52,122 nt of DNA from SAR116 cluster bacterium AG-321-K23 (GTDB lineage Bacteria; Pseudomonadota; Alphaproteobacteria; Puniceispirillales; Marisalimonadaceae), in the NCBI GenBank assembly GCA_003284565.1, contig QBXO01000011.1:1-52122 (forward strand). The letters are read 5' to 3'. Both the position numbers and the translations under genes were made by a program. Shown here in pieces: positions 1 to 52,122 of the stretch; the first letter of the stretch is position 1; each line of letters starts with the position of its first letter. The notes beneath the pieces are model-generated. The model was not told the DNA's origin and made no database searches. It saw only the letters and a program-made list of their open reading frames with translations.

Positions 1-2
1 AG

Positions 3-158
3 GCAGCAACAAAAAACTCATCTCTTGTGTCCCTTACTATACTTGTTTGTTTCTTACTTCTTGCTATAAAATATGGATGGAGAGTATCACGTATTGTTGC
101 TTGGCAGAGATACACTAGAGAATTCGAAAAATATAATATTAAAAAAGAGAAAGCATAG
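3..158 (+). CDS. TRAP transporter small permease (DctQ), C-terminal fragment
   Basis: This is an open frame running in from the window edge to a TAG at 156-158, eight bases before the DctM start. It encodes about 51 residues: a hydrophobic stretch (LVSLTILVCFLLLAIKYGW) followed by a basic, charged tail. That matches the last membrane helix and cytoplasmic tail of a TRAP DctQ subunit, and position directly upstream of DctM is the standard place for DctQ. DctQ partners DctM in the inner membrane. The call rests on context and hydropathy, because most of the protein lies outside the window. Confidence 0.7.
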   Translation, partial: AATKNSSLVSLTILVCFLLLAIKYGWRVSRIVAWQRYTREFEKYNIKKEKA

Positions 159-166
159 GTGCTATT

Positions 167-1558
167 ATGGATTTTGTTGATATTATCATAGAATATCTTC
201 CAATTTTTATGTTTTTGACCATGGGAGTTCTAATGTTTATAGGTTATCCTGTCGGGTTTATACTTGGTGGTGTTGCTATAACTTATGGATTTATAGGTTA
301 TTTATTTGGAGTTTTTAAAATTGCTGAATTTTTTAACTTTGTACCGCGAATGTGGGGATTTTCGGCAGAAAACTTGATATTAGTTGCTATACCTAGTTTT
401 GTTTTCATGGGTACAATGATGGAAAGAAGTGGTATTGCAAATGATTTGTTGAGAACAACACAGATTTTACTTAGAAAAGTGCCAGGTGGTTTGGCAATGT
501 CAGTAACAGTAATGGGTACTGTTTTAGCAGCAATGACAGGTATTATTGGCGCTTCAGTCACAATGATGACTGCATTAGCGCTTCCAACAATGTTGAAAAA
601 CAAGTACAGTCATGCGCTTTCAACCGGAGTAATTGCTGCCTCTGGTACATTAGGTATTCTTATTCCTCCAAGTATTATGTTAATTATTATGGCTGACATT
701 ATGCAAGTTTCGGTAGGAAACTTATTCATGGGAGCTGTTATTCCTGGATTAACATTAGCTTTAATGTACTTAATATTTATTTTTGTATGGTGTTCTATTG
801 ATCGAACAGTTGCTCCTGCTCTAAAAGAGGGTGACCTAGTATACGAAAAAGGTAAGTTACCTCAAATGGTTTTGAAAGCTTTCCTTCCACCTGTTGCCTT
901 AATAGTCTTAATTAAAGGATCAATTTTGCTTGGTTGGGCCACTCCAAGTGAAGCTGGTGCAGTTGGTGCCTTTGGAGCGACGTTATTAGCTATTATTGGA
1001 AACAAATTTACTGTTCCAATGTTAAGAAGTGTTTTGCATTCTTCTGGTCTTACAATTTCCATGGTTTTTATGATTATTTTAAGTGCAACATGTTTTGCAT
1101 ATGTTTTTAGATCTCTTGGTGGAGACTATATTGTTGAAGAGTTAATTGAGAAAGCTGGTCTTGGTTCTTGGGGATTATTGTTTCTGTTAATGGGGATGAC
1201 TTTTTTATTAGGTTTTTTTCTAGATTGGGTAGAAATTACACTTATCATACTTCCCATATTTGCTCCCTTAGTTGTTCTTTTAGATTTTGGCGATCATGTT
1301 TCAGCATTAACGGGTCTTGATGGTCGTAAAGAAACAATGGTATGGTTTTTGGTTTTGATGGCCATAAATCTTCAAACCTCTTTTCTAACACCACCATTTG
1401 GTTTTGCCTTATTTTATCTTAAAGGAGTTGCACCACCAGAAGTAGCAACATTGAGCATTTATAGAGGCGTAATACCGTTTGTTATAATACAATTAATTGG
1501 CCTTGGGTTTGTAATTTATGAACCAGAAATGGCATTATGGCTACCTCGGTTAATCTAA
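167..1558 (+). CDS. dctM: TRAP transporter large permease (DctM)
   Basis: This is a 463-residue, very hydrophobic inner-membrane protein of the DctM family, the sodium-driven translocation subunit of a TRAP transporter. Visible family features are a repeated pattern of long membrane segments, the ASGTLGILIPPSIM motif near residues 160-175, and a matching second-half ATPSEAGAVGAFGA motif near residues 260-275. It is somewhat longer than the usual ~430 residues, as in the subgroup often annotated for mannitol or chloroaromatic compounds; that name is not proof of substrate. It follows the DctQ fragment by eight bases. The binding protein must lie upstream of the window. A terminator follows, so the metabolic genes downstream may be expressed at a different level. 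Confidence 0.95.
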   Translation: MDFVDIIIEYLPIFMFLTMGVLMFIGYPVGFILGGVAITYGFIGYLFGVFKIAEFFNFVPRMWGFSAENLILVAIPSFVFMGTMMERSGIANDLLRTTQILLRKVPGGLAMSVTVMGTVLAAMTGIIGASVTMMTALALPTMLKNKYSHALSTGVIAASGTLGILIPPSIMLIIMADIMQVSVGNLFMGAVIPGLTLALMYLIFIFVWCSIDRTVAPALKEGDLVYEKGKLPQMVLKAFLPPVALIVLIKGSILLGWATPSEAGAVGAFGATLLAIIGNKFTVPMLRSVLHSSGLTISMVFMIILSATCFAYVFRSLGGDYIVEELIEKAGLGSWGLLFLLMGMTFLLGFFLDWVEITLIILPIFAPLVVLLDFGDHVSALTGLDGRKETMVWFLVLMAINLQTSFLTPPFGFALFYLKGVAPPEVATLSIYRGVIPFVIIQLIGLGFVIYEPEMALWLPRLI

Positions 1559-1569
1559 AAAATTAATTA

Positions 1570-1598
1570 AACCGCATCTAGATTATGCGGTTTTTTTT
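1570..1598 (+). terminator. Intrinsic terminator after dctM
   Basis: CCGCAT (1572-1577) pairs with ATGCGG (1585-1590) around a seven-base loop, extended by two A-T pairs, and is followed at once by eight T residues (1591-1598). This is a textbook rho-independent terminator. It ends directly against the ribosome binding site (AGAGGA, 1599-1604) of the next gene, so it could also act as a partial terminator between the TRAP genes and the dehydrogenase. Confidence 0.9.
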
Positions 1599-1610
1599 AG
1601 AGGACCAAAA

Positions 1611-2546
1611 ATGGATAAAATTGGTATTTGTGGTGTTGGTTTAATAGGAGCAAGCTGGGCAATTGGTTTTGCTAACGCGGGTTTTAAGGTTTTTGTTTAT
1701 GATAGTCATAAAGAAAGCTTTATAACATTCAAGGAAACTTCAAAAAAATTAATTCAAGATATACGTATAATTAATCCTGCCATAGATGAATCAAAAATAA
1801 ACTCTAATATAAAATTGGACTGTACTGTTCAAGAAATTTGTGAAGATGCAATTTTGGTTCAAGAAAGTGTGTTAGAGGATTTAGAGATAAAAAAAAGAGT
1901 TTTTGAACAATTAGATAAATTTGCATCAAAGAATACAATTATTGCGTCATCCTCATCTTATCTCTTAATATCTAAAATCTCTGAGTTTGTTAAGGGTAAA
2001 CATAGATGTATTAATGCTCATCCTGCACTTCCTCCTCATATTGTTCCATTTGTTGAAGTCGCAGGGGGGATAGATACTGACTCAAATATTATAAAAAAAG
2101 CAGTCTCAATTTACAAAATGGCTAAGTATGCCGCAATCACGGTAAATAAAGAAACGGAGGGTTTTGTCCTAAATAGATTACAAGGTGCTCTACTAAATGA
2201 AGCAGTAAGACTTCATGAAGGAGGATTTGCATCAATGGAAGATATTGATATAGCTTTGAAACATGCATTGGGAATAAGGTGGGCTTTTTTAGGACCTTTC
2301 GAGATCATGGATCTAAATGCACCTGAGGGCATTAAAGATTCATTTACCCGATATAAAAAGGGTATTCAAAATTTAGCAAGAGAACAAAATAGTGTACCAG
2401 GATACTCTGAAGAATACTTAAATAAATTAGAAATAGATCAAAGAAAGAGATTATCTTATGATGTAAGAAACGAAAGAGTAGAAAAAAGAAATAAAATGAT
2501 TGCATTAATTAGAAAGCTTAAACTTGAATTAGGAGAGGATATTTAA
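1611..2546 (+). CDS. NAD-dependent 3-hydroxyacyl-CoA / hydroxyacid dehydrogenase (lambda-crystallin/carnitine dehydrogenase-like)
   Basis: A 311-residue two-domain dehydrogenase. The N-terminus shows a dinucleotide fold (GICGVGLIGASWA, residues 5-17). The centre holds NAHPALPPHIVPFVEV, matching the HPxxPP signature of the lambda-crystallin, L-gulonate dehydrogenase and carnitine dehydrogenase branch, followed by EGFVLNRLQGALLNEA. The expected reaction is oxidation of a 3-hydroxy acid or thioester to the 3-keto compound with NAD. AGAGGA lies six bases before the ATG. The stop codon abuts the ATG of the BKACE gene, implying coupled translation and a shared pathway. In carnitine degradation the same pair (dehydrogenase plus BKACE) turns carnitine into betainyl-CoA; whether carnitine is the substrate here cannot be told. 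Confidence 0.85.
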   Translation: MDKIGICGVGLIGASWAIGFANAGFKVFVYDSHKESFITFKETSKKLIQDIRIINPAIDESKINSNIKLDCTVQEICEDAILVQESVLEDLEIKKRVFEQLDKFASKNTIIASSSSYLLISKISEFVKGKHRCINAHPALPPHIVPFVEVAGGIDTDSNIIKKAVSIYKMAKYAAITVNKETEGFVLNRLQGALLNEAVRLHEGGFASMEDIDIALKHALGIRWAFLGPFEIMDLNAPEGIKDSFTRYKKGIQNLAREQNSVPGYSEEYLNKLEIDQRKRLSYDVRNERVEKRNKMIALIRKLKLELGEDI

Positions 2547-3479
2547 ATGGCTAAAAAAGTAATAATTAGTTGCGCAGTTACAGGAGCTATACATACTCCT
2601 TCAATGTCAGAATATTTACCAGTAACAGCTGACGAAGTTATAGAACATTCTTTAGCTGCCCACGAAGCTGGTGCTGCTGTTTTGCATCTGCATGCTAGAG
2701 ATGAAGTAGATGGTCATCCAACACAAGATCCTGAGGAGTTTCAAAAATTTCTTCCAACAATTCATAATTCTTGTGATGCAGTTATAAACATCACAACTGG
2801 TGGCGGACCACAAATGACTGTTGAAGAGAGAATGAAACCTGCCATGCATTTTAAACCAGAACTTGCTTCTTTGAATATGGGGTCAATGAATTTTGGACTT
2901 TTCCCGATGCTTAAAAGGCATAATCAGTTAAAACATTCATGGGAAAAAGAAATGCTTGAAAAAAGTAAATATTCTCTTTTTAAAAATACTTTTGAAGATA
3001 TTGAAAACATTATGACTTTTGGATATGAAAATGGAACTAAGTTTGAGTTTGAATGTTATGACGTTGGTCACTTATATAACCTTCATTATTTTCATAGAGA
3101 AGGTATGCTAAAAGGTCCTTATTTCATTCAATTTGTTATGGGTATAATGGGGGGGATTGGTGCTGATGCAGACAATTTGTTACACATGAAAAAAACAGCA
3201 GACAAGCTTTTTGGTGAAGCAGGTTATGAATGGTCAGTTGTAGGTGCTGGTGCAACTCAAATGAAGATGAATGCGACAGGCGCTTCTCTTGGTTCACATG
3301 TACGTGTCGGCCTTGAAGATTCTCTTTGGGATGGGCCTGGTAATTTAGCTAAGACGAATGCTGACCAAGTCAAGAGAGTAAGAGAGATATTAGAAGGTCT
3401 TTCGCTAGAGGTTGCCACTTCAGATGAAGCAAGGCAAATGTTAGGCCTTAAGGGAAAAAATAATACTAACATAAAATAA
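2547..3479 (+). CDS. Beta-keto acid cleavage enzyme (BKACE, DUF849 family)
   Basis: A 310-residue protein of the BKACE family (3-keto-5-aminohexanoate cleavage enzyme type), a zinc-dependent TIM barrel that converts a 3-keto acid plus acetyl-CoA into acetoacetate plus a new CoA ester. Visible marks are the start (KKVIISCAVTGAIHTPSMS), the zinc-binding HLHAR motif with His47 and His49, NITTGG near residue 82, and the ELASLNMGSMNFG stretch typical of the family. Length is normal. It starts immediately after the dehydrogenase stop with its ribosome site inside that gene. The family is well recognised; substrates vary widely across it and are not resolved here. Confidence 0.93.
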   Translation: MAKKVIISCAVTGAIHTPSMSEYLPVTADEVIEHSLAAHEAGAAVLHLHARDEVDGHPTQDPEEFQKFLPTIHNSCDAVINITTGGGPQMTVEERMKPAMHFKPELASLNMGSMNFGLFPMLKRHNQLKHSWEKEMLEKSKYSLFKNTFEDIENIMTFGYENGTKFEFECYDVGHLYNLHYFHREGMLKGPYFIQFVMGIMGGIGADADNLLHMKKTADKLFGEAGYEWSVVGAGATQMKMNATGASLGSHVRVGLEDSLWDGPGNLAKTNADQVKRVREILEGLSLEVATSDEARQMLGLKGKNNTNIK

Positions 3480-3490
3480 AAAGGTTAAAA

Positions 3491-4276
3491 ATGAACTACG
3501 AAAAACTTCTTGAGGGGAAAAAAGCTCTTATTACAGCTGGAGCAGACGGTATTGGTTACGCGATTGCTAAAAGATTTGAAAAAGCTGGTGCAGAAGTATT
3601 TGTATGCGACATTAACTCTGACGCTGTAAAAAGAGTCAATGAAATTGATGATAATATCAAAGCATTTGAATGTGATCTTAGACAATCTCAGTTAATTGGG
3701 TCTATGGTTGAAGCTGGTTTTGATTATTTAAAAGAGATAGATATTATTGTAAACAATGCGGGAATAGCAGGTGAGACCGCTAGTGTTGGAGAGCAAACAT
3801 TAGGTGGGTGGCATGAATGTCTGCAGGTAAATATGACAAGCCATTTTGAAACAATGAGATTAATTGTGCCCAGAATGAATGATAATGGATCAATTCTTTC
3901 AGTTTCTTCTGTAGCAGGTCGAGTTGGCTTTGCTTATAGGCTACCTTACGCAGCTACAAAATGGGCTGTAATAGGCATGGTAAAAAGTTTAGCAATAGAG
4001 CTGGGACCAAGAGGTATTAGAGTAAATGCTCTTCTTCCAGGAACTGTAAAAGGAGATCGACAAAATCGTGTTATTGAAGCAAAAGCGAAATTAAACAAAA
4101 TTTCTTTTGAGGAAATGAAAAACAAGATATTATCAAGTGCATCTTTGAGAAACTTTGTTACACACGATGATTTGGCTGAACAAGCACATTTCCTTTGTAG
4201 TCCTTTAGGTAAAAATATATCAGGCCAAGCAGTAAGTGTTTGCGGAAACGTTGAGTCAATTAATGATTTCCTCTAA
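3491..4276 (+). CDS. Short-chain dehydrogenase/reductase (SDR)
   Basis: A 261-residue classical SDR. The cofactor loop is a slightly altered TAGADGIG (residues 16-23, Thr-Ala in place of Thr-Gly). NNAG follows near residue 88, and the catalytic set is Ser in SVSSVAG with YAATK supplying Tyr and Lys near residues 154-158. It would reduce or oxidise a hydroxyl/ketone with NAD(P). AAAGG precedes the ATG by five bases and only 11 bases separate it from the BKACE gene, so it probably belongs to the same operon. Its last 21 bases overlap the 3-prime end of the convergent hydrolase gene. Substrate unknown. Confidence 0.92.
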   Translation: MNYEKLLEGKKALITAGADGIGYAIAKRFEKAGAEVFVCDINSDAVKRVNEIDDNIKAFECDLRQSQLIGSMVEAGFDYLKEIDIIVNNAGIAGETASVGEQTLGGWHECLQVNMTSHFETMRLIVPRMNDNGSILSVSSVAGRVGFAYRLPYAATKWAVIGMVKSLAIELGPRGIRVNALLPGTVKGDRQNRVIEAKAKLNKISFEEMKNKILSSASLRNFVTHDDLAEQAHFLCSPLGKNISGQAVSVCGNVESINDFL

Positions 4277-5104
4277 AATAGGATAAATATAAGATTTAAA
4301 TAATTCAGGATTTTCCGACATAGGGAAGTGACCTATCCCTGGTATAATAGTAGCTTTTGATCCTTTAATTCTTTTTGCAGTTTCCAACATTCTTTCTGGT
4401 GTACAAGAGCAGTCATATTCACCTGATAATAGATATACAGGGCATTTTGAAGTATCTATTAAACTTGAACGGTCATCAAAATCTCCATCATGCCAATAAA
4501 AGTAAAGATCACCTTTAAATACACCAGGTCCTCCCTGCATATAATGCCATAAAATTTCATGTTTAAAATTTTTTGGACTCTGGGGTGCTATTTGTGAAGA
4601 AACAAATGCAGCTTGAACTAATCCACCATGAACATCAGGTCTATATAGCCAATCTAAGTCGTAATAAGGTTCAAGCTTGTCAGCACCTTCCAAGGCAATA
4701 ACTGCTTTAAAAAAATTGCCATGTTCAAGGGCAAGATGTAAAACAACTCTTCCTCCCATTGAACAGCCCATTATAACTGGGTCAATTAATTTATATTGCT
4801 TACAAAAAGACATTATTATCTCTTTATATAATTCGGTAGTAAGTTTGTAGTCATTTAATTCATAACCTTCTGGTGGGTTGGATTTCCCATGCCAAGGCAA
4901 ATCAAAAACAATTACTCTATAATTATTTGTAATTCTTTTATCATTTAAAATATGTCGAAATTGTCTTCCATCAGACCCGGCTGTATGCAGACATAATAGA
5001 GGTGTCCCCTGTCCTGCCTCCTCAACATAGATTCTATAATTGTCCTTTTTTAAACTTAAATTAAAATATCTTCCAATAATATCCTCAAAGTTTAAATCAG
5101 TCAT
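4256..5104 (-). CDS. Alpha/beta hydrolase
   Basis: A 282-residue alpha/beta-fold hydrolase with the full serine triad visible: nucleophile Ser115 in GCSMGG, Asp231 in GEYDCS, and His259 in GIGHF. The early LCLHTAGSDG matches the oxyanion-hole region. No signal peptide, so cytoplasmic. Its start overlaps the end of the upstream SCP2-like gene by eight bases (CATGACTGA junction), a sign of translational coupling, and its 3-prime end overlaps the convergent SDR gene. It may act on an ester, lactone or thioester in the neighbouring pathway; the true substrate is unknown. Confidence 0.88.
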   Translation of the reverse strand: MTDLNFEDIIGRYFNLSLKKDNYRIYVEEAGQGTPLLCLHTAGSDGRQFRHILNDKRITNNYRVIVFDLPWHGKSNPPEGYELNDYKLTTELYKEIIMSFCKQYKLIDPVIMGCSMGGRVVLHLALEHGNFFKAVIALEGADKLEPYYDLDWLYRPDVHGGLVQAAFVSSQIAPQSPKNFKHEILWHYMQGGPGVFKGDLYFYWHDGDFDDRSSLIDTSKCPVYLLSGEYDCSCTPERMLETAKRIKGSKATIIPGIGHFPMSENPELFKSYIYPILEEIIN

Positions 5105-5465
5105 GCTTGTCTCTATTAGAAGCTATTAGATCTTTAAAATATTGAAGGTTTTGTATAAATGGGGTTAGATCTCCATCTAAATATATAATTCTTTTCGCAA
5201 GCATAGCAAAGATATCATGATAATCTCTAGGAGGTATTTTTAACCAATGTTTATTCCAACTATCCCTTTGTCCATAAATTTTAAAAGTTCCACTTTTTGT
5301 TAAAATTTCTCTTTCATTTATAGACAATACATTCCCACTCAGGATCTCAAATAAATAATCTTTGTCTCCAATACCAAATGTGAAAGTGATATTTAACCAA
5401 CGACCATTTTCAATTAATCTTTTATTGGAATTTATGTTGTTTATCCAATTTTCGATTGATAGCAT
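5097..5465 (-). CDS. Small SCP2-like (sterol-carrier fold) protein, putative
   Basis: A 122-residue soluble protein without membrane segments or signal peptide. I do not recognise it firmly. The pattern in its second half (DSWNKHWLKIPPRDYHDIF, AMLAKRIIYLDGDLTPF, then NLQYFKDLI) resembles small SCP2-type lipid-binding domains, where a Trp-rich segment, a Gly-Asp and a final helix line a hydrophobic tunnel. The gene overlaps the hydrolase gene by eight bases, so the two products probably work together, perhaps with this one presenting a hydrophobic substrate. It begins a short leftward operon divergent from the aminotransferase gene. Confidence 0.55.
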   Translation of the reverse strand: MLSIENWINNINSNKRLIENGRWLNITFTFGIGDKDYLFEILSGNVLSINEREILTKSGTFKIYGQRDSWNKHWLKIPPRDYHDIFAMLAKRIIYLDGDLTPFIQNLQYFKDLIASNRDKHD

Positions 5466-5484
5466 AACTATATTCTTTCCATTA

Positions 5485-5516
5485 TGTAAAATATAAATCT
5501 TTATAAATATTTTACA
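5485..5516. promoter_or_regulatory. Inverted repeat in divergent promoter region
   Basis: TGTAAAATAT (5485-5494) is repeated as its exact complement ATATTTTACA (5507-5516) with 12 bases between. It lies midway in the 91-base gap between the SCP2-like/hydrolase operon and the aminotransferase gene. The arm and spacer geometry suits a dimeric regulator that controls both directions, but in AT-rich DNA such repeats can arise by chance. Confidence 0.4.
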
Positions 5517-5556
5517 AAAGGAATCTTTGATATAAGTTTATACTATAGGGGGAGAA

Positions 5557-6765
5557 ATGTTTAACATTAATGATTTTTTACATTTAGATGCTCTAAAACC
5601 AGCAGTGGAATGGAAAGGTTTTCCAAAATACAATTTTGTAGGAGGGCATATTGATGGTGATAGTATCCCAGTGCAATCTATAAAGGATTCTCTCAATAAA
5701 ATAATATTAAAAGAGGGAAAAACTTTAGCTAAATATGGACTAGAAAGTGGGCCTCAGGGCTTTTTACCATTAAGAAAATTTATATCAAATCAGCTAGAAA
5801 TTAGTTCAAAAATTAATTGCTCCGAAAGAGAGATATTAGTTCTATCTGGTTCATTGCAAGCTTTAGATCTTGTAAACCAGACATTCCTTAGAAAAGGAGA
5901 TACAGTAATAATTGAAGAGGAAAATTATGGAGGAACTATTTCAAGGCTGAAAAGACTTGATGTAAATATGGTTGGAATACCTCTAGAAAAAGACGGAATG
6001 AATTTAAAAATTCTAGAGCAAGAGTTAAATGATCTTCTGAAAAAAGAAATAATACCAAGATATATTTACACGATTCCAACAATTCAAAACCCAACTGGAA
6101 CAGTAATGTCTGTTGCAAAAAGGAAGCAACTAATAAAATTATCAAAAAAATATCAAATACCTATTTTTGAAGATGATTGTTACGCAGATCTTCTTTTTGA
6201 AAAAGAAAGACCTCCTGCGATAAAGTCATTTGATAAAGAAGGATATGTAACTTACTGTGGATCTTTTTCTAAATCAATTGCACCTGCACTTAGAGTTGGA
6301 TATTTAATTGCCAATTGGGAAGTTTTATCAAGAATATTACCTTATAAAACTGACGCAGGTAGCGGATCATTAGAACAAATGGCATTGGCAGAGTTTTGTG
6401 AGGAAAATTTTAACTCACATGTCAAAACCCTAAAAAATAAATTACAAAAAAAATCAGAGGCTATTTGTAATGCTTTGGATAAATATTTTGGGTCTTCTGC
6501 TGAATATAAAAAACCTGATGGTGGAATTTTTGTTTGGGTTGATATGCATAAAAAAGTAGACACATCTCGTCTTTACGAATTGGCATTAAAAGATGGTGTG
6601 GCTATAAATCCAGGAAATGAATGGTCAATTAACAAAAGTGGTAGACATAAAATGAGACTTTGCTTTGGTAATCCTTCAATTAAAGAAATTGATGAGGGCA
6701 TTAAACGTTTGGCTATAATATGTAGAAAAGAATTTGGAATACCCACAAAGATTGCGAATTTATAA
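5557..6765 (+). CDS. PLP-dependent aminotransferase, class I/II (2-aminoadipate transaminase-like)
   Basis: A 402-residue fold-type I aminotransferase. Visible marks are GPQGFLPLR (residues 65-73), NPTG (178-181), the PLP-contacting FEDDCYADL (204-212), and SFSKSIAPALRVGY with Schiff-base Lys239. The start region and motif spelling match the LysN / MocR-catalytic-domain group, which transfers amino groups from diverse amino acids to 2-oxo acids, but there is no N-terminal GntR DNA-binding domain. A strong ribosome site (GGGGGAG) precedes the ATG. The 3-prime end overlaps the convergent hydrolase by six bases. Substrate not resolved. Confidence 0.9.
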   Translation: MFNINDFLHLDALKPAVEWKGFPKYNFVGGHIDGDSIPVQSIKDSLNKIILKEGKTLAKYGLESGPQGFLPLRKFISNQLEISSKINCSEREILVLSGSLQALDLVNQTFLRKGDTVIIEEENYGGTISRLKRLDVNMVGIPLEKDGMNLKILEQELNDLLKKEIIPRYIYTIPTIQNPTGTVMSVAKRKQLIKLSKKYQIPIFEDDCYADLLFEKERPPAIKSFDKEGYVTYCGSFSKSIAPALRVGYLIANWEVLSRILPYKTDAGSGSLEQMALAEFCEENFNSHVKTLKNKLQKKSEAICNALDKYFGSSAEYKKPDGGIFVWVDMHKKVDTSRLYELALKDGVAINPGNEWSINKSGRHKMRLCFGNPSIKEIDEGIKRLAIICRKEFGIPTKIANL

Positions 6766-7665
6766 ATTTTTGTGAATATTTATTATATGTAAAATGGCTT
6801 CTGAAAAATTTTTAGGGTCCTCCTGAGGCACATTATGACCAATATTTGGAAGAATTTCATGTTTAAGATGACTTGAAAATTTTTTTTTGATTTTTGCAAT
6901 ATCAGATAATCCAGTCACGCCGTCATTATCACCATCAATTGTTATGGCGGGCACAGAAATAACAGGTTGGTTAGATAATTTCTTTTCTATTTTTTCAAAC
7001 CTTTTGTCTCCACATACTAGCCCAAATCGATGTCGGTAACTATGAATGACTACTTCTACAAAATCAGGGTTCTCAAAAGCATTTGCACTTAAATTATATA
7101 AATCATTATTAATATTCCAAGTTGGTGACCACGTTTTCCATATATATTTTATAAAATCATGACGTTGATTTAAAAGGCCATTTCGTCCCCTTTCACTATG
7201 GAAAAAATATTGATACCATAATTTTTGTTCAATTTCTGGTTTGGCTGGTATCGATGATTTTTTTATGTCTTGAATATTGTAGCCGTTGCAGGAAACTAAA
7301 CCTAAACACCTATTAGGATATAGTGCAGCAACTACGCAAGCTGCTCTGCCGCCCCAATCATATCCTCCAACAATTGCTTTATCTATTTTAAGTGCGTCTA
7401 TAAGTTTTAACAAGTCAAATCCAAGTGCTGCTTGTTGACCTGAACGCAAGGTGTCATTTTGTAAAAAAATTGTGTGACCATATCCTCTTAAGTAAGGAAT
7501 GATTATTCTGCAGCTAGATATTAATAACGGAACTACTTCTTCGTAAGCGTGAATATCGTATGGGAAACCATGCAGAAGTATTACAGGTAAACCTTGTCTT
7601 GAACCCGCCTCAAAATAGCTTACATTTAAATCTCCAGCATTTATATTTTTTAAATTCTTTTTCAA
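6760..7665 (-). CDS. Alpha/beta hydrolase, Asp-nucleophile type (haloalkane dehalogenase/epoxide hydrolase-like)
   Basis: A 301-residue alpha/beta hydrolase. The oxyanion motif HGFP is at 32-35. The nucleophile elbow reads GGYDWGGRA, placing Asp103 where esterases have Ser; this is the mark of epoxide hydrolases and haloalkane/fluoroacetate dehalogenases. The acid is Asp246 or Asp248 in IDGDNDG and the base is His277 in NIGHN. No signal peptide. The start is a TTG with a weak ribosome site; no ATG is available nearby in frame. It lies just downstream of the Lrp gene, so the two may be cotranscribed. The actual reaction is unknown. Confidence 0.85.
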   Translation of the reverse strand: MKKNLKNINAGDLNVSYFEAGSRQGLPVILLHGFPYDIHAYEEVVPLLISSCRIIIPYLRGYGHTIFLQNDTLRSGQQAALGFDLLKLIDALKIDKAIVGGYDWGGRAACVVAALYPNRCLGLVSCNGYNIQDIKKSSIPAKPEIEQKLWYQYFFHSERGRNGLLNQRHDFIKYIWKTWSPTWNINNDLYNLSANAFENPDFVEVVIHSYRHRFGLVCGDKRFEKIEKKLSNQPVISVPAITIDGDNDGVTGLSDIAKIKKKFSSHLKHEILPNIGHNVPQEDPKNFSEAILHIINIHKNL

Positions 7666-7685
7666 TTTTCAAACAACATAAATTA

Positions 7686-8153
7686 TTAATAATTTATAGG
7701 TAAGGTATTTATTGTCTTAACTCTTCCTAGCGCAAAATTTGTTTCTATTGATGCAATACCTTTAACTTTTGTGAGTTCTTCTCTCATGAAGATTTCATAG
7801 TTTTTTAAGTCAGTTGCAACAACTCTTAATAAATAATCCCTATTTCCAGTTACTAACCAACAGTCCATAACAGCATCTAAAGATGTTATTTCTTTTTCAA
7901 ATGACTTTAAAATTTGATCAGTTTGATTCTCTAATCTAACAGATACAAAAGCAGTTACAGGATAACCATAAGCAATTTCATCAATAATAGCTGTGTAACC
8001 AGCTATTAAACCTTTTTGCTCCAAGGTTTTTACTCTTCTTAAGCAAGGAGAAGGTGACAAGCCAACTTTTTCAGCTAACTCAAAATTAGTTAATTTTCCA
8101 TTTTGCTGAAGAAAAAAAATAATTTTTTGATCTATTTTATCAATATTGCTCAA
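7686..8153 (-). CDS. Lrp/AsnC family transcriptional regulator
   Basis: A 155-residue Lrp/AsnC protein of normal length: an N-terminal winged helix (IDKIDQKIIFFLQQNGKLTN, then NFELAEKVGLSPSPCLRRVKTLE) and a C-terminal RAM ligand-binding domain (from about residue 65). It starts at TTG with AGG six bases upstream. It is transcribed away from the E1-like gene across a 122-base gap that contains a perfect 18-bp palindrome. Lrp-family proteins often control the divergent gene in response to an amino acid or 2-oxo acid. In Pseudomonas an Lrp-type regulator (MdeR) sits beside an E1-like gene (mdeB), which is a suggestive parallel, not proof. Confidence 0.95.
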   Translation of the reverse strand: MSNIDKIDQKIIFFLQQNGKLTNFELAEKVGLSPSPCLRRVKTLEQKGLIAGYTAIIDEIAYGYPVTAFVSVRLENQTDQILKSFEKEITSLDAVMDCWLVTGNRDYLLRVVATDLKNYEIFMREELTKVKGIASIETNFALGRVKTINTLPINY

Positions 8154-8181
8154 AAAAAACCTATTTTAATATAATATTTTA

Positions 8182-8199
8182 CTAATATAATTATATTAG
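8182..8199. promoter_or_regulatory. Perfect 18-bp palindrome, candidate Lrp operator
   Basis: CTAATATAA (8182-8190) is followed directly by its exact complement TTATATTAG (8191-8199). It lies in the gap between the Lrp gene and the E1-like gene, about 28 bases upstream of a possible -10 hexamer (TATAAT, 8228-8233). An uninterrupted dyad with GC-capped ends and an AT centre resembles the sites bound by Lrp/AsnC dimers. Confidence 0.55.
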
Positions 8200-8275
8200 C
8201 AGATAATATTAAATTTAGAAGTATTTTTATAATATTTAGTCATTCATTCTATTTAAAAGATGCTACATTAAAAAA

Positions 8276-10573
8276 ATGAATGATGTTGAAATTTTAAAAA
8301 AAATTGAAAAGAAAGTGTTGTGGCTTGCTTGCTGGATGATTCATAATGCAAATCACATTAGAGAAAATCAAGATGGTCTTAAAGTTGGTGGCCATCAAGC
8401 AAGTTCTGCTTCAATAGTCTCAATAATGACAGCTTTGTATTTTAGTATTTTAAAGCCTGAGGACAGAGTTGCAGTCAAACCTCATGCAAGTCCAGTATTT
8501 CATGCTATTCAGTATTTGTCTGGATTACAAACTAAAGAAAAAATTGAAAATTTTAGAGGTTTTGGTGGTGCGCAATCATACCCGTCTAGAACTAAAGATA
8601 TTGATGATGTTGATATTTCAACTGGATCAGTTGGATTAGGGGTAGCAATGACAAGTTTCATTTCATTAATTCAAGATTATATTGCAAGAAAACAATTTTA
8701 TAAAAATAAACCTCTAGGGAGAATGATTGCGTTAGTTGGTGATGCAGAGCTAGATGAGGGTAACGTTTATGAGTGTCTTCAAGAAGGCTGGAAACATGAT
8801 TTAAGGAATGTTTGGTGGATAATTGATTATAACCGACAATCACTTGATGGAGTTGTCCATGAAGGGTTATCTGAAAGGCTAAGCTCTGTTTTTTCAGCTT
8901 TTGATTGGAACCTTGTGGTATTAAAATATGGTAAATTACAAGAAGAAGCATTTAAAGAACCTGGTGGAAATAAATTAAGAAAATGGATTGATGATTGCCC
9001 TAATCAATTATATTCAGCTCTAATATTTGAAGGAGGTGAAGCTTTTAAGAAAAGAGTTTTAGACGATATTGGCGATCAATCTGAGATTTCAAATCTGGTT
9101 AACAAAAGATCTGATTCTGAGTTTTTAGAATTAATGTCAAACTTAGGAGGTCATTGCATTTCTACTCTGTGTGAGTCATTTAGTAAAATTAAGGATGATA
9201 AACCAACTGCTTTCATTGCATATACAATTAAAGGTTGGGGTACCCCATTAGCAGGCCATAAAGACAATCATGCTGGTCTTATGACTAAAGCTCAAATGAA
9301 TGATTTTAAATCTAAATTAGAAATTAATGATGGCGAGGAATGGAATAATTTTTCTGATGACAAAAAGTATTTAAGTATAGATGAATATATAAAAAATTTA
9401 CCTTTTCAAAAAGTAGGTCATAGAAAATTTAGTGGAACTAAAATAGTAATCGATGAACCCGTTTTGATTAATGATAATAAAATATCTACTCAAAGTGCAT
9501 TTGGAAAAATTCTAGACACATATGCCAAAAATGATACTGAATTTACACAAAGAATTGTAACCACTTCACCTGATGTATCAGTCTCGACTAACCTTGGATC
9601 ATGGATTAATAGGAGAGGATTGTTCAGTAGAAAAGATAATTCTGATATTTTTAAAGATAGGAAAATACCCTCAGCTCAAAAATGGATTTTTTCTCCAGAT
9701 GGACAGCATATAGAACTTGGTATAGCTGAAATGAACTTATTTATAATGCTTGGATCTGCTGGTCTTTCTCATGAGTTGTTTAATGAAAGATTGTTCCCTA
9801 TAGGCACAGTTTATGATCCATTTATAGCACGAGGTTTAGATGCTCTAAATTATGCCTGCTATCAAGATGCAAGATTTATAATTGTAGGAACTCCCTCTGG
9901 TGTCTCCCTAGCACCAGAGGGCGGCGCTCATCAATCTATAGGAACTCCTTTAACTGGTATAAGTCAGCCTGGACTGCTAAGTTTTGAACCTGCTTTTGCA
10001 GATGAACTGTCAATTATGATGAATTACAGTTTCAATTATCTGCAAGATGAAAATGGTGGTTCTGTATATATCAGATTAAGCACTCGATCAATTGATCAAC
10101 CATCTAGAGAATTATCTAAAGATCTACAAGGTCAAATTTTAAAGGGAGGATATTGGTTAAAGCAACCTGGTTCAAACCCAGAAATCATATTAGCTTACCA
10201 AGGTGTTATAGCAGCAGAAGTCATTCAATCAACTGCTAATTTAGGAGAAAAATTCAGAGATATTGGGGTCTTGGCTATTACGAGTTCAGATATATTATTA
10301 AGTGCCTGGAAAGATAAACATTTATCTCCTAATCAAAATAATACTGAATCTCATATTGAAAATTTATTAAAAGATGTTCCAAGAGATACTAAAATTTTGA
10401 CAGTAATTGATGGTCATCAATTAACATTATCTTGGTTAGGCTCTGTACTTGGTCATAAAGTAATACCTCTTGGAGTTGACCGCTTTGGACAAACTGGAAA
10501 TATAAAAGAACTTTTGACAGAGTTTGCAATTGACTCTGATAACATAAGTAAATTAGGGTTTAAATTTGCTTAG
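8276..10573 (+). CDS. Thiamine-dependent 2-oxo acid dehydrogenase E1-like / transketolase-family protein (AceE/MdeB-like)
   Basis: A 765-residue homodimeric PDH-E1-type protein. The thiamine diphosphate motif runs from GDAELDEGN (residues 155-163) to DYNRQ with Asn186. A catalytic-type Glu lies in ELGIAEMNL (Glu485), and the PEGGAHQSIGTPL loop resembles the active-site histidine loop of AceE. E. coli AceE is about 890 residues, so this is a shortened relative, like MdeB, which is proposed to act on 2-oxobutyrate. No E2 or E3 gene is nearby, so it may share the cell's common E2/E3 or act alone as a decarboxylase or transketolase. No clear ribosome site precedes the ATG. It heads a rightward gene run. 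Confidence 0.85.
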   Translation: MNDVEILKKIEKKVLWLACWMIHNANHIRENQDGLKVGGHQASSASIVSIMTALYFSILKPEDRVAVKPHASPVFHAIQYLSGLQTKEKIENFRGFGGAQSYPSRTKDIDDVDISTGSVGLGVAMTSFISLIQDYIARKQFYKNKPLGRMIALVGDAELDEGNVYECLQEGWKHDLRNVWWIIDYNRQSLDGVVHEGLSERLSSVFSAFDWNLVVLKYGKLQEEAFKEPGGNKLRKWIDDCPNQLYSALIFEGGEAFKKRVLDDIGDQSEISNLVNKRSDSEFLELMSNLGGHCISTLCESFSKIKDDKPTAFIAYTIKGWGTPLAGHKDNHAGLMTKAQMNDFKSKLEINDGEEWNNFSDDKKYLSIDEYIKNLPFQKVGHRKFSGTKIVIDEPVLINDNKISTQSAFGKILDTYAKNDTEFTQRIVTTSPDVSVSTNLGSWINRRGLFSRKDNSDIFKDRKIPSAQKWIFSPDGQHIELGIAEMNLFIMLGSAGLSHELFNERLFPIGTVYDPFIARGLDALNYACYQDARFIIVGTPSGVSLAPEGGAHQSIGTPLTGISQPGLLSFEPAFADELSIMMNYSFNYLQDENGGSVYIRLSTRSIDQPSRELSKDLQGQILKGGYWLKQPGSNPEIILAYQGVIAAEVIQSTANLGEKFRDIGVLAITSSDILLSAWKDKHLSPNQNNTESHIENLLKDVPRDTKILTVIDGHQLTLSWLGSVLGHKVIPLGVDRFGQTGNIKELLTEFAIDSDNISKLGFKFA

Positions 10574-10607
10574 GTAATTTTTATAATAACAACAGATAGG
10601 AGTTATG

Positions 10608-11600
10608 ATGAATAAATTGATTAAAATACTAATGATTAGTTTTACGAGCTTATTTTTTACTGCTAGTGCATTCGCGGCAGATATAACGATGAGGATATCA
10701 TTGCAGTTGCCTATGAAAAGTCACTTAGGCCAAAATTTATTACTCTTTAAAAAAGAAGTTGAAAGCAGATCAAATGGAGAAATTAAGGTCGAAATTTACG
10801 ACTCAGCGCAGCTTTATAAAGATAAAGAAGTACCCGCAGCAGTTGGTTCGGGATCGATTGAATCAGGTGTGGCTTCATTAACAAGATATGTTGGTGATAT
10901 TCCAGCAGTTGATTTATTCTACCAACCATTCTTGTTAAACACTGATAAAAAAGTAAGAAAAGCCGTTTCTAAGGGATCGTCAATTAGAGGACCAATAGAC
11001 AATGCAATTAAAAACACTGGTTCTACTGTATTATGGTGGCAAGCATATGGTAATGCGATAATGCTTTCAAAAGGTCAAGCTATTAAAAATCCTTCTGATA
11101 TGAAAGGAAAGAAAGTTAGAGTATTTGGAAAGACATTAGGTACTTTTGTGAAGGCAGCCGGGGGTGCACCAACATTAATCTCTGGTTCTGAACAATATTT
11201 AGCTTATCAAAGAGGTACAGTTGATGTTGGAATGACAGGTGTATCAGGTGTGAAGTCAAGAAAACTATTTGAAGTTATGGATACTATTACCAAAACTAAT
11301 CATGGTGTAATTGAATTTATCGTAGTTGCTAATACAAAATGGTTCAATAGCCTGTCCGCAAAACAAAAAGATATCATTGTTAAATCTGCAGAAATTGCTG
11401 AAAAAGATGTACGTGATAATGTTGCTAAAATAGAACAGGAGGCATATGATTTAGCAAAGTCAAAAGGTATGAAAATTGTAACTCCAAGTAAAGCTGATAT
11501 TGATGCATTTAAATCTGCATCTAAACCAGTTTATGATGATTACAAGAAAAATGCTGGATCACTTGGTGCTCAGCTTTTAGATGCAGCTTCTAAATTATAA
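10608..11600 (+). CDS. dctP: TRAP transporter substrate-binding protein (DctP)
   Basis: A 330-residue periplasmic solute-binding protein of the DctP family. An N-terminal signal peptide ends at SAFA before ADITMR. The family core is visible in MKGKKVRVFGKTLGTF and the SEQYLAYQRGTVDVGMTG stretch that contacts the ligand carboxylate. Two ATGs lie in tandem at 10605 and 10608; I chose 10608 because AGGAG (10598-10602) is then five bases away rather than two. It precedes DctQ and DctM, separated by a strong hairpin, so binding protein may be made in excess. The ligand is probably an organic acid, identity unknown. Confidence 0.95.
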   Translation: MNKLIKILMISFTSLFFTASAFAADITMRISLQLPMKSHLGQNLLLFKKEVESRSNGEIKVEIYDSAQLYKDKEVPAAVGSGSIESGVASLTRYVGDIPAVDLFYQPFLLNTDKKVRKAVSKGSSIRGPIDNAIKNTGSTVLWWQAYGNAIMLSKGQAIKNPSDMKGKKVRVFGKTLGTFVKAAGGAPTLISGSEQYLAYQRGTVDVGMTGVSGVKSRKLFEVMDTITKTNHGVIEFIVVANTKWFNSLSAKQKDIIVKSAEIAEKDVRDNVAKIEQEAYDLAKSKGMKIVTPSKADIDAFKSASKPVYDDYKKNAGSLGAQLLDAASKL

Positions 11601-11609
11601 AAATTAAAA

Positions 11610-11632
11610 AGAGAGAGTTTTTAACTCTCTCT
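11610..11632 (+). promoter_or_regulatory. Perfect hairpin between dctP and dctQ
   Basis: AGAGAGAGTT (11610-11619) pairs perfectly with AACTCTCTCT (11623-11632) around TTT. There is no T-run after it on the + strand, so it is probably not a full terminator for rightward transcription. Stem-loops after binding-protein genes often protect the upstream message from 3-prime decay, giving more binding protein than permease. On the opposite strand it is followed by T5, so it could stop antisense transcripts. Confidence 0.75.
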
Positions 11633-11641
11633 AATCTAATT

Positions 11642-12133
11642 ATGAATTATTTCGAAAAGATTATAGATTTAGTTGCATGGTTATCGGCATGGTTATTCTG
11701 CTTAGCTGGTTTTATGCTTTCATATGAAGTTATAGCCAGATACTTTTTTTTAGCACCGACTTCATGGGCTGCCGAACTTAGCCAACTTTCATTAATTTAT
11801 GGTACTTTACTAGCTATGCCATGGGCATTAAAATCAAGAAAACATATCCAAATAAATTTAGTAATAAATAGATTATCCAAGAGGTATAAAAAAATAATAA
11901 ATATCTTAATAATGATAATTTTAATTATTTTTTCGTCTTACGTTATGATTTTTGGTTTTGACATATTTTATGATTCTTTTTTTAGAGGCAGGACAACAGG
12001 AAGTTTATTAAATCTACCATCATGGATTGCTGAGTTGTCTGTTCCGTTATGCTTTTTTTTACTTTTCATACAGTCAATTTTGGAAATTATCAAATTATTA
12101 AAAAATATAGAACCACCAGAAAGTGATCATTAA
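11642..12133 (+). CDS. dctQ: TRAP transporter small permease (DctQ)
   Basis: A 163-residue membrane protein with four predicted hydrophobic helices (about residues 8-30, 45-65, 80-105 and 125-150), the usual DctQ topology and length. The motif YEVIARYFFLAPTSWAAELS (residues 29-48) is characteristic of the family. It joins DctM in the inner membrane. The ATG follows the hairpin by nine bases without a clear ribosome site. The next gene begins two bases after its stop. Confidence 0.93.
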   Translation: MNYFEKIIDLVAWLSAWLFCLAGFMLSYEVIARYFFLAPTSWAAELSQLSLIYGTLLAMPWALKSRKHIQINLVINRLSKRYKKIINILIMIILIIFSSYVMIFGFDIFYDSFFRGRTTGSLLNLPSWIAELSVPLCFFLLFIQSILEIIKLLKNIEPPESDH

Positions 12134-12135
12134 TT

Positions 12136-13410
12136 ATGACTATACTTTTAGTTTTAACATTAATGTTTGTTTTACTATTATCTGGACTTCCAGTATCTTT
12201 CTCCCTTGGTTTTCTTGGACTTTCTATGTTGATTTTTGGTGGTTTCTCTCCTTTAATGGCACCACAGGCAATTTTATCGACCCTTGATGGTTTTATATTA
12301 CTCGCCGTACCTCTTTTTCTTCTTATGAGTAATGTTCTTTTAAAAGGTGGATGTGGAAAAGATTTGTTCAATGCCGTACAAGCTTGGGTTGGTCATTGGC
12401 CCGGCGGTTTAGCCGTAGCAACAATAATTTCATGTGGTATTTTTGCAGCTATTTCTGGTGTGTCTGTTGCAACTGCAGCTACTATTGGTGTTGTTGCCAT
12501 ACCAGAAATGATCAAAAGAGGTTATAACAAAAACTTTGTTTATGGCCTATTAGCTGCTGGGGGGACACTAGGAATATTAATACCTCCAAGTTTGCCAATG
12601 ATTGTGTATGGTTTTATTACAGAGGAGTCGGTAATTGCGCTATTTCTTGCTGGGATTGGACCTGGAATATTCTTAATATCTTTGTTTATTATTTATTCTA
12701 TAATATTCTCTCAATTTTTTGGTGGCTTTAAAAAATTAGAGCCTAGCAGTTGGGAAATTAAAAAAAATACCTCTAAAAAGGTAATTCCTACAATTATATT
12801 AGCTTTTCTAATACTTGGTGGAATTTATACAGGTGTATTCACTCCAACTGAGGCTGCTGCTATAGGTTTTTCTTTATCGTTAATTATAACTGTACTTATT
12901 TTAAAAACTTTAACCTGGAATGATTTTAAAGAAGCTGTTTTTGAGTCAATGGTGACTACTGCAGCTATTTTGATAATAGTTGCATGTGCAAAAACATTTG
13001 GAAAGGCAATTGCACTATATAGAATTCCTCAGGATATATCCTATTTCATTAGTTCTAGCATCGATACAAAAGCACTTTTCATGATTGTTGTATGTATAAT
13101 TCTAGTTGCTATGGGTTTGGTTTTTGAAACGTTGTCAATGGTTATAATAATGGTACCAGTTCTTTTGCCAGCAGCAATGGCAATTGGAGTAGATCCAATA
13201 TGGTTTGGTATCTTTATGGTCATAATGGTAGAATGTGCGCTTATTACACCTCCTGTAGGATTAAATCTTTATGTGATACAATCAGTAGCAAAAACTCAAT
13301 TAGGAGAAGTAGCTAAAGGGGTGTTTCCTTTTATTGTGATGATGATCTTTACGGTTTTTGTAATGTATATATGGCCTGATTTAGCGCTTTATATCCCTTT
13401 TAAATTATAA
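12136..13410 (+). CDS. dctM: TRAP transporter large permease (DctM)
   Basis: A 424-residue polytopic membrane protein, standard DctM length. Family motifs include FAAISGVSVATAATIG, GGTLGILIPPSLPM (about residues 137-150) and the second-half TPTEAAAIGFSLSL. It forms the sodium-coupled channel of the transporter with the preceding DctQ, with which it is almost contiguous. It belongs to a different subgroup from the longer DctM at the window start. Its genes sit inside the E1-like/lyase/nitrile hydratase run, so the imported compound is probably the substrate of that pathway. Confidence 0.95.
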   Translation: MTILLVLTLMFVLLLSGLPVSFSLGFLGLSMLIFGGFSPLMAPQAILSTLDGFILLAVPLFLLMSNVLLKGGCGKDLFNAVQAWVGHWPGGLAVATIISCGIFAAISGVSVATAATIGVVAIPEMIKRGYNKNFVYGLLAAGGTLGILIPPSLPMIVYGFITEESVIALFLAGIGPGIFLISLFIIYSIIFSQFFGGFKKLEPSSWEIKKNTSKKVIPTIILAFLILGGIYTGVFTPTEAAAIGFSLSLIITVLILKTLTWNDFKEAVFESMVTTAAILIIVACAKTFGKAIALYRIPQDISYFISSSIDTKALFMIVVCIILVAMGLVFETLSMVIIMVPVLLPAAMAIGVDPIWFGIFMVIMVECALITPPVGLNLYVIQSVAKTQLGEVAKGVFPFIVMMIFTVFVMYIWPDLALYIPFKL

Positions 13411-13444
13411 ATTTGTATGACATGGTTATTAACAGGATTTTGAA

Positions 13445-14344
13445 ATGATAAATGAAACAGACAAAATTAAAAAAATAAGTCAACCAGATAAATTAAGAAA
13501 AATTTTAAAAGAAAAATCTTTTGTTCCAATACCGTCTTGTTTTGATGCCTTATCTGCTAAATTAATTGAACAAGCAAATTTTGATGTTACGTTTATGTCA
13601 GGTTTTGCTGCGTCTGCTTCTAGAATAGGGTCTCCAGATCTTGGACTTATGACCTTCTCTGAGGTTTTTGATCAAGCAAATAATATTTGTAATGCGATCG
13701 ATATACCGATGATTGTAGACGGTGATACAGGATATGGAAATGCTATGAATGTTCGAAGAACATTAAAAGAATGTTCTAAGGCAGGTTGTGCTGGCATATT
13801 GATTGAAGATCAACTAGCACCGAAGCGTTGTGGTCATACACCAGGAAAAGATGTTGTAAATCGTGAAGAAGCATTTGATAGAATAAGAGCAGCGAGTGAT
13901 ATGAGAAATGAAGGTTATGATATTTTAATTATGGCACGAACTGACGCTAACCATACTCATGGTCTAAGTGAGGCAATATTAAGATCACAAAGATTTTATG
14001 AACTTGGCGCAGATATTATGTTTATTGAAGCTCCAAAAAATAAAGAAGAAATGAGAACAATCTGTAATGAGGTTCCTGGTGTTAAAATAGCTAATATTGT
14101 TGAAGGAGGCATAACACCAAATTTATCAATGAAAGAATTGACAGATTTTGGTTATAAACTTGCCGTGTATCCACTTACTGTGATGAGTTCAGCAATGAAA
14201 GCAATGACTAAATCATTAAATTTACTTATGAAAGATGAAGACAGGTCAGACTTATTACTTGATTTTAGTGATTTAAGACAAAAAATTGGCTTTAATGATT
14301 ATTACGAAATATCTAGCAAATATGAAACTTCAAAAAGAAGTTAA
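13445..14344 (+). CDS. Isocitrate lyase/PEP mutase family C-C lyase
   Basis: A 299-residue TIM-barrel enzyme of the isocitrate lyase / PEP mutase superfamily. The metal-binding segment is VDGDTGYGN with Asp92 and Asp94, and the flexible catalytic loop reads KRCGH (residues 127-131) with Cys129, as in 2-methylisocitrate lyase and dimethylmalate lyase. The cysteine argues for a carbon-carbon lyase rather than a phosphonomutase. Such enzymes split 2-substituted malates or citrates to pyruvate or succinate plus a carbonyl product. It lies between the TRAP genes and an alcohol dehydrogenase in the same orientation. Exact substrate unknown; oxaloacetate decarboxylase activity is an alternative. Confidence 0.9.
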   Translation: MINETDKIKKISQPDKLRKILKEKSFVPIPSCFDALSAKLIEQANFDVTFMSGFAASASRIGSPDLGLMTFSEVFDQANNICNAIDIPMIVDGDTGYGNAMNVRRTLKECSKAGCAGILIEDQLAPKRCGHTPGKDVVNREEAFDRIRAASDMRNEGYDILIMARTDANHTHGLSEAILRSQRFYELGADIMFIEAPKNKEEMRTICNEVPGVKIANIVEGGITPNLSMKELTDFGYKLAVYPLTVMSSAMKAMTKSLNLLMKDEDRSDLLLDFSDLRQKIGFNDYYEISSKYETSKRS

Positions 14345-14371
14345 GGATTTATAAACTGGGAGAATAGCAAT

Positions 14372-15418
14372 ATGAAGAGTTATCAGGTTGTTGAGTTCGG
14401 TCAGCCTTTAGAATTAAGGGAATATGAAAATCCTAAGCCAAAAGGAGAAGAAGTTCTTGTAAAAATTACAGCGTGTGGCGTTTGTCATAGTGATCTTCAT
14501 TTAGCAGATGGTTATTTTGATTTGGGGGATGGAAAAAGAATAACTTTGGCTGACAGAGGAACAAAGCTTCCTTTTACTCCAGGACATGAAATAACTGGAA
14601 CTGTAGTTGCTCTTGGGGAGAATGTTAAAGATATCAAAATAGGCGACACTGGAATAGTATTTCCTTGGATAGGTTGTGGTAAATGTGAAGCTTGTTTAGA
14701 AAATAATGAAACATTATGCGAGGCACCTAAATATTTAGGCGCTCGTCTTAATGGAGGCTACTCTGATCATATAATTGTACCTCACAGTAAATATATAGTT
14801 TCTTACGGTGACATGGATCCTGCACAAGCTGCACCATATGCATGTTCAGGATTAACCGCATATAGTGCTTTGAAAAAAATTCCTACAACTTCGAAAGATG
14901 ATTGGATTATAATTATAGGTGCAGGTGGTGTTGGTATAAATGGTATTTTATTATCACCTGCAATACATAATGCAAAAATTTTAGTTATAGATAATGACCC
15001 CGAAAAGAGGAAAAAAGCTATTGAGTCTGGTGCGAATGAAGCTTTTTCACCAGATCAAGAAACTGAAATTAGAAATAAAATTGGAATTGGAGCTTCTGCA
15101 ACTATAGATTTTGTTGGAAGACCTGAAACAACTGACTTTGGTTTGTCACTTGTAAAAAAAGGGGGTATTGTAATTGTTGTTGGTTTATACGGTGGATCAC
15201 TAAAACTTTCATTGCCGTTAGTCCCAATGAGATCTATGACGCTCAAAGGTTCTTATGTTGGCGAGCTAAGAGAATTAAAAGAACTGGTAAATATTATTAA
15301 ATCAGGCACAATTAAATTAATACCAGTAAAAAAACAAGGTTTAGAAACAGCAAATCAAGCAATGTCTGATTTGCGAGCAGGAAAAGTTAACGGAAGAATA
15401 GTTTTAACTCCAAATTAG
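14372..15418 (+). CDS. Zinc-dependent alcohol dehydrogenase
   Basis: A 348-residue medium-chain dehydrogenase. Catalytic-zinc residues are in CGVCHSD (Cys38) and PGHE (His72, Glu73). The structural zinc site is complete with Cys102, Cys105, Cys108 and Cys116. The Rossmann motif is GAGGVGINGI (about residues 188-197). It would oxidise an alcohol to an aldehyde or ketone with NAD(P). GGGAG precedes the ATG. It sits between the lyase and the nitrile hydratase genes; a second enzyme of the same superfamily closes the run. Confidence 0.93.
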   Translation: MKSYQVVEFGQPLELREYENPKPKGEEVLVKITACGVCHSDLHLADGYFDLGDGKRITLADRGTKLPFTPGHEITGTVVALGENVKDIKIGDTGIVFPWIGCGKCEACLENNETLCEAPKYLGARLNGGYSDHIIVPHSKYIVSYGDMDPAQAAPYACSGLTAYSALKKIPTTSKDDWIIIIGAGGVGINGILLSPAIHNAKILVIDNDPEKRKKAIESGANEAFSPDQETEIRNKIGIGASATIDFVGRPETTDFGLSLVKKGGIVIVVGLYGGSLKLSLPLVPMRSMTLKGSYVGELRELKELVNIIKSGTIKLIPVKKQGLETANQAMSDLRAGKVNGRIVLTPN

Positions 15419-15450
15419 AAGTATAAAATAATAAAAAAAGAGATTGAATT

Positions 15451-16092
15451 ATGAGTGAAAAGAAAAAAATTGCTGATGGTCATTATCATTCACATGATCA
15501 TGCGCACTCACATTTGCCATCAGATCCTGAATTAAGAGTAAAAGCCGTAGAGACTTTGCTTTTAAACAAAGGTTTAATAGACTCTAAAACTTTAGATGAA
15601 TTGATTGACACTTATGAGAATCGAATAGGACCTAAAAATGGTGCAAATGTAGTAGCTAAAGCTTGGGTAGATCCAGAGTATAAAAAAAGACTTTTGATTG
15701 ACGCTACATCAGCAATTAGAGAATTGAGTTACCAAGGAAGACAAGGTGAGAATATGGTTGTTGTGGAAAACACACCAGAAATTCACAATATAATAGTCTG
15801 TACATTATGTAGTTGTTATCCATGGCCAGTTCTAGGTATTCCACCAACTTGGTATAAAAGTGACGAATATAGATCTAGAACAGTAAGAGAACCAAGGAAA
15901 GTTCTTTTAGAATTTGGTTTATCTTTAGATCCTAAAATTCAAATAAAGGTATGGGATTCTACCGCAGAAATAAGATATTTAGTACTGCCAATGAGACCGA
16001 AAGGTACGGAACATATGGCTGAAAGTAAACTTGCAGAGTTAGTAACACGAAATTCAATGATAGGTACTGGATTGCCAAAGGAAATCAAATGA
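15451..16092 (+). CDS. nthA: Nitrile hydratase alpha subunit, cobalt type
   Basis: A 213-residue alpha subunit of nitrile hydratase, which hydrates nitriles to amides. The metal-binding claw reads CTLCSC (Cys117, Cys120, Ser121, Cys122). Thr in the second position is the mark of the cobalt form; iron enzymes have CSLCSC. The flanking [18 protein letters not shown] is typical. The N-terminus carries a run of six histidines spaced through [13 protein letters not shown], which may help metal loading. Thiocyanate hydrolase gamma has the same claw, but the full-length fused-type beta subunit next door favours nitrile hydratase. It overlaps the beta gene by four bases (ATGA). No amidase gene is nearby. 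Confidence 0.93.
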
Positions 16093-16829
16093 GCAGATTA
16101 CATGATATGGGTGGCCGTTTTGGTGATGGATCAATTCCCGTCCCAAGGAATGATAAAAATGAAGTAGTTAATTTTGAACCAACTTTTAAATATGATTGGC
16201 ATGCAAGAGCATGGGCAATAACTCTTGCTGCTGGTGCTTTAGGAGAATGGAATATTGATGTTAGCCGACATTATAGAGAGTGTTTGCCACCAAAGGACTA
16301 TATAAATTTTTCTTATTATGAAAAATGGTTAGCTGCCCTTGTTAATCTTCTAATAGATAAAGATCTAATTTCATTAAATGAATTAAAAGAATATGTTTCT
16401 GCAGCTATAAATGGAACTATAGACAATATTATTGAAAAAGAGATTATACTTGATGAAAGAACTTGGTTAGCTAAAGATGTTCAAAAAACACTTGGTTGGG
16501 GAGGCCCCTCTATTAGAGACGTAAATATAAGTCCTTTTTTTAATATAGGTGATAAAGTTATTACACAAAATTATAGTCCAAACAAAGACATTACTGGTGG
16601 ACACACTCGTTTGCCAAAATATGCTATGGGAAGAGTGGGTGTAATCCATTCTTATAACAATAATCACGTTTTCCCTGATAAAAATGCTCATAGTTTGGGA
16701 GAGAACCCTTTACCATTATACACCGTTGAGTTTAAATCTTCAGAGCTATGGGGAGAATTGGCTGAGAGTCAAAATGACAGTATCCTTCTAGACTTATGGG
16801 AACCATATCTAAAAAGTTTTCCAAATTAA
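16089..16829 (+). CDS. nthB: Nitrile hydratase beta subunit
   Basis: A 246-residue full-length beta subunit. The start [11 protein letters not shown] is the family N-terminus, followed by [13 protein letters not shown] and a helical segment [20 protein letters not shown]. The C-terminal SH3-like half begins around residue 155 (FNIGDKVI) and includes [15 protein letters not shown] and [15 protein letters not shown]. It pairs with the alpha subunit to form the active site. The ATG overlaps the alpha stop by four bases, so the subunits are translated together. The gene order is alpha-beta-accessory. Confidence 0.93.
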
Positions 16830-16845
16830 TCTTAAAAAAAATAAA

Positions 16846-17205
16846 ATGAATTCTGATTATAATTTACCTTTTACGAATAAAACCGAAGATCAAATTGTTT
16901 TCCAAAATCCTTGGCACAGTCAATTATTTGCGATTACAGTTCAAATGTCAGAAAAAGGAAATTTTAGCTGGAAAGAGTTTGTTGAAGTTTTTGGAGAGTC
17001 ACTTAAAAAACAAAGATCACTCTCAAATAATTTAGATGGAAGTAATGATTATTTTTCTTGTTGGTTAAATGCACTTGAAGAAATCCTTATCATAAAGAAA
17101 ATAAGTAATCAAAAGACTTTGATGCTATTAAAAGATGATTGGACTCAAGCTTATTTATCTACACCTCATGGCAAACCGGTGAATATTAAAAATAGGAGTT
17201 TTTAA
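16846..17205 (+). CDS. Nitrile hydratase accessory protein (P14K-type metallochaperone)
   Basis: A 119-residue protein with the accessory-protein core FQNPWHSQLFAITVQMSEKG (residues 24-43) followed by FSWKEFVEVFGESL, similar to the N-terminal part of the beta subunit. In cobalt nitrile hydratases this small protein swaps in with the alpha subunit to insert cobalt and allow oxidation of the claw cysteines. It lies 16 bases after the beta gene. It ends with TAA directly before the ATG of the next dehydrogenase. Presence of all three genes argues for a functional enzyme. Confidence 0.88.
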   Translation: MNSDYNLPFTNKTEDQIVFQNPWHSQLFAITVQMSEKGNFSWKEFVEVFGESLKKQRSLSNNLDGSNDYFSCWLNALEEILIIKKISNQKTLMLLKDDWTQAYLSTPHGKPVNIKNRSF

Positions 17206-18345
17206 ATGTCAATTACATGTAAAGCTGCAGTTATTAGAAATAACAAATTAACTGAACCATATAAGGATTCAAAGCCCTTATCCATTGAGGAAATCAAAAT
17301 TTCACCTCCTCTTGAAAATGAAGTTCTTGTGAAAGTTATGGGTGCAGGTCTTTGTCATTCTGATTTGTCAGTTATTAATGGATCCAGAGTGATGCCTCTA
17401 CCACTGGTAATTGGTCATGAAGGTTCTGGTGAAGTAGTTGAATTAGGAAGTGCTGTAAAAGATATAAAAGTTGGAGATCATGTTGCTTTTCAATTTTCAC
17501 CTTCTTGTGGAAGATGTAGAAGGTGTCTTGAAGGAAGACCTCAAGTATGTGAACTTGCAGCTGCAACAAAAGGTAAAGGTGATTTAATGTCAGGTGGAAG
17601 CAGATTGACAGATATGGAAGGGAATAGGCTTAATCACCATACTGGGATCTCGTGTATGTCTCAATATAATGTAGTTGATAGAGGATCTGTAGTTGCAATA
17701 GACAAAGCCTTTAATATAGAAGATGCTGCTCTTTTTGGGTGTGCTGTTATGACAGGTGTTGGAGCTGTAATTAATACCGCTAGAATAAGACCAGGAGATT
17801 CGGTTGCCATTATTGGACTAGGAGGTGTAGGACTAAATGGTATAATTGGTGCAAAACTAGCAGGAGCTGAAACTATAATTGCAATTGATATAGATCCATC
17901 AAAATTTATAAGAGCTGAAGAACTTGGGGCAACACATTGTTTTGATAATAGAAATAATAATATGGTTGAAAAAATAAGAGATTTAACAAATGGTGGTGTT
18001 GACTACGCAATTGATCTAGCTGGAGTAATACAAGCCATGGATACTGCTTATCAAATTATAAGATATGGAGGATCTGTGGTTACTGCTGGTTTGTCACCTA
18101 TAAATACGAAATTTAGTTTTAACCATAGTGATCTAGTTGCACAGGAAAAATCAATTTTAGGAAGCTATATGGGTTCATGTGTTCCTGTAAGAGATGTCCC
18201 CAGATTTCTAAATTTATATAAACAAGGACGTCTACCAGTAAATAAACTTATAGACGGGAAAATTACTTTTGATGATTTGAATGAAGGCTTTGATAAATTG
18301 TCAAAAGGTGAAGTGGTTAGGCAGATACTTATGCCTAACGCGTAG
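17206..18345 (+). CDS. Zinc-dependent alcohol dehydrogenase (class III-like medium-chain)
   Basis: A 379-residue medium-chain dehydrogenase of the longer, class I/III-like type. Catalytic zinc residues are Cys50 (GLCHSD) and His71-Glu72 (IGHEG); structural zinc residues are Cys101, Cys104, Cys107 and Cys115. The cofactor motif is GLGGVGLNGIIG with IAIDID after it. AGGAG precedes the ATG, which abuts the stop of the accessory gene. It ends the rightward run and is only three bases from the end of a convergent gene. It could oxidise a hydroxymethyl, benzylic or aliphatic alcohol; formaldehyde metabolism is another possibility for this branch. Confidence 0.93.
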   Translation: MSITCKAAVIRNNKLTEPYKDSKPLSIEEIKISPPLENEVLVKVMGAGLCHSDLSVINGSRVMPLPLVIGHEGSGEVVELGSAVKDIKVGDHVAFQFSPSCGRCRRCLEGRPQVCELAAATKGKGDLMSGGSRLTDMEGNRLNHHTGISCMSQYNVVDRGSVVAIDKAFNIEDAALFGCAVMTGVGAVINTARIRPGDSVAIIGLGGVGLNGIIGAKLAGAETIIAIDIDPSKFIRAEELGATHCFDNRNNNMVEKIRDLTNGGVDYAIDLAGVIQAMDTAYQIIRYGGSVVTAGLSPINTKFSFNHSDLVAQEKSILGSYMGSCVPVRDVPRFLNLYKQGRLPVNKLIDGKITFDDLNEGFDKLSKGEVVRQILMPNA

Positions 18346-18348
18346 TTT

Positions 18349-19146
18349 TTATATCATTTTCCAATTTTTATAAAAAATACTTCTAGTATTTTTTAATAAA
18401 AAGCCAACTGCTTTTAAAATTAATTTGATTATATTGTCAAAATGGGATGGCCTAATAATATCAATAAAAGCACAAAATCTTAAATCATCCTCTTCGTTAA
18501 AACTTTGGTGTATCAAAGTATCATCAAAAATAAATAATGGATCATTCTTCCACTTGTGAATTCTACCATCAGCTTCAATAAATGATCCTTCATTTTTAAC
18601 TTTATTAAAATTATATAAAATCCGATAAGTCATTCTCAGAGGACCAAAATGTCTAGACGTTGAAGTCTTTTCTCTAAAAAGTGAAACACCAATTGTCTTT
18701 AGATATTTATACTCATTATTAAACTCTTCAATTGAATCATCCAGTTCATATCCATACCATTTGTAAAATAACATACTTCTATTATCATTTGGATTTTCTT
18801 TAAATCTCTTAGCAATTTCTCTGGAGTTTTTATCAAATAATGAAATAACGTCATTGATTTCATTTTGATGACCTTGGGGAAGGTCTTCAATTTTATAGGT
18901 ATGAAGGTTTCTGTGAGACAAAAGATCGGATAAAAGATTTAATGGTGATAGTAAAAAAGTTAAAAATCCTTTGCCTATGAAATATTCTTTAATTAATTTT
19001 AGATCCATCGTTTTGTGTCTAGAGACGTCAATTAACCCACATAAAATCCAAAATGGAAATATTGTCCATATACCAATATTAATAAAAAGGAAAATTGAAC
19101 TTAAAATTAAAGGTATAAGTAAAATTAGTTTAAAAACGCTGTCCAT
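18349..19146 (-). CDS. Aspartyl/asparaginyl beta-hydroxylase-like dioxygenase (LpxO-like)
   Basis: A 265-residue protein with one or two N-terminal membrane segments (about residues 5-40) and a C-terminal Fe(II)/2-oxoglutarate oxygenase domain. Visible domain marks are TSTSRHFGPLRMTYRILYNF with the first iron His, FIFDDTLIHQSFN with the second His, and the closing RFCAFIDIIRP that ends in the co-substrate Arg region. Membrane-anchored members such as LpxO hydroxylate lipid A acyl chains; others hydroxylate Asp/Asn side chains. It is convergent with the dehydrogenase. Family call is firm enough; LpxO function is inferred from the membrane anchor. Confidence 0.8.
   Translation of the reverse strand: MDSVFKLILLIPLILSSIFLFINIGIWTIFPFWILCGLIDVSRHKTMDLKLIKEYFIGKGFLTFLLSPLNLLSDLLSHRNLHTYKIEDLPQGHQNEINDVISLFDKNSREIAKRFKENPNDNRSMLFYKWYGYELDDSIEEFNNEYKYLKTIGVSLFREKTSTSRHFGPLRMTYRILYNFNKVKNEGSFIEADGRIHKWKNDPLFIFDDTLIHQSFNEEDDLRFCAFIDIIRPSHFDNIIKLILKAVGFLLKNTRSIFYKNWKMI
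18372..18394 (+). terminator. Possible bidirectional A/T hairpin terminator inside convergent gene
   Basis: AAAAAATACT (18372-18381) and AGTATTTTTT (18385-18394) form a perfect ten-base inverted repeat around TCT. Six Ts end the stem on the + strand and the mirror gives six Ts on the - strand, so it could terminate transcription both ways. It lies within the last codons of the hydroxylase gene, 27 bases after the alcohol dehydrogenase stop. Only one G-C pair supports it, so it is weak. Confidence 0.45.
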
Positions 19147-19284
19147 TATAACTTTATTTATAATTCATGTTAGTAAATTAATAATCTATAATTTAAAGTA
19201 ATTTCTATCAACTTTAATTTAGATTGTTTGAAAAATAAAAATTTAATATTATGTTTATCAATAACACTATTAGGGAATTAAAAA

Positions 19285-19770
19285 ATGCCTAGCTTTGATA
19301 TAGTAAGTAAAATAGATATGCCTTCAGTTCAAAATGGTTTAGATGGAGTAAAAAAAGAAATTAGCACTAGATATGATTTTAAAGGAAGTATATGTGAAGT
19401 AGAACAACAAGAAGATAAAATTATAATTAAAGCTGATGATGACTTAAAAAGAAAGCAAGTTGAAGATCTTATTATCACGCACCTCACTAGAAAAAAAGTT
19501 GATACAAGCGCGTTAGAATTTGAAAAACCAGAATCTGCATCAGGCAATTCTATTAGACAAATTGTATTAATAAAACAAGGTATTGATAGAGAAGTAGCTC
19601 AAAAGATAGTAAAGGCAATTAAATCCTCAAAAAGCAAAGTTCAAACATCTATACAAGGTGATGAAGTAAGAGTATCTGGTAAAAAAAGAGATGATCTTCA
19701 AGCAGCGATTAAATTAATAAAAGAATTAAATATCAAGCATCCCTTACAATATGAAAACTTTAGAGATTAA
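19285..19770 (+). CDS. yajQ: YajQ family nucleotide-binding protein
   Basis: A 161-residue small two-domain protein of the YajQ family. The start PSFDIVSKIDMPSVQNGLD, then ISTRYDFKGS and QIVLIKQGIDREVAQKIVK, match the family closely, and the length is normal. YajQ-type proteins bind nucleic acid or cyclic-di-GMP and affect transcription; the precise role here is open. AGGGA precedes the ATG. It stands alone, with a 138-base AT-rich gap upstream in which I see no other feature, and overlaps the convergent hydrolase gene by four bases. Confidence 0.95.
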   Translation: MPSFDIVSKIDMPSVQNGLDGVKKEISTRYDFKGSICEVEQQEDKIIIKADDDLKRKQVEDLIITHLTRKKVDTSALEFEKPESASGNSIRQIVLIKQGIDREVAQKIVKAIKSSKSKVQTSIQGDEVRVSGKKRDDLQAAIKLIKELNIKHPLQYENFRD

Positions 19771-20654
19771 AATTTAATTATTTTTGCTCTTTTATCTCTA
19801 CAGCCCCAAGAAGACGATCTCACAGCACTAAAAAACTTAAGTAAATGGTTATTAAATAAGTCTGGTTCTTCTAAGTTTATTGTATGCCCTGTTTTAGGAA
19901 CTATTAACAGACCAGCTGTTTTTATAGTTCTTTTTAAAAATAAACCTACCTCAAGACACATATCATCTTCATCACCATTGATTATTAGTGTTGGGCAATT
20001 TATGCTATGTATTTCCTTTTCTAACGAATATAAATTAGGTCTTTTATTTTGAACACCCAATAAAGTATTGGCTGAGCCGACTGGATCATGTTTAATTAGT
20101 TGTTTATTAAATAGCTGCCAGCCTTTTGGATCTTTATTTTGAAATTGAACTCTAGAAGGACCTAGAGCATACTCTGATCCAAATTTATCCATACCTTCAT
20201 TTAATATAATTTTTGCGCTATCTAATGAAATATTAGAAAAGTCTGCTTCTTTATTGAAAGAAGTTTTATCAATTGGCATGGCACCATATCCGCAACCAGC
20301 TATTACTAGACTTAAAACTCTATCCTGAGCATTTATCCCTAAATGAAGAGTTGCAAATCCTCCCATAGATAAACCAACAATATGAGCTTTTTCAATTTTT
20401 AGATTATCCATAACACTCAAAATATCACGCCATGCTCTTTCCTGACTATAACTACTTTCATTTTTTGGAACTTCTGATGGTGGGTACCCCCTAGCACAAA
20501 ATGTTATACATTGATAATATCTAGATAAATAATTAATTTGTGGTTCCCAACTTCTATAATCACCAGCAAATTCGTGAACAAATATGATTGGCTCACCCTT
20601 ACCATTAGACTCATAAAATAATTTTACGTTATCATTAGTTTTTATAAATGACAT
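19767..20654 (-). CDS. Alpha/beta hydrolase (3-oxoadipate enol-lactonase-like)
   Basis: A 295-residue serine hydrolase with the oxyanion region FVHEFAGD (HEF in place of the usual HGF), nucleophile Ser96 in GLSMGGF, acid Asp228 or Asp230 in INGDEDD, and His257 in KTGHT. The layout resembles 3-oxoadipate enol-lactonases and related small esterases. A 3-oxoadipyl-CoA-type thiolase is encoded 2 kb away, which would fit an aromatic ring-cleavage pathway, but no other pathway gene is present. GGGGAA precedes the ATG. Divergent from modB. Confidence 0.85.
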   Translation of the reverse strand: MSFIKTNDNVKLFYESNGKGEPIIFVHEFAGDYRSWEPQINYLSRYYQCITFCARGYPPSEVPKNESSYSQERAWRDILSVMDNLKIEKAHIVGLSMGGFATLHLGINAQDRVLSLVIAGCGYGAMPIDKTSFNKEADFSNISLDSAKIILNEGMDKFGSEYALGPSRVQFQNKDPKGWQLFNKQLIKHDPVGSANTLLGVQNKRPNLYSLEKEIHSINCPTLIINGDEDDMCLEVGLFLKRTIKTAGLLIVPKTGHTINLEEPDLFNNHLLKFFSAVRSSSWGCRDKRAKIIKF

Positions 20655-20684
20655 TTATAATTCCCCATTATAATCTAGTTAGGA

Positions 20685-20690
20685 TATAAT
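20685..20690 (+). promoter_or_regulatory. Possible -10 element upstream of modB
   Basis: A consensus TATAAT hexamer lies 36 bases before the modB start in the 71-base divergent gap. No convincing -35 box is visible at the right distance, so this is a weak call in AT-rich DNA. Confidence 0.25.
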
Positions 20691-20725
20691 ACTCAAAATC
20701 AATACCAAAGTAAGTTAGTTTTAAT

Positions 20726-21418
20726 ATGGATATTTTTCACCATTTCAGTCCAGACATCACTGCAATTTTAATTACATTAAAGTTAGCTGTTATCACATGT
20801 TTCTTTTTGGCTTTAATAGGTACTCCTCTAGCGTATTTTTTAGCATTTAAGTCAAAAAAGACCAAACCATTTATTGAAACAATAGTAACATTGCCACTTG
20901 TTTTACCACCCACAGTGATTGGCTTTTATTTAATTATTTTTTTTAGTCCTGAAACAACATTAGGTAAAATTTTCATAATACTAACAGGAGAACAATTAAT
21001 TTTTTCATTTTATGGTTTAGTTCTGGCTTCTATAATTTATTCTCTTCCTTTTTGGGTTCAGCCTCTTCAAACTTCATTTGAAAAAATTGGAAGAGATACT
21101 ATTTGGACATCTTATAGTTTAGGGGCTGGCTTATTAGATACTTTTTTAAATGTGATAATACCCTTATGTAAAAAAGGATTTTTTACTTCCTTCATTATAT
21201 CCTTCGCACACACCTTAGGTGAATTTGGAATTGTTTTAATGGTTGGAGGTGGTATTCATGGTAAGACAAAAGTAATTGCAATTTCAATTTATGATCATGT
21301 TGAACAATTATCCTTTGAAAAAGCACACATTTTAGCGGGTGGAATGTTAATTTTATCATTTATTATATTATTAACTCTGTTTTATTTTAACAAAAGATCA
21401 GTTGTAAGAGTAAAATAA
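20726..21418 (+). CDS. modB: Molybdate ABC transporter permease (ModB)
   Basis: A 230-residue inner-membrane permease with about five helices. The cytoplasmic EAA-type loop reads SLGAGLLDTFLNVIIPLCKKG, and the ModB signature is HTLGEFGIVLMVGGG (about residues 161-175) followed by KTKVIAISIYDHVE. It transports molybdate, or possibly tungstate, with ModC. Stop and start of modB and modC share one base (TAATG), implying coupled translation. The periplasmic binding protein ModA is not encoded in this window. The molybdopterin synthase genes moaD and moaE occur later in the window. Confidence 0.92.
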   Translation: MDIFHHFSPDITAILITLKLAVITCFFLALIGTPLAYFLAFKSKKTKPFIETIVTLPLVLPPTVIGFYLIIFFSPETTLGKIFIILTGEQLIFSFYGLVLASIIYSLPFWVQPLQTSFEKIGRDTIWTSYSLGAGLLDTFLNVIIPLCKKGFFTSFIISFAHTLGEFGIVLMVGGGIHGKTKVIAISIYDHVEQLSFEKAHILAGGMLILSFIILLTLFYFNKRSVVRVK

Positions 21419-22539
21419 TGTCAAATTTGTCAGTTTTGTTAAAAGGTAAAATTGGAAGTTTATTTTTAAATTTTGAGCATACTTTTAAAAATGATGGGAT
21501 AAATATCTTATATGGTCCAAATGGATCAGGAAAAACTACAATTATTTCTGCATTAGGAGGATTTGTTAAAAATATAGAAAGTAGAATTATTTTTAATGGA
21601 AATGAATTTAAGGACTTAGATAAATATCCTCCCTACAAGAGGCCATTTGGAATAATGTTTCAAAATCCAATATTATTTGAACACTTAAATGTAGAAGAAA
21701 ACCTTGATTTTGTTATAAAAAGGCAGAAATCAAATTCTCAAAAAAAAAATTTAATAAGTAAAAAATATCTAATTAATCACCTTGAATTGACTTCCTTATT
21801 GAAGAGATCACCTGAGAATTTGTCTGGGGGTGAAAAGCTTAGAGTGGTTCTAGCTAGAACAATTTTAAAACAACCTAATTATATACTTTTAGACGAACCC
21901 ATGTCAGATTTAGATATAAAATATAAAGCTAAGCTTTTAGTTTTTTTAAAAGATTTTAATAAAAAATTTAAAATACCAATTTTATATATTACCCATTCAA
22001 TAGAAGAAATATCACAAATTGGAGATCAAATCGTATTAATTAAAGATGGCAAAAAAATTGATAGTGGGAGTGTTACAAATGTTCTTAATAGAAGCTCATT
22101 CGTAGATTTGATAGGAAAGTTTGAGATAAGTTCTGTATTAGAAGGAATAGTTGTTAGTTATGATCAAATCCTACGCATCACAACTCTTGATTTAGATGGA
22201 CAAAAATTGATTGTTCCAGGTTTACCTGGTAACTTAAAAGATATAGTAAGAGTTAGAATAAGGTCGAGAGATATACTTCTTTCATCTTCACGTTTAGAAA
22301 CAAAAATTACTGAAAATGAATTACAAGGTATAATCTCTTCAATTGAAATTGAAGATAATTCAGCATTTTCTGAATTAGTAATTAAATTAAAAAATTTAAA
22401 AAATAACAAAAAAATACAAAAACTTAGATCTAGGATAACAACTTATAATCTAAAAAAAATGAAATTATTGATAAATGATAGTGTTTTTGTTTATATAAGC
22501 TCAGTGTCAATAGATAGACAAGCATATCAATCAATATAG
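21418..22539 (+). CDS. modC: Molybdate ABC transporter ATP-binding protein (ModC)
   Basis: A 373-residue ATPase. Walker A is GPNGSGKTT (about residues 35-43), the signature is LSGGEKLRVVLART, and Walker B is ILLDEPMSDLD. After about residue 235 there is a separate C-terminal domain with ISSVLEGIV and VRVRIRSRDILLSSS, which fits the TOBE/Mop oxyanion-binding domain of ModC. It energises ModB. The C-terminal portion near LKNLKNNKKIQKLRSR is unusually Lys-rich but in keeping with the AT bias. It ends six bases before the convergent thiolase gene. Confidence 0.9.
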   Translation: MSNLSVLLKGKIGSLFLNFEHTFKNDGINILYGPNGSGKTTIISALGGFVKNIESRIIFNGNEFKDLDKYPPYKRPFGIMFQNPILFEHLNVEENLDFVIKRQKSNSQKKNLISKKYLINHLELTSLLKRSPENLSGGEKLRVVLARTILKQPNYILLDEPMSDLDIKYKAKLLVFLKDFNKKFKIPILYITHSIEEISQIGDQIVLIKDGKKIDSGSVTNVLNRSSFVDLIGKFEISSVLEGIVVSYDQILRITTLDLDGQKLIVPGLPGNLKDIVRVRIRSRDILLSSSRLETKITENELQGIISSIEIEDNSAFSELVIKLKNLKNNKKIQKLRSRITTYNLKKMKLLINDSVFVYISSVSIDRQAYQSI

Positions 22540-22544
22540 ATAAT

Positions 22545-23747
22545 TTAAACTCTTTCTATTATAATTGCACTTCCTTGACCAACGCCAACACACATTGTAC
22601 ATAATGCATACTTTAAGTTTTTTTCAATTAATTCTTGAGTAGCTGTAAGGACTAATCTTGTTCCAGACATACCAAGAGGATGGCCTAGAGCAATTGCTCC
22701 ACCATTAGGGTTTACTCTTTCATCGTCATCTTCAATGCCAAGTGATCTTAAACTAGCTAAACCTTGAGCAGCAAATGCTTCATTTATTTCAATAACATCA
22801 ATATTCTTCATTTTAATCCCAGCTATTTTAAGTGCTTTTAAAGAAGCTGGAACTGGTCCAATGCCCATGAATGCTGGCTCTACCCCAGAACTTGCTGCTG
22901 AGATTATTCTTGCTCTGGCGGTTAAATGATTTCGTTTTATTCCTTCTTCACTTGCAATTATCATTGCTGCTGCACCATCATTAACACCACTTGCATTTCC
23001 TGCGGTAACAGTACCATTATTTCTAAATGGTGTTGGAAGTGATGAAAGTTTTTCAATTGATGTGTTTCTAGGATGTTCGTCTATGTCAAATATTAATACT
23101 CCACCCTTTCTTTGAGGGATTTTTACAGGAGTAATTTCTTTAGCTAATCTTCCATTCTGAATTGCACTAGAAGCCTTTATTTGACTAGAAAGGGCCATTT
23201 TGTCTTGATCATCTCTGCTAACTTGGTATTTTTCAGCAACGTTTTCTGCAGTTTCTGGCATTGAATCTATACCGTAACTAGCTTTCATTTTAGGGTTAAC
23301 AAATCTCCAACCTATAGTTGTGTCGTAAATTTCTGCATTTCTAGAAAATGCAGAACTAGCTTTAGGCATTACAAAAGGAGCTCTACTCATGCTTTCTGCG
23401 CCTCCTGCAATAGTCATATCAGCTTCATTAGATTTTATCATTCTTGATGCGCTTGATATAGCTTCCATACCTGAAGCACATAATCTGTTTAGTGTGATAC
23501 CTGGAATGGTATATGGAAGATCAGCTAAAAGTAGAGACATTCTAGCAATATTACGATTATCCTCACCTGCTTGATTAGCATTACCGTAAAAGACTTCTTC
23601 TAAGTTTTCCCAGTCAGTTTTTTTTAAATCTTTTTTTATTGCTATTAGAGGTAAAGCTGCGAGATCGTCAGTCCTAATAGAAGATAAACTTCCCCCAAAC
23701 TTCCCAATTGGTGTTCTTGTTCCTTCACAGATATATGCTTCTGACAT
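22545..23747 (-). CDS. Thiolase, 3-oxoadipyl-CoA thiolase-like (acetyl-CoA acyltransferase)
   Basis: A 400-residue thiolase. Active-site Cys is in [11 protein letters not shown] (about residue 90), the His is in [15 protein letters not shown] and the second Cys in [10 protein letters not shown]. The segments [11 protein letters not shown] and [11 protein letters not shown] match the PcaF/PaaJ branch that cleaves 3-oxoadipyl-CoA to succinyl-CoA and acetyl-CoA; acetoacetyl-CoA thiolase is the alternative. An in-frame ATG at 23765 exists, but AGGAGA lies just before the ATG at 23747 and inside the longer reading, so I use the shorter start. BKACE elsewhere in the window makes acetoacetate, a possible link. 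Confidence 0.93.
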
Positions 23748-23770
23748 AAAATTTCTCCTAGGCAAATATA

Positions 23771-24433
23771 TTATTCAAAATTTGTATAAATTGGGACATC
23801 ATTTGGTTCCCATTTTTTGAATTTTCTCATTATAGATGAAAAGTCTTCACTATCAATGATTTGATTTATCCAATTACTCAAAAGACTGAAATTTAATTTG
23901 TCAAACCAATCTTGATCAACATTTCTAAATTGTCTTACAAATGGAAATATAGCATAGTCTAATAAAGTAAGATGTTCACAATTGAGTGAATTGTTATTTT
24001 TAAGGTAAAAATTTAATTTTTCAAGAAAGCATAAATTTTTGTCTCTATATAAATATCGATCAACACCAGAAAATCGATTTGGATATTTATACTTATCTAA
24101 ATTAGTTTTAAATTTAATTTCAAAATCATCTAATAAATCTTTAATTTCTTTCTTTCCAAGTCTTCCCTTAGCAAGCCATTTATGAGAATCATTTATATTT
24201 AAGGCCCAATTAATTATATCCATACTTTCTTCCAAAACTTCACCTGATTTTGTAATCAAAACTGGCACAGTTCCTTTTGGAGATGATTTTAAAAATTCAG
24301 ATGGTTTTTCCTTTAATTTAATCTCTCTTACTTCAACCATAATCTTTGACGATCTAATAGCAAATCGTGCCCTCATTGCGTAAGGGCATCTTCTAAAGGT
24401 GTATAAAATTGGATATTTAAAATTACTTTTCAT
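23771..24433 (-). CDS. Glutathione S-transferase family protein
   Basis: A 220-residue protein with an N-terminal thioredoxin-like domain: LYTFRRCPYAMRARFAIRSS (residues 10-29, with CPYA as the active-site motif), KGTVPVLI with the cis-Pro, and a GSH-contacting EESMDIINW. The rest is a helical GST C-domain. The CPY motif places it in the omega/beta-like, Cys-type group, which reduces or deglutathionylates rather than conjugates. It is just upstream of the thiolase gene (23 bases) and may be cotranscribed. Substrate unknown. Confidence 0.88.
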   Translation of the reverse strand: MKSNFKYPILYTFRRCPYAMRARFAIRSSKIMVEVREIKLKEKPSEFLKSSPKGTVPVLITKSGEVLEESMDIINWALNINDSHKWLAKGRLGKKEIKDLLDDFEIKFKTNLDKYKYPNRFSGVDRYLYRDKNLCFLEKLNFYLKNNNSLNCEHLTLLDYAIFPFVRQFRNVDQDWFDKLNFSLLSNWINQIIDSEDFSSIMRKFKKWEPNDVPIYTNFE

Positions 24434-24510
24434 AATGGAATAATTTTAAATAAATTTCAAACAATATGAAATTCTTTTATTTTTTTTAAATAAAGTTTAA
24501 CAAAATTAAA

Positions 24511-24720
24511 TCATTTTTTGGGGTTCATATCTGTTGTGTTATAGACCTCATCATTATCGATATGGCCTTGTTTTGTAAGTTGATAAACAGTGTTCCAGAG
24601 AGATGGAGGATAATTTTGCCTAATATTTTTTATCATGTGTAGTATATGTTTTTCTTCAAAAATATTTTCTTTTTTTGACTTTCTTACCTTATCAAGTGGA
24701 AAGGGAACAATCTGGGCCAT
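24511..24720 (-). CDS. Small uncharacterised protein, 69 residues
   Basis: I do not recognise this protein. It is soluble and charged, starting AQIVPFPLDKVRKSKKE; the start resembles short alphaproteobacterial proteins that open with a VPF/PLD motif before a basic stretch. A helical centre (HILHMIKNIRQNY) and an acidic-polar tail follow. An excellent ribosome site (AGGAGA, seven to eight bases before the ATG) supports it as a real gene. It stands alone, divergent from the pyruvate kinase gene, with AT-rich gaps on both sides. An overlapping + strand frame in the same region lacks such support. Confidence 0.7.
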   Translation of the reverse strand: MAQIVPFPLDKVRKSKKENIFEEKHILHMIKNIRQNYPPSLWNTVYQLTKQGHIDNDEVYNTTDMNPKK

Positions 24721-24842
24721 CTATATTTCTCCTGTAATATGTTTGAAGTTTGCAAATAGCTTGCCGATTTTAATATTTAAAAAAATAAATTTAATATTTT
24801 TCTTAAAATTAATGTATAAAGATGTATGGAAAAGGACGAATA

Positions 24843-26258
24843 ATGATTAATTCTAAGTTAGAACGATCCACGAAAATTGTTGCAACAATTGGAACTGCAA
24901 CAGACGACCCAAACATTATAAAAAAGTTAATTAAAACAGGTGTAAATGTTTTTCGTCTTAATTTTAGTCACGGTAATCACGGAGATCACTTAAAAAGAAT
25001 TACATATATAAGATCTGCAGAAAAAGAAATGAACGCTAATGTTGCAATCCTTGCCGATCTGCAGGGACCAAAATTTAGAGTTGGAGAGGTAAAAAATGTA
25101 TCAAAAGTGATCAAGGGGAGTAATTTCATTTTTGATAAAGATCCAGAAATTGGTAATTTTAAAAGAGTAAATTTACCACACAATGAAATTTTTAAAAGTT
25201 TGTCAATTGGTTCAAACATCCTAATGGATGATGGAAAGTTACAATTTAAAGTCAAGGATATTTCGAAAGATGAAATAACAACTGAAGTTGTAGTAGGAGG
25301 AGTTATTAAAAGTAATAAAGGTGTAAATCTCCCTGATGTCGTTCTAAATACCAGCCCCTTAACTTCTAAAGACTTTGAAGATCTCAAATTCATATTAAAT
25401 CAAGAAATTGATTGGATAGCTCTTTCTTTTGTTCAAAAATTAAAAGACGTAGAAGAAGTGAAAAAATATATTGGAGACAAAGCTGGGGTAATTGCAAAAA
25501 TAGAAAAGCCTTCAGCTTTAAAAGAATTAAATGATATAATCGAAGCCTGCGACGGTATAATGGTAGCAAGAGGTGATTTAGGAGTTGAATTAGCACCTGA
25601 AGAAGTTCCTGGTATACAAAAAGAAATCATTCTTAAATGTAGACAAGCAGGTAAACCAGTTATTGTTGCTACACAAATGCTTGAGTCTATGATCGATACA
25701 CCATCACCAACTAGAGCAGAGGCTTCTGATGTTGCTACCGCTGTTTTTGACGGTGCTGATGCAGTAATGCTTTCTGCAGAAACTGCCGTTGGTTCTTATC
25801 CTCTTGAGACAGTAAATATTATGGATAGAATAATATCATCAGCTGAAAACCATATAAAAACTCATCCAGGAGATGGCCCGCAAAATTTAAAAAGAGAAAA
25901 CTTTATTTATAATGCTGTATCACGATCTGCAGTGAGTTTAGCTGAATCAGTAAACGCAAAAGCTGTTGTTGCTTTTACAGCATCTGGAAATACGGCTTAC
26001 AGAATGTCTAGAGAACGTTCAAATTTATTGTTAGTAGTTATGACACCTGAAATTAATGTAAAAAGAAAGCTATCACTTTTATGGGGAGCACGTCCTTTCT
26101 TTAGTAAAGTTCAAGGTTATGAAGCAGCAATACGAGAAGCAAGGGAGATTATAAAAGTCAAAAATTTTGCAAAAGAAGGTGATACAATTGTAGTGGTTGC
26201 AGGCATGCCTTTTGGAATATCTGGTTCAACAAATTCAATTAGAGTTGTTGAAATTTAA
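24843..26258 (+). CDS. pyk: Pyruvate kinase
   Basis: A 471-residue pyruvate kinase, converting PEP and ADP to pyruvate and ATP. Visible motifs are TKIVATIGTA at the start, FRLNFSHG with the catalytic Arg, AKIEKPSAL with the base Lys, VARGDLGVE, and DGADAVMLSAETAVG. The C-domain runs from about residue 345. An in-frame ATG at 24822 would add seven residues, but AAGGACG sits just before the ATG at 24843 and the protein then opens as expected. It ends two bases from the convergent cyclophilin gene. Confidence 0.97.
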   Translation: MINSKLERSTKIVATIGTATDDPNIIKKLIKTGVNVFRLNFSHGNHGDHLKRITYIRSAEKEMNANVAILADLQGPKFRVGEVKNVSKVIKGSNFIFDKDPEIGNFKRVNLPHNEIFKSLSIGSNILMDDGKLQFKVKDISKDEITTEVVVGGVIKSNKGVNLPDVVLNTSPLTSKDFEDLKFILNQEIDWIALSFVQKLKDVEEVKKYIGDKAGVIAKIEKPSALKELNDIIEACDGIMVARGDLGVELAPEEVPGIQKEIILKCRQAGKPVIVATQMLESMIDTPSPTRAEASDVATAVFDGADAVMLSAETAVGSYPLETVNIMDRIISSAENHIKTHPGDGPQNLKRENFIYNAVSRSAVSLAESVNAKAVVAFTASGNTAYRMSRERSNLLLVVMTPEINVKRKLSLLWGARPFFSKVQGYEAAIREAREIIKVKNFAKEGDTIVVVAGMPFGISGSTNSIRVVEI

Positions 26259-26260
26259 TT

Positions 26261-26791
26261 TTATTTTTTACCAAGTCTAACTGATATCATTTTATCAGGA
26301 TTTCTAGGAGGTTCTCCTACTTCCAAGTTTTCAACTGCCTCCATCCCTGAAATTACTTGACCCCATACTGTATATTGACCTGTTAAATGACTGCAACCGT
26401 CAAAACAAATAAAAAATTGACTGTCCCCGCTGTCTGGATTCATAGATCTTGCCATTCCAACAGTTCCATACTTGTATTCGTAATCTGAGAATTCAGCTTT
26501 TAAATTCTTTCCTGAACCACCCGTGCCATTACCATCTGGATCACCTGTTTGAGCCATAAAGCCATTAATAACTCTATGGAAAATAATTCCATCGTAAAAC
26601 CCTTGCTTAACTAACTGTTTAATTCTTTTAACATGATTAGGTGCAATTTTTGGTAAAGTTTCAATTACAATTTTACCTTTAGATGTCTCAATCGTAATAA
26701 ATTTACTTGAACTTGCAGTTGCCTTTTTAATTGGTTTTACCATGGTTACACACATTATCCCTAATACTATAATAAATAATTTTTTTAACAT
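26261..26791 (-). CDS. Peptidyl-prolyl cis-trans isomerase, cyclophilin type, exported
   Basis: A 176-residue cyclophilin. The N-terminus (KKLFIIVLGIMCVTMV) is a hydrophobic signal or anchor, so it acts in the periplasm. The domain shows IIFHRVINGFMAQTGDPDGNG (catalytic Arg in FHRV), GMARSMNPDSGDSQFFICF and GQYTVWGQVISGME, all standard. It catalyses proline isomerisation during folding of exported proteins. AAGAG precedes the ATG. Convergent with pyruvate kinase. Confidence 0.95.
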   Translation of the reverse strand: MLKKLFIIVLGIMCVTMVKPIKKATASSSKFITIETSKGKIVIETLPKIAPNHVKRIKQLVKQGFYDGIIFHRVINGFMAQTGDPDGNGTGGSGKNLKAEFSDYEYKYGTVGMARSMNPDSGDSQFFICFDGCSHLTGQYTVWGQVISGMEAVENLEVGEPPRNPDKMISVRLGKK

Positions 26792-26852
26792 TAATAACTC
26801 TTTGAAGTTTAATATACGTATAAAGTTAGTTTATTTAAAATCAACTATTATT

Positions 26853-27359
26853 TTAAACAAGTGCATCAATTTGTTCATCTGTAAGATTTCCAGGCACAAT
26901 GGTAATGGGTACTCTGCACTCAGTGCTACCCTTATTAATTACATAATTAATCAAAGGTCCTGGATTTCCATGTTCTATTGAAACTCCCAACACCAACACT
27001 CTTATAGCTTTTTCTTTATCAATTAAATTAAAGAGTTCTTCGTGAAGAATTCCTTTTCTAACAAATGTTCTAGGTTTGGGTGCTCCCAACTTTTCACAAT
27101 ATTCACTTAGTTCTAGAAGTAAATTTTTACTTGCTTGTTCAGCTTCAGCTTCCATAATTTCAGTAACTCCTCCCCAAAGCTGTCCTTCAATAGGTTCAAT
27201 ACATCTAAATAATGCTACTTCACCACCAGCTGTTGCTGCTCTTCTTGCGGCATAATAAAGAGCTTGATGTAATTCCTTACTATCATCTGCTACAACTAAG
27301 AATAATCTGTTTCTCGTTTTTGAAACATTTGACTTATTATTTGCATTTTTACTAGTCAT
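26853..27359 (-). CDS. Universal stress protein (UspA family)
   Basis: A 168-residue UspA-fold protein: FLVVADDSKELHQALYYAARRA at the start, and in the second half VLVLGVS followed by a glycine-poor variant of the nucleotide loop and VPITIVPG. It has no membrane segment. Universal stress proteins bind nucleotides or small molecules and help under starvation or stress. The classical G-2x-G-9x-G-S/T loop is not clear, so ATP binding is doubtful. GAGGAA precedes the ATG. It is ten bases from the TIGR02186 gene and appears to be the last of a three-gene leftward operon. Confidence 0.9.
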   Translation of the reverse strand: MTSKNANNKSNVSKTRNRLFLVVADDSKELHQALYYAARRAATAGGEVALFRCIEPIEGQLWGGVTEIMEAEAEQASKNLLLELSEYCEKLGAPKPRTFVRKGILHEELFNLIDKEKAIRVLVLGVSIEHGNPGPLINYVINKGSTECRVPITIVPGNLTDEQIDALV

Positions 27360-27369
27360 TAATTCCTCA

Positions 27370-28119
27370 TCAAACTTTTCTAAAAATTAGATTTGATCCC
27401 CAACCAACTAAAATTGCCAAAAAAACTGCAAATATACCATATAATGTGGAGTAATTCTGAGCTATGCCATAAATTTCTGCACTAATACCTGATTTTGAAA
27501 CATTGATTGAATTAATTTGTTGTGACACAAGTTTACTATTACGATAATGTAAAATCTTAACTTCAAACTGACCAGTAATTACATTTGATGGTAACTCTAA
27601 AAAAGATCTAAAAAGTGCATCCTTATTCAAGCTAACAGAGTTTTCATTTACACTCCATAAATTTGATTTCAACATATTTCTAGTAAGTGCTTGTCTCCAT
27701 TGTTTTTCATTTTCAACTTTAATACCTGGTTGAATCCTAATATTAAAGTTATTTAATCCAATTTCAGATATCTTTTGAGTTTTTTTATTTAGTATGTCTT
27801 CTATTTTTCTATTAGATGAGATACTTAAATACTTAGGAGTATTAATATAATTGACTTTTTTTGTGTTTACCCAAACGCCGAATATTTTTTCTTTCTTTTG
27901 AACAGTGACTAATCCTTTGGGGCCAGTAACAATTACAATTATATCATCTCCTTTTTTACCGTCATAGGCACCAAATAGAAGTATCTTAGCACCTTGAAAA
28001 TCTGTTGAAATCTTTACATTTTCTTGTGATAAATCCGCAACAATTTGGTTTTGTGCAAAGGTGTCAGAAGTCAGAGTTATAACTAAAAAAATTAGATTAA
28101 TACGAAAAAAAAAATTCAT
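27370..28119 (-). CDS. TIGR02186 / Alph_Pro_TM family membrane-anchored protein
   Basis: A 249-residue envelope protein with an N-terminal signal peptide (residues 1-22, ending near TFAQ), a periplasmic beta-rich body (ADLSQENVKISTDFQG then ILLFGAYD), and one C-terminal membrane helix (about residues 226-244). This layout and the FQGAKILLFGA motif fit the family TIGR02186, found mostly in alphaproteobacteria beside TauE/SafE permeases, as here. Its function is not established; cooperation with the permease in sulfur-compound export is inferred from neighbourhood only. Confidence 0.82.
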   Translation of the reverse strand: MNFFFRINLIFLVITLTSDTFAQNQIVADLSQENVKISTDFQGAKILLFGAYDGKKGDDIIVIVTGPKGLVTVQKKEKIFGVWVNTKKVNYINTPKYLSISSNRKIEDILNKKTQKISEIGLNNFNIRIQPGIKVENEKQWRQALTRNMLKSNLWSVNENSVSLNKDALFRSFLELPSNVITGQFEVKILHYRNSKLVSQQINSINVSKSGISAEIYGIAQNYSTLYGIFAVFLAILVGWGSNLIFRKV

Positions 28120-28125
28120 CTCAAA

Positions 28126-29040
28126 TTACCTACTAATTATCACTGAAAAAAGATCAGAAGGAACAGTTATCAAATCAATCAAAAGCTTTAAACTTACTAA
28201 AATAATAATAGATGATAATATTAACCTTAAATATTCACCTTTTAAAATATTTGTAAACCTCGAGCCTACTTGGACACCTACTACAGAACCCAATAATAAA
28301 ATTGTTGCGAGTACTATATCAACTGTTTGATTTTGAGATGCTTGTAGAATAGTTGTATTTGCAGCAACAAAAATAATTTGAAATAAAGACGTACCTACTA
28401 CTAAAGATGTTGGCATACCTAAAAGATATATCATTGCTGGTACTATAATAAAACCACCACCAATACCCATCAATGCAGCAAGGATGCCGACTACAATCCC
28501 AATTAAAATAGGTAATAAAATTGAAATATATAATTTTGATTTCCTGAATCTAATTTTAAAAGGTAATCCATGCAGCCAATTATGTTGATGAAGTTTTCCT
28601 CTTGAGACCTTTCCTCTTCTTGTTCTCAAAGTTAATCTAAGTGACTCTGAAAACATCAAAGTACCAATAAGAGTTAAAAAAATTACGTAGGATGATTTGA
28701 TCACAAAGTCTAATTGTCCAATTTTTCCTAAAAAATTAAATAAAAGAACACCTATAGAAGACCCTACTACACCACCTAATAATAAAACAGTACCCATTTT
28801 AAAATCAACATTACTTTTTTTCCAGTGAGATAAAACACCAGAAACTGAAGGTGCTACTAATTGATTAGCCACCGAAGCAACTGCCACAGGTGGTGGTATT
28901 CCCAAAAACATCATGATTGGGGTTAGCAGAAAACCTCCACCTACACCAACCAATCCCATTATAAGACCAAGAAATGCTCCAACACTTAAAATTGCTAATG
29001 AGTGAATTGGCTGTTCTGCTATAGGTAAATAAATATACAT
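28126..29040 (-). CDS. TauE/SafE family permease (sulfite/sulfonate exporter-like)
   Basis: A 304-residue membrane protein with about eight helices and the two family repeats: GLIMGLVGVGGGFLLTPIMM in the first half and GILAALMGIGGGFIIVPAMI in the second. Members export sulfite, sulfoacetate or related anions. An upstream TTG/ATG-type frame reaches 29079, but MYIYLPIAEQPIH is the family's usual N-terminus, so I place the start at 29040. It heads the leftward operon with the TIGR02186 protein and UspA. A basic loop (TRRGKVSRGK) lies in the middle. Confidence 0.92.
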   Translation of the reverse strand: MYIYLPIAEQPIHSLAILSVGAFLGLIMGLVGVGGGFLLTPIMMFLGIPPPVAVASVANQLVAPSVSGVLSHWKKSNVDFKMGTVLLLGGVVGSSIGVLLFNFLGKIGQLDFVIKSSYVIFLTLIGTLMFSESLRLTLRTRRGKVSRGKLHQHNWLHGLPFKIRFRKSKLYISILLPILIGIVVGILAALMGIGGGFIIVPAMIYLLGMPTSLVVGTSLFQIIFVAANTTILQASQNQTVDIVLATILLLGSVVGVQVGSRFTNILKGEYLRLILSSIIILVSLKLLIDLITVPSDLFSVIISR

Positions 29041-29117
29041 TAAAGTTTCATCATTGTTTCTTTGACTATAATAATACATTATTAATATTTAAAAAATAAT
29101 TATTTGAACTTAAGTAT

Positions 29118-29741
29118 ATGATAAAAACCATCTCCAAAACTGATCTCGAAAAATGTATTTATAGGGTTAGAAATGCTGGTGATAAAGATCGATCAGACTA
29201 TAAATATAATAAAGCGAGTGTTTTAGTGTTATTTATTAATGATGAAGTAAAAAAAAATAGCTCTATTTTAATGATTAAAAGACGAGATAATCTTAGAAAA
29301 CATGCAGGGCAAATAGCTTTCCCAGGTGGAAGAAAAGAAAAAGAAGATTTTAATTTAGAAGAGACAGCAAAAAGAGAAACCGAGGAAGAAATAAATATTT
29401 CCAGAGATCATTATAGTATAATAGGCTATTTCCCTAAATTTTTTACAGGCACAGGTTATGTTGTGACACCATTTCTTGGCATCATTAAATCTAATTCAAA
29501 TTGGAGAAAAGTACTAAAACCCAATATAAGCGAAGTAGAACAAATTTTTTTCCCCTCAAGTGATTGTTTGTTATTACCGAAGTTTCATTTTAGAGAAAAA
29601 CCGCCTATTAATTCAAGTATGTCTATGACATGGACAATCAATTATAATAATAAAAATATTTGGGGGTTAACAGCAAGGGTATTAGTAACTATATCTGCAG
29701 GATTAGGTTTAAGGGAGTTTCCACCGTGCGACGATATTTAA
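29118..29741 (+). CDS. NUDIX hydrolase, CoA pyrophosphatase-like
   Basis: A 207-residue NUDIX enzyme. The Nudix box is GGRKEKEDFNLEETAKRETEEEINI (residues 72 onward) with the REtEEE core intact, preceded by the HAGQIAFPGG motif that marks the coenzyme A pyrophosphatase group. It would split CoA or nucleoside diphosphate derivatives. The order NUDIX, DUF6111-like, CCA-adding enzyme is common in alphaproteobacteria. Its last 16 bases overlap the start of the next gene. Confidence 0.93.
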   Translation: MIKTISKTDLEKCIYRVRNAGDKDRSDYKYNKASVLVLFINDEVKKNSSILMIKRRDNLRKHAGQIAFPGGRKEKEDFNLEETAKRETEEEINISRDHYSIIGYFPKFFTGTGYVVTPFLGIIKSNSNWRKVLKPNISEVEQIFFPSSDCLLLPKFHFREKPPINSSMSMTWTINYNNKNIWGLTARVLVTISAGLGLREFPPCDDI

Positions 29742-29980
29742 TAATTTTTTTAGCAATAATATTTTCGATAGGCCTATTTTTCTTAACAAAATATATCTTA
29801 AATAAAGTAACAAAAAATAATCAATTATTTTATTCAACATTAGTTAGTGTTATTGGCTTTTGTATTTTTATTTTATTTTCTTTTTTATACTTAGAAATAG
29901 ATTCTTTTGATCCTAGCTTTTCTTACCAACCTCCCTCATTAATTGACGGAAAAGTCAAAGATGGAAACTTTTCGAAATAA
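29726..29980 (+). CDS. DUF6111-like small membrane protein
   Basis: An 84-residue protein with two predicted membrane helices (RYLIIFLAIIFSIGLFFL and TLVSVIGFCIFILFSFLYL) and a short polar tail. The frame is open from 29660, but the likely start is GTG at 29726 with AAGGGAG eight bases before it, giving VRRYLIIF; this agrees with small DUF6111-type proteins between NUDIX and CCA-enzyme genes in this class. It overlaps the NUDIX gene by 16 bases. Function unknown. The stop codon is in the same frame as the CCA-adding enzyme that follows. Confidence 0.7.
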   Translation: MRRYLIIFLAIIFSIGLFFLTKYILNKVTKNNQLFYSTLVSVIGFCIFILFSFLYLEIDSFDPSFSYQPPSLIDGKVKDGNFSK

Positions 29981-29995
29981 AGAGGTATTTTAATA

Positions 29996-31318
29996 ATTAA
30001 AAATATATTTAAAAATATTTTTGAAATAGATGAAAATATTAAAGTTATTTTTAATCTCGCCGAGAGTATTGGTGTTAAAATTTGGATAGTAGGTGGAGCT
30101 TTAAGAGATTACCTAACTAATCAAGAAGTTACAGATATAGATTTTGTAATAAATGAAGATATAAAAACTTTCGCAAAAAAAATAAGTAAAAATAATGTAA
30201 GAGTAAATGACACTTATATAAATTACAAAACTATTACATTAATAATAAAAAAAAAGGAGTATCATGTAACAAGTTTAAGGAAAGATTTAATTTCTTTTGG
30301 AAGATCTGCACTTGTTGATAATTCATTTAGTTTGAGTGAGGATGTTAAAAGAAGAGATTTTACTATCAATAGCTTATATTTAGATACACAAGGAAATTTA
30401 ATAGATTTTCTTAATGGTAAAAATGACATTAATAAAAGAAACCTTACCTTTATAGGTAATCCGATAAAAAGAATTGAAGAAGATTATTTAAGAATTATTA
30501 GATTTTGTCGTTTCTCTGGAAATTTTTATCACAATATTTCTGACAATTTTATAAAAGAAATTGTATCACGAGTTCCTAATATTGTTAATTTATCAAACAT
30601 GAGGATTAGAAAGGAGATTGAAAAAATATTATTGGTTAAGAATTGTCATAAATGTTTACAAATGATGACAAAATTATCTTTAGATAAATATATTCTAATG
30701 AATAAAAATAATTATATTAAATTAAATATACACGACGGATTTGTAATTGATAATTACAAAATAATTGATTTTATTAAATTGAACGCGACAACTGTAATTC
30801 AAAATGAAAAATTAGATTTAATTTCCGTATTGATGATCCATTTATACGGAGAAAGTAATATTGAGATGATTATTGATAGATTTGATCTTAATAAAAGAAA
30901 AATAAAATTTTTACATTTTCTTCGACAAATAATAAATTTAAAAAATAATTTTAAAAACATTTTTTTAGATAAACTTGAAGTAAGGGAAAAACAGATCAAA
31001 CTTCTTCAATTAATTTGGAAATTAAGGTGTATTATAACTCCTAAAAAATTGGGATTATTTGAAAAAGATAGAATACCACTTAGTTGGTACAAATTTGCTC
31101 TCTTACATCTTTTTTCTTTTGAAAAAATAAAAGACATTGATTTGTTTCAGATAAAGTGGCCTATATTTCCATTAGATAAAGAAGATATAGTGAAATCAAA
31201 AAAATCTATTACAAATAATCAAATAGAAAAATTATTTTTTCAAGCGGAAGATTTTTGGGTAAATAATAATTTTAAAAGCTCTCCGAAAGAAATTTTAAAT
31301 TTTTTAGAAAAAAGTTAA
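29996..31318 (+). CDS. cca: CCA tRNA nucleotidyltransferase / poly(A) polymerase family, non-canonical start
   Basis: About 440 residues. The class II nucleotidyltransferase head is intact: IVGGALRDYL (30088-30117), the metal-binding DIDFVI just after, and VKRRDFTINSLY (from 30344) of the RRD motif. It adds CCA to tRNA 3-prime ends, or in related enzymes poly(A) to RNA. No ATG, GTG or TTG exists in frame between the previous stop (29978-29980) and a TTG at 30332, which would remove the catalytic centre. A good ribosome site (AAAGAGG, 29979-29985) lies seven bases before ATA 29993 and ten before ATT 29996. I choose ATT because AUU starts are known for E. coli infC and pcnB, the latter of this same family. 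Confidence 0.85.
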   Translation: MKNIFKNIFEIDENIKVIFNLAESIGVKIWIVGGALRDYLTNQEVTDIDFVINEDIKTFAKKISKNNVRVNDTYINYKTITLIIKKKEYHVTSLRKDLISFGRSALVDNSFSLSEDVKRRDFTINSLYLDTQGNLIDFLNGKNDINKRNLTFIGNPIKRIEEDYLRIIRFCRFSGNFYHNISDNFIKEIVSRVPNIVNLSNMRIRKEIEKILLVKNCHKCLQMMTKLSLDKYILMNKNNYIKLNIHDGFVIDNYKIIDFIKLNATTVIQNEKLDLISVLMIHLYGESNIEMIIDRFDLNKRKIKFLHFLRQIINLKNNFKNIFLDKLEVREKQIKLLQLIWKLRCIITPKKLGLFEKDRIPLSWYKFALLHLFSFEKIKDIDLFQIKWPIFPLDKEDIVKSKKSITNNQIEKLFFQAEDFWVNNNFKSSPKEILNFLEKS

Positions 31319-31331
31319 GAAGATAAAAAAT

Positions 31332-32243
31332 ATGTCCATAAAAAATGAAATGCTTCAAAGTTTAAATAATAAAGATTGTTTAGACGATTTTAAAACACTA
31401 CTAAGCAAAAAGGAATTAGCAAGTTCTTGGTTCAAAGAACTTCGTGATAAAATTTGTAACTCTTTTGAAGAAGTTGAAAATAATGAAATGAATAAAAAAC
31501 AGAAAATAATTTTTAATCAAAAGGAATGGCAGAGAGATGGTGGTGGTGGTGGGGTAATATCAATTATGCATGGAAATATTTTTGAAAAAGTAGGTGTGAA
31601 CATATCCACAGTTCACGGTAAATTTTCCAAAGAGTTCAGGCAACAAATACCTGGTGCAGAAGAAAATGGTTCATTTTGGGCATCTGGTATTTCTGTTGTC
31701 TCACATATGTGTAATCCACATGTGCCAGCTGCACATATGAATACGAGAATGTTAGTAACAGGTGAGGGCGATAAAAAAAAACTATGGTTTGGTGGAGGCG
31801 GTGATCTTACTCCAACCTTCAGTGACATAGAATTATCAAATATTTTTCATCAAGATTTAAAAACTATGTGTGATCAACATAATAAATCATATTATCCTAA
31901 ATTTAAAGGTTGGTGTGATGAATATTTTTACTTACCACACAGAGAAGAACCTCGTGGTGTAGGAGGAATTTTCCTTGATTATTTATGCAACGAGGATTGG
32001 GAAAAAGATTTTTCTTTTATTAGAGATATTGGTTCAACTTTCCTATCTTCATATTTAACTATTATTAAAAATAGATTGGATAAAGGTTTCAACGAAGAAG
32101 AAAGAAAATTGCAACTTATAAAGAGAGGACGATATGTGGAGTTTAATTTATTGTACGATAGGGGTACAATTTTTGGCTTAAAAACTGGTGGAAATACCGA
32201 AGCTGTATTGATGAGTTTACCTCCAAAAGCCAGTTGGTATTAA
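31332..32243 (+). CDS. hemF: Oxygen-dependent coproporphyrinogen III oxidase
   Basis: A 303-residue HemF. Typical segments are EWQRDGGGGGVISIMHG, SVVSHMCNPHVPAAHMNTR with the catalytic His, WFGGGGDLTP, and GRYVEFNLLYDRGTIFGLKTGG near the end. It converts coproporphyrinogen III to protoporphyrinogen IX using oxygen, so the host makes haem aerobically. It begins 13 bases after the CCA enzyme gene. The following cytochrome bc1 genes need haem b and c, a sensible neighbour. A 98-base gap follows, with only a weak ATTCT/AGAAT hairpin at 32259-32272. Confidence 0.96.
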   Translation: MSIKNEMLQSLNNKDCLDDFKTLLSKKELASSWFKELRDKICNSFEEVENNEMNKKQKIIFNQKEWQRDGGGGGVISIMHGNIFEKVGVNISTVHGKFSKEFRQQIPGAEENGSFWASGISVVSHMCNPHVPAAHMNTRMLVTGEGDKKKLWFGGGGDLTPTFSDIELSNIFHQDLKTMCDQHNKSYYPKFKGWCDEYFYLPHREEPRGVGGIFLDYLCNEDWEKDFSFIRDIGSTFLSSYLTIIKNRLDKGFNEEERKLQLIKRGRYVEFNLLYDRGTIFGLKTGGNTEAVLMSLPPKASWY

Positions 32244-32341
32244 ACAATAAATAATTTAATTCTTTTTAGAATCATTTTAAAAAACACTGGAATTTTTTTT
32301 TTACAATGTTATATAAATAATATGTTTATAAAGTGAGATAA

Positions 32342-32884
32342 ATGCCCAAGAATTCAAAATCAAAAATTAATAGTGAAGGTAAGAGAGATTTTTTAATAAT
32401 TTCTACATACACCATGGCAGGAATTGGGGCCGCTGCAGTCGCATGGCCTTTAATAGATCAAATGAATCCTGCAGCTGATACTTTGGCTTTAGCATCGACA
32501 GAGGTAGATTTATCCTCGCTTGAAGAAGGTCAAGCTATAACTGTAACATGGAGAGGCAAGCCAGTTTTCGTTCGTCATAGGACACCCGAAGAAATTAAGC
32601 TAGCTAAGGAAGTTTCTTTAGATGATATGAGACATCCTGAAACAGACGAAGAAAGAGTACCCAATGAAAAATTCATTGTTTTAGTTGGAGTTTGTACACA
32701 CTTAGGGTGTGTTCCGCTTGGTCAGAAATCTGGAGACGTAAAGGGCGAATATGGAGGCTGGTTTTGTCCTTGTCATGGATCCCATTATGATCATTCTGGT
32801 AGAATTAGAAAAGGCCCGGCACCTACTAATTTAGCAATACCATCTTATGAATTTTTGTCGGATAACGTAATAAAAATTGGTTAA
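32342..32884 (+). CDS. petA: Ubiquinol-cytochrome c reductase, Rieske iron-sulfur subunit
   Basis: A 180-residue Rieske protein. A basic N-terminus with KRDFL (a twin-arginine-like signal with Lys-Arg) leads into a single membrane helix (about 18-38). The cluster ligands lie in CTHLGC and CPCHGSHY, providing two Cys and two His for the 2Fe-2S centre. It passes electrons from ubiquinol to cytochrome c1 on the periplasmic side. GAG precedes the ATG. First gene of the petABC operon. Confidence 0.97.
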
Positions 32885-32900
32885 TTTAATGGAGTAATAA

Positions 32901-34151
32901 TTGTCAAAGTCAAAGTTTAAAAACCCAGTTATAAAATGGATTGATCATAGATTGCCAGTATTTTCTTTTATGGATCATGAATTAAACCATTATCCAACGC
33001 CTAAAAATTTAAATTATTTTTGGAATTTTGGATCTTTAGCTGGTTTTGCTTTAGTAACAATGATCATCAGTGGAATTGTTCTGTCAATGAATTATACTGC
33101 TCATGTTGATTATGCATTTGATTCTGTTGAGAGAATAATGAGAGACGTTAACCATGGTTGGCTAATAAGATACATTCATATGAATGGAGCTAGCTTTTTC
33201 TTCATTGTAGTTTATATCCATATTTTTCGAGGATTATATTATGGGTCTTACAAAGCCCCGAGAGAGCTTTTATGGATATTAGGTGTTTTAATACTTCTCT
33301 TAATGATGGCAACAGCCTTTATGGGATACGTTCTACCGTGGGGACAAATGAGTTTTTGGGGAGCTACAGTTATTACTAACTTATTCTCAGCTATTCCATT
33401 TGTAGGTGAGAGTATAGTAACTTGGTTATGGGGTGGGTTTTCTGTTGATAATTCTACTCTTAATCGATTTTTTTCTCTTCATTTCGTTTTACCTTTTGTT
33501 ATTGTTGGAGTAGTTATTCTTCACCTAGTTGCATTGCACCGATTTGGATCTAACAACCCAATTGGTATTGATGTAAAAGGAACACAGGACACACTTCCAT
33601 TTCATCCCTATTACACAATTAAAGATCTGTTTGGATTAGGGATATTTTTAACATTTTTTTCTTCGGCAGTATTCTTCTTTCCTAATTTTATGGGTCATCC
33701 AGACAATTATATTGAAGCAAATCCTATGGTTACACCAGCACATATTGTACCCGAATGGTATTTCCTACCTTTTTATGCAATTTTAAGAGCAGTACCAGAT
33801 AAACTTGGTGGGGTGCTTTTCATGTTTGGTGCGATTGCAGTTTTATTTGTAATACCTTGGTTAGATAGATCACCAATTAGATCATCTCAATTTAGACCTA
33901 TATTTAAATTTTTCTTTTGGATACTTTTTCTTGATTGTATTTTATTAGGCTATTTAGGCGCCATGCCGGCTGAAGGTATTTATGTGATCTTATCAAGAAT
34001 AGCTACAGCGTACTATTTTTTCCACTTTTTAGTTTTGTTTCCATTGTTACCATACATTGAGAAAACAAAACCACTCCCAATTTCAATTGCAGAGCCAATA
34101 TTTAGTGGGAGTGCAACTGCTTCGGCTTTTGCGGTGAGGGAGAAAAAATAG
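32901..34151 (+). CDS. petB: Ubiquinol-cytochrome c reductase, cytochrome b subunit
   Basis: A 416-residue cytochrome b with about eight membrane helices. The haem-binding His pairs are visible in [18 protein letters not shown] and the second pair near FSLHFVLPF and [10 protein letters not shown]. The quinol-site motif is PEWY (in [16 protein letters not shown]). The start is TTG with GGAG six bases upstream; no in-frame ATG suits. It forms the core of the bc1 complex in the inner membrane. It lies 16 bases after petA and its stop abuts the petC start. Confidence 0.97.
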
Positions 34152-34943
34152 ATGAATAATAATTCATCAAATTCTCTTTTAAGTTACAGCTTAAAAATAT
34201 TTCTATTTTTGATACTTATATTTACAACAAAAATATCTTTAGGTGCAGGTGAAAAAATAAGTTACCCACAACTTAATTGGTCGTTTTCTGGTATACTAGG
34301 AACTTTTGATAGAGCTTCACAACAAAGGGGACTCCAAGTTTATAAAGAAGTTTGCTCAGGATGCCATGGAATGAGACTCTTAGCTTACAGAAATTTAAAG
34401 TCAATTGGTTACAATGATGACGAAATAAAAGCATTTGCTGCTGAGAATAGCGTAAATACTATTAATGATGATGGTGAAATTGTTGAGAGGGCAGCAAGGC
34501 CAAGCGATAAATTTGTATCACCTTATCCCAATGATAAAGCAGCAAGAGCTGCTAATGGTGGTGCATATCCTCCAGATTTATCCCTAATTGTAAAAGCTAG
34601 GCCTGATGGTGCAAATTATTTACATGCACTCTTAACAGGCTATGTAGATGCACCTGCTGAAAAAAAAGTTCCTGATGGCATGTATTATAATAAATATTAT
34701 TCTGGAAACTTAATTGGGATGCCTCAACCCCTCTATGATGATGGAGTTGAATATGCAGATGGTACTAAAGCAACTCCTGATCAAATGGCAAAAGATGTTA
34801 CAGCATTTCTAGCATGGGCTTCTGAGCCTGAAATGGAAGAAAGAAAGCAACTTGGGATAACGGTAATTCTATTTTTGCTTGTACTTACTACATTGTCTTA
34901 TTTTGCAATGAAGCAAATATGGGCTCCGGTAAAAAACAGGTAA
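34152..34943 (+). CDS. petC: Ubiquinol-cytochrome c reductase, cytochrome c1 subunit
   Basis: A 263-residue cytochrome c1 with an N-terminal signal peptide (ending near SLGA), the haem c motif CSGCHGMRL (about residues 68-76), a probable axial Met in LIGMPQPLYDDGV, and a C-terminal membrane anchor (VILFLLVLTTLSYFAM). It carries electrons from the Rieske protein to soluble cytochrome c. The ATG follows the petB TAG directly, with GGGAG upstream. It ends one base from the convergent dienelactone hydrolase gene, so any terminator lies in that gene. Confidence 0.97.
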   Translation: MNNNSSNSLLSYSLKIFLFLILIFTTKISLGAGEKISYPQLNWSFSGILGTFDRASQQRGLQVYKEVCSGCHGMRLLAYRNLKSIGYNDDEIKAFAAENSVNTINDDGEIVERAARPSDKFVSPYPNDKAARAANGGAYPPDLSLIVKARPDGANYLHALLTGYVDAPAEKKVPDGMYYNKYYSGNLIGMPQPLYDDGVEYADGTKATPDQMAKDVTAFLAWASEPEMEERKQLGITVILFLLVLTTLSYFAMKQIWAPVKNR

Positions 34944-34944
34944 T

Positions 34945-35610
34945 TCAATCTAAGTTTTTTTCAAGAAATTTTAATGTTCTATCGAGCGCAATATTTGCAC
35001 ATTTCTTATTAAATTGGCTTCTATGATCACAATTAAAGCCATGGTCAGCAGGATACGTATATGTAAAAACCTCAGGTCTTGTTTTTTCAAAAATTTTAAC
35101 CTCATTTATTGGTATACCCTTATCAAGTTCCCCAAAATGAGTTAAAATATTACAATTTGGTTTTAAATTTTTAAGTTTTGGAATGTCTCCACCATAGTAG
35201 CAAACAGAAGCTGAGAGATTAGGAGCCTCACATCCAATTTTCCAGGACAAAGATCCACCCCAACAATATCCTATTACTCCTACTTTTCCAGCTGAAGATA
35301 CCACGGATATACTAGCCTCTATATCTTTTAGGGCGTCCTTATCACACAACTCTTTTAGTTTTCTTCCTTTAGATATACCTGTTTCATCATAATTTAAGGT
35401 TACATTTTTTTCAATTCTGTCAAACAATGAAGGTGCAATACATAAATAACCTTTGCTAGCATATAAGTCTGTTACTTCTTTAATATGTGAGTTTACACCA
35501 AAAATTTCTTGTATAATTACAATTCCTGCTTTTGGTTTTCCAGAAGGTTGAGAAATATAAGCTGAAAATTGATGATTATCCTTTGCTTTAATTTTTAATA
35601 GCTCATGCAT
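34945..35610 (-). CDS. Dienelactone hydrolase family protein
   Basis: A 221-residue alpha/beta hydrolase of the dienelactone hydrolase family. Nucleophile Cys116 lies in GYCWGG, the acid is Asp163 in GELDKG, and the base is His190 in ADHGF; Glu35 in QEIFG matches the switch residue that activates the cysteine. The original enzyme opens dienelactone in chlorocatechol breakdown, but most members have unknown substrates. I take the ATG at 35610, since GGAG lies seven bases upstream; the frame is open to 35631, which would overlap ychF. Confidence 0.92.
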   Translation of the reverse strand: MHELLKIKAKDNHQFSAYISQPSGKPKAGIVIIQEIFGVNSHIKEVTDLYASKGYLCIAPSLFDRIEKNVTLNYDETGISKGRKLKELCDKDALKDIEASISVVSSAGKVGVIGYCWGGSLSWKIGCEAPNLSASVCYYGGDIPKLKNLKPNCNILTHFGELDKGIPINEVKIFEKTRPEVFTYTYPADHGFNCDHRSQFNKKCANIALDRTLKFLEKNLD

Positions 35611-35623
35611 AATTAAGCTCCAA

Positions 35624-36721
35624 TTAAACATTAAATCTAAAATGAAACACGTCTCCGTCTTTAACTATATAATCTGCACCTTCAACTCTCATACGTCCAG
35701 CATCTTTTACGGCTTGTTCGCTTTTGAAATTTAAATAATCATTATAAGATATAGTTTCAGCTCGAATAAATCCTTTTTGAAAATCTGTATGAATTATACC
35801 TGCGGCTTCTGGGGCCGTTGATTTATTTTTAATTGTCCATGCTCTAGTTTCTTTTGGACCAACTGTAAAAAAAGTTATTAGATCAAGTAAGTTAAAACCA
35901 GTTCTGATAAGTCTATTAAGCCCAGACTCATGTAAATTTAAATCTTTTAGAAATTCTTTTTTTTCACTTTCGTCCAACATTGCAATTTCAGATTCTATCG
36001 AACCTGAAATTATTATTGCATCACAATTCTCAGATTTAGCCTTATCAAATATATTTTTAGTAAAATCATTTCCGTTGGAGGCGTCATCTTCATTAACATT
36101 ACAAGCATAGAGAATTGGCTTTGATGTAAGTAAATTAAAAGTTTTAATTTTTTTTATTTCTTCGTCTGATAAATCAATTAGACGAATTGGTACACCATCG
36201 GATAAAAATTTAGATAAATTTTTCATGAGTTCTAAATCATTCTTAGTATTGATGTCATTAGACCTGGCTTTTTTAGATAAATTTTGATTTTGACGTTCCA
36301 AACTTTCTAAATCAGCCAACATCAGTTCAGTATCAATAATTTCAGAATCTCTCAAAGGATTTATACTATTATTTACATGTGTTATGTCAGAATTTTCGAA
36401 GCATCTAACCACATGTATAATTGCATCAACCTCTCTTATATGGGATAAAAATTTATTTCCTAAACCTTCTCCTTTACTTGCACCACTTACAAGCCCAGCA
36501 ATATCTACAAATTGCATCTGTGCTGGAATAACTTTTTTAGATTTAGCCAACCTTGATAGTGAAGTTAATCTTTTATCAGGAACAGATACAACACCAGAGT
36601 TAGGTTCTATTGTGCAAAAAGGATAGTTTGCAGCCTCTGCTGATGACGTTTCTGTGAGAGCGTTGAATAAGGTTGACTTTCCTACATTTGGCAAGCCTAC
36701 AATTCCACATTTAAACCCCAT
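35624..36721 (-). CDS. ychF: Redox-regulated ATPase YchF (Obg-like P-loop protein)
   Basis: A 365-residue YchF. The P-loop is GLPNVGKST (8-16), followed by YPFCTIEPN, DIAGLV, and NVNE at the base-recognition position, where Glu replaces Asp as in the ATP-preferring YchF group. A coiled-coil insert lies near residues 130-165, and the C-terminal TGS domain covers about residues 280-365 (FFTVGPKETRAWTI, GRMRVEGADYIVKDGD). It binds ribosomes and affects stress resistance. It follows pth by eight bases in the prs-rplY-pth-ychF order. Confidence 0.97.
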   Translation of the reverse strand: MGFKCGIVGLPNVGKSTLFNALTETSSAEAANYPFCTIEPNSGVVSVPDKRLTSLSRLAKSKKVIPAQMQFVDIAGLVSGASKGEGLGNKFLSHIREVDAIIHVVRCFENSDITHVNNSINPLRDSEIIDTELMLADLESLERQNQNLSKKARSNDINTKNDLELMKNLSKFLSDGVPIRLIDLSDEEIKKIKTFNLLTSKPILYACNVNEDDASNGNDFTKNIFDKAKSENCDAIIISGSIESEIAMLDESEKKEFLKDLNLHESGLNRLIRTGFNLLDLITFFTVGPKETRAWTIKNKSTAPEAAGIIHTDFQKGFIRAETISYNDYLNFKSEQAVKDAGRMRVEGADYIVKDGDVFHFRFNV

Positions 36722-36729
36722 TTGTTCAC

Positions 36730-37302
36730 CTATACATTTTTATCATAAAAATCACTCTGATTCATAATTAAGGACACAACCATATCTGAAACATCAAAAA
36801 TTGTTTTATCTAGCCATTGTTTTTTTTCATCAGACGTGAAATCAGAAAGAACCCAATTTGATATATTTTCATAAGCATTTTCTTGAAATATTTTTGACGG
36901 CCGTGAAACTCCAACTCTAATTCTGTTATAGTTTTTACCAATATGACTATCTATACTCTTCAGACCATTGTGGCCATTATGGCCACCACCGTTTTTGACT
37001 TTGACAAGACCTTGGTTTAGATCTATTTCATCATGTATTACATAGATGTTATTTATATTAATATTGTAGAAGTCTTTAATTTCTTTTAAAGCTAAACCTG
37101 AATTATTCATGTATGTTGTTGGTTTAAGTAAAAACAGAATATTTCTGTTCAATTCTGATTTAGAAAATTCAGATTTAAATTTTTTAGTATAATCAGGAAA
37201 ATTATATACATCTCTAATATTGTCTATAATTTTATACCCAATGTTATGTCTGTTATTTTTATAAAATTTTCCAGGATTTCCTAAACCAGCTATTAAAAAC
37301 AT
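36730..37302 (-). CDS. pth: Peptidyl-tRNA hydrolase
   Basis: A 190-residue Pth, which releases peptides from prematurely dropped peptidyl-tRNA. The start GLGNPGKFYKNNRHNIGY contains the catalytic His, and KPTTYMNNSG, HDEIDLNQG and GGGHNGHNGLKSI follow as expected. The ribosome site is poor, and a small hairpin (37309-37328) sits just before the ATG. It lies 35 bases after rplY, as in many bacteria. Confidence 0.97.
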   Translation of the reverse strand: MFLIAGLGNPGKFYKNNRHNIGYKIIDNIRDVYNFPDYTKKFKSEFSKSELNRNILFLLKPTTYMNNSGLALKEIKDFYNININNIYVIHDEIDLNQGLVKVKNGGGHNGHNGLKSIDSHIGKNYNRIRVGVSRPSKIFQENAYENISNWVLSDFTSDEKKQWLDKTIFDVSDMVVSLIMNQSDFYDKNV

Positions 37303-37308
37303 TTCAAG

Positions 37309-37328
37309 AGTAAAAACTTGCTTTTACT
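37309..37328 (-). promoter_or_regulatory. Small hairpin upstream of pth
   Basis: In the direction of transcription AGTAAAA (37328-37322) pairs with TTTTACT (37315-37309) around a six-base loop, six bases before the pth ATG. It lies between rplY and pth where no good ribosome site is seen and could modulate pth translation. Chance pairing in AT-rich DNA is possible. Confidence 0.3.
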
Positions 37329-37337
37329 AATAAAGTT

Positions 37338-37988
37338 TTAATTATCATTTTCATCCTTCTTGGCATCATCATCTGCTTCAACGTTTGTCTCGGTTTCTTC
37401 TTCTTCATCAGAATCACCTAAACCACCTCTTGGAGCAGCAATAGTAGCCACGGTAAAATCTCTATCTGTTATAGTTGGTGTACAACCTTCAGGAAGTTCA
37501 ATTGCACTAATATGAATTGTGTGTCCAACATTAAGACCTTCTAAATCCACTGTAATTTTTTCAGGAATAGATATTGCAGGACAGTTCAATTCTACCTGAG
37601 ACCTGACTACATTAAGTACACCACCTAATTTCAATCCAGTACATTTGTCTTCATTTAAGAACTCAACGTTAATGCCGACAGCAACTGTAGCATTTTCTGT
37701 AACCCTAAGAAAGTCAACATGCTCAGCTTCTTCTGACACTGGATGTTGTTGAATATCACGAGGTAATACGAAATGTGTTTCGTTATTAACTTCAATATTC
37801 ATTAATTGACTAAATATACCAGGCTTATGCATTAACTGACGCCATTTGTTGGCATCTAGTGTTACGGGGATTGGTGATTGTTTATTACCATATATAACTG
37901 CAGGAACTAAACCTGCACGCCTAGCTGCTCTGGCAGACCCCTTACCAACCTGACTGCGAGCTTCAGCTTTAAAATCAATAGTTTGCAT
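37338..37988 (-). CDS. rplY: 50S ribosomal protein L25/general stress protein Ctc
   Basis: A 216-residue long-form L25. The N-terminal 5S-rRNA-binding domain (KGSARAARRAGLVPAVIYG) is joined to the Ctc/TL5 beta domain (VDFLRVTENATVAVGINVEF, then PEKITVDLEGLNVGHTIHISAIEL). A very acidic tail (from about residue 190, rich in Glu and Asp) ends the protein, common in this class. AGGAG precedes the ATG and is immediately preceded by a terminator-like hairpin. The gene lies between prs and pth. Confidence 0.97.
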   Translation of the reverse strand: MQTIDFKAEARSQVGKGSARAARRAGLVPAVIYGNKQSPIPVTLDANKWRQLMHKPGIFSQLMNIEVNNETHFVLPRDIQQHPVSEEAEHVDFLRVTENATVAVGINVEFLNEDKCTGLKLGGVLNVVRSQVELNCPAISIPEKITVDLEGLNVGHTIHISAIELPEGCTPTITDRDFTVATIAAPRGGLGDSDEEEETETNVEADDDAKKDENDN

Positions 37989-38001
37989 TCATTTTCTCCT
38001 T

Positions 38002-38033
38002 AAAAAACTCTTTTACCTCCAGGGGTGTAAAAG
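38002..38033 (-). terminator. Terminator/attenuator between prs and rplY
   Basis: Reading leftward, CTTTTAC (38033-38027) pairs with GTAAAAG (38016-38010); inner C-G pairs can extend the stem past one mismatch. AG and six Ts (38007-38002) follow. This has the shape of an intrinsic terminator for prs, yet the T-run is one base from the rplY ribosome site (AGGAG), so some transcripts may read through or the structure may regulate rplY. Confidence 0.65.
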
Positions 38034-38086
38034 AATAGGAAATACATAACCTTTTAATTCAAAAAATTAAAGTAAATAATGTAAAT

Positions 38087-39019
38087 TTATTCAAAAAGGC
38101 TAGAAACAGATTGTTCCATATGAACTCTACGAATGGCCTCACCAATTATAGGAGCAATAGAGATTTGCCTTATATTACTGGACATATTCACTGCTTCAGT
38201 AGCTTTTATTGAGTTCGTGGTTACAAGAGAGCTCAAAGGGGAATTAGATATATTACTTACTGCAGAACCAGAGAGAACACCATGAGTAACATATGCGTCT
38301 ACACTAATTGCACCTTCATTTATAAGTGCTTGAGCGGCGTTGCATATTGTTCCTCCTGAGTCAATTATGTCATCTACTATTATGCAGTGATGGTCAGACA
38401 CATCACCAATAATATTCATAACTTCAGATGATCCAGCTTTTTCCCTTCTTTTATCAATTATCGCTAAATTAGCATTAATTCGCCGTGCATAAGCCCTTGC
38501 TCTAACAACTCCACCTACATCTGGTGAGACTATAACTACAGGTTTGTTCTTATATTTTTGTTCGATATCTTTTACGAACACTGGTGCTGCAAATAAATTA
38601 TCAGTAGGTATATCAAAAAACCCTTGTATTTGGCCTGCATGAAGATCCATCGTAAGAATTCTATCAGCACCTGCTTTAGTTATTAGGTTGGCAACTAATT
38701 TTGCAGAAATAGGTGTTCTTGGACCAGATTTTCTATCCTGCCTAGCATATCCATAGTAGGGAATAACAGCTGTAATTCTCCTTGCACTTGCTCTTCTAAG
38801 TGCATCTAAAGAAACTAGTAATTCCATTAAATTGTCATTTGCAGGGTAAGAAGTAGATTGTATAACGAACATATCCTCACCTCTAACATTTTCTTGAACT
38901 TCAACAAAAACTTCCATATCTGAGAATCTTTTAACCTCTGCTTTTACAAGTTTAGTATTAAGTGTTTTGGAGATACTTTCTGCTAAATTAATATTTGAAT
39001 TGCAAGACAGGATCTTCAT
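38087..39019 (-). CDS. prs: Ribose-phosphate pyrophosphokinase
   Basis: A 310-residue PRPP synthase, making PRPP from ribose 5-phosphate and ATP for nucleotide, His and Trp synthesis. Marks are [36 protein letters not shown], the catalytic flexible loop [11 protein letters not shown], and the PRPP-binding [16 protein letters not shown]-started frame reaches 39034, but GGGAAA lies before the ATG at 39019 and the protein then opens MKILSCNSN, as in relatives. It heads the prs-rplY-pth-ychF series. Confidence 0.97.
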
Positions 39020-39096
39020 AAAATAATTTCCCAAGAATATTTATGCTATTTAATAGCAGTCTAGTTGAAGATATAGCAAGGAAAAATTATCTTAAT

Positions 39097-39162
39097 TTAT
39101 ATAAATAATAAAACGAATAAACCTAAAAACATAACTATCGAAAAAATTATTAAATGAGGCAT
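39097..39162 (-). CDS. Possible 21-residue single-helix membrane peptide
   Basis: An ATG one base after the stop codon of the upstream peptidoglycan-editing gene opens a 21-codon frame ending in TAA: MPHLIIFSIVMFLGLFVLLFI. Nearly all residues are hydrophobic, so the product would be a single membrane helix. There is no separate ribosome site; translation would depend on reinitiation after the upstream stop. It could simply be chance, since AT-rich DNA favours hydrophobic frames. Confidence 0.3.
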   Translation of the reverse strand: MPHLIIFSIVMFLGLFVLLFI

Positions 39163-39163
39163 T

Positions 39164-39949
39164 TTACTGACCAATCAAACCTATTACAGATATATGTCTC
39201 CCAGTTTTACCTTTTTTAGAGAAATTTATATGACTAGATTTTCTATGACTAAAGAACAAATTAGATTTTTCATAAGTGTTAATATTAATATCTCCAAAAT
39301 TATTAATTCCAGAATATTTTAAACTTTCTTTTATTAGCAAAGGTAAATCAAATAGATATTTATTATCGTTTACTTGAAACAAGATTAAATTATTTTTTTT
39401 GTAAAATTTTGTTTTTTTCACTATTAATGCTACATCTTTTTTAATTTCATAAGATTCTTTATGTATTGTAGGTCCTATTATAGAAATAATATTATTCCTT
39501 TTTGCCCCTAAACTTTCCATTTTAGAAACTGTAGTTTCTATAATACCATTTATAGATCCTCGCCAACCAGCATGACAAGCACCAATTATTTTTGAGATTT
39601 TATCATAAAATAAAATTGGTGCACAATCAGCACCTAAGATAGATAAACCAATACCTTTTAATTTTGTAACTAGCCCATCTGCTTTAACATCATTAATTTG
39701 ATCATTTTTGCTTTTAACCACAAAAACGCTAGATGAGTGTATTTGATTTAATTTTATTAATTTTTCTAACTTTAATTCATTACAAACTAATATTAAGTTT
39801 TTTTTAACATCATTCTCATTATCCTCAACATTAACGCTACAATTTAGTGAATTGTATGGCGATTTTGAGTAACCGCCTTTTCTAGTAAAAAATCCATATG
39901 TGAGATCATTAAAATTTAATTTTGGATGGAGTATTTTTTTAATAGTCAT
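39164..39949 (-). CDS. pgeF: Peptidoglycan editing factor PgeF (YfiH, multicopper-oxidase-like domain)
   Basis: A 261-residue YfiH/DUF152 protein. Visible metal-site segments are GFFTRKGGYS at the start, NQIHSSSVFV, ADGLVT, GADCAPILFYD and GACHAGWRGSINGI, with the conserved Cys and His residues. Members remove wrongly incorporated L-serine from peptidoglycan precursors or have purine-nucleoside phosphorylase activity; older annotation is polyphenol oxidase. It lies 32 bases downstream of lgt, a usual pairing in alphaproteobacteria (often with a methyltransferase between them, missing here). Confidence 0.92.
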   Translation of the reverse strand: MTIKKILHPKLNFNDLTYGFFTRKGGYSKSPYNSLNCSVNVEDNENDVKKNLILVCNELKLEKLIKLNQIHSSSVFVVKSKNDQINDVKADGLVTKLKGIGLSILGADCAPILFYDKISKIIGACHAGWRGSINGIIETTVSKMESLGAKRNNIISIIGPTIHKESYEIKKDVALIVKKTKFYKKNNLILFQVNDNKYLFDLPLLIKESLKYSGINNFGDININTYEKSNLFFSHRKSSHINFSKKGKTGRHISVIGLIGQ

Positions 39950-39981
39950 TATTAATGTTTTAATACACAGTTACATTGAAA

Positions 39982-40776
39982 CTAACAGTTAATTTTTTTA
40001 TTATAAAAAAAAATGATGAAATATAAACCACAAACTATCATAGGTAAGGATAAAACCTGCCCCATTGAAAAATTAAAATAAATTAATCCAATGTGTTCAT
40101 CAGGCTCTCTAAAATACTCTATAAAAAACCTAAAAATTCCATATAAAAATATAAATGATGAAGTTAGAAATCCTTTTTTTTCAAAAAAATGTGATTTGTT
40201 CATAAAAAAAATCATTATACAAAATAATACAAATCCTTCAAAAAAAGCCTCATATAATTGACTAGGGTGTCTTGGGAAGTTTCCACCATTTGGAAATATA
40301 ATTCCAAAATGATGATTGGTTACCCTTCCATAAAGTTCTCCATTTATAAAATTTGCTATTCTTCCAAAAAAAAGTCCAATCGGAGAAACTATCGAAATAA
40401 GGTCAGAGAAAATTACAATTGGAATTTTTTGAGTTTTACTTGAATGGATAATAGCCAATATAACACCTATAAATCCTCCATGAAACGACATACCCCCATT
40501 CCATATTTTAAAAATTTCTATTAAATTGTTAAAATAATATTCAGGATTATAGAAAATTACATAACCTAACCTTCCACCTAGTATAATGCCTATCATACAG
40601 TTACTAATTAAGTCACTTATTATTTTATTACTAATTTTAATATTTTTTATTTTTATGATTTTTAATAATAAATACCAACTAGATAAAATCCCTACAATAT
40701 AAGAAATTGCATACCAACTAATTTTGATAACCCCTAAATCTAAAGCTATTGGATTAATATTTGGAAATTGAAACAT
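39982..40776 (-). CDS. lgt: Prolipoprotein diacylglyceryl transferase
   Basis: A 264-residue inner-membrane enzyme with about seven helices, which transfers diacylglycerol from phosphatidylglycerol to the lipobox Cys of prolipoproteins. Marks are ILGGRLGYVIFYNPEYY, the WNGGMSFHGGFIG loop with essential His, the GLFFGRIANFINGELYGR signature, and RHPSQLYEAFFEG. The frame extends to 40893, adding 39 residues that would overlap the divergent UbiK gene; I use 40776, where FQFPNINPIALDLG matches the family start. The ribosome site there is weak. Confidence 0.95.
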   Translation of the reverse strand: MFQFPNINPIALDLGVIKISWYAISYIVGILSSWYLLLKIIKIKNIKISNKIISDLISNCMIGIILGGRLGYVIFYNPEYYFNNLIEIFKIWNGGMSFHGGFIGVILAIIHSSKTQKIPIVIFSDLISIVSPIGLFFGRIANFINGELYGRVTNHHFGIIFPNGGNFPRHPSQLYEAFFEGFVLFCIMIFFMNKSHFFEKKGFLTSSFIFLYGIFRFFIEYFREPDEHIGLIYFNFSMGQVLSLPMIVCGLYFIIFFYNKKINC

Positions 40777-40856
40777 ACTTATAATTTTAATATAATTATA
40801 ACAAATTGTAAAAAATATCTTATGATAGGTGAGATTTGATATTTTAAGGAAAATTA

Positions 40857-41120
40857 ATGAAAAAAAGTAAAATTTTTTTAAAAGATTCAGCATCTATTAT
40901 TTCTGGTGCATTATCAACTTTTGCTGATTTAAAAAATGAAATTGACAATATTATAAAAAGTAGATTTGAAAAATTTATTAACTCTCAAGGGATTGTGAAT
41001 CGTGAGGATTTTGAAGCATTAGTCGATAGACATGAAAAACTTAATTCTGAATTTATTTTATTAAAAACAAAATTAGAGAATAAGGATAAGAAAAAAGTAA
41101 TTACTAAAAAGAAAAATTAA
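40857..41120 (+). CDS. ubiK: UbiK / BMFP-domain accessory factor
   Basis: An 87-residue protein of the UbiK (YqiC, BMFP) family: a helical N-terminal amphipathic segment (SASIISGALSTFADLKNEID), then VNREDFEALVDRHEKLNSE and a coiled coil with a Lys-rich tail. UbiK assists ubiquinone synthesis in the cytosolic lipid-binding Ubi complex and is trimeric. AAGGAAA precedes the ATG. It is divergent from lgt and heads a run with ybjN and proC, as in other alphaproteobacteria. Confidence 0.88.
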   Translation: MKKSKIFLKDSASIISGALSTFADLKNEIDNIIKSRFEKFINSQGIVNREDFEALVDRHEKLNSEFILLKTKLENKDKKKVITKKKN

Positions 41121-41194
41121 CTTTTAGTTTTAGATAATCAATATATGGTATATAGTTACTAGAAAAATAAAAATTCATACTATATATAGATAAT

Positions 41195-41683
41195 ATGACT
41201 GAAGAATTAAAAAAAATAATTTTTTCCCCTCTAATTTCAGATGTCTTTCAAAGAAATGATTGGATGTTAAATAATAATCCAAAAAATAATTATAATTATT
41301 ATTTTTTTGGAGAAATAGCCGACTATTATTTAAATATTTTTTACAACAAAGATAAAATTTATTTTCAATTTACTTTAAATATAGAAATCCCTAACAAAAA
41401 ATTAAATGATCTTCTAATTCTAATTAATATTGCAAATCAAAATTCTGAAGAAGGATTTTTTGTATTTGATTTTAAAGTTAACAAAATCAAATACAATTTA
41501 ATTTCGTCTGATATTGAAATAAAAGAAGGAAAAACCCTTCAAAATTTCTTAAAAATAAAACTATCTTTAACTCGAAATCTGTTTCAAAATTTTGTTTCAG
41601 GTGTTCATAATTTAGTATATGGAGAAAAAATTGACTATGCCTCATTAGAATTATTATTTTTAAATAATGAAGGCTATGCATGA
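41195..41683 (+). CDS. YbjN domain-containing protein
   Basis: A 162-residue protein of the YbjN-like fold: an alternating alpha/beta pattern with DYYLNIFYNKDKIYFQFTL, a helix (NKKLNDLLILINIANQNS), a beta strand (EEGFFVFDFKVNKIKYN) and the final helix (NLFQNFVSGVHNLVYGE). The fold resembles the secretion chaperones of type III systems, but its role in alphaproteobacteria is unknown. It sits between ubiK and proC, the usual place. Confidence 0.8.
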   Translation: MTEELKKIIFSPLISDVFQRNDWMLNNNPKNNYNYYFFGEIADYYLNIFYNKDKIYFQFTLNIEIPNKKLNDLLILINIANQNSEEGFFVFDFKVNKIKYNLISSDIEIKEGKTLQNFLKIKLSLTRNLFQNFVSGVHNLVYGEKIDYASLELLFLNNEGYA

Positions 41684-41723
41684 AAACTTCAAAATTAAAA
41701 AATCAGAATTAATTAGGGTTTGT

Positions 41724-42548
41724 ATGAAAAATGTACTTTTATTTGGTTATGGAAAGATGGGTTCATCTATTGCAAGAGGATGGATCCTTAAAAAACTAAA
41801 ATTTAATTTTTTTATAATTGAAAAAGAATCTTCTCTTAGAAAAAAAGCTAGAAAGGATGGTTTTAAAGCTTATGAAAATATCGATCTCTTAAATGAAGGA
41901 GAAAATTTAAATAATCCACATATTATTTTTCTTGCTGTTAAACCTCAACAGATGGAAAATACTATAAAGAAATTTTCTAGTTTTAATTTTACTAATCTTG
42001 TTTTTATATCAATTGCAGCCGGGCTGTCCTTCTCCTGGTTCAGGAAAAAAATTAATAAAGATATAAAAATAATAAGAGCAATGCCAAATTTGCCAGCTTC
42101 TATTGGATTTGGCGTAACTGGTTATTGTAAAAGTAAAAATCTAAGTAAAGAGGAAGATAAAGTTGTTTATGAATTGTTGTCTGCATTTAGTAAAACAATC
42201 TATTTAAATAATGAAAGTCTGATAGATAGTGTCACAGCGATATCTGGTTCTGGACCTGGTTATATTTTTTATCTAGTTGAGGTCCTATCTCAAATAGGCG
42301 TCGATCAAGGACTAACATTAAAAGACGCAAAAATTCTTGCTAGAGAAACTTTGATAGGATCTGCAAGGCTGATTGAATCTACTAATATTGATCCCAAAAC
42401 ACTTAAAGAGAACGTTACAAGTCCTGGTGGAACAACTGAAGCAGGGCTCTTATTACTTGAATCAAAAAAAAATGGACTATATCCTTTACTTAATTCAACC
42501 GTAAATAATGCTGTAAAAAGAGCTAAAGAATTAAATCTTGATAGATAA
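41724..42548 (+). CDS. proC: Pyrroline-5-carboxylate reductase
   Basis: A 274-residue ProC, reducing pyrroline-5-carboxylate to proline with NAD(P)H. The dinucleotide motif is LFGYGKMGSSIARGW. LAVKPQQM, IRAMPNLPASIGFGVTGY and the signature TAISGSGPGYIFYLVE follow; TSPGGTTEAGL is near the end. The frame is open from 41667, overlapping ybjN by 17 bases, but starting at 41724 gives the normal length and TAGGG lies five bases before the ATG. The ATG at 41676 is an alternative. Confidence 0.95.
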   Translation: MKNVLLFGYGKMGSSIARGWILKKLKFNFFIIEKESSLRKKARKDGFKAYENIDLLNEGENLNNPHIIFLAVKPQQMENTIKKFSSFNFTNLVFISIAAGLSFSWFRKKINKDIKIIRAMPNLPASIGFGVTGYCKSKNLSKEEDKVVYELLSAFSKTIYLNNESLIDSVTAISGSGPGYIFYLVEVLSQIGVDQGLTLKDAKILARETLIGSARLIESTNIDPKTLKENVTSPGGTTEAGLLLLESKKNGLYPLLNSTVNNAVKRAKELNLDR

Positions 42549-42556
42549 ATATACAT

Positions 42557-43165
42557 ATGAATTTAGATAATGAAAATTTAGAATGGAAATTATGCGAAGC
42601 GTATTTTTCAATTTTAGATAAAAATATGACATCACTAGTAAGTTTAGACCAACTTTCTTTGGAAGCTAAAATTTCTAAAGATGAAGTAGAGAAAATACTT
42701 TCAAATAATCCAACAGATTATAAAATATTTTTTTTAAAAATTCTTATTTCAAAACTTGATAGGGAAGTGTTGACTGAACTAAAAGCTGATATATTTGATG
42801 ATAATATTTCAACTAGTTATGACAAAATCTTAGAAGGCTTAATATTAAGATTTGAGAAATATGTGAAATATAAAGGATCATTTAAAATATTAAGTAAAAA
42901 CTCAAAACAAAAAATTAGAGTCTTTTTGAATGTTTTTAAAGAGAACTATAATTTTTCCTCTAATCTTTTAACTTTGATAGAAGATGAGCAAAATTGTGGA
43001 ATAAAAACTTTAAAATGTTTAGCTTTAAATGCAGTTTTTACAAAATGTCTTGATCTTTTTTTAAAAGATGAAAATAAAGATATGGAAGGAGTAATGAGGG
43101 ACTTAGATAAGTATTTAAGTGATGTAAAAGATTTAGGTATCTTTGTGGGAATTATAAAGGATTAA
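42557..43165 (+). CDS. Uncharacterised all-helical protein, possibly TetR- or COQ9-like
   Basis: A 202-residue protein that looks all-helical and charged. I do not recognise it with certainty. The N-terminal part (SLDQLSLEAKISKDEVEKIL) looks like the helix-turn-helix of TetR-type regulators, and the C-terminus like their helical ligand domain; the COQ9/RpsU-type domain of alphaproteobacteria has a similar shape and is linked with ubiquinone. Following ubiK and proC, both fit. It ends one base from the convergent histidine kinase gene. Confidence 0.5.
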   Translation: MNLDNENLEWKLCEAYFSILDKNMTSLVSLDQLSLEAKISKDEVEKILSNNPTDYKIFFLKILISKLDREVLTELKADIFDDNISTSYDKILEGLILRFEKYVKYKGSFKILSKNSKQKIRVFLNVFKENYNFSSNLLTLIEDEQNCGIKTLKCLALNAVFTKCLDLFLKDENKDMEGVMRDLDKYLSDVKDLGIFVGIIKD

Positions 43166-44476
43166 TTATAAAGGTAATAAAAGTCTAACTCTTAATCCTC
43201 CTAGTGGACTATCTTCTAATATTAACTCACCTCCATGATTTAATGCAGAGTTTTTTGCTATTGATAACCCAAGTCCAGTCCCACCAGTTTTTATATTTCT
43301 TGAATTTTCTAATCTAGTAAATGGTAAAACTACCTCATCTCTTTTGTCTCTTGGTATACCAGGACCATTATCGTCAATGATTATTTCGCTATGGTCGTCG
43401 AAGATTTGTATTTGGGCATTAGCTTTGCCTGCATATCTAATTGCGTTTGTAAATAAATTTATTAACGCTCTTCTTATTGATTGCACTTGGATTGGGAAAA
43501 TTGGTGTGTTGTTGGCTGGAACAGAAATAGTGATATTTTCACCTGTAGGGTCAGAGATTTTAGCTGCTTGTTGTAGTAACTTAAATAAACTTGCGTCAAC
43601 CATTTGCTCTTCTCTTTCATTTCTAGCAAACTCTAAGTAACCGTCAATCATGTCCTCTAATTCAATTAATTCTTTTTCAAATTCTTCTTTCATTTCCCTT
43701 TTCCCGTCCATAACTGCCAATTGAAGTCTCATTCTAGTCAAAGGAGTTTTTAAATCATGGCTAACACCTGCAAGAAGTGATGTTCTCTCAGAAATTTGTT
43801 TATTAATTCTGTGTCTCATAGCTTGAAAAGCTCTTCCTGCTATCCTCACTTCAGTTGCACCCTCAATATTATAATTATCTACTTCTCTACCAAAACCTAT
43901 CTGACGGGCGGCATTTGCCAATCTTAAAATTGGCCTGACTTGTCCTCTAAGAAAAATGATTGCAATAGAAAATAAAATAACGGAGGCACCTATTGACCAC
44001 ATTATGAATGTTATACCTGTAGGAACGAACAATCGCTTATTATTAATATGCATTCTTACAATCCCGTTAGCTAATTGAATATCTACATAAAATTGACTTG
44101 AGTTCTCTATGGATGATAAATAGAAAGGTTCTTTTATTCTTGATTGAAGAGATGTACGGAAATTTTCAAATTTAGCATTGAAAGATTGGTTAGGTTTCAA
44201 AATACCTGCTTCTAACCAATAAAAAATAATGTTAAAATACTGTCTAGCCCTTACTGCTGATAAAGCCCTTTGGTCTTTTGAAGGTTCATTACCTAGTTCA
44301 TCAATTAACAACCCTAGATCTTTAGCTAAATTTTTTGCCATATGCCTGGATACCCAATCCCAGTGTCTCTCATAAAAAATTGAAACAGAAATGACTTGAA
44401 CAAGAATTATTGGAACAAGAATTATAGCTAACATTCTGCCAAAAAGACTTTTAGGTGTTATGTCTCGCAATCTCAT
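43166..44476 (-). CDS. Sensor histidine kinase (EnvZ-like)
   Basis: A 436-residue membrane kinase. Membrane helices at about 13-35 and 153-177 flank a periplasmic sensing loop of some 115 residues. HAMP spans about 178-230. The H-box is GVSHDLKTPLTRMRLQ with phospho-acceptor His240, the N-box is RALINLFTNAIRYA, and the G-boxes are DDNGPGIP and GTGLGLSIAK. It should phosphorylate the OmpR-like regulator encoded 16 bases upstream in the same operon. The signal is not evident; osmotic or envelope stress is a guess from family. Confidence 0.93.
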   Translation of the reverse strand: MRLRDITPKSLFGRMLAIILVPIILVQVISVSIFYERHWDWVSRHMAKNLAKDLGLLIDELGNEPSKDQRALSAVRARQYFNIIFYWLEAGILKPNQSFNAKFENFRTSLQSRIKEPFYLSSIENSSQFYVDIQLANGIVRMHINNKRLFVPTGITFIMWSIGASVILFSIAIIFLRGQVRPILRLANAARQIGFGREVDNYNIEGATEVRIAGRAFQAMRHRINKQISERTSLLAGVSHDLKTPLTRMRLQLAVMDGKREMKEEFEKELIELEDMIDGYLEFARNEREEQMVDASLFKLLQQAAKISDPTGENITISVPANNTPIFPIQVQSIRRALINLFTNAIRYAGKANAQIQIFDDHSEIIIDDNGPGIPRDKRDEVVLPFTRLENSRNIKTGGTGLGLSIAKNSALNHGGELILEDSPLGGLRVRLLLPL

Positions 44477-44492
44477 GATTTATACTTTACTA

Positions 44493-45218
44493 TTAATCAT
44501 CATTTTCTTCTTCATGAGTTTGCAACATCCAGCCAATACCACGTACCGTTTGTAAATAAATAGGATACCTCTTATCAACTTCAATTTTTCTTCTTATTCT
44601 TGCTATGGCAACATCTATGGACCTAGTTTCCATATTCCCACCAAGAGAATTATTTATATCATCTCTAGAAAACGCAGTATTTGGAGATTTGCAAAAGCAA
44701 TTTAATAATTTTTGCTCAGAAGTAGTCAAATGAACAGGTATATTGTTTTTATATAAGTTAAGTGATTTTTGATTAAATGAAAAAGGACCAAATTTAGTAT
44801 TTTTTTGTTTTTCAAAATTTTTGCTATTTTTAGTGATTCTTTTTAATATATTTTGAATCCTTAATAATAATTCTCTGGGTTCAAAAGGTTTAGTCATATA
44901 ATCGTCTGCGCCGTATTCAAGGCCATCAAGTCTGTCTTCAGGGTTTGACATAGCTGTTAGCATCAATGATGGGATTGAGTTTGTTTGTCGAATTTCTTTC
45001 AAAAAATCTAATCCATTTTGTCCTGGCATCATAATATCGATTACTAATAAGTCGAAAATAAGACTCCCCATAATTTTCTTTGCTTGGTCAGTATTTTCTA
45101 CATCTGAAACTCGAAGTCCATTGTTCTCTAAAAACTTTTTAAGCAAATGTCTAATTTTTTGATCATCATCAATGATTAAAATATGAAAATTATGTTTTTT
45201 TAAATCTTGATTATACAT
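44493..45218 (-). CDS. OmpR/PhoB-family response regulator
   Basis: A 241-residue response regulator. The receiver domain has acidic pocket IDDDQ (residues 16-20), phospho-acceptor Asp61 in VIDIMMPGQNG, and Lys in DDYMTKPFEP. The DNA-binding winged helix (about residues 140-235) ends RSIDVAIARIRRKIEVD, then YLQTVRGIGWML. It lies just before the EnvZ-like kinase gene and so forms its partner. The 169-base AT-rich gap upstream, shared with the divergent IlvE gene, shows no clear site. Confidence 0.95.
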   Translation of the reverse strand: MYNQDLKKHNFHILIIDDDQKIRHLLKKFLENNGLRVSDVENTDQAKKIMGSLIFDLLVIDIMMPGQNGLDFLKEIRQTNSIPSLMLTAMSNPEDRLDGLEYGADDYMTKPFEPRELLLRIQNILKRITKNSKNFEKQKNTKFGPFSFNQKSLNLYKNNIPVHLTTSEQKLLNCFCKSPNTAFSRDDINNSLGGNMETRSIDVAIARIRRKIEVDKRYPIYLQTVRGIGWMLQTHEEENDD

Positions 45219-45387
45219 TTTTAAAATTAAATATAATTTATATGATTATAATAATTAATAAACCACATAAATTATATTAAATCTAAAATCACTAAACAAC
45301 ATAATTAATTACAAAACTTATTTCTTAATATTTGCTTATTTAAAAATTATGTGGATTATAAATAATAACTTATTTTGGAGGTTTTTT

Positions 45388-46266
45388 TTGGATAACTTAT
45401 CTTTTGACAATCGTGAGGGCTTTATTTGGTACAATGGTAATTTAATTGAATGGAAGAATGCAAATGTTCATGTGTTAAATCACGGCCTACATTATGCAAG
45501 CTGTGTTTTTGAAGGTGAAAGAGCTTACAGAGGAAAAATTTTTGAGACTGAAAAACATACCAAAAGGTTATTTAATTCAGCTAGATCTCTTGATATGGAG
45601 ATTCCTTTTTCTCAAAAAGAAATACTAGAAGCAAAAGATATTTTGTTAGAAAAAAACTCACTTTTAGATGCTTATGTCAGACCAGTGGTTTGGAGAGGAA
45701 GTGAGATGATGGCAGTTTCTGCACAAAAAACAAAAATAAATGTTGCGATTGCTGTTTGGGAATGGCCAAGTTATTTTGACCCTGAACAGAAAATGCAAGG
45801 AATAAAACTTGATATTGCGAAGTGGAGACGTCCAAGTCCGGAATGTGGGCCTGTTCTTGCAAAAGCAGCTGGACTATATATGATATGTACATTGTCTAAA
45901 CATGAAGCTGAAGCAAAAGGCTATAGTGACGCTCTCATGCTAGATTATAGGGGGCAAATAGCAGAAGCCACTGGAGCTAATGTATTTTTTAGAATGCCAG
46001 ATGGTAAATTACATACTCCATTAGCTGATTGTTTTCTTGATGGAATTACGAGAAGGACTGTTATGAAACTAGCTGAAGAAATTGGTATCCAAATTGTTGA
46101 ACGTAAGATTTTTCCTGCAGAAATGTCTGAAGCAGAGGAGTGTTTTTTAACTGGTACAGCAGCAGAAGTTACACCTGTTCAATCTATTGGTGATTTTATA
46201 TTCAAACCTGGTGAGTATTGTTTAAAGTTGACAAAAGCTTACTCAAACTTGGTTAATGGAATTTAG
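45388..46266 (+). CDS. ilvE: Branched-chain amino acid aminotransferase
   Basis: A 292-residue class IV aminotransferase. Marks are VHVLNHGLHYASCVFEGERAY, VRPVVWRGSEMMAVSA, LAKAAGLYMICTLSKHEA with the PLP Lys, EATGANVFFR and FLTGTAAEVTPV. It makes or breaks Leu, Ile and Val with 2-oxoglutarate. The frame is open to an ATG at 45349, but a perfect GGAGG (45377-45381) lies six bases before TTG 45388, and the shorter product has the family length. Divergent from the OmpR-like gene. Confidence 0.95.
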   Translation: MDNLSFDNREGFIWYNGNLIEWKNANVHVLNHGLHYASCVFEGERAYRGKIFETEKHTKRLFNSARSLDMEIPFSQKEILEAKDILLEKNSLLDAYVRPVVWRGSEMMAVSAQKTKINVAIAVWEWPSYFDPEQKMQGIKLDIAKWRRPSPECGPVLAKAAGLYMICTLSKHEAEAKGYSDALMLDYRGQIAEATGANVFFRMPDGKLHTPLADCFLDGITRRTVMKLAEEIGIQIVERKIFPAEMSEAEECFLTGTAAEVTPVQSIGDFIFKPGEYCLKLTKAYSNLVNGI

Positions 46267-46274
46267 ATGAATAA

Positions 46275-46748
46275 TTAATTTTTCCATTTTTCTAATGCTT
46301 GATTATCTGACTCATTAAAGCTTACCCAATTCTTTTGATTATTATATTCTTCAAATTTCCAAAATGGAGCTTTTGTTTTCAACCAATCCATAATAAAATT
46401 ACAACCATCAAAAGCGTTTTGTCTATGTTTAGAGGATACACCAACAAAAACTATCTGATCAAAAGGTTTTAAATTACCTATTCTGTGTATCACAGTTACA
46501 CCAGTTAATTCCCATCTATCAAAACTCTCAATTATTATTTTTTCTATTTCGGTCTCTGTCATTCCTGGGTAATGTTCTAATGTCATCGAATTGATAATTT
46601 GTTTATTTTTTTCATCATAATCTCGAACAATTCCGACAAAGTTAACTACTGCGCCAGTATTATTTTGATATAGAACCTTTATTTCTTCTGACACGTCAAA
46701 ATCTTCATTTTGTATTTTGATTTTTATTATTGAAGAGCTTTTGTTCAT
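46275..46748 (-). CDS. moaE: Molybdopterin synthase catalytic subunit
   Basis: A 157-residue MoaE. Family marks are GAVVNFVGIVRDYD, MTLEHYPGMTE, VTVIHRIGNLKPFDQIVFVGV, HRQNAFDGCNFIMDWLKTKAPFWK with the active-site Lys residues. It inserts sulfur into precursor Z with the MoaD thiocarboxylate. Its ATG is adjacent to the MoaD stop. The molybdate permease genes modBC elsewhere in the window support an active molybdoenzyme system. Ends eight bases from the convergent ilvE stop. Confidence 0.95.
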   Translation of the reverse strand: MNKSSSIIKIKIQNEDFDVSEEIKVLYQNNTGAVVNFVGIVRDYDEKNKQIINSMTLEHYPGMTETEIEKIIIESFDRWELTGVTVIHRIGNLKPFDQIVFVGVSSKHRQNAFDGCNFIMDWLKTKAPFWKFEEYNNQKNWVSFNESDNQALEKWKN

Positions 46749-47000
46749 TCAACCTCCTGTGACTGGAGGAAAAAAAGCGATTTCGTCATCATTACTTATG
46801 TTAGCGTCAAAAGATGAATAAGTTTTATTAACAGCAACTTTAATTATTTCTTTTTTTTTTAAAATTAAATGATACTTTTTATCCATTTGATTTAAATAAT
46901 CAATAAGTTGATCAACATTTGTTATATGATTTGGTAAAACAATATGTTCCTCAGATTTACCTAAATGTTCTTTTATCCATGAAAAATATTTAATAACCAT
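46749..47000 (-). CDS. moaD: Molybdopterin synthase sulfur carrier subunit
   Basis: An 83-residue ubiquitin-fold protein ending in FFPPVTGG; the C-terminal Gly-Gly is the part that becomes a thiocarboxylate and donates sulfur. The start VIKYFSWIKEHLGK and the NDDEIAFFPPV segment fit MoaD well. It forms a heterotetramer with MoaE, encoded immediately downstream. It follows pgsA by 14 bases. Confidence 0.95.
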   Translation of the reverse strand: MVIKYFSWIKEHLGKSEEHIVLPNHITNVDQLIDYLNQMDKKYHLILKKKEIIKVAVNKTYSSFDANISNDDEIAFFPPVTGG

Positions 47001-47014
47001 TATCTATTCTTTAT

Positions 47015-47602
47015 TCAATTCACTTTTAAAAATTTCATTATTTTAATTATGTACTGCATACCTGTTGCAAAAGTAACTGCTCCTGCTATCCATAAAAGGA
47101 TATAGGAGATTAATCCTAAAATATCTATGTTGTAAAAAAAAGCATTTGATCTCCAAACTAAAAAACTTCCACAAGCTATTAATTGGATAGCTGTTTTCCA
47201 TTTTGCCAAAAGAGTTACTTCCAAAGAAATTTTAAAGGAAGATATACTTTCTCTCAAACCTGTGATCAAAATTTCTCTCAAAACAATTAAAAGTGCAGGG
47301 AAAAATGCATAATAATAATCTAACATGTTTTCTGAAGCTAGAGCGAAGATTATCCCAACAACTAAAAGCTTATCCGCTACTGGGTCAAGAATTTTCCCAA
47401 AATTAGATATTACGTTATACTTTCTGGCATAAAATCCATCTAAATAATCACTAACACCAGCTAAAATTAACATTGGGGTGGCTATTAAAGCTCCAATTTC
47501 GCCGCCATATATGATAATTAGAGGAAGCACAATGGCTGTTAAACTTCTGAATAAGGTTAGAACGTTAGGTATGATCCTTAATATAGAACTATTTTTCTTC
47601 AT
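47015..47602 (-). CDS. pgsA: CDP-diacylglycerol-glycerol-3-phosphate 3-phosphatidyltransferase
   Basis: A 195-residue membrane protein of the CDP-alcohol phosphatidyltransferase family, making phosphatidylglycerol phosphate. The catalytic motif is SDYLDGFYARKYNVISNFGKILDPVADK (residues 46 onward), that is D-x2-D-G-x2-A-R-x8-G-x3-D-x3-D. The opening IPNVLTLFRS is typical. Several hydrophobic helices follow. It makes the lipid used by Lgt, also in this window. Genes run uvrC-pgsA-moaD-moaE as in other alphaproteobacteria. Confidence 0.95.
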   Translation of the reverse strand: MKKNSSILRIIPNVLTLFRSLTAIVLPLIIIYGGEIGALIATPMLILAGVSDYLDGFYARKYNVISNFGKILDPVADKLLVVGIIFALASENMLDYYYAFFPALLIVLREILITGLRESISSFKISLEVTLLAKWKTAIQLIACGSFLVWRSNAFFYNIDILGLISYILLWIAGAVTFATGMQYIIKIMKFLKVN

Positions 47603-47670
47603 AAATTGACCTTAACGAGATTTTAAAGCTAAGACTATCTTTAAAACAAATTATATTTTCAAAATTTATT

Positions 47671-49548
47671 TTAGTTGAAAAAATTAAATATTTTTTCAGC
47701 TATTGACTTATTTATTCCTTCAACTTTTAACAAGTCAGTAATACTGGCTGTTCCAACTGCTCTTGCAGATCCAAATTCCTCCAAAAGAGATTTTTTTCGT
47801 GTTGCTCCAATACCACTAATTTCGTCAAGTGGATTTTTGAAAATACTTTTCTTACTCTTTATCCTATGGCCTGCAATTGCATATCTATGAACTTCATCTC
47901 TTAATTTTTGAAGAAAAAATAATGTAGGATCATCTTTGTTAAATCTCAAACTTTCAGAATATTTTGTATAAAAATTTTCTCTACCTGCATCTCTTTTGAT
48001 ACCTTTTGAAATCGCTAAAACTTCAATATTTCTTATTTGTAATTCCTCAAGTGATTTTAAAACTACATTTAAATGTCCTTTGCCTCCATCAATTATAATT
48101 AAGTCAGGAAATCCAGATGAGTTTTTTCCTATGAATCTTCGTCTAATTACTTCATTCATCATCAAATAATCATTGTTATTGATAAATTCGTCATTAATTT
48201 GTGCTGAGGAGTTTTTATATTCAGTCAAAATGTTATATCTTCTATATTGAGATTTTACAAAACCATCTTCGTTAAAAGCTATCATTGCTCCTACAGGTGA
48301 TTTGCCTTGGTTGTGCGAATTGTCATAAACTTCTAATTTTTCAATAGATTTTTTAAAATTAAAAGTTCGTTGCAAATTTTTAAGATTGTTTTTATTTGAA
48401 GATTTTTCATAAATTTTTCTGTTTAAATTTTCGTCTGCATTTTTAAGTGTTGATTTTATAATTTCTAATTTTTTTCCTCTTTGAGGTATCTGAATTCTTA
48501 CTTTAATCTTATGTTTTTTATATAAAAGCTCCTCAATTAGATTTTTATCTTTAGGATATAAATTGACGAGAATATTTTCAGGAGGAAGATTTTTATCATA
48601 AAATTGACATACAAAGGCTTGCATAATCTCTTCTTCTAAAACATCATTACCATTTTTACCTGGATTAGGGAAATATGATTTAGATCCATAATTGCAACCA
48701 CTTCTTATAATTGACATCTGAATTAGAACTTTATTATCAATTTTTCTTAATACAAGAAAGTCAACATCTTTGATATTAGGTATATTTATATTTTGACTTG
48801 CATTTACTTCTGTAAGAGCTTTTATTCTATTTCTAAAAATTGCTGCTGCTTCAAAATTTTGTTTATTAGAAGCATCGTACATTTTTTTTATCAAATTTTG
48901 TTTTATTGACTTTGTGTTTCCTTGTAAAAACTTTTTTGCTTCATTGAGACTTTCTTGATAATTTTGTTTTGATATTAAATTTACGCATGGAGCGCTACAT
49001 CTTTTGATTTGAAATTGTAGGCAAGGTCGAGTTCTAGATCTAAAAATATTATCATTACAAGTTCTTAAAAGAAAAATTTTCTGGAGTGTTTCAATCGTCT
49101 TTTGAACAGTTTTTTTTGAAACAAAAGGACCAAAATATTCACCCTTAATATTTCTTAGACCTCTATGCGCAGATAACTGAGGAAAAGAATGGGAAAAATT
49201 GAATAAAATTGAGCTGAAACTCTTATCATCTTTGAGCAATATGTTGAATATAGGTTCAAATTTCTTAATTAAATTAGATTCTAAAAGTAACGCTTCTATT
49301 TCTGAAGATGTGACAATTATCTCCAACTTAACGGTGTGCGACACCATATAGCTTAATCTTGAGTTTAGCCTTTTTGGTTGAGTATAAAATTTTATTCTAT
49401 TATTTAAATTTTTTGCTTTTCCTATGTACAAATATTCACTATTTTCTCCAATCATTTGATAAATCCCTGATTTATTTGGAATTGTCAAAAGTTCATTTTT
49501 AATTATTTCAATTCCTTTACTTAAGGACACATTTTTATTTTTAATCAT
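47671..49548 (-). CDS. uvrC: Excinuclease ABC subunit C
   Basis: A 625-residue UvrC, the dual-incision nuclease of nucleotide excision repair. The N-terminal GIY-YIG domain (SGIYQMIGENSEYLYIGKAK, residues 23-42) makes the 3-prime cut. CNDNIFRSRTRPCLQFQIKRCSAPC is the cysteine-rich region, a UVR domain lies at about 205-240 (NFEAAAIFRNRI), the RNase-H-like domain (VEVYDNSHNQG type, here KLEVYDNSHNQGKSPVGAMI) makes the 5-prime cut, and tandem helix-hairpin-helix motifs end the protein. It follows uvrB by 46 bases. Confidence 0.97.
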   Translation of the reverse strand: MIKNKNVSLSKGIEIIKNELLTIPNKSGIYQMIGENSEYLYIGKAKNLNNRIKFYTQPKRLNSRLSYMVSHTVKLEIIVTSSEIEALLLESNLIKKFEPIFNILLKDDKSFSSILFNFSHSFPQLSAHRGLRNIKGEYFGPFVSKKTVQKTIETLQKIFLLRTCNDNIFRSRTRPCLQFQIKRCSAPCVNLISKQNYQESLNEAKKFLQGNTKSIKQNLIKKMYDASNKQNFEAAAIFRNRIKALTEVNASQNINIPNIKDVDFLVLRKIDNKVLIQMSIIRSGCNYGSKSYFPNPGKNGNDVLEEEIMQAFVCQFYDKNLPPENILVNLYPKDKNLIEELLYKKHKIKVRIQIPQRGKKLEIIKSTLKNADENLNRKIYEKSSNKNNLKNLQRTFNFKKSIEKLEVYDNSHNQGKSPVGAMIAFNEDGFVKSQYRRYNILTEYKNSSAQINDEFINNNDYLMMNEVIRRRFIGKNSSGFPDLIIIDGGKGHLNVVLKSLEELQIRNIEVLAISKGIKRDAGRENFYTKYSESLRFNKDDPTLFFLQKLRDEVHRYAIAGHRIKSKKSIFKNPLDEISGIGATRKKSLLEEFGSARAVGTASITDLLKVEGINKSIAEKIFNFFN

Positions 49549-49594
49549 TTAGCAATTTTCGTATTTGATTAATTACATTTTAAATAATTATAAG

Positions 49595-51667
49595 TTACTT
49601 TTTTTTAGAATTTGAATTTATTTTAAAGTTTGTATTTGGGATAGCCATCAAACCTAACTCTTTTTGTTGTAATTTTTTTATTTCATCTCGTATTCTTGCT
49701 GCCTCTTCAAATTCAAGATTGCTAGCGGCTTTTTCCATTTCGTTTTGAAGATCTTTAATTGATTCTTTTAAATTTTTTCCATTATTTTTTTTGTTTTTAT
49801 TATCTTTATCATCATCATTATCACTAAGGTCTGCCAATATGTCAGAAATTTTACTAATAACTGTTTTAGGAGTAATATTATTTATTAAATTGTAGCTTAT
49901 TTGTTTTTTTCTTCTTCTTTCAGTCTCGTCTATTGCGTATTGCATTGATCCTGTAATTTTATCAGCATAGAGAATAACTTTTCCTTCAACATGTCTTGCG
50001 GCGCGACCAATAGTTTGAATTAATGAAGTTTTCGATCTTAAATAACCTTCTTTATCGGCATCTAAAATTGCTACTAATGCACATTCAGGAATATCTAATC
50101 CTTCTCTTAAAAGATTTATCCCTATTAAAACATCAAATACACCTAGCCTTAAATCTCTTATTATTTCAATACGTTCTAGAGTGTCTACATCAGAATGAAT
50201 ATATCTAACTTTTAATCCGGCCTCAAACATATATTCACTTAAGGCTTCAGCCATTTTTTTAGTTAAGGTCGTAACTAATACTCTATTTCCTTTTTTTGAT
50301 TGTTCTTTTGTCTCATAAATAAGATCGTCTACTTGGGTTTTTGTTGGTCTTATTAAAATTTCAGGATCCACTAGCCCTGTTGGTCTTAGAGATTGTTCTA
50401 CAAAAATACCATTAGTTTTTTTTAGTTCCCATTCACCAGGCGTAGCCGATACGTGAATAGTATTTGGTCTAAATGCTTCCCATTCCTCAAACTTTAAAGG
50501 TCTATTATCTAAACAAGAAGGTAATCTAAAACCATATTCGGCTAAAGTTGATTTTCTTCTAAAGTCTCCTTTATACATAGCTCCTATCTGACTAACTGTT
50601 ATATGACTTTCGTCAGTAAAAACAAGAGCATCGTCTGGTAAATATTCAAAAAGTGTTGGTGGAGGCTCCCCAGGATTTCTTCCTGAAAGATATCTACTAT
50701 AGTTTTCTATTCCTGGGCAAGTTCCGGCAGCTAACATCATTTCAAGATCAAAGTTAGTTCTTTGTTCTAATCGCTGCGCTTCCACTAATTTATTACTTTT
50801 ATATAAAAATTCTAAATGAACCTTTAATTCTGCTTTAATAGATTTAATAGCTTCGTTTAATGTTGGTCTAGGCGTAACATAGTGAGAATTAGCATAAATT
50901 TTTATCGACTTTAATGACGTAAGCTTTTCGCCTGTTAAAGCATCTATCTCAAATAATTCTTCAATTTCATCTCCAAAAAGAGTAATTCTCCAGGCTACTG
51001 TTTCCAAGTGTGCTGGAAAAATTTCAACTACATCACCTCTAACTCTAAAAGTACCTCTTACAAATGACATATCGTTTCTTGTATATTGAAGCTCCGTAAA
51101 CTGTCTTAACAATGTTTGTCTAGGAATTTTTTGATCTTTTTTTAATTCAATTGTCATTTTTGAGTATGTTTCAACTGAACCGATACCATAAATACATGAT
51201 ACAGAAGCAACTATTATTACATCTTTCCGTTCAAGAAGAGCTCTTGTAGCAGAATGACGCATTCTATCAATTTGATCATTAATACTCGATTCTTTTTCAA
51301 TATAAGTGTCAGATCTAGGAACATATGCTTCTGGCTGATAATAGTCATAATATGAAACAAAATATTCTACTGCATTATTTGGGAAAAAATCCTTCATCTC
51401 TCCATATAATTGTGCTGCTAATGTTTTATTAGGCGCCATTATCAAAGAAGGTCTATTAAGAGAATTTATAACATGCGCCATGGTAAATGTTTTACCAGAA
51501 CCAGTTACTCCCAGTAATACTTGGTCTTTTTCGTCATTATTAATTCCAGAAATCAATTCTTCTATAGCCTCTGGTTGATCTCCGGTAGGTATAAAATTTG
51601 AATTTAATTTAAAAACAGATTTACTGGATTTAATTTCATTATATTTAATTTTTTCAATATTATTCAT
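49595..51667 (-). CDS. uvrB: Excinuclease ABC subunit B
   Basis: A 690-residue UvrB helicase. Walker A is [10 protein letters not shown] (52-61), the beta-hairpin that grips DNA is in [20 protein letters not shown], Walker B is DESH, and motif VI is [14 protein letters not shown] Lys/Asp/Asn-rich linker (about residues 615-640) leads to a C-terminal UVR domain ([19 protein letters not shown]) that contacts UvrC. Upstream is a 136-base gap to a divergent aminotransferase gene; I see no alphaproteobacterial LexA box (GTTC-N7-GTTC) there. uvrB and uvrC adjacency suggests one transcript. Confidence 0.97.
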
Positions 51668-51803
51668 TTTTATAAATTTGTGAGTAAAATATTTACAATG
51701 ATGTTTTATATCAAATAATAACTAATTAATTAATAAAAAAGATGTAAGTCTGAACTAAATTGTAGTAAGTCTATATACTAAAAATATAATTTGGAGTAGT
51801 TAA

Positions 51804-52122
<319 letters not shown>

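Follow-up and report, generated by a model that had tools for sequence, protein, structure and literature searches.

An AceE-related ThDP enzyme joined to a nitrile hydratase in a modular SAR116 locus: a candidate island of 2-oxobutyrate catabolism

Introduction

In Pseudomonas putida, the mde operon brings together an Lrp-type regulator (mdeR), a methionine gamma-lyase (mdeA), which forms 2-oxobutyrate, and a 2-oxobutyrate dehydrogenase E1 (mdeB). The genes mdeA and aceE/mdeB are also named together for P. donghuensis in the available excerpt of PMC10256816. Another pair found in Proteobacteria, acdR-acdS, consists of an Lrp-type regulator and an ACC deaminase (partial text of PMC4048297), the product of which is alpha-ketobutyrate (partial text of PMC5276845).

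Here we describe a locus of SAR116 cluster bacterium AG-321-K23, located in a stretch of 52,122 nucleotides that was analysed as a whole and is called the window below. Like the mde operon, it combines an E1 related to AceE with a divergent regulator of the Lrp family. It departs from that operon in its E1, which is short and scores far under the AceE cut-off, in having no methionine gamma-lyase gene (none among the open reading frames of the locus or by Pfam and NCBIfam profiles) and in the addition of a TRAP transporter, a lyase, a nitrile hydratase (NHase) and alcohol dehydrogenases (ADHs). Nor does the locus contain the deaminase of acdR-acdS. The low-GC subclade of SAR116 had no pure culture in 2021 (excerpt of PMC8547437). 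As originally predicted, no pathway with this gene set is described in the literature searched, where 'nitrile hydratase' and 'SAR116' were not found together in any paper; in the accessible parts of the SAR116 papers PMC12262181 and PMC8547437, 'hydratase' stands for CoA hydratases only or does not appear.

Results and Discussion

Organization of the locus

Ten genes on the + strand and a divergent Lrp/AsnC gene had been proposed, and all 11 are intact open reading frames. Their family assignments are backed by Pfam and NCBIfam profile searches. Both motifs reported are present, CTLCSC at residue 117 of the NHase alpha subunit and KRCGH at lyase residue 127. The features are as follows.

7686..8153, - strand: regulator of the Lrp/AsnC family, oriented divergently to the E1 gene (Pfam HTH_24, AsnC_trans_reg)
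8196..8212, + strand: degenerate copy of palindrome TTAGCATATTATGCTAA in the Lrp-E1 spacer, putative Lrp operator
8276..10573, + strand: E1-like ThDP enzyme, 765 aa, a divergent AceE relative without the N-terminal 75 residues
10605..11600, + strand: TRAP solute-binding protein DctP, optional module (PF03480 and NF037995, above cut-off)
11642..12133, + strand: TRAP small permease DctQ, optional module (PF04290, above cut-off)
12136..13410, + strand: TRAP large permease DctM, optional module (TIGR00786, above cut-off)
13445..14344, + strand: KRCGH-containing lyase, isocitrate lyase/PEP mutase superfamily, optional module (PF13714)
14372..15418, + strand: zinc alcohol dehydrogenase ADH1 (PF08240, PF00107)
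15451..16092, + strand: cobalt-type NHase alpha subunit with CTLCSC (TIGR01323, 308.0 bits, cut-off 249.85)
16089..16829, + strand: NHase beta subunit (TIGR03888, 207 bits, cut-off 152.2)
16846..17205, + strand: NHase accessory (activator) protein (TIGR03889, 75.8 bits, cut-off 46)
17206..18345, + strand: zinc alcohol dehydrogenase ADH2, class I/III/NDMA-ADH-like (TIGR03989, 314.6 bits, below the cut-off of 440)

Same-strand gaps within the ten-gene run go from -4 to 41 bp and the genes may be transcribed as a single unit. Since the mean intergenic spacer of the low-GC SAR116 subclade is about 18 bp (excerpt of PMC8547437), short gaps are weak operon evidence here. Promoter-like sites (64, vs 58.7 expected) and terminator-like sites (9, vs 5.1 expected) were uninformative, and an Rfam search of the whole window gave no match. 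Pfam and NCBIfam profiles detected no amidase or 2-hydroxyacid dehydrogenase family in the cluster; eight amidase-family genes are located elsewhere in this genome.

The E1-like enzyme

In AceE, the N-terminal region is the one that binds E2. The alignment of the E1-like protein to the AceE of the PDB starts only at AceE residue 76 (the 11 rows of A1, our alignment of E1-like relatives, begin up to 18 residues earlier), and its score with the AceE equivalog model TIGR00759 is 166.8 bits, far under the cut-off of 859.9. Canonical AceE was ruled out by this score and the absent N terminus. The predicted model can be superimposed on the AceE structure 2g25 with a TM score of 0.85, and the catalytic AceE positions H106, H142, K392, E571, Y599 and H640 correspond to H40, H70, K319, E485, Y513 and H552 of the E1-like enzyme (counted by hand on the PDB AceE alignment), with AceE E401 and H407 not conserved. 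The product may leave the enzyme either as acyl-CoA, by way of the E2 of the cell, or as a free aldehyde. This family was found in 137 of 386 alphaproteobacterial genomes, about one third of the sample, and on plasmid records its members are labelled 'transketolase' or '1-deoxy-D-xylulose-5-phosphate synthase N-terminal domain-containing'.

Conservation and modularity in SAR116

Within the SAR116 family of the window (f1), which consists of open-ocean bacteria, the E1 and NHase genes are on one contig and strand in all 41 genomes having both, a co-directional pairing that spans four genera. The order E1, ADH1, NHase alpha, beta, accessory protein and ADH2 is kept in 26/26 stretches, and in a second collection of 16 f1 loci, partly overlapping in genomes with the former, 14 have the full order from E1 to ADH2, one (L111) stops at the contig end and one (L107) has no ADH2. 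The contig of L107 continues into an inverted copy of the upstream-flank genes and was taken for an amplification chimera. The cluster is absent from 12 of 58 f1 genomes, but these are 53-84% complete and the absence was therefore not taken as real; the ten f1 genomes listed at a completeness of at least 85% all have the E1.

The remaining genes behave differently. By spacing, the TRAP genes are present in 14 of the 41 f1 clusters and absent from 27, and the lyase is present in 28 and absent from 13. When mapped on the E1 tree (37 genomes), the TRAP label requires six changes, five of them forced by well-supported branches. Outside f1 the modules are found apart, an arrangement that the original prediction had itself named as speaking against a single pathway. 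In one genome (G082), E1, TRAP and lyase genes are near 1.67 Mb and the NHase is at 0.25 Mb; three of the ten loci read in family f3 (L088, L095, L097) have TRAP and lyase beside E1 and no NHase; and 14 genomes outside SAR116 contain the TRAP-lyase pair with no E1 near it in any of them. The locus is thus made of three modules joined in f1 (Lrp-E1, DctPQM-lyase and ADH-NHase-ADH), with no fixed single pathway. The original prediction of one linear route, in which all ten products serve to import, hydrate, oxidise, cleave and decarboxylate a nitrile-bearing acid, could appeal to the short gaps and to the clusters where the ten genes do occur together (14/41 by spacing, 8/26 when read gene by gene), but the optional nature of transporter and lyase makes it very unlikely. 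What survives of the expected co-occurrence is the E1-NHase pair. The idea of an imported nitrile compound fares no better, as the transporter is tied elsewhere to the lyase and by nothing to nitriles.

It could also be argued that in a streamlined genome these modules share a place and no function. Tight spacing means little in a subclade with such short spacers (PMC8547437, in part) and the flanks (AT; AspH, YajQ, ABH2, modBC) are largely fixed too, so that the conserved order is partly a matter of overall synteny. However, E1 and NHase have remained together and co-directional throughout f1 despite repeated loss or gain of TRAP and lyase, and we consider a mere neighbourhood improbable.

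The transporter and lyase module

The transporter is complete, with DctP, DctQ and DctM all present in the locus. The lyase shares the KRCGH/KKCGH motif with the petal death protein (1zlp), dimethylmalate lyase (3fa3) and methylisocitrate lyase (1mum), which are among its best solved relatives, the nearest being the petal death protein (202 bits). Unlike methylisocitrate lyase, it is below the equivalog cut-off (254.4 bits, cut-off 354.4), a score that ruled out its identity as PrpB. The motifs 'EGG' and 'EAP' are common to the lyase and the petal death protein. The lyase has Pro where the petal death protein has Ser, and 2-ethylmalate as its substrate is for this reason a guess.

The ADH-nitrile hydratase-ADH module

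The alpha, beta and accessory proteins of the NHase all exceed their curated NCBIfam cut-offs, the beta subunit being a single gene with both N- and C-terminal domains. As in the cobalt NHases 3qxe and 4ob1, to which the sequence match is strong, there are alpha, beta and activator proteins and CTLCSC; this set is that of a cobalt-type nitrile hydratase, with nitrile hydration as the predicted activity. Thiocyanate hydrolase was rejected (gamma-subunit model, 195.5 bits, below the cut-off of 291.45). What distinguishes the locus from 3qxe and 4ob1 is the ADH gene on each side of the NHase genes and the tie to E1, to which none of the 24 hydratase loci read outside f1 is linked. An amidase-family gene is divergent to the NHase in the f3/f4 relatives L098 and L101, not in this locus. 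The nearest PDB chain to ADH1 is the NAD-dependent ADH 2eer, and ADH2 matches class I and class III ADHs of solved structure; ADH2 had no relatives in viral contigs.

The arrangement of NHase genes between two ADH genes, together with an E1 alignment that begins after the E2-binding end, could be explained if the E1 were a ThDP decarboxylase that frees an aldehyde (e.g. propanal from 2-oxobutyrate) to be reduced or oxidised by the ADHs, with the NHase having a side function on nitriles or cyanohydrins derived from aldehydes. Plasmid relatives of ADH2 (51-52% identical) adjoin a gene annotated as 'acetolactate synthase' in three of the four records opened, which points the same way, but these three records carry a CoA-transferase too, and an acyl-CoA lyase is therefore a possible identity for their ThDP enzyme. 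Besides, relatives of ADH1 or ADH2 at 45% identity are near E1 in 0/64 loci outside f1, and this decarboxylase appears rather unlikely to us.

E1 neighbours outside the family

The 64 E1 loci from outside f1 were drawn from the top-scoring portion of 570 relatives. The E1 gene adjoins a methionine gamma-lyase, as in the mde operon, in 20 of these alphaproteobacterial loci and an ACC deaminase in four; neither is nearby in the other 40. In the first neighbour group, 18/21 scanned proteins match methionine gamma-lyase at E<=1e-150, and the deaminase of L119 reaches 584.6 bits (cut-off 392). Among the other same-strand neighbours (61 of the 91 scanned) no Pfam family was matched by more than three. 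Loci L119, L121, L122 and L124 have an Lrp, a 2-oxobutyrate-forming enzyme and then this E1 family, a layout similar to acdR-acdS, but their Lrps form a separate, distant clade. Relatives of DctP, lyase, NHase and ADHs at 45-48% identity were found in none of the 64 loci, where weaker ones are a partial lyase at 38% (L123) and TRAP proteins at 25-33% (L152, L176). Because of this, and of the 14 TRAP-lyase genomes described above, the tie of E1 to TRAP, lyase, NHase and ADHs comes from SAR116 alone. In the 37 f1 genomes, the best matches to methionine gamma-lyase elsewhere in the genus are only 27-40% identical.

The Lrp regulator and its putative operator

The regulator is under the Lrp equivalog cut-off (125.2 bits, cut-off 233), and in the Lrp tree the f1 regulators form their own group (support 72/84), separate from the f3 Lrps. 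The palindrome of the Lrp-E1 spacer, which we propose from the sequence as the Lrp operator, is perfect in L075 and L076, has one mismatch in L074 and L078, and reaches p<=0.05 in 15 of 24 f1 spacers, missing it in nine that include L062, the nearest to the window. The copy of the window, TTAGCAGATAATATTAA, has two mismatches to TTRGCAnnnnnTGCYAA and taken alone is at chance level. The same palindrome type is present in 19/19 Lrp-methionine gamma-lyase spacers, and f1 relatives and methionine gamma-lyase regulators have this operator type in common; it is present in 1/16 direct Lrp-E1 spacers outside f1. Sites with two mismatches recur in ten f1 genomes, one kind in the spacer upstream of a 294-aa gene and one intragenic. 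They were not accepted as a regulon.

A candidate 2-oxobutyrate island

Our preferred reading, still a tentative one, is that the locus is a catabolic island for 2-oxobutyrate (short 2-oxo acids) with exchangeable feeder modules, whose substrates we infer. The Lrp-controlled AceE-like ThDP enzyme would convert 2-oxobutyrate to a propionyl unit and might also accept similar short 2-oxo acids. The adjacent methionine gamma-lyase or ACC deaminase would be the source of 2-oxobutyrate in some other Alphaproteobacteria; the f1 locus has neither of these enzymes and holds two other modules instead. The optional one, TRAP plus a 2-alkylmalate-type lyase, would import alkylmalates and cleave them to a 2-oxo acid and a short acid (for instance, 2-ethylmalate to 2-oxobutyrate and acetate). 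The family-specific ADH-NHase-ADH module would hydrate nitriles, an amidase from a gene outside the cluster would hydrolyse the amides, and the ADHs of the module would probably oxidise alcohols, as in a conversion of 2-hydroxybutyronitrile to 2-hydroxybutyrate and 2-oxobutyrate.

The 2-oxobutyrate island would give a candidate function to a ThDP family of about a third of alphaproteobacterial genomes. Gene content points to nitrile use as a trait conserved in a SAR116 subclade, and the locus illustrates how a fixed core gains and loses feeder modules.

It is extremely unlikely, though worth setting out, that the whole f1 locus serves sulfur compounds related to methionine and DMSP. The presumed substrates would then be 4-methylthio-2-oxobutyrate for the E1, methional/methionol for the ADHs and 3-methylthiopropionitrile for the NHase, with all branches meeting at 3-methylthiopropionate, one product of the demethylation of DMSP, under an Lrp whose operator is of the type seen with regulators of methionine gamma-lyase. 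In the excerpt of PMC8547437, one statement gives the low-GC SAR116 subclade the DMSP demethylation route only, and another gives its subgroup LGC1 DMS-forming genes as well. If true, this scheme would add a nitrile branch, so far undescribed, to the marine sulfur metabolism of an abundant ocean clade.

Conservation of the cluster within the SAR116 family

The divergent Lrp/AsnC gene and the ten rightward genes following it were confirmed by Pfam and NCBIfam searches, and the motifs claimed for them in the original prediction were found. The source genome (1.8 Mb, 69% complete) carries them on contig 11, which has a GC content of 28-35% (5 kb steps). Its family (here f1) is most likely AAA536-G10 of the low-GC SAR116 subclade (PMC8547437).

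The E1-like gene appeared in 45 of the 58 f1 genomes and the nitrile hydratase alpha gene in 42; in all 41 genomes that have both, they share contig and strand. Five genomes had one gene alone. In G016, G024 and G062 the contig ends about 1.5 kb or less from it; in G018 and G023 the contig continues 3.6 and 2.6 kb 3' of E1, too short for a cluster containing the TRAP genes. The distance between both genes falls into three classes, which match our gene-by-gene reading of 26 f1 stretches: 4.9-5.1 kb with TRAP and lyase genes between them (14/41 clusters), 2.0-2.4 kb with the lyase only (14/41) and 1.1-1.2 kb with neither (13/41). Mapping the presence of TRAP genes on the E1 tree (37 of the 41 genomes) requires six changes, five of them forced by well-supported branches.

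The flanks are largely alike in the f1 stretches extending that far (an ABH gene is absent in two genera), and therefore the conservation of the cluster is partly general synteny. What is distinctive is the retention of E1, ADH1, nitrile hydratase and ADH2 while the intervening DctPQM and lyase genes vary. One locus, L107, is an exception and lacks ADH2. There, 3' of the nitrile hydratase accessory gene, the contig runs on as an inverted series of genes from the upstream flank, a chimera that single-cell amplification probably produced.

Left of the cluster (window 167-5104, and also in the f1 stretches extending that far) is a group comprising a second DctM, a 3-hydroxyacyl-CoA dehydrogenase-type gene, a beta-keto acid cleavage enzyme, an SDR and an alpha/beta hydrolase, which we take to recall carnitine degradation.

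Separate modules in other genomes

Among 386 alphaproteobacterial genomes, E1 was found in 137 (E<=1e-100), nitrile hydratase alpha in 144 (E<=1e-3), and the lyase in 64 and DctP in 30 (both E<=1e-60). Joining the listed match coordinates by eye, DctP and lyase matches lie at most 2.4 kb apart in 14 non-SAR116 genomes (G162, G189, G204, G227, G234, G348, G384, G403, G418, G427, G448, G477, G487, G491), none with E1 near the pair; in G189, G204, G348, G403, G427 and G477 identity is just 40-53%, so that these matches may represent other TRAP types. In two genomes the pair (G227:C1:7207-10861 and G487:C1:927698-931358) lies on a single contig of 1.2 Mb with no E1 match, a size pointing to streamlined bacteria of SAR11-like kind. 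E1 adjoins the pair in G082, a genome of the related family f3, and the TRAP-lyase module adjoins E1 in three of the ten f3 E1 loci read (L088, L095, L097), none of the ten having nitrile hydratase or ADHs in its stretch. No ADH1/ADH2 pair accompanies nitrile hydratase in four f3/f4 loci, nor in the 20 loci read among the 25 best-scoring ones outside the order (the stretch of one locus, L220, being just 4.9 kb).

A single pathway of all ten genes, importing, hydrating, oxidising, cleaving and decarboxylating a nitrile or acid, is thus unsupported: DctPQM and lyase vary within f1 and the modules are separate elsewhere. Of the co-occurrence sought across genomes, the link of E1 with nitrile hydratase stood within f1, where DctP and lyase were variable. 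These patterns support a core of E1 and ADH-nitrile hydratase-ADH, among the loci read restricted to one SAR116 family, with TRAP-lyase as an exchangeable module beside it. Each protein family is already known; new, judging by the papers searched, are the gene combination, a likely 2-oxobutyrate role of the E1 family and an operator link to methionine gamma-lyase regulators.

Neighbors and likely role of the E1-like enzyme

A search of genome contigs gave 570 confirmed E1 relatives, of which the best 80 were analysed, 16 belonging to f1 by gene content and 64 to other lineages. By tblastn, methionine gamma-lyase (>=55% identical) is found in 20 of these 64 loci and ACC deaminase in four (19 and four in an ORF-based count), upstream of E1 on the same strand. 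NCBIfam named 18 of 21 scanned proteins of the former group methionine gamma-lyase (E<=1e-150). Relatives of DctP, lyase, nitrile hydratase or ADH above 45-48% identity appeared in none of the 64 (tblastn); weaker ones were a partial lyase in L123 (38%) and, in L152 and L176, TRAP proteins (25-33%). Among the other same-strand neighbors (61 of 91 scanned), no Pfam family was matched by more than three.

Methionine gamma-lyase yields 2-oxobutyrate. This is also the product of ACC deaminase (PMC5276845). The argument is one from gene neighborhood, but the single product shared by two unrelated partner enzymes makes it specific, and a role of the E1 family in 2-oxobutyrate metabolism is likely. 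In four Rhizobiaceae loci (L119, L121, L122, L124; about 8200-12320), ACC deaminase with a divergent Lrp-type gene is located directly 5' of the E1-like gene; the available parts of PMC4048297 and PMC5276845 make no mention of an E1-like enzyme beside acdS.

The predicted E1 model (pLDDT 83) best matches AceE (TM 0.85). By hand count on the alignment, AceE H106, H142, K392, E571, Y599 and H640 are kept. E401 and H407 correspond to His and Gly; these lie in a loop, and a further His is close by. The first 75 AceE residues have no counterpart. The genome encodes one E2, and hence coupling of E1 to the cell's E2 is possible.

The closest solved structure to the lyase is the petal death protein (202 bits); assignment as methylisocitrate lyase fell below the model cut-off. 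Petal death protein acts on 2-alkylmalates, and its cleavage of 2-ethylmalates gives 2-oxobutyrate, so TRAP, lyase and E1 would make a plausible chain by analogy. The nitrile hydratase looks, from its sequence, like an ordinary cobalt enzyme. L098 and L101 carry an amidase-family gene that diverges from the hydratase genes; none was found adjoining them in the window (Pfam/NCBIfam), and the genome has eight such genes. Plasmid relatives of ADH2 adjoin a gene annotated as 'acetolactate synthase' in three of four records opened (L289, L290 and L292, from Caballeronia, Paraburkholderia and Skermanella), with a CoA-transferase near.

A putative shared operator

The f1 Lrp-E1 spacers contain TTAGCATATTATGCTAA. 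The copies in L075 and L076 are perfect, others are degraded, and the window's own is at chance level. The pattern derived from these spacers scored at shuffle p<=0.05 in 15 of 24 f1 spacers, a circular result because these spacers defined it. At the same threshold it appeared in 14 of 18 spacers facing methionine gamma-lyase, 0/4 facing ACC deaminase, 0/10 f3 spacers and 0/19 direct Lrp-E1 spacers among the 64 loci outside f1. A widened pattern, TTRGCAnnnnnTGCYAA, picked after viewing both spacer sets, matched all 19 methionine gamma-lyase-facing spacers with 0-2 mismatches (all p<=0.05) and one of 16 direct Lrp-E1 spacers outside f1; such counts are not independent, as related genomes share descent. 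Genome-wide, the best palindrome site was the Lrp-E1 spacer in eight of ten f1 genomes searched; it ties with another site in G022, and other sites alone were listed in G019.

In the Lrp tree, with weak basal support, f1 regulators belong neither with the methionine gamma-lyase Lrps nor with the direct-E1 Lrps, and f3 regulators fall among the latter. No close methionine gamma-lyase was found in 37 f1 genomes searched. Our inference is that a regulator of the methionine gamma-lyase type either gave rise to the f1 operon or captured it. In five loci (L131, L141, L154, L157, L172), which have two Lrp genes each, the TTRGCA palindrome accompanies the Lrp gene that faces methionine gamma-lyase and is absent from the one that faces E1.
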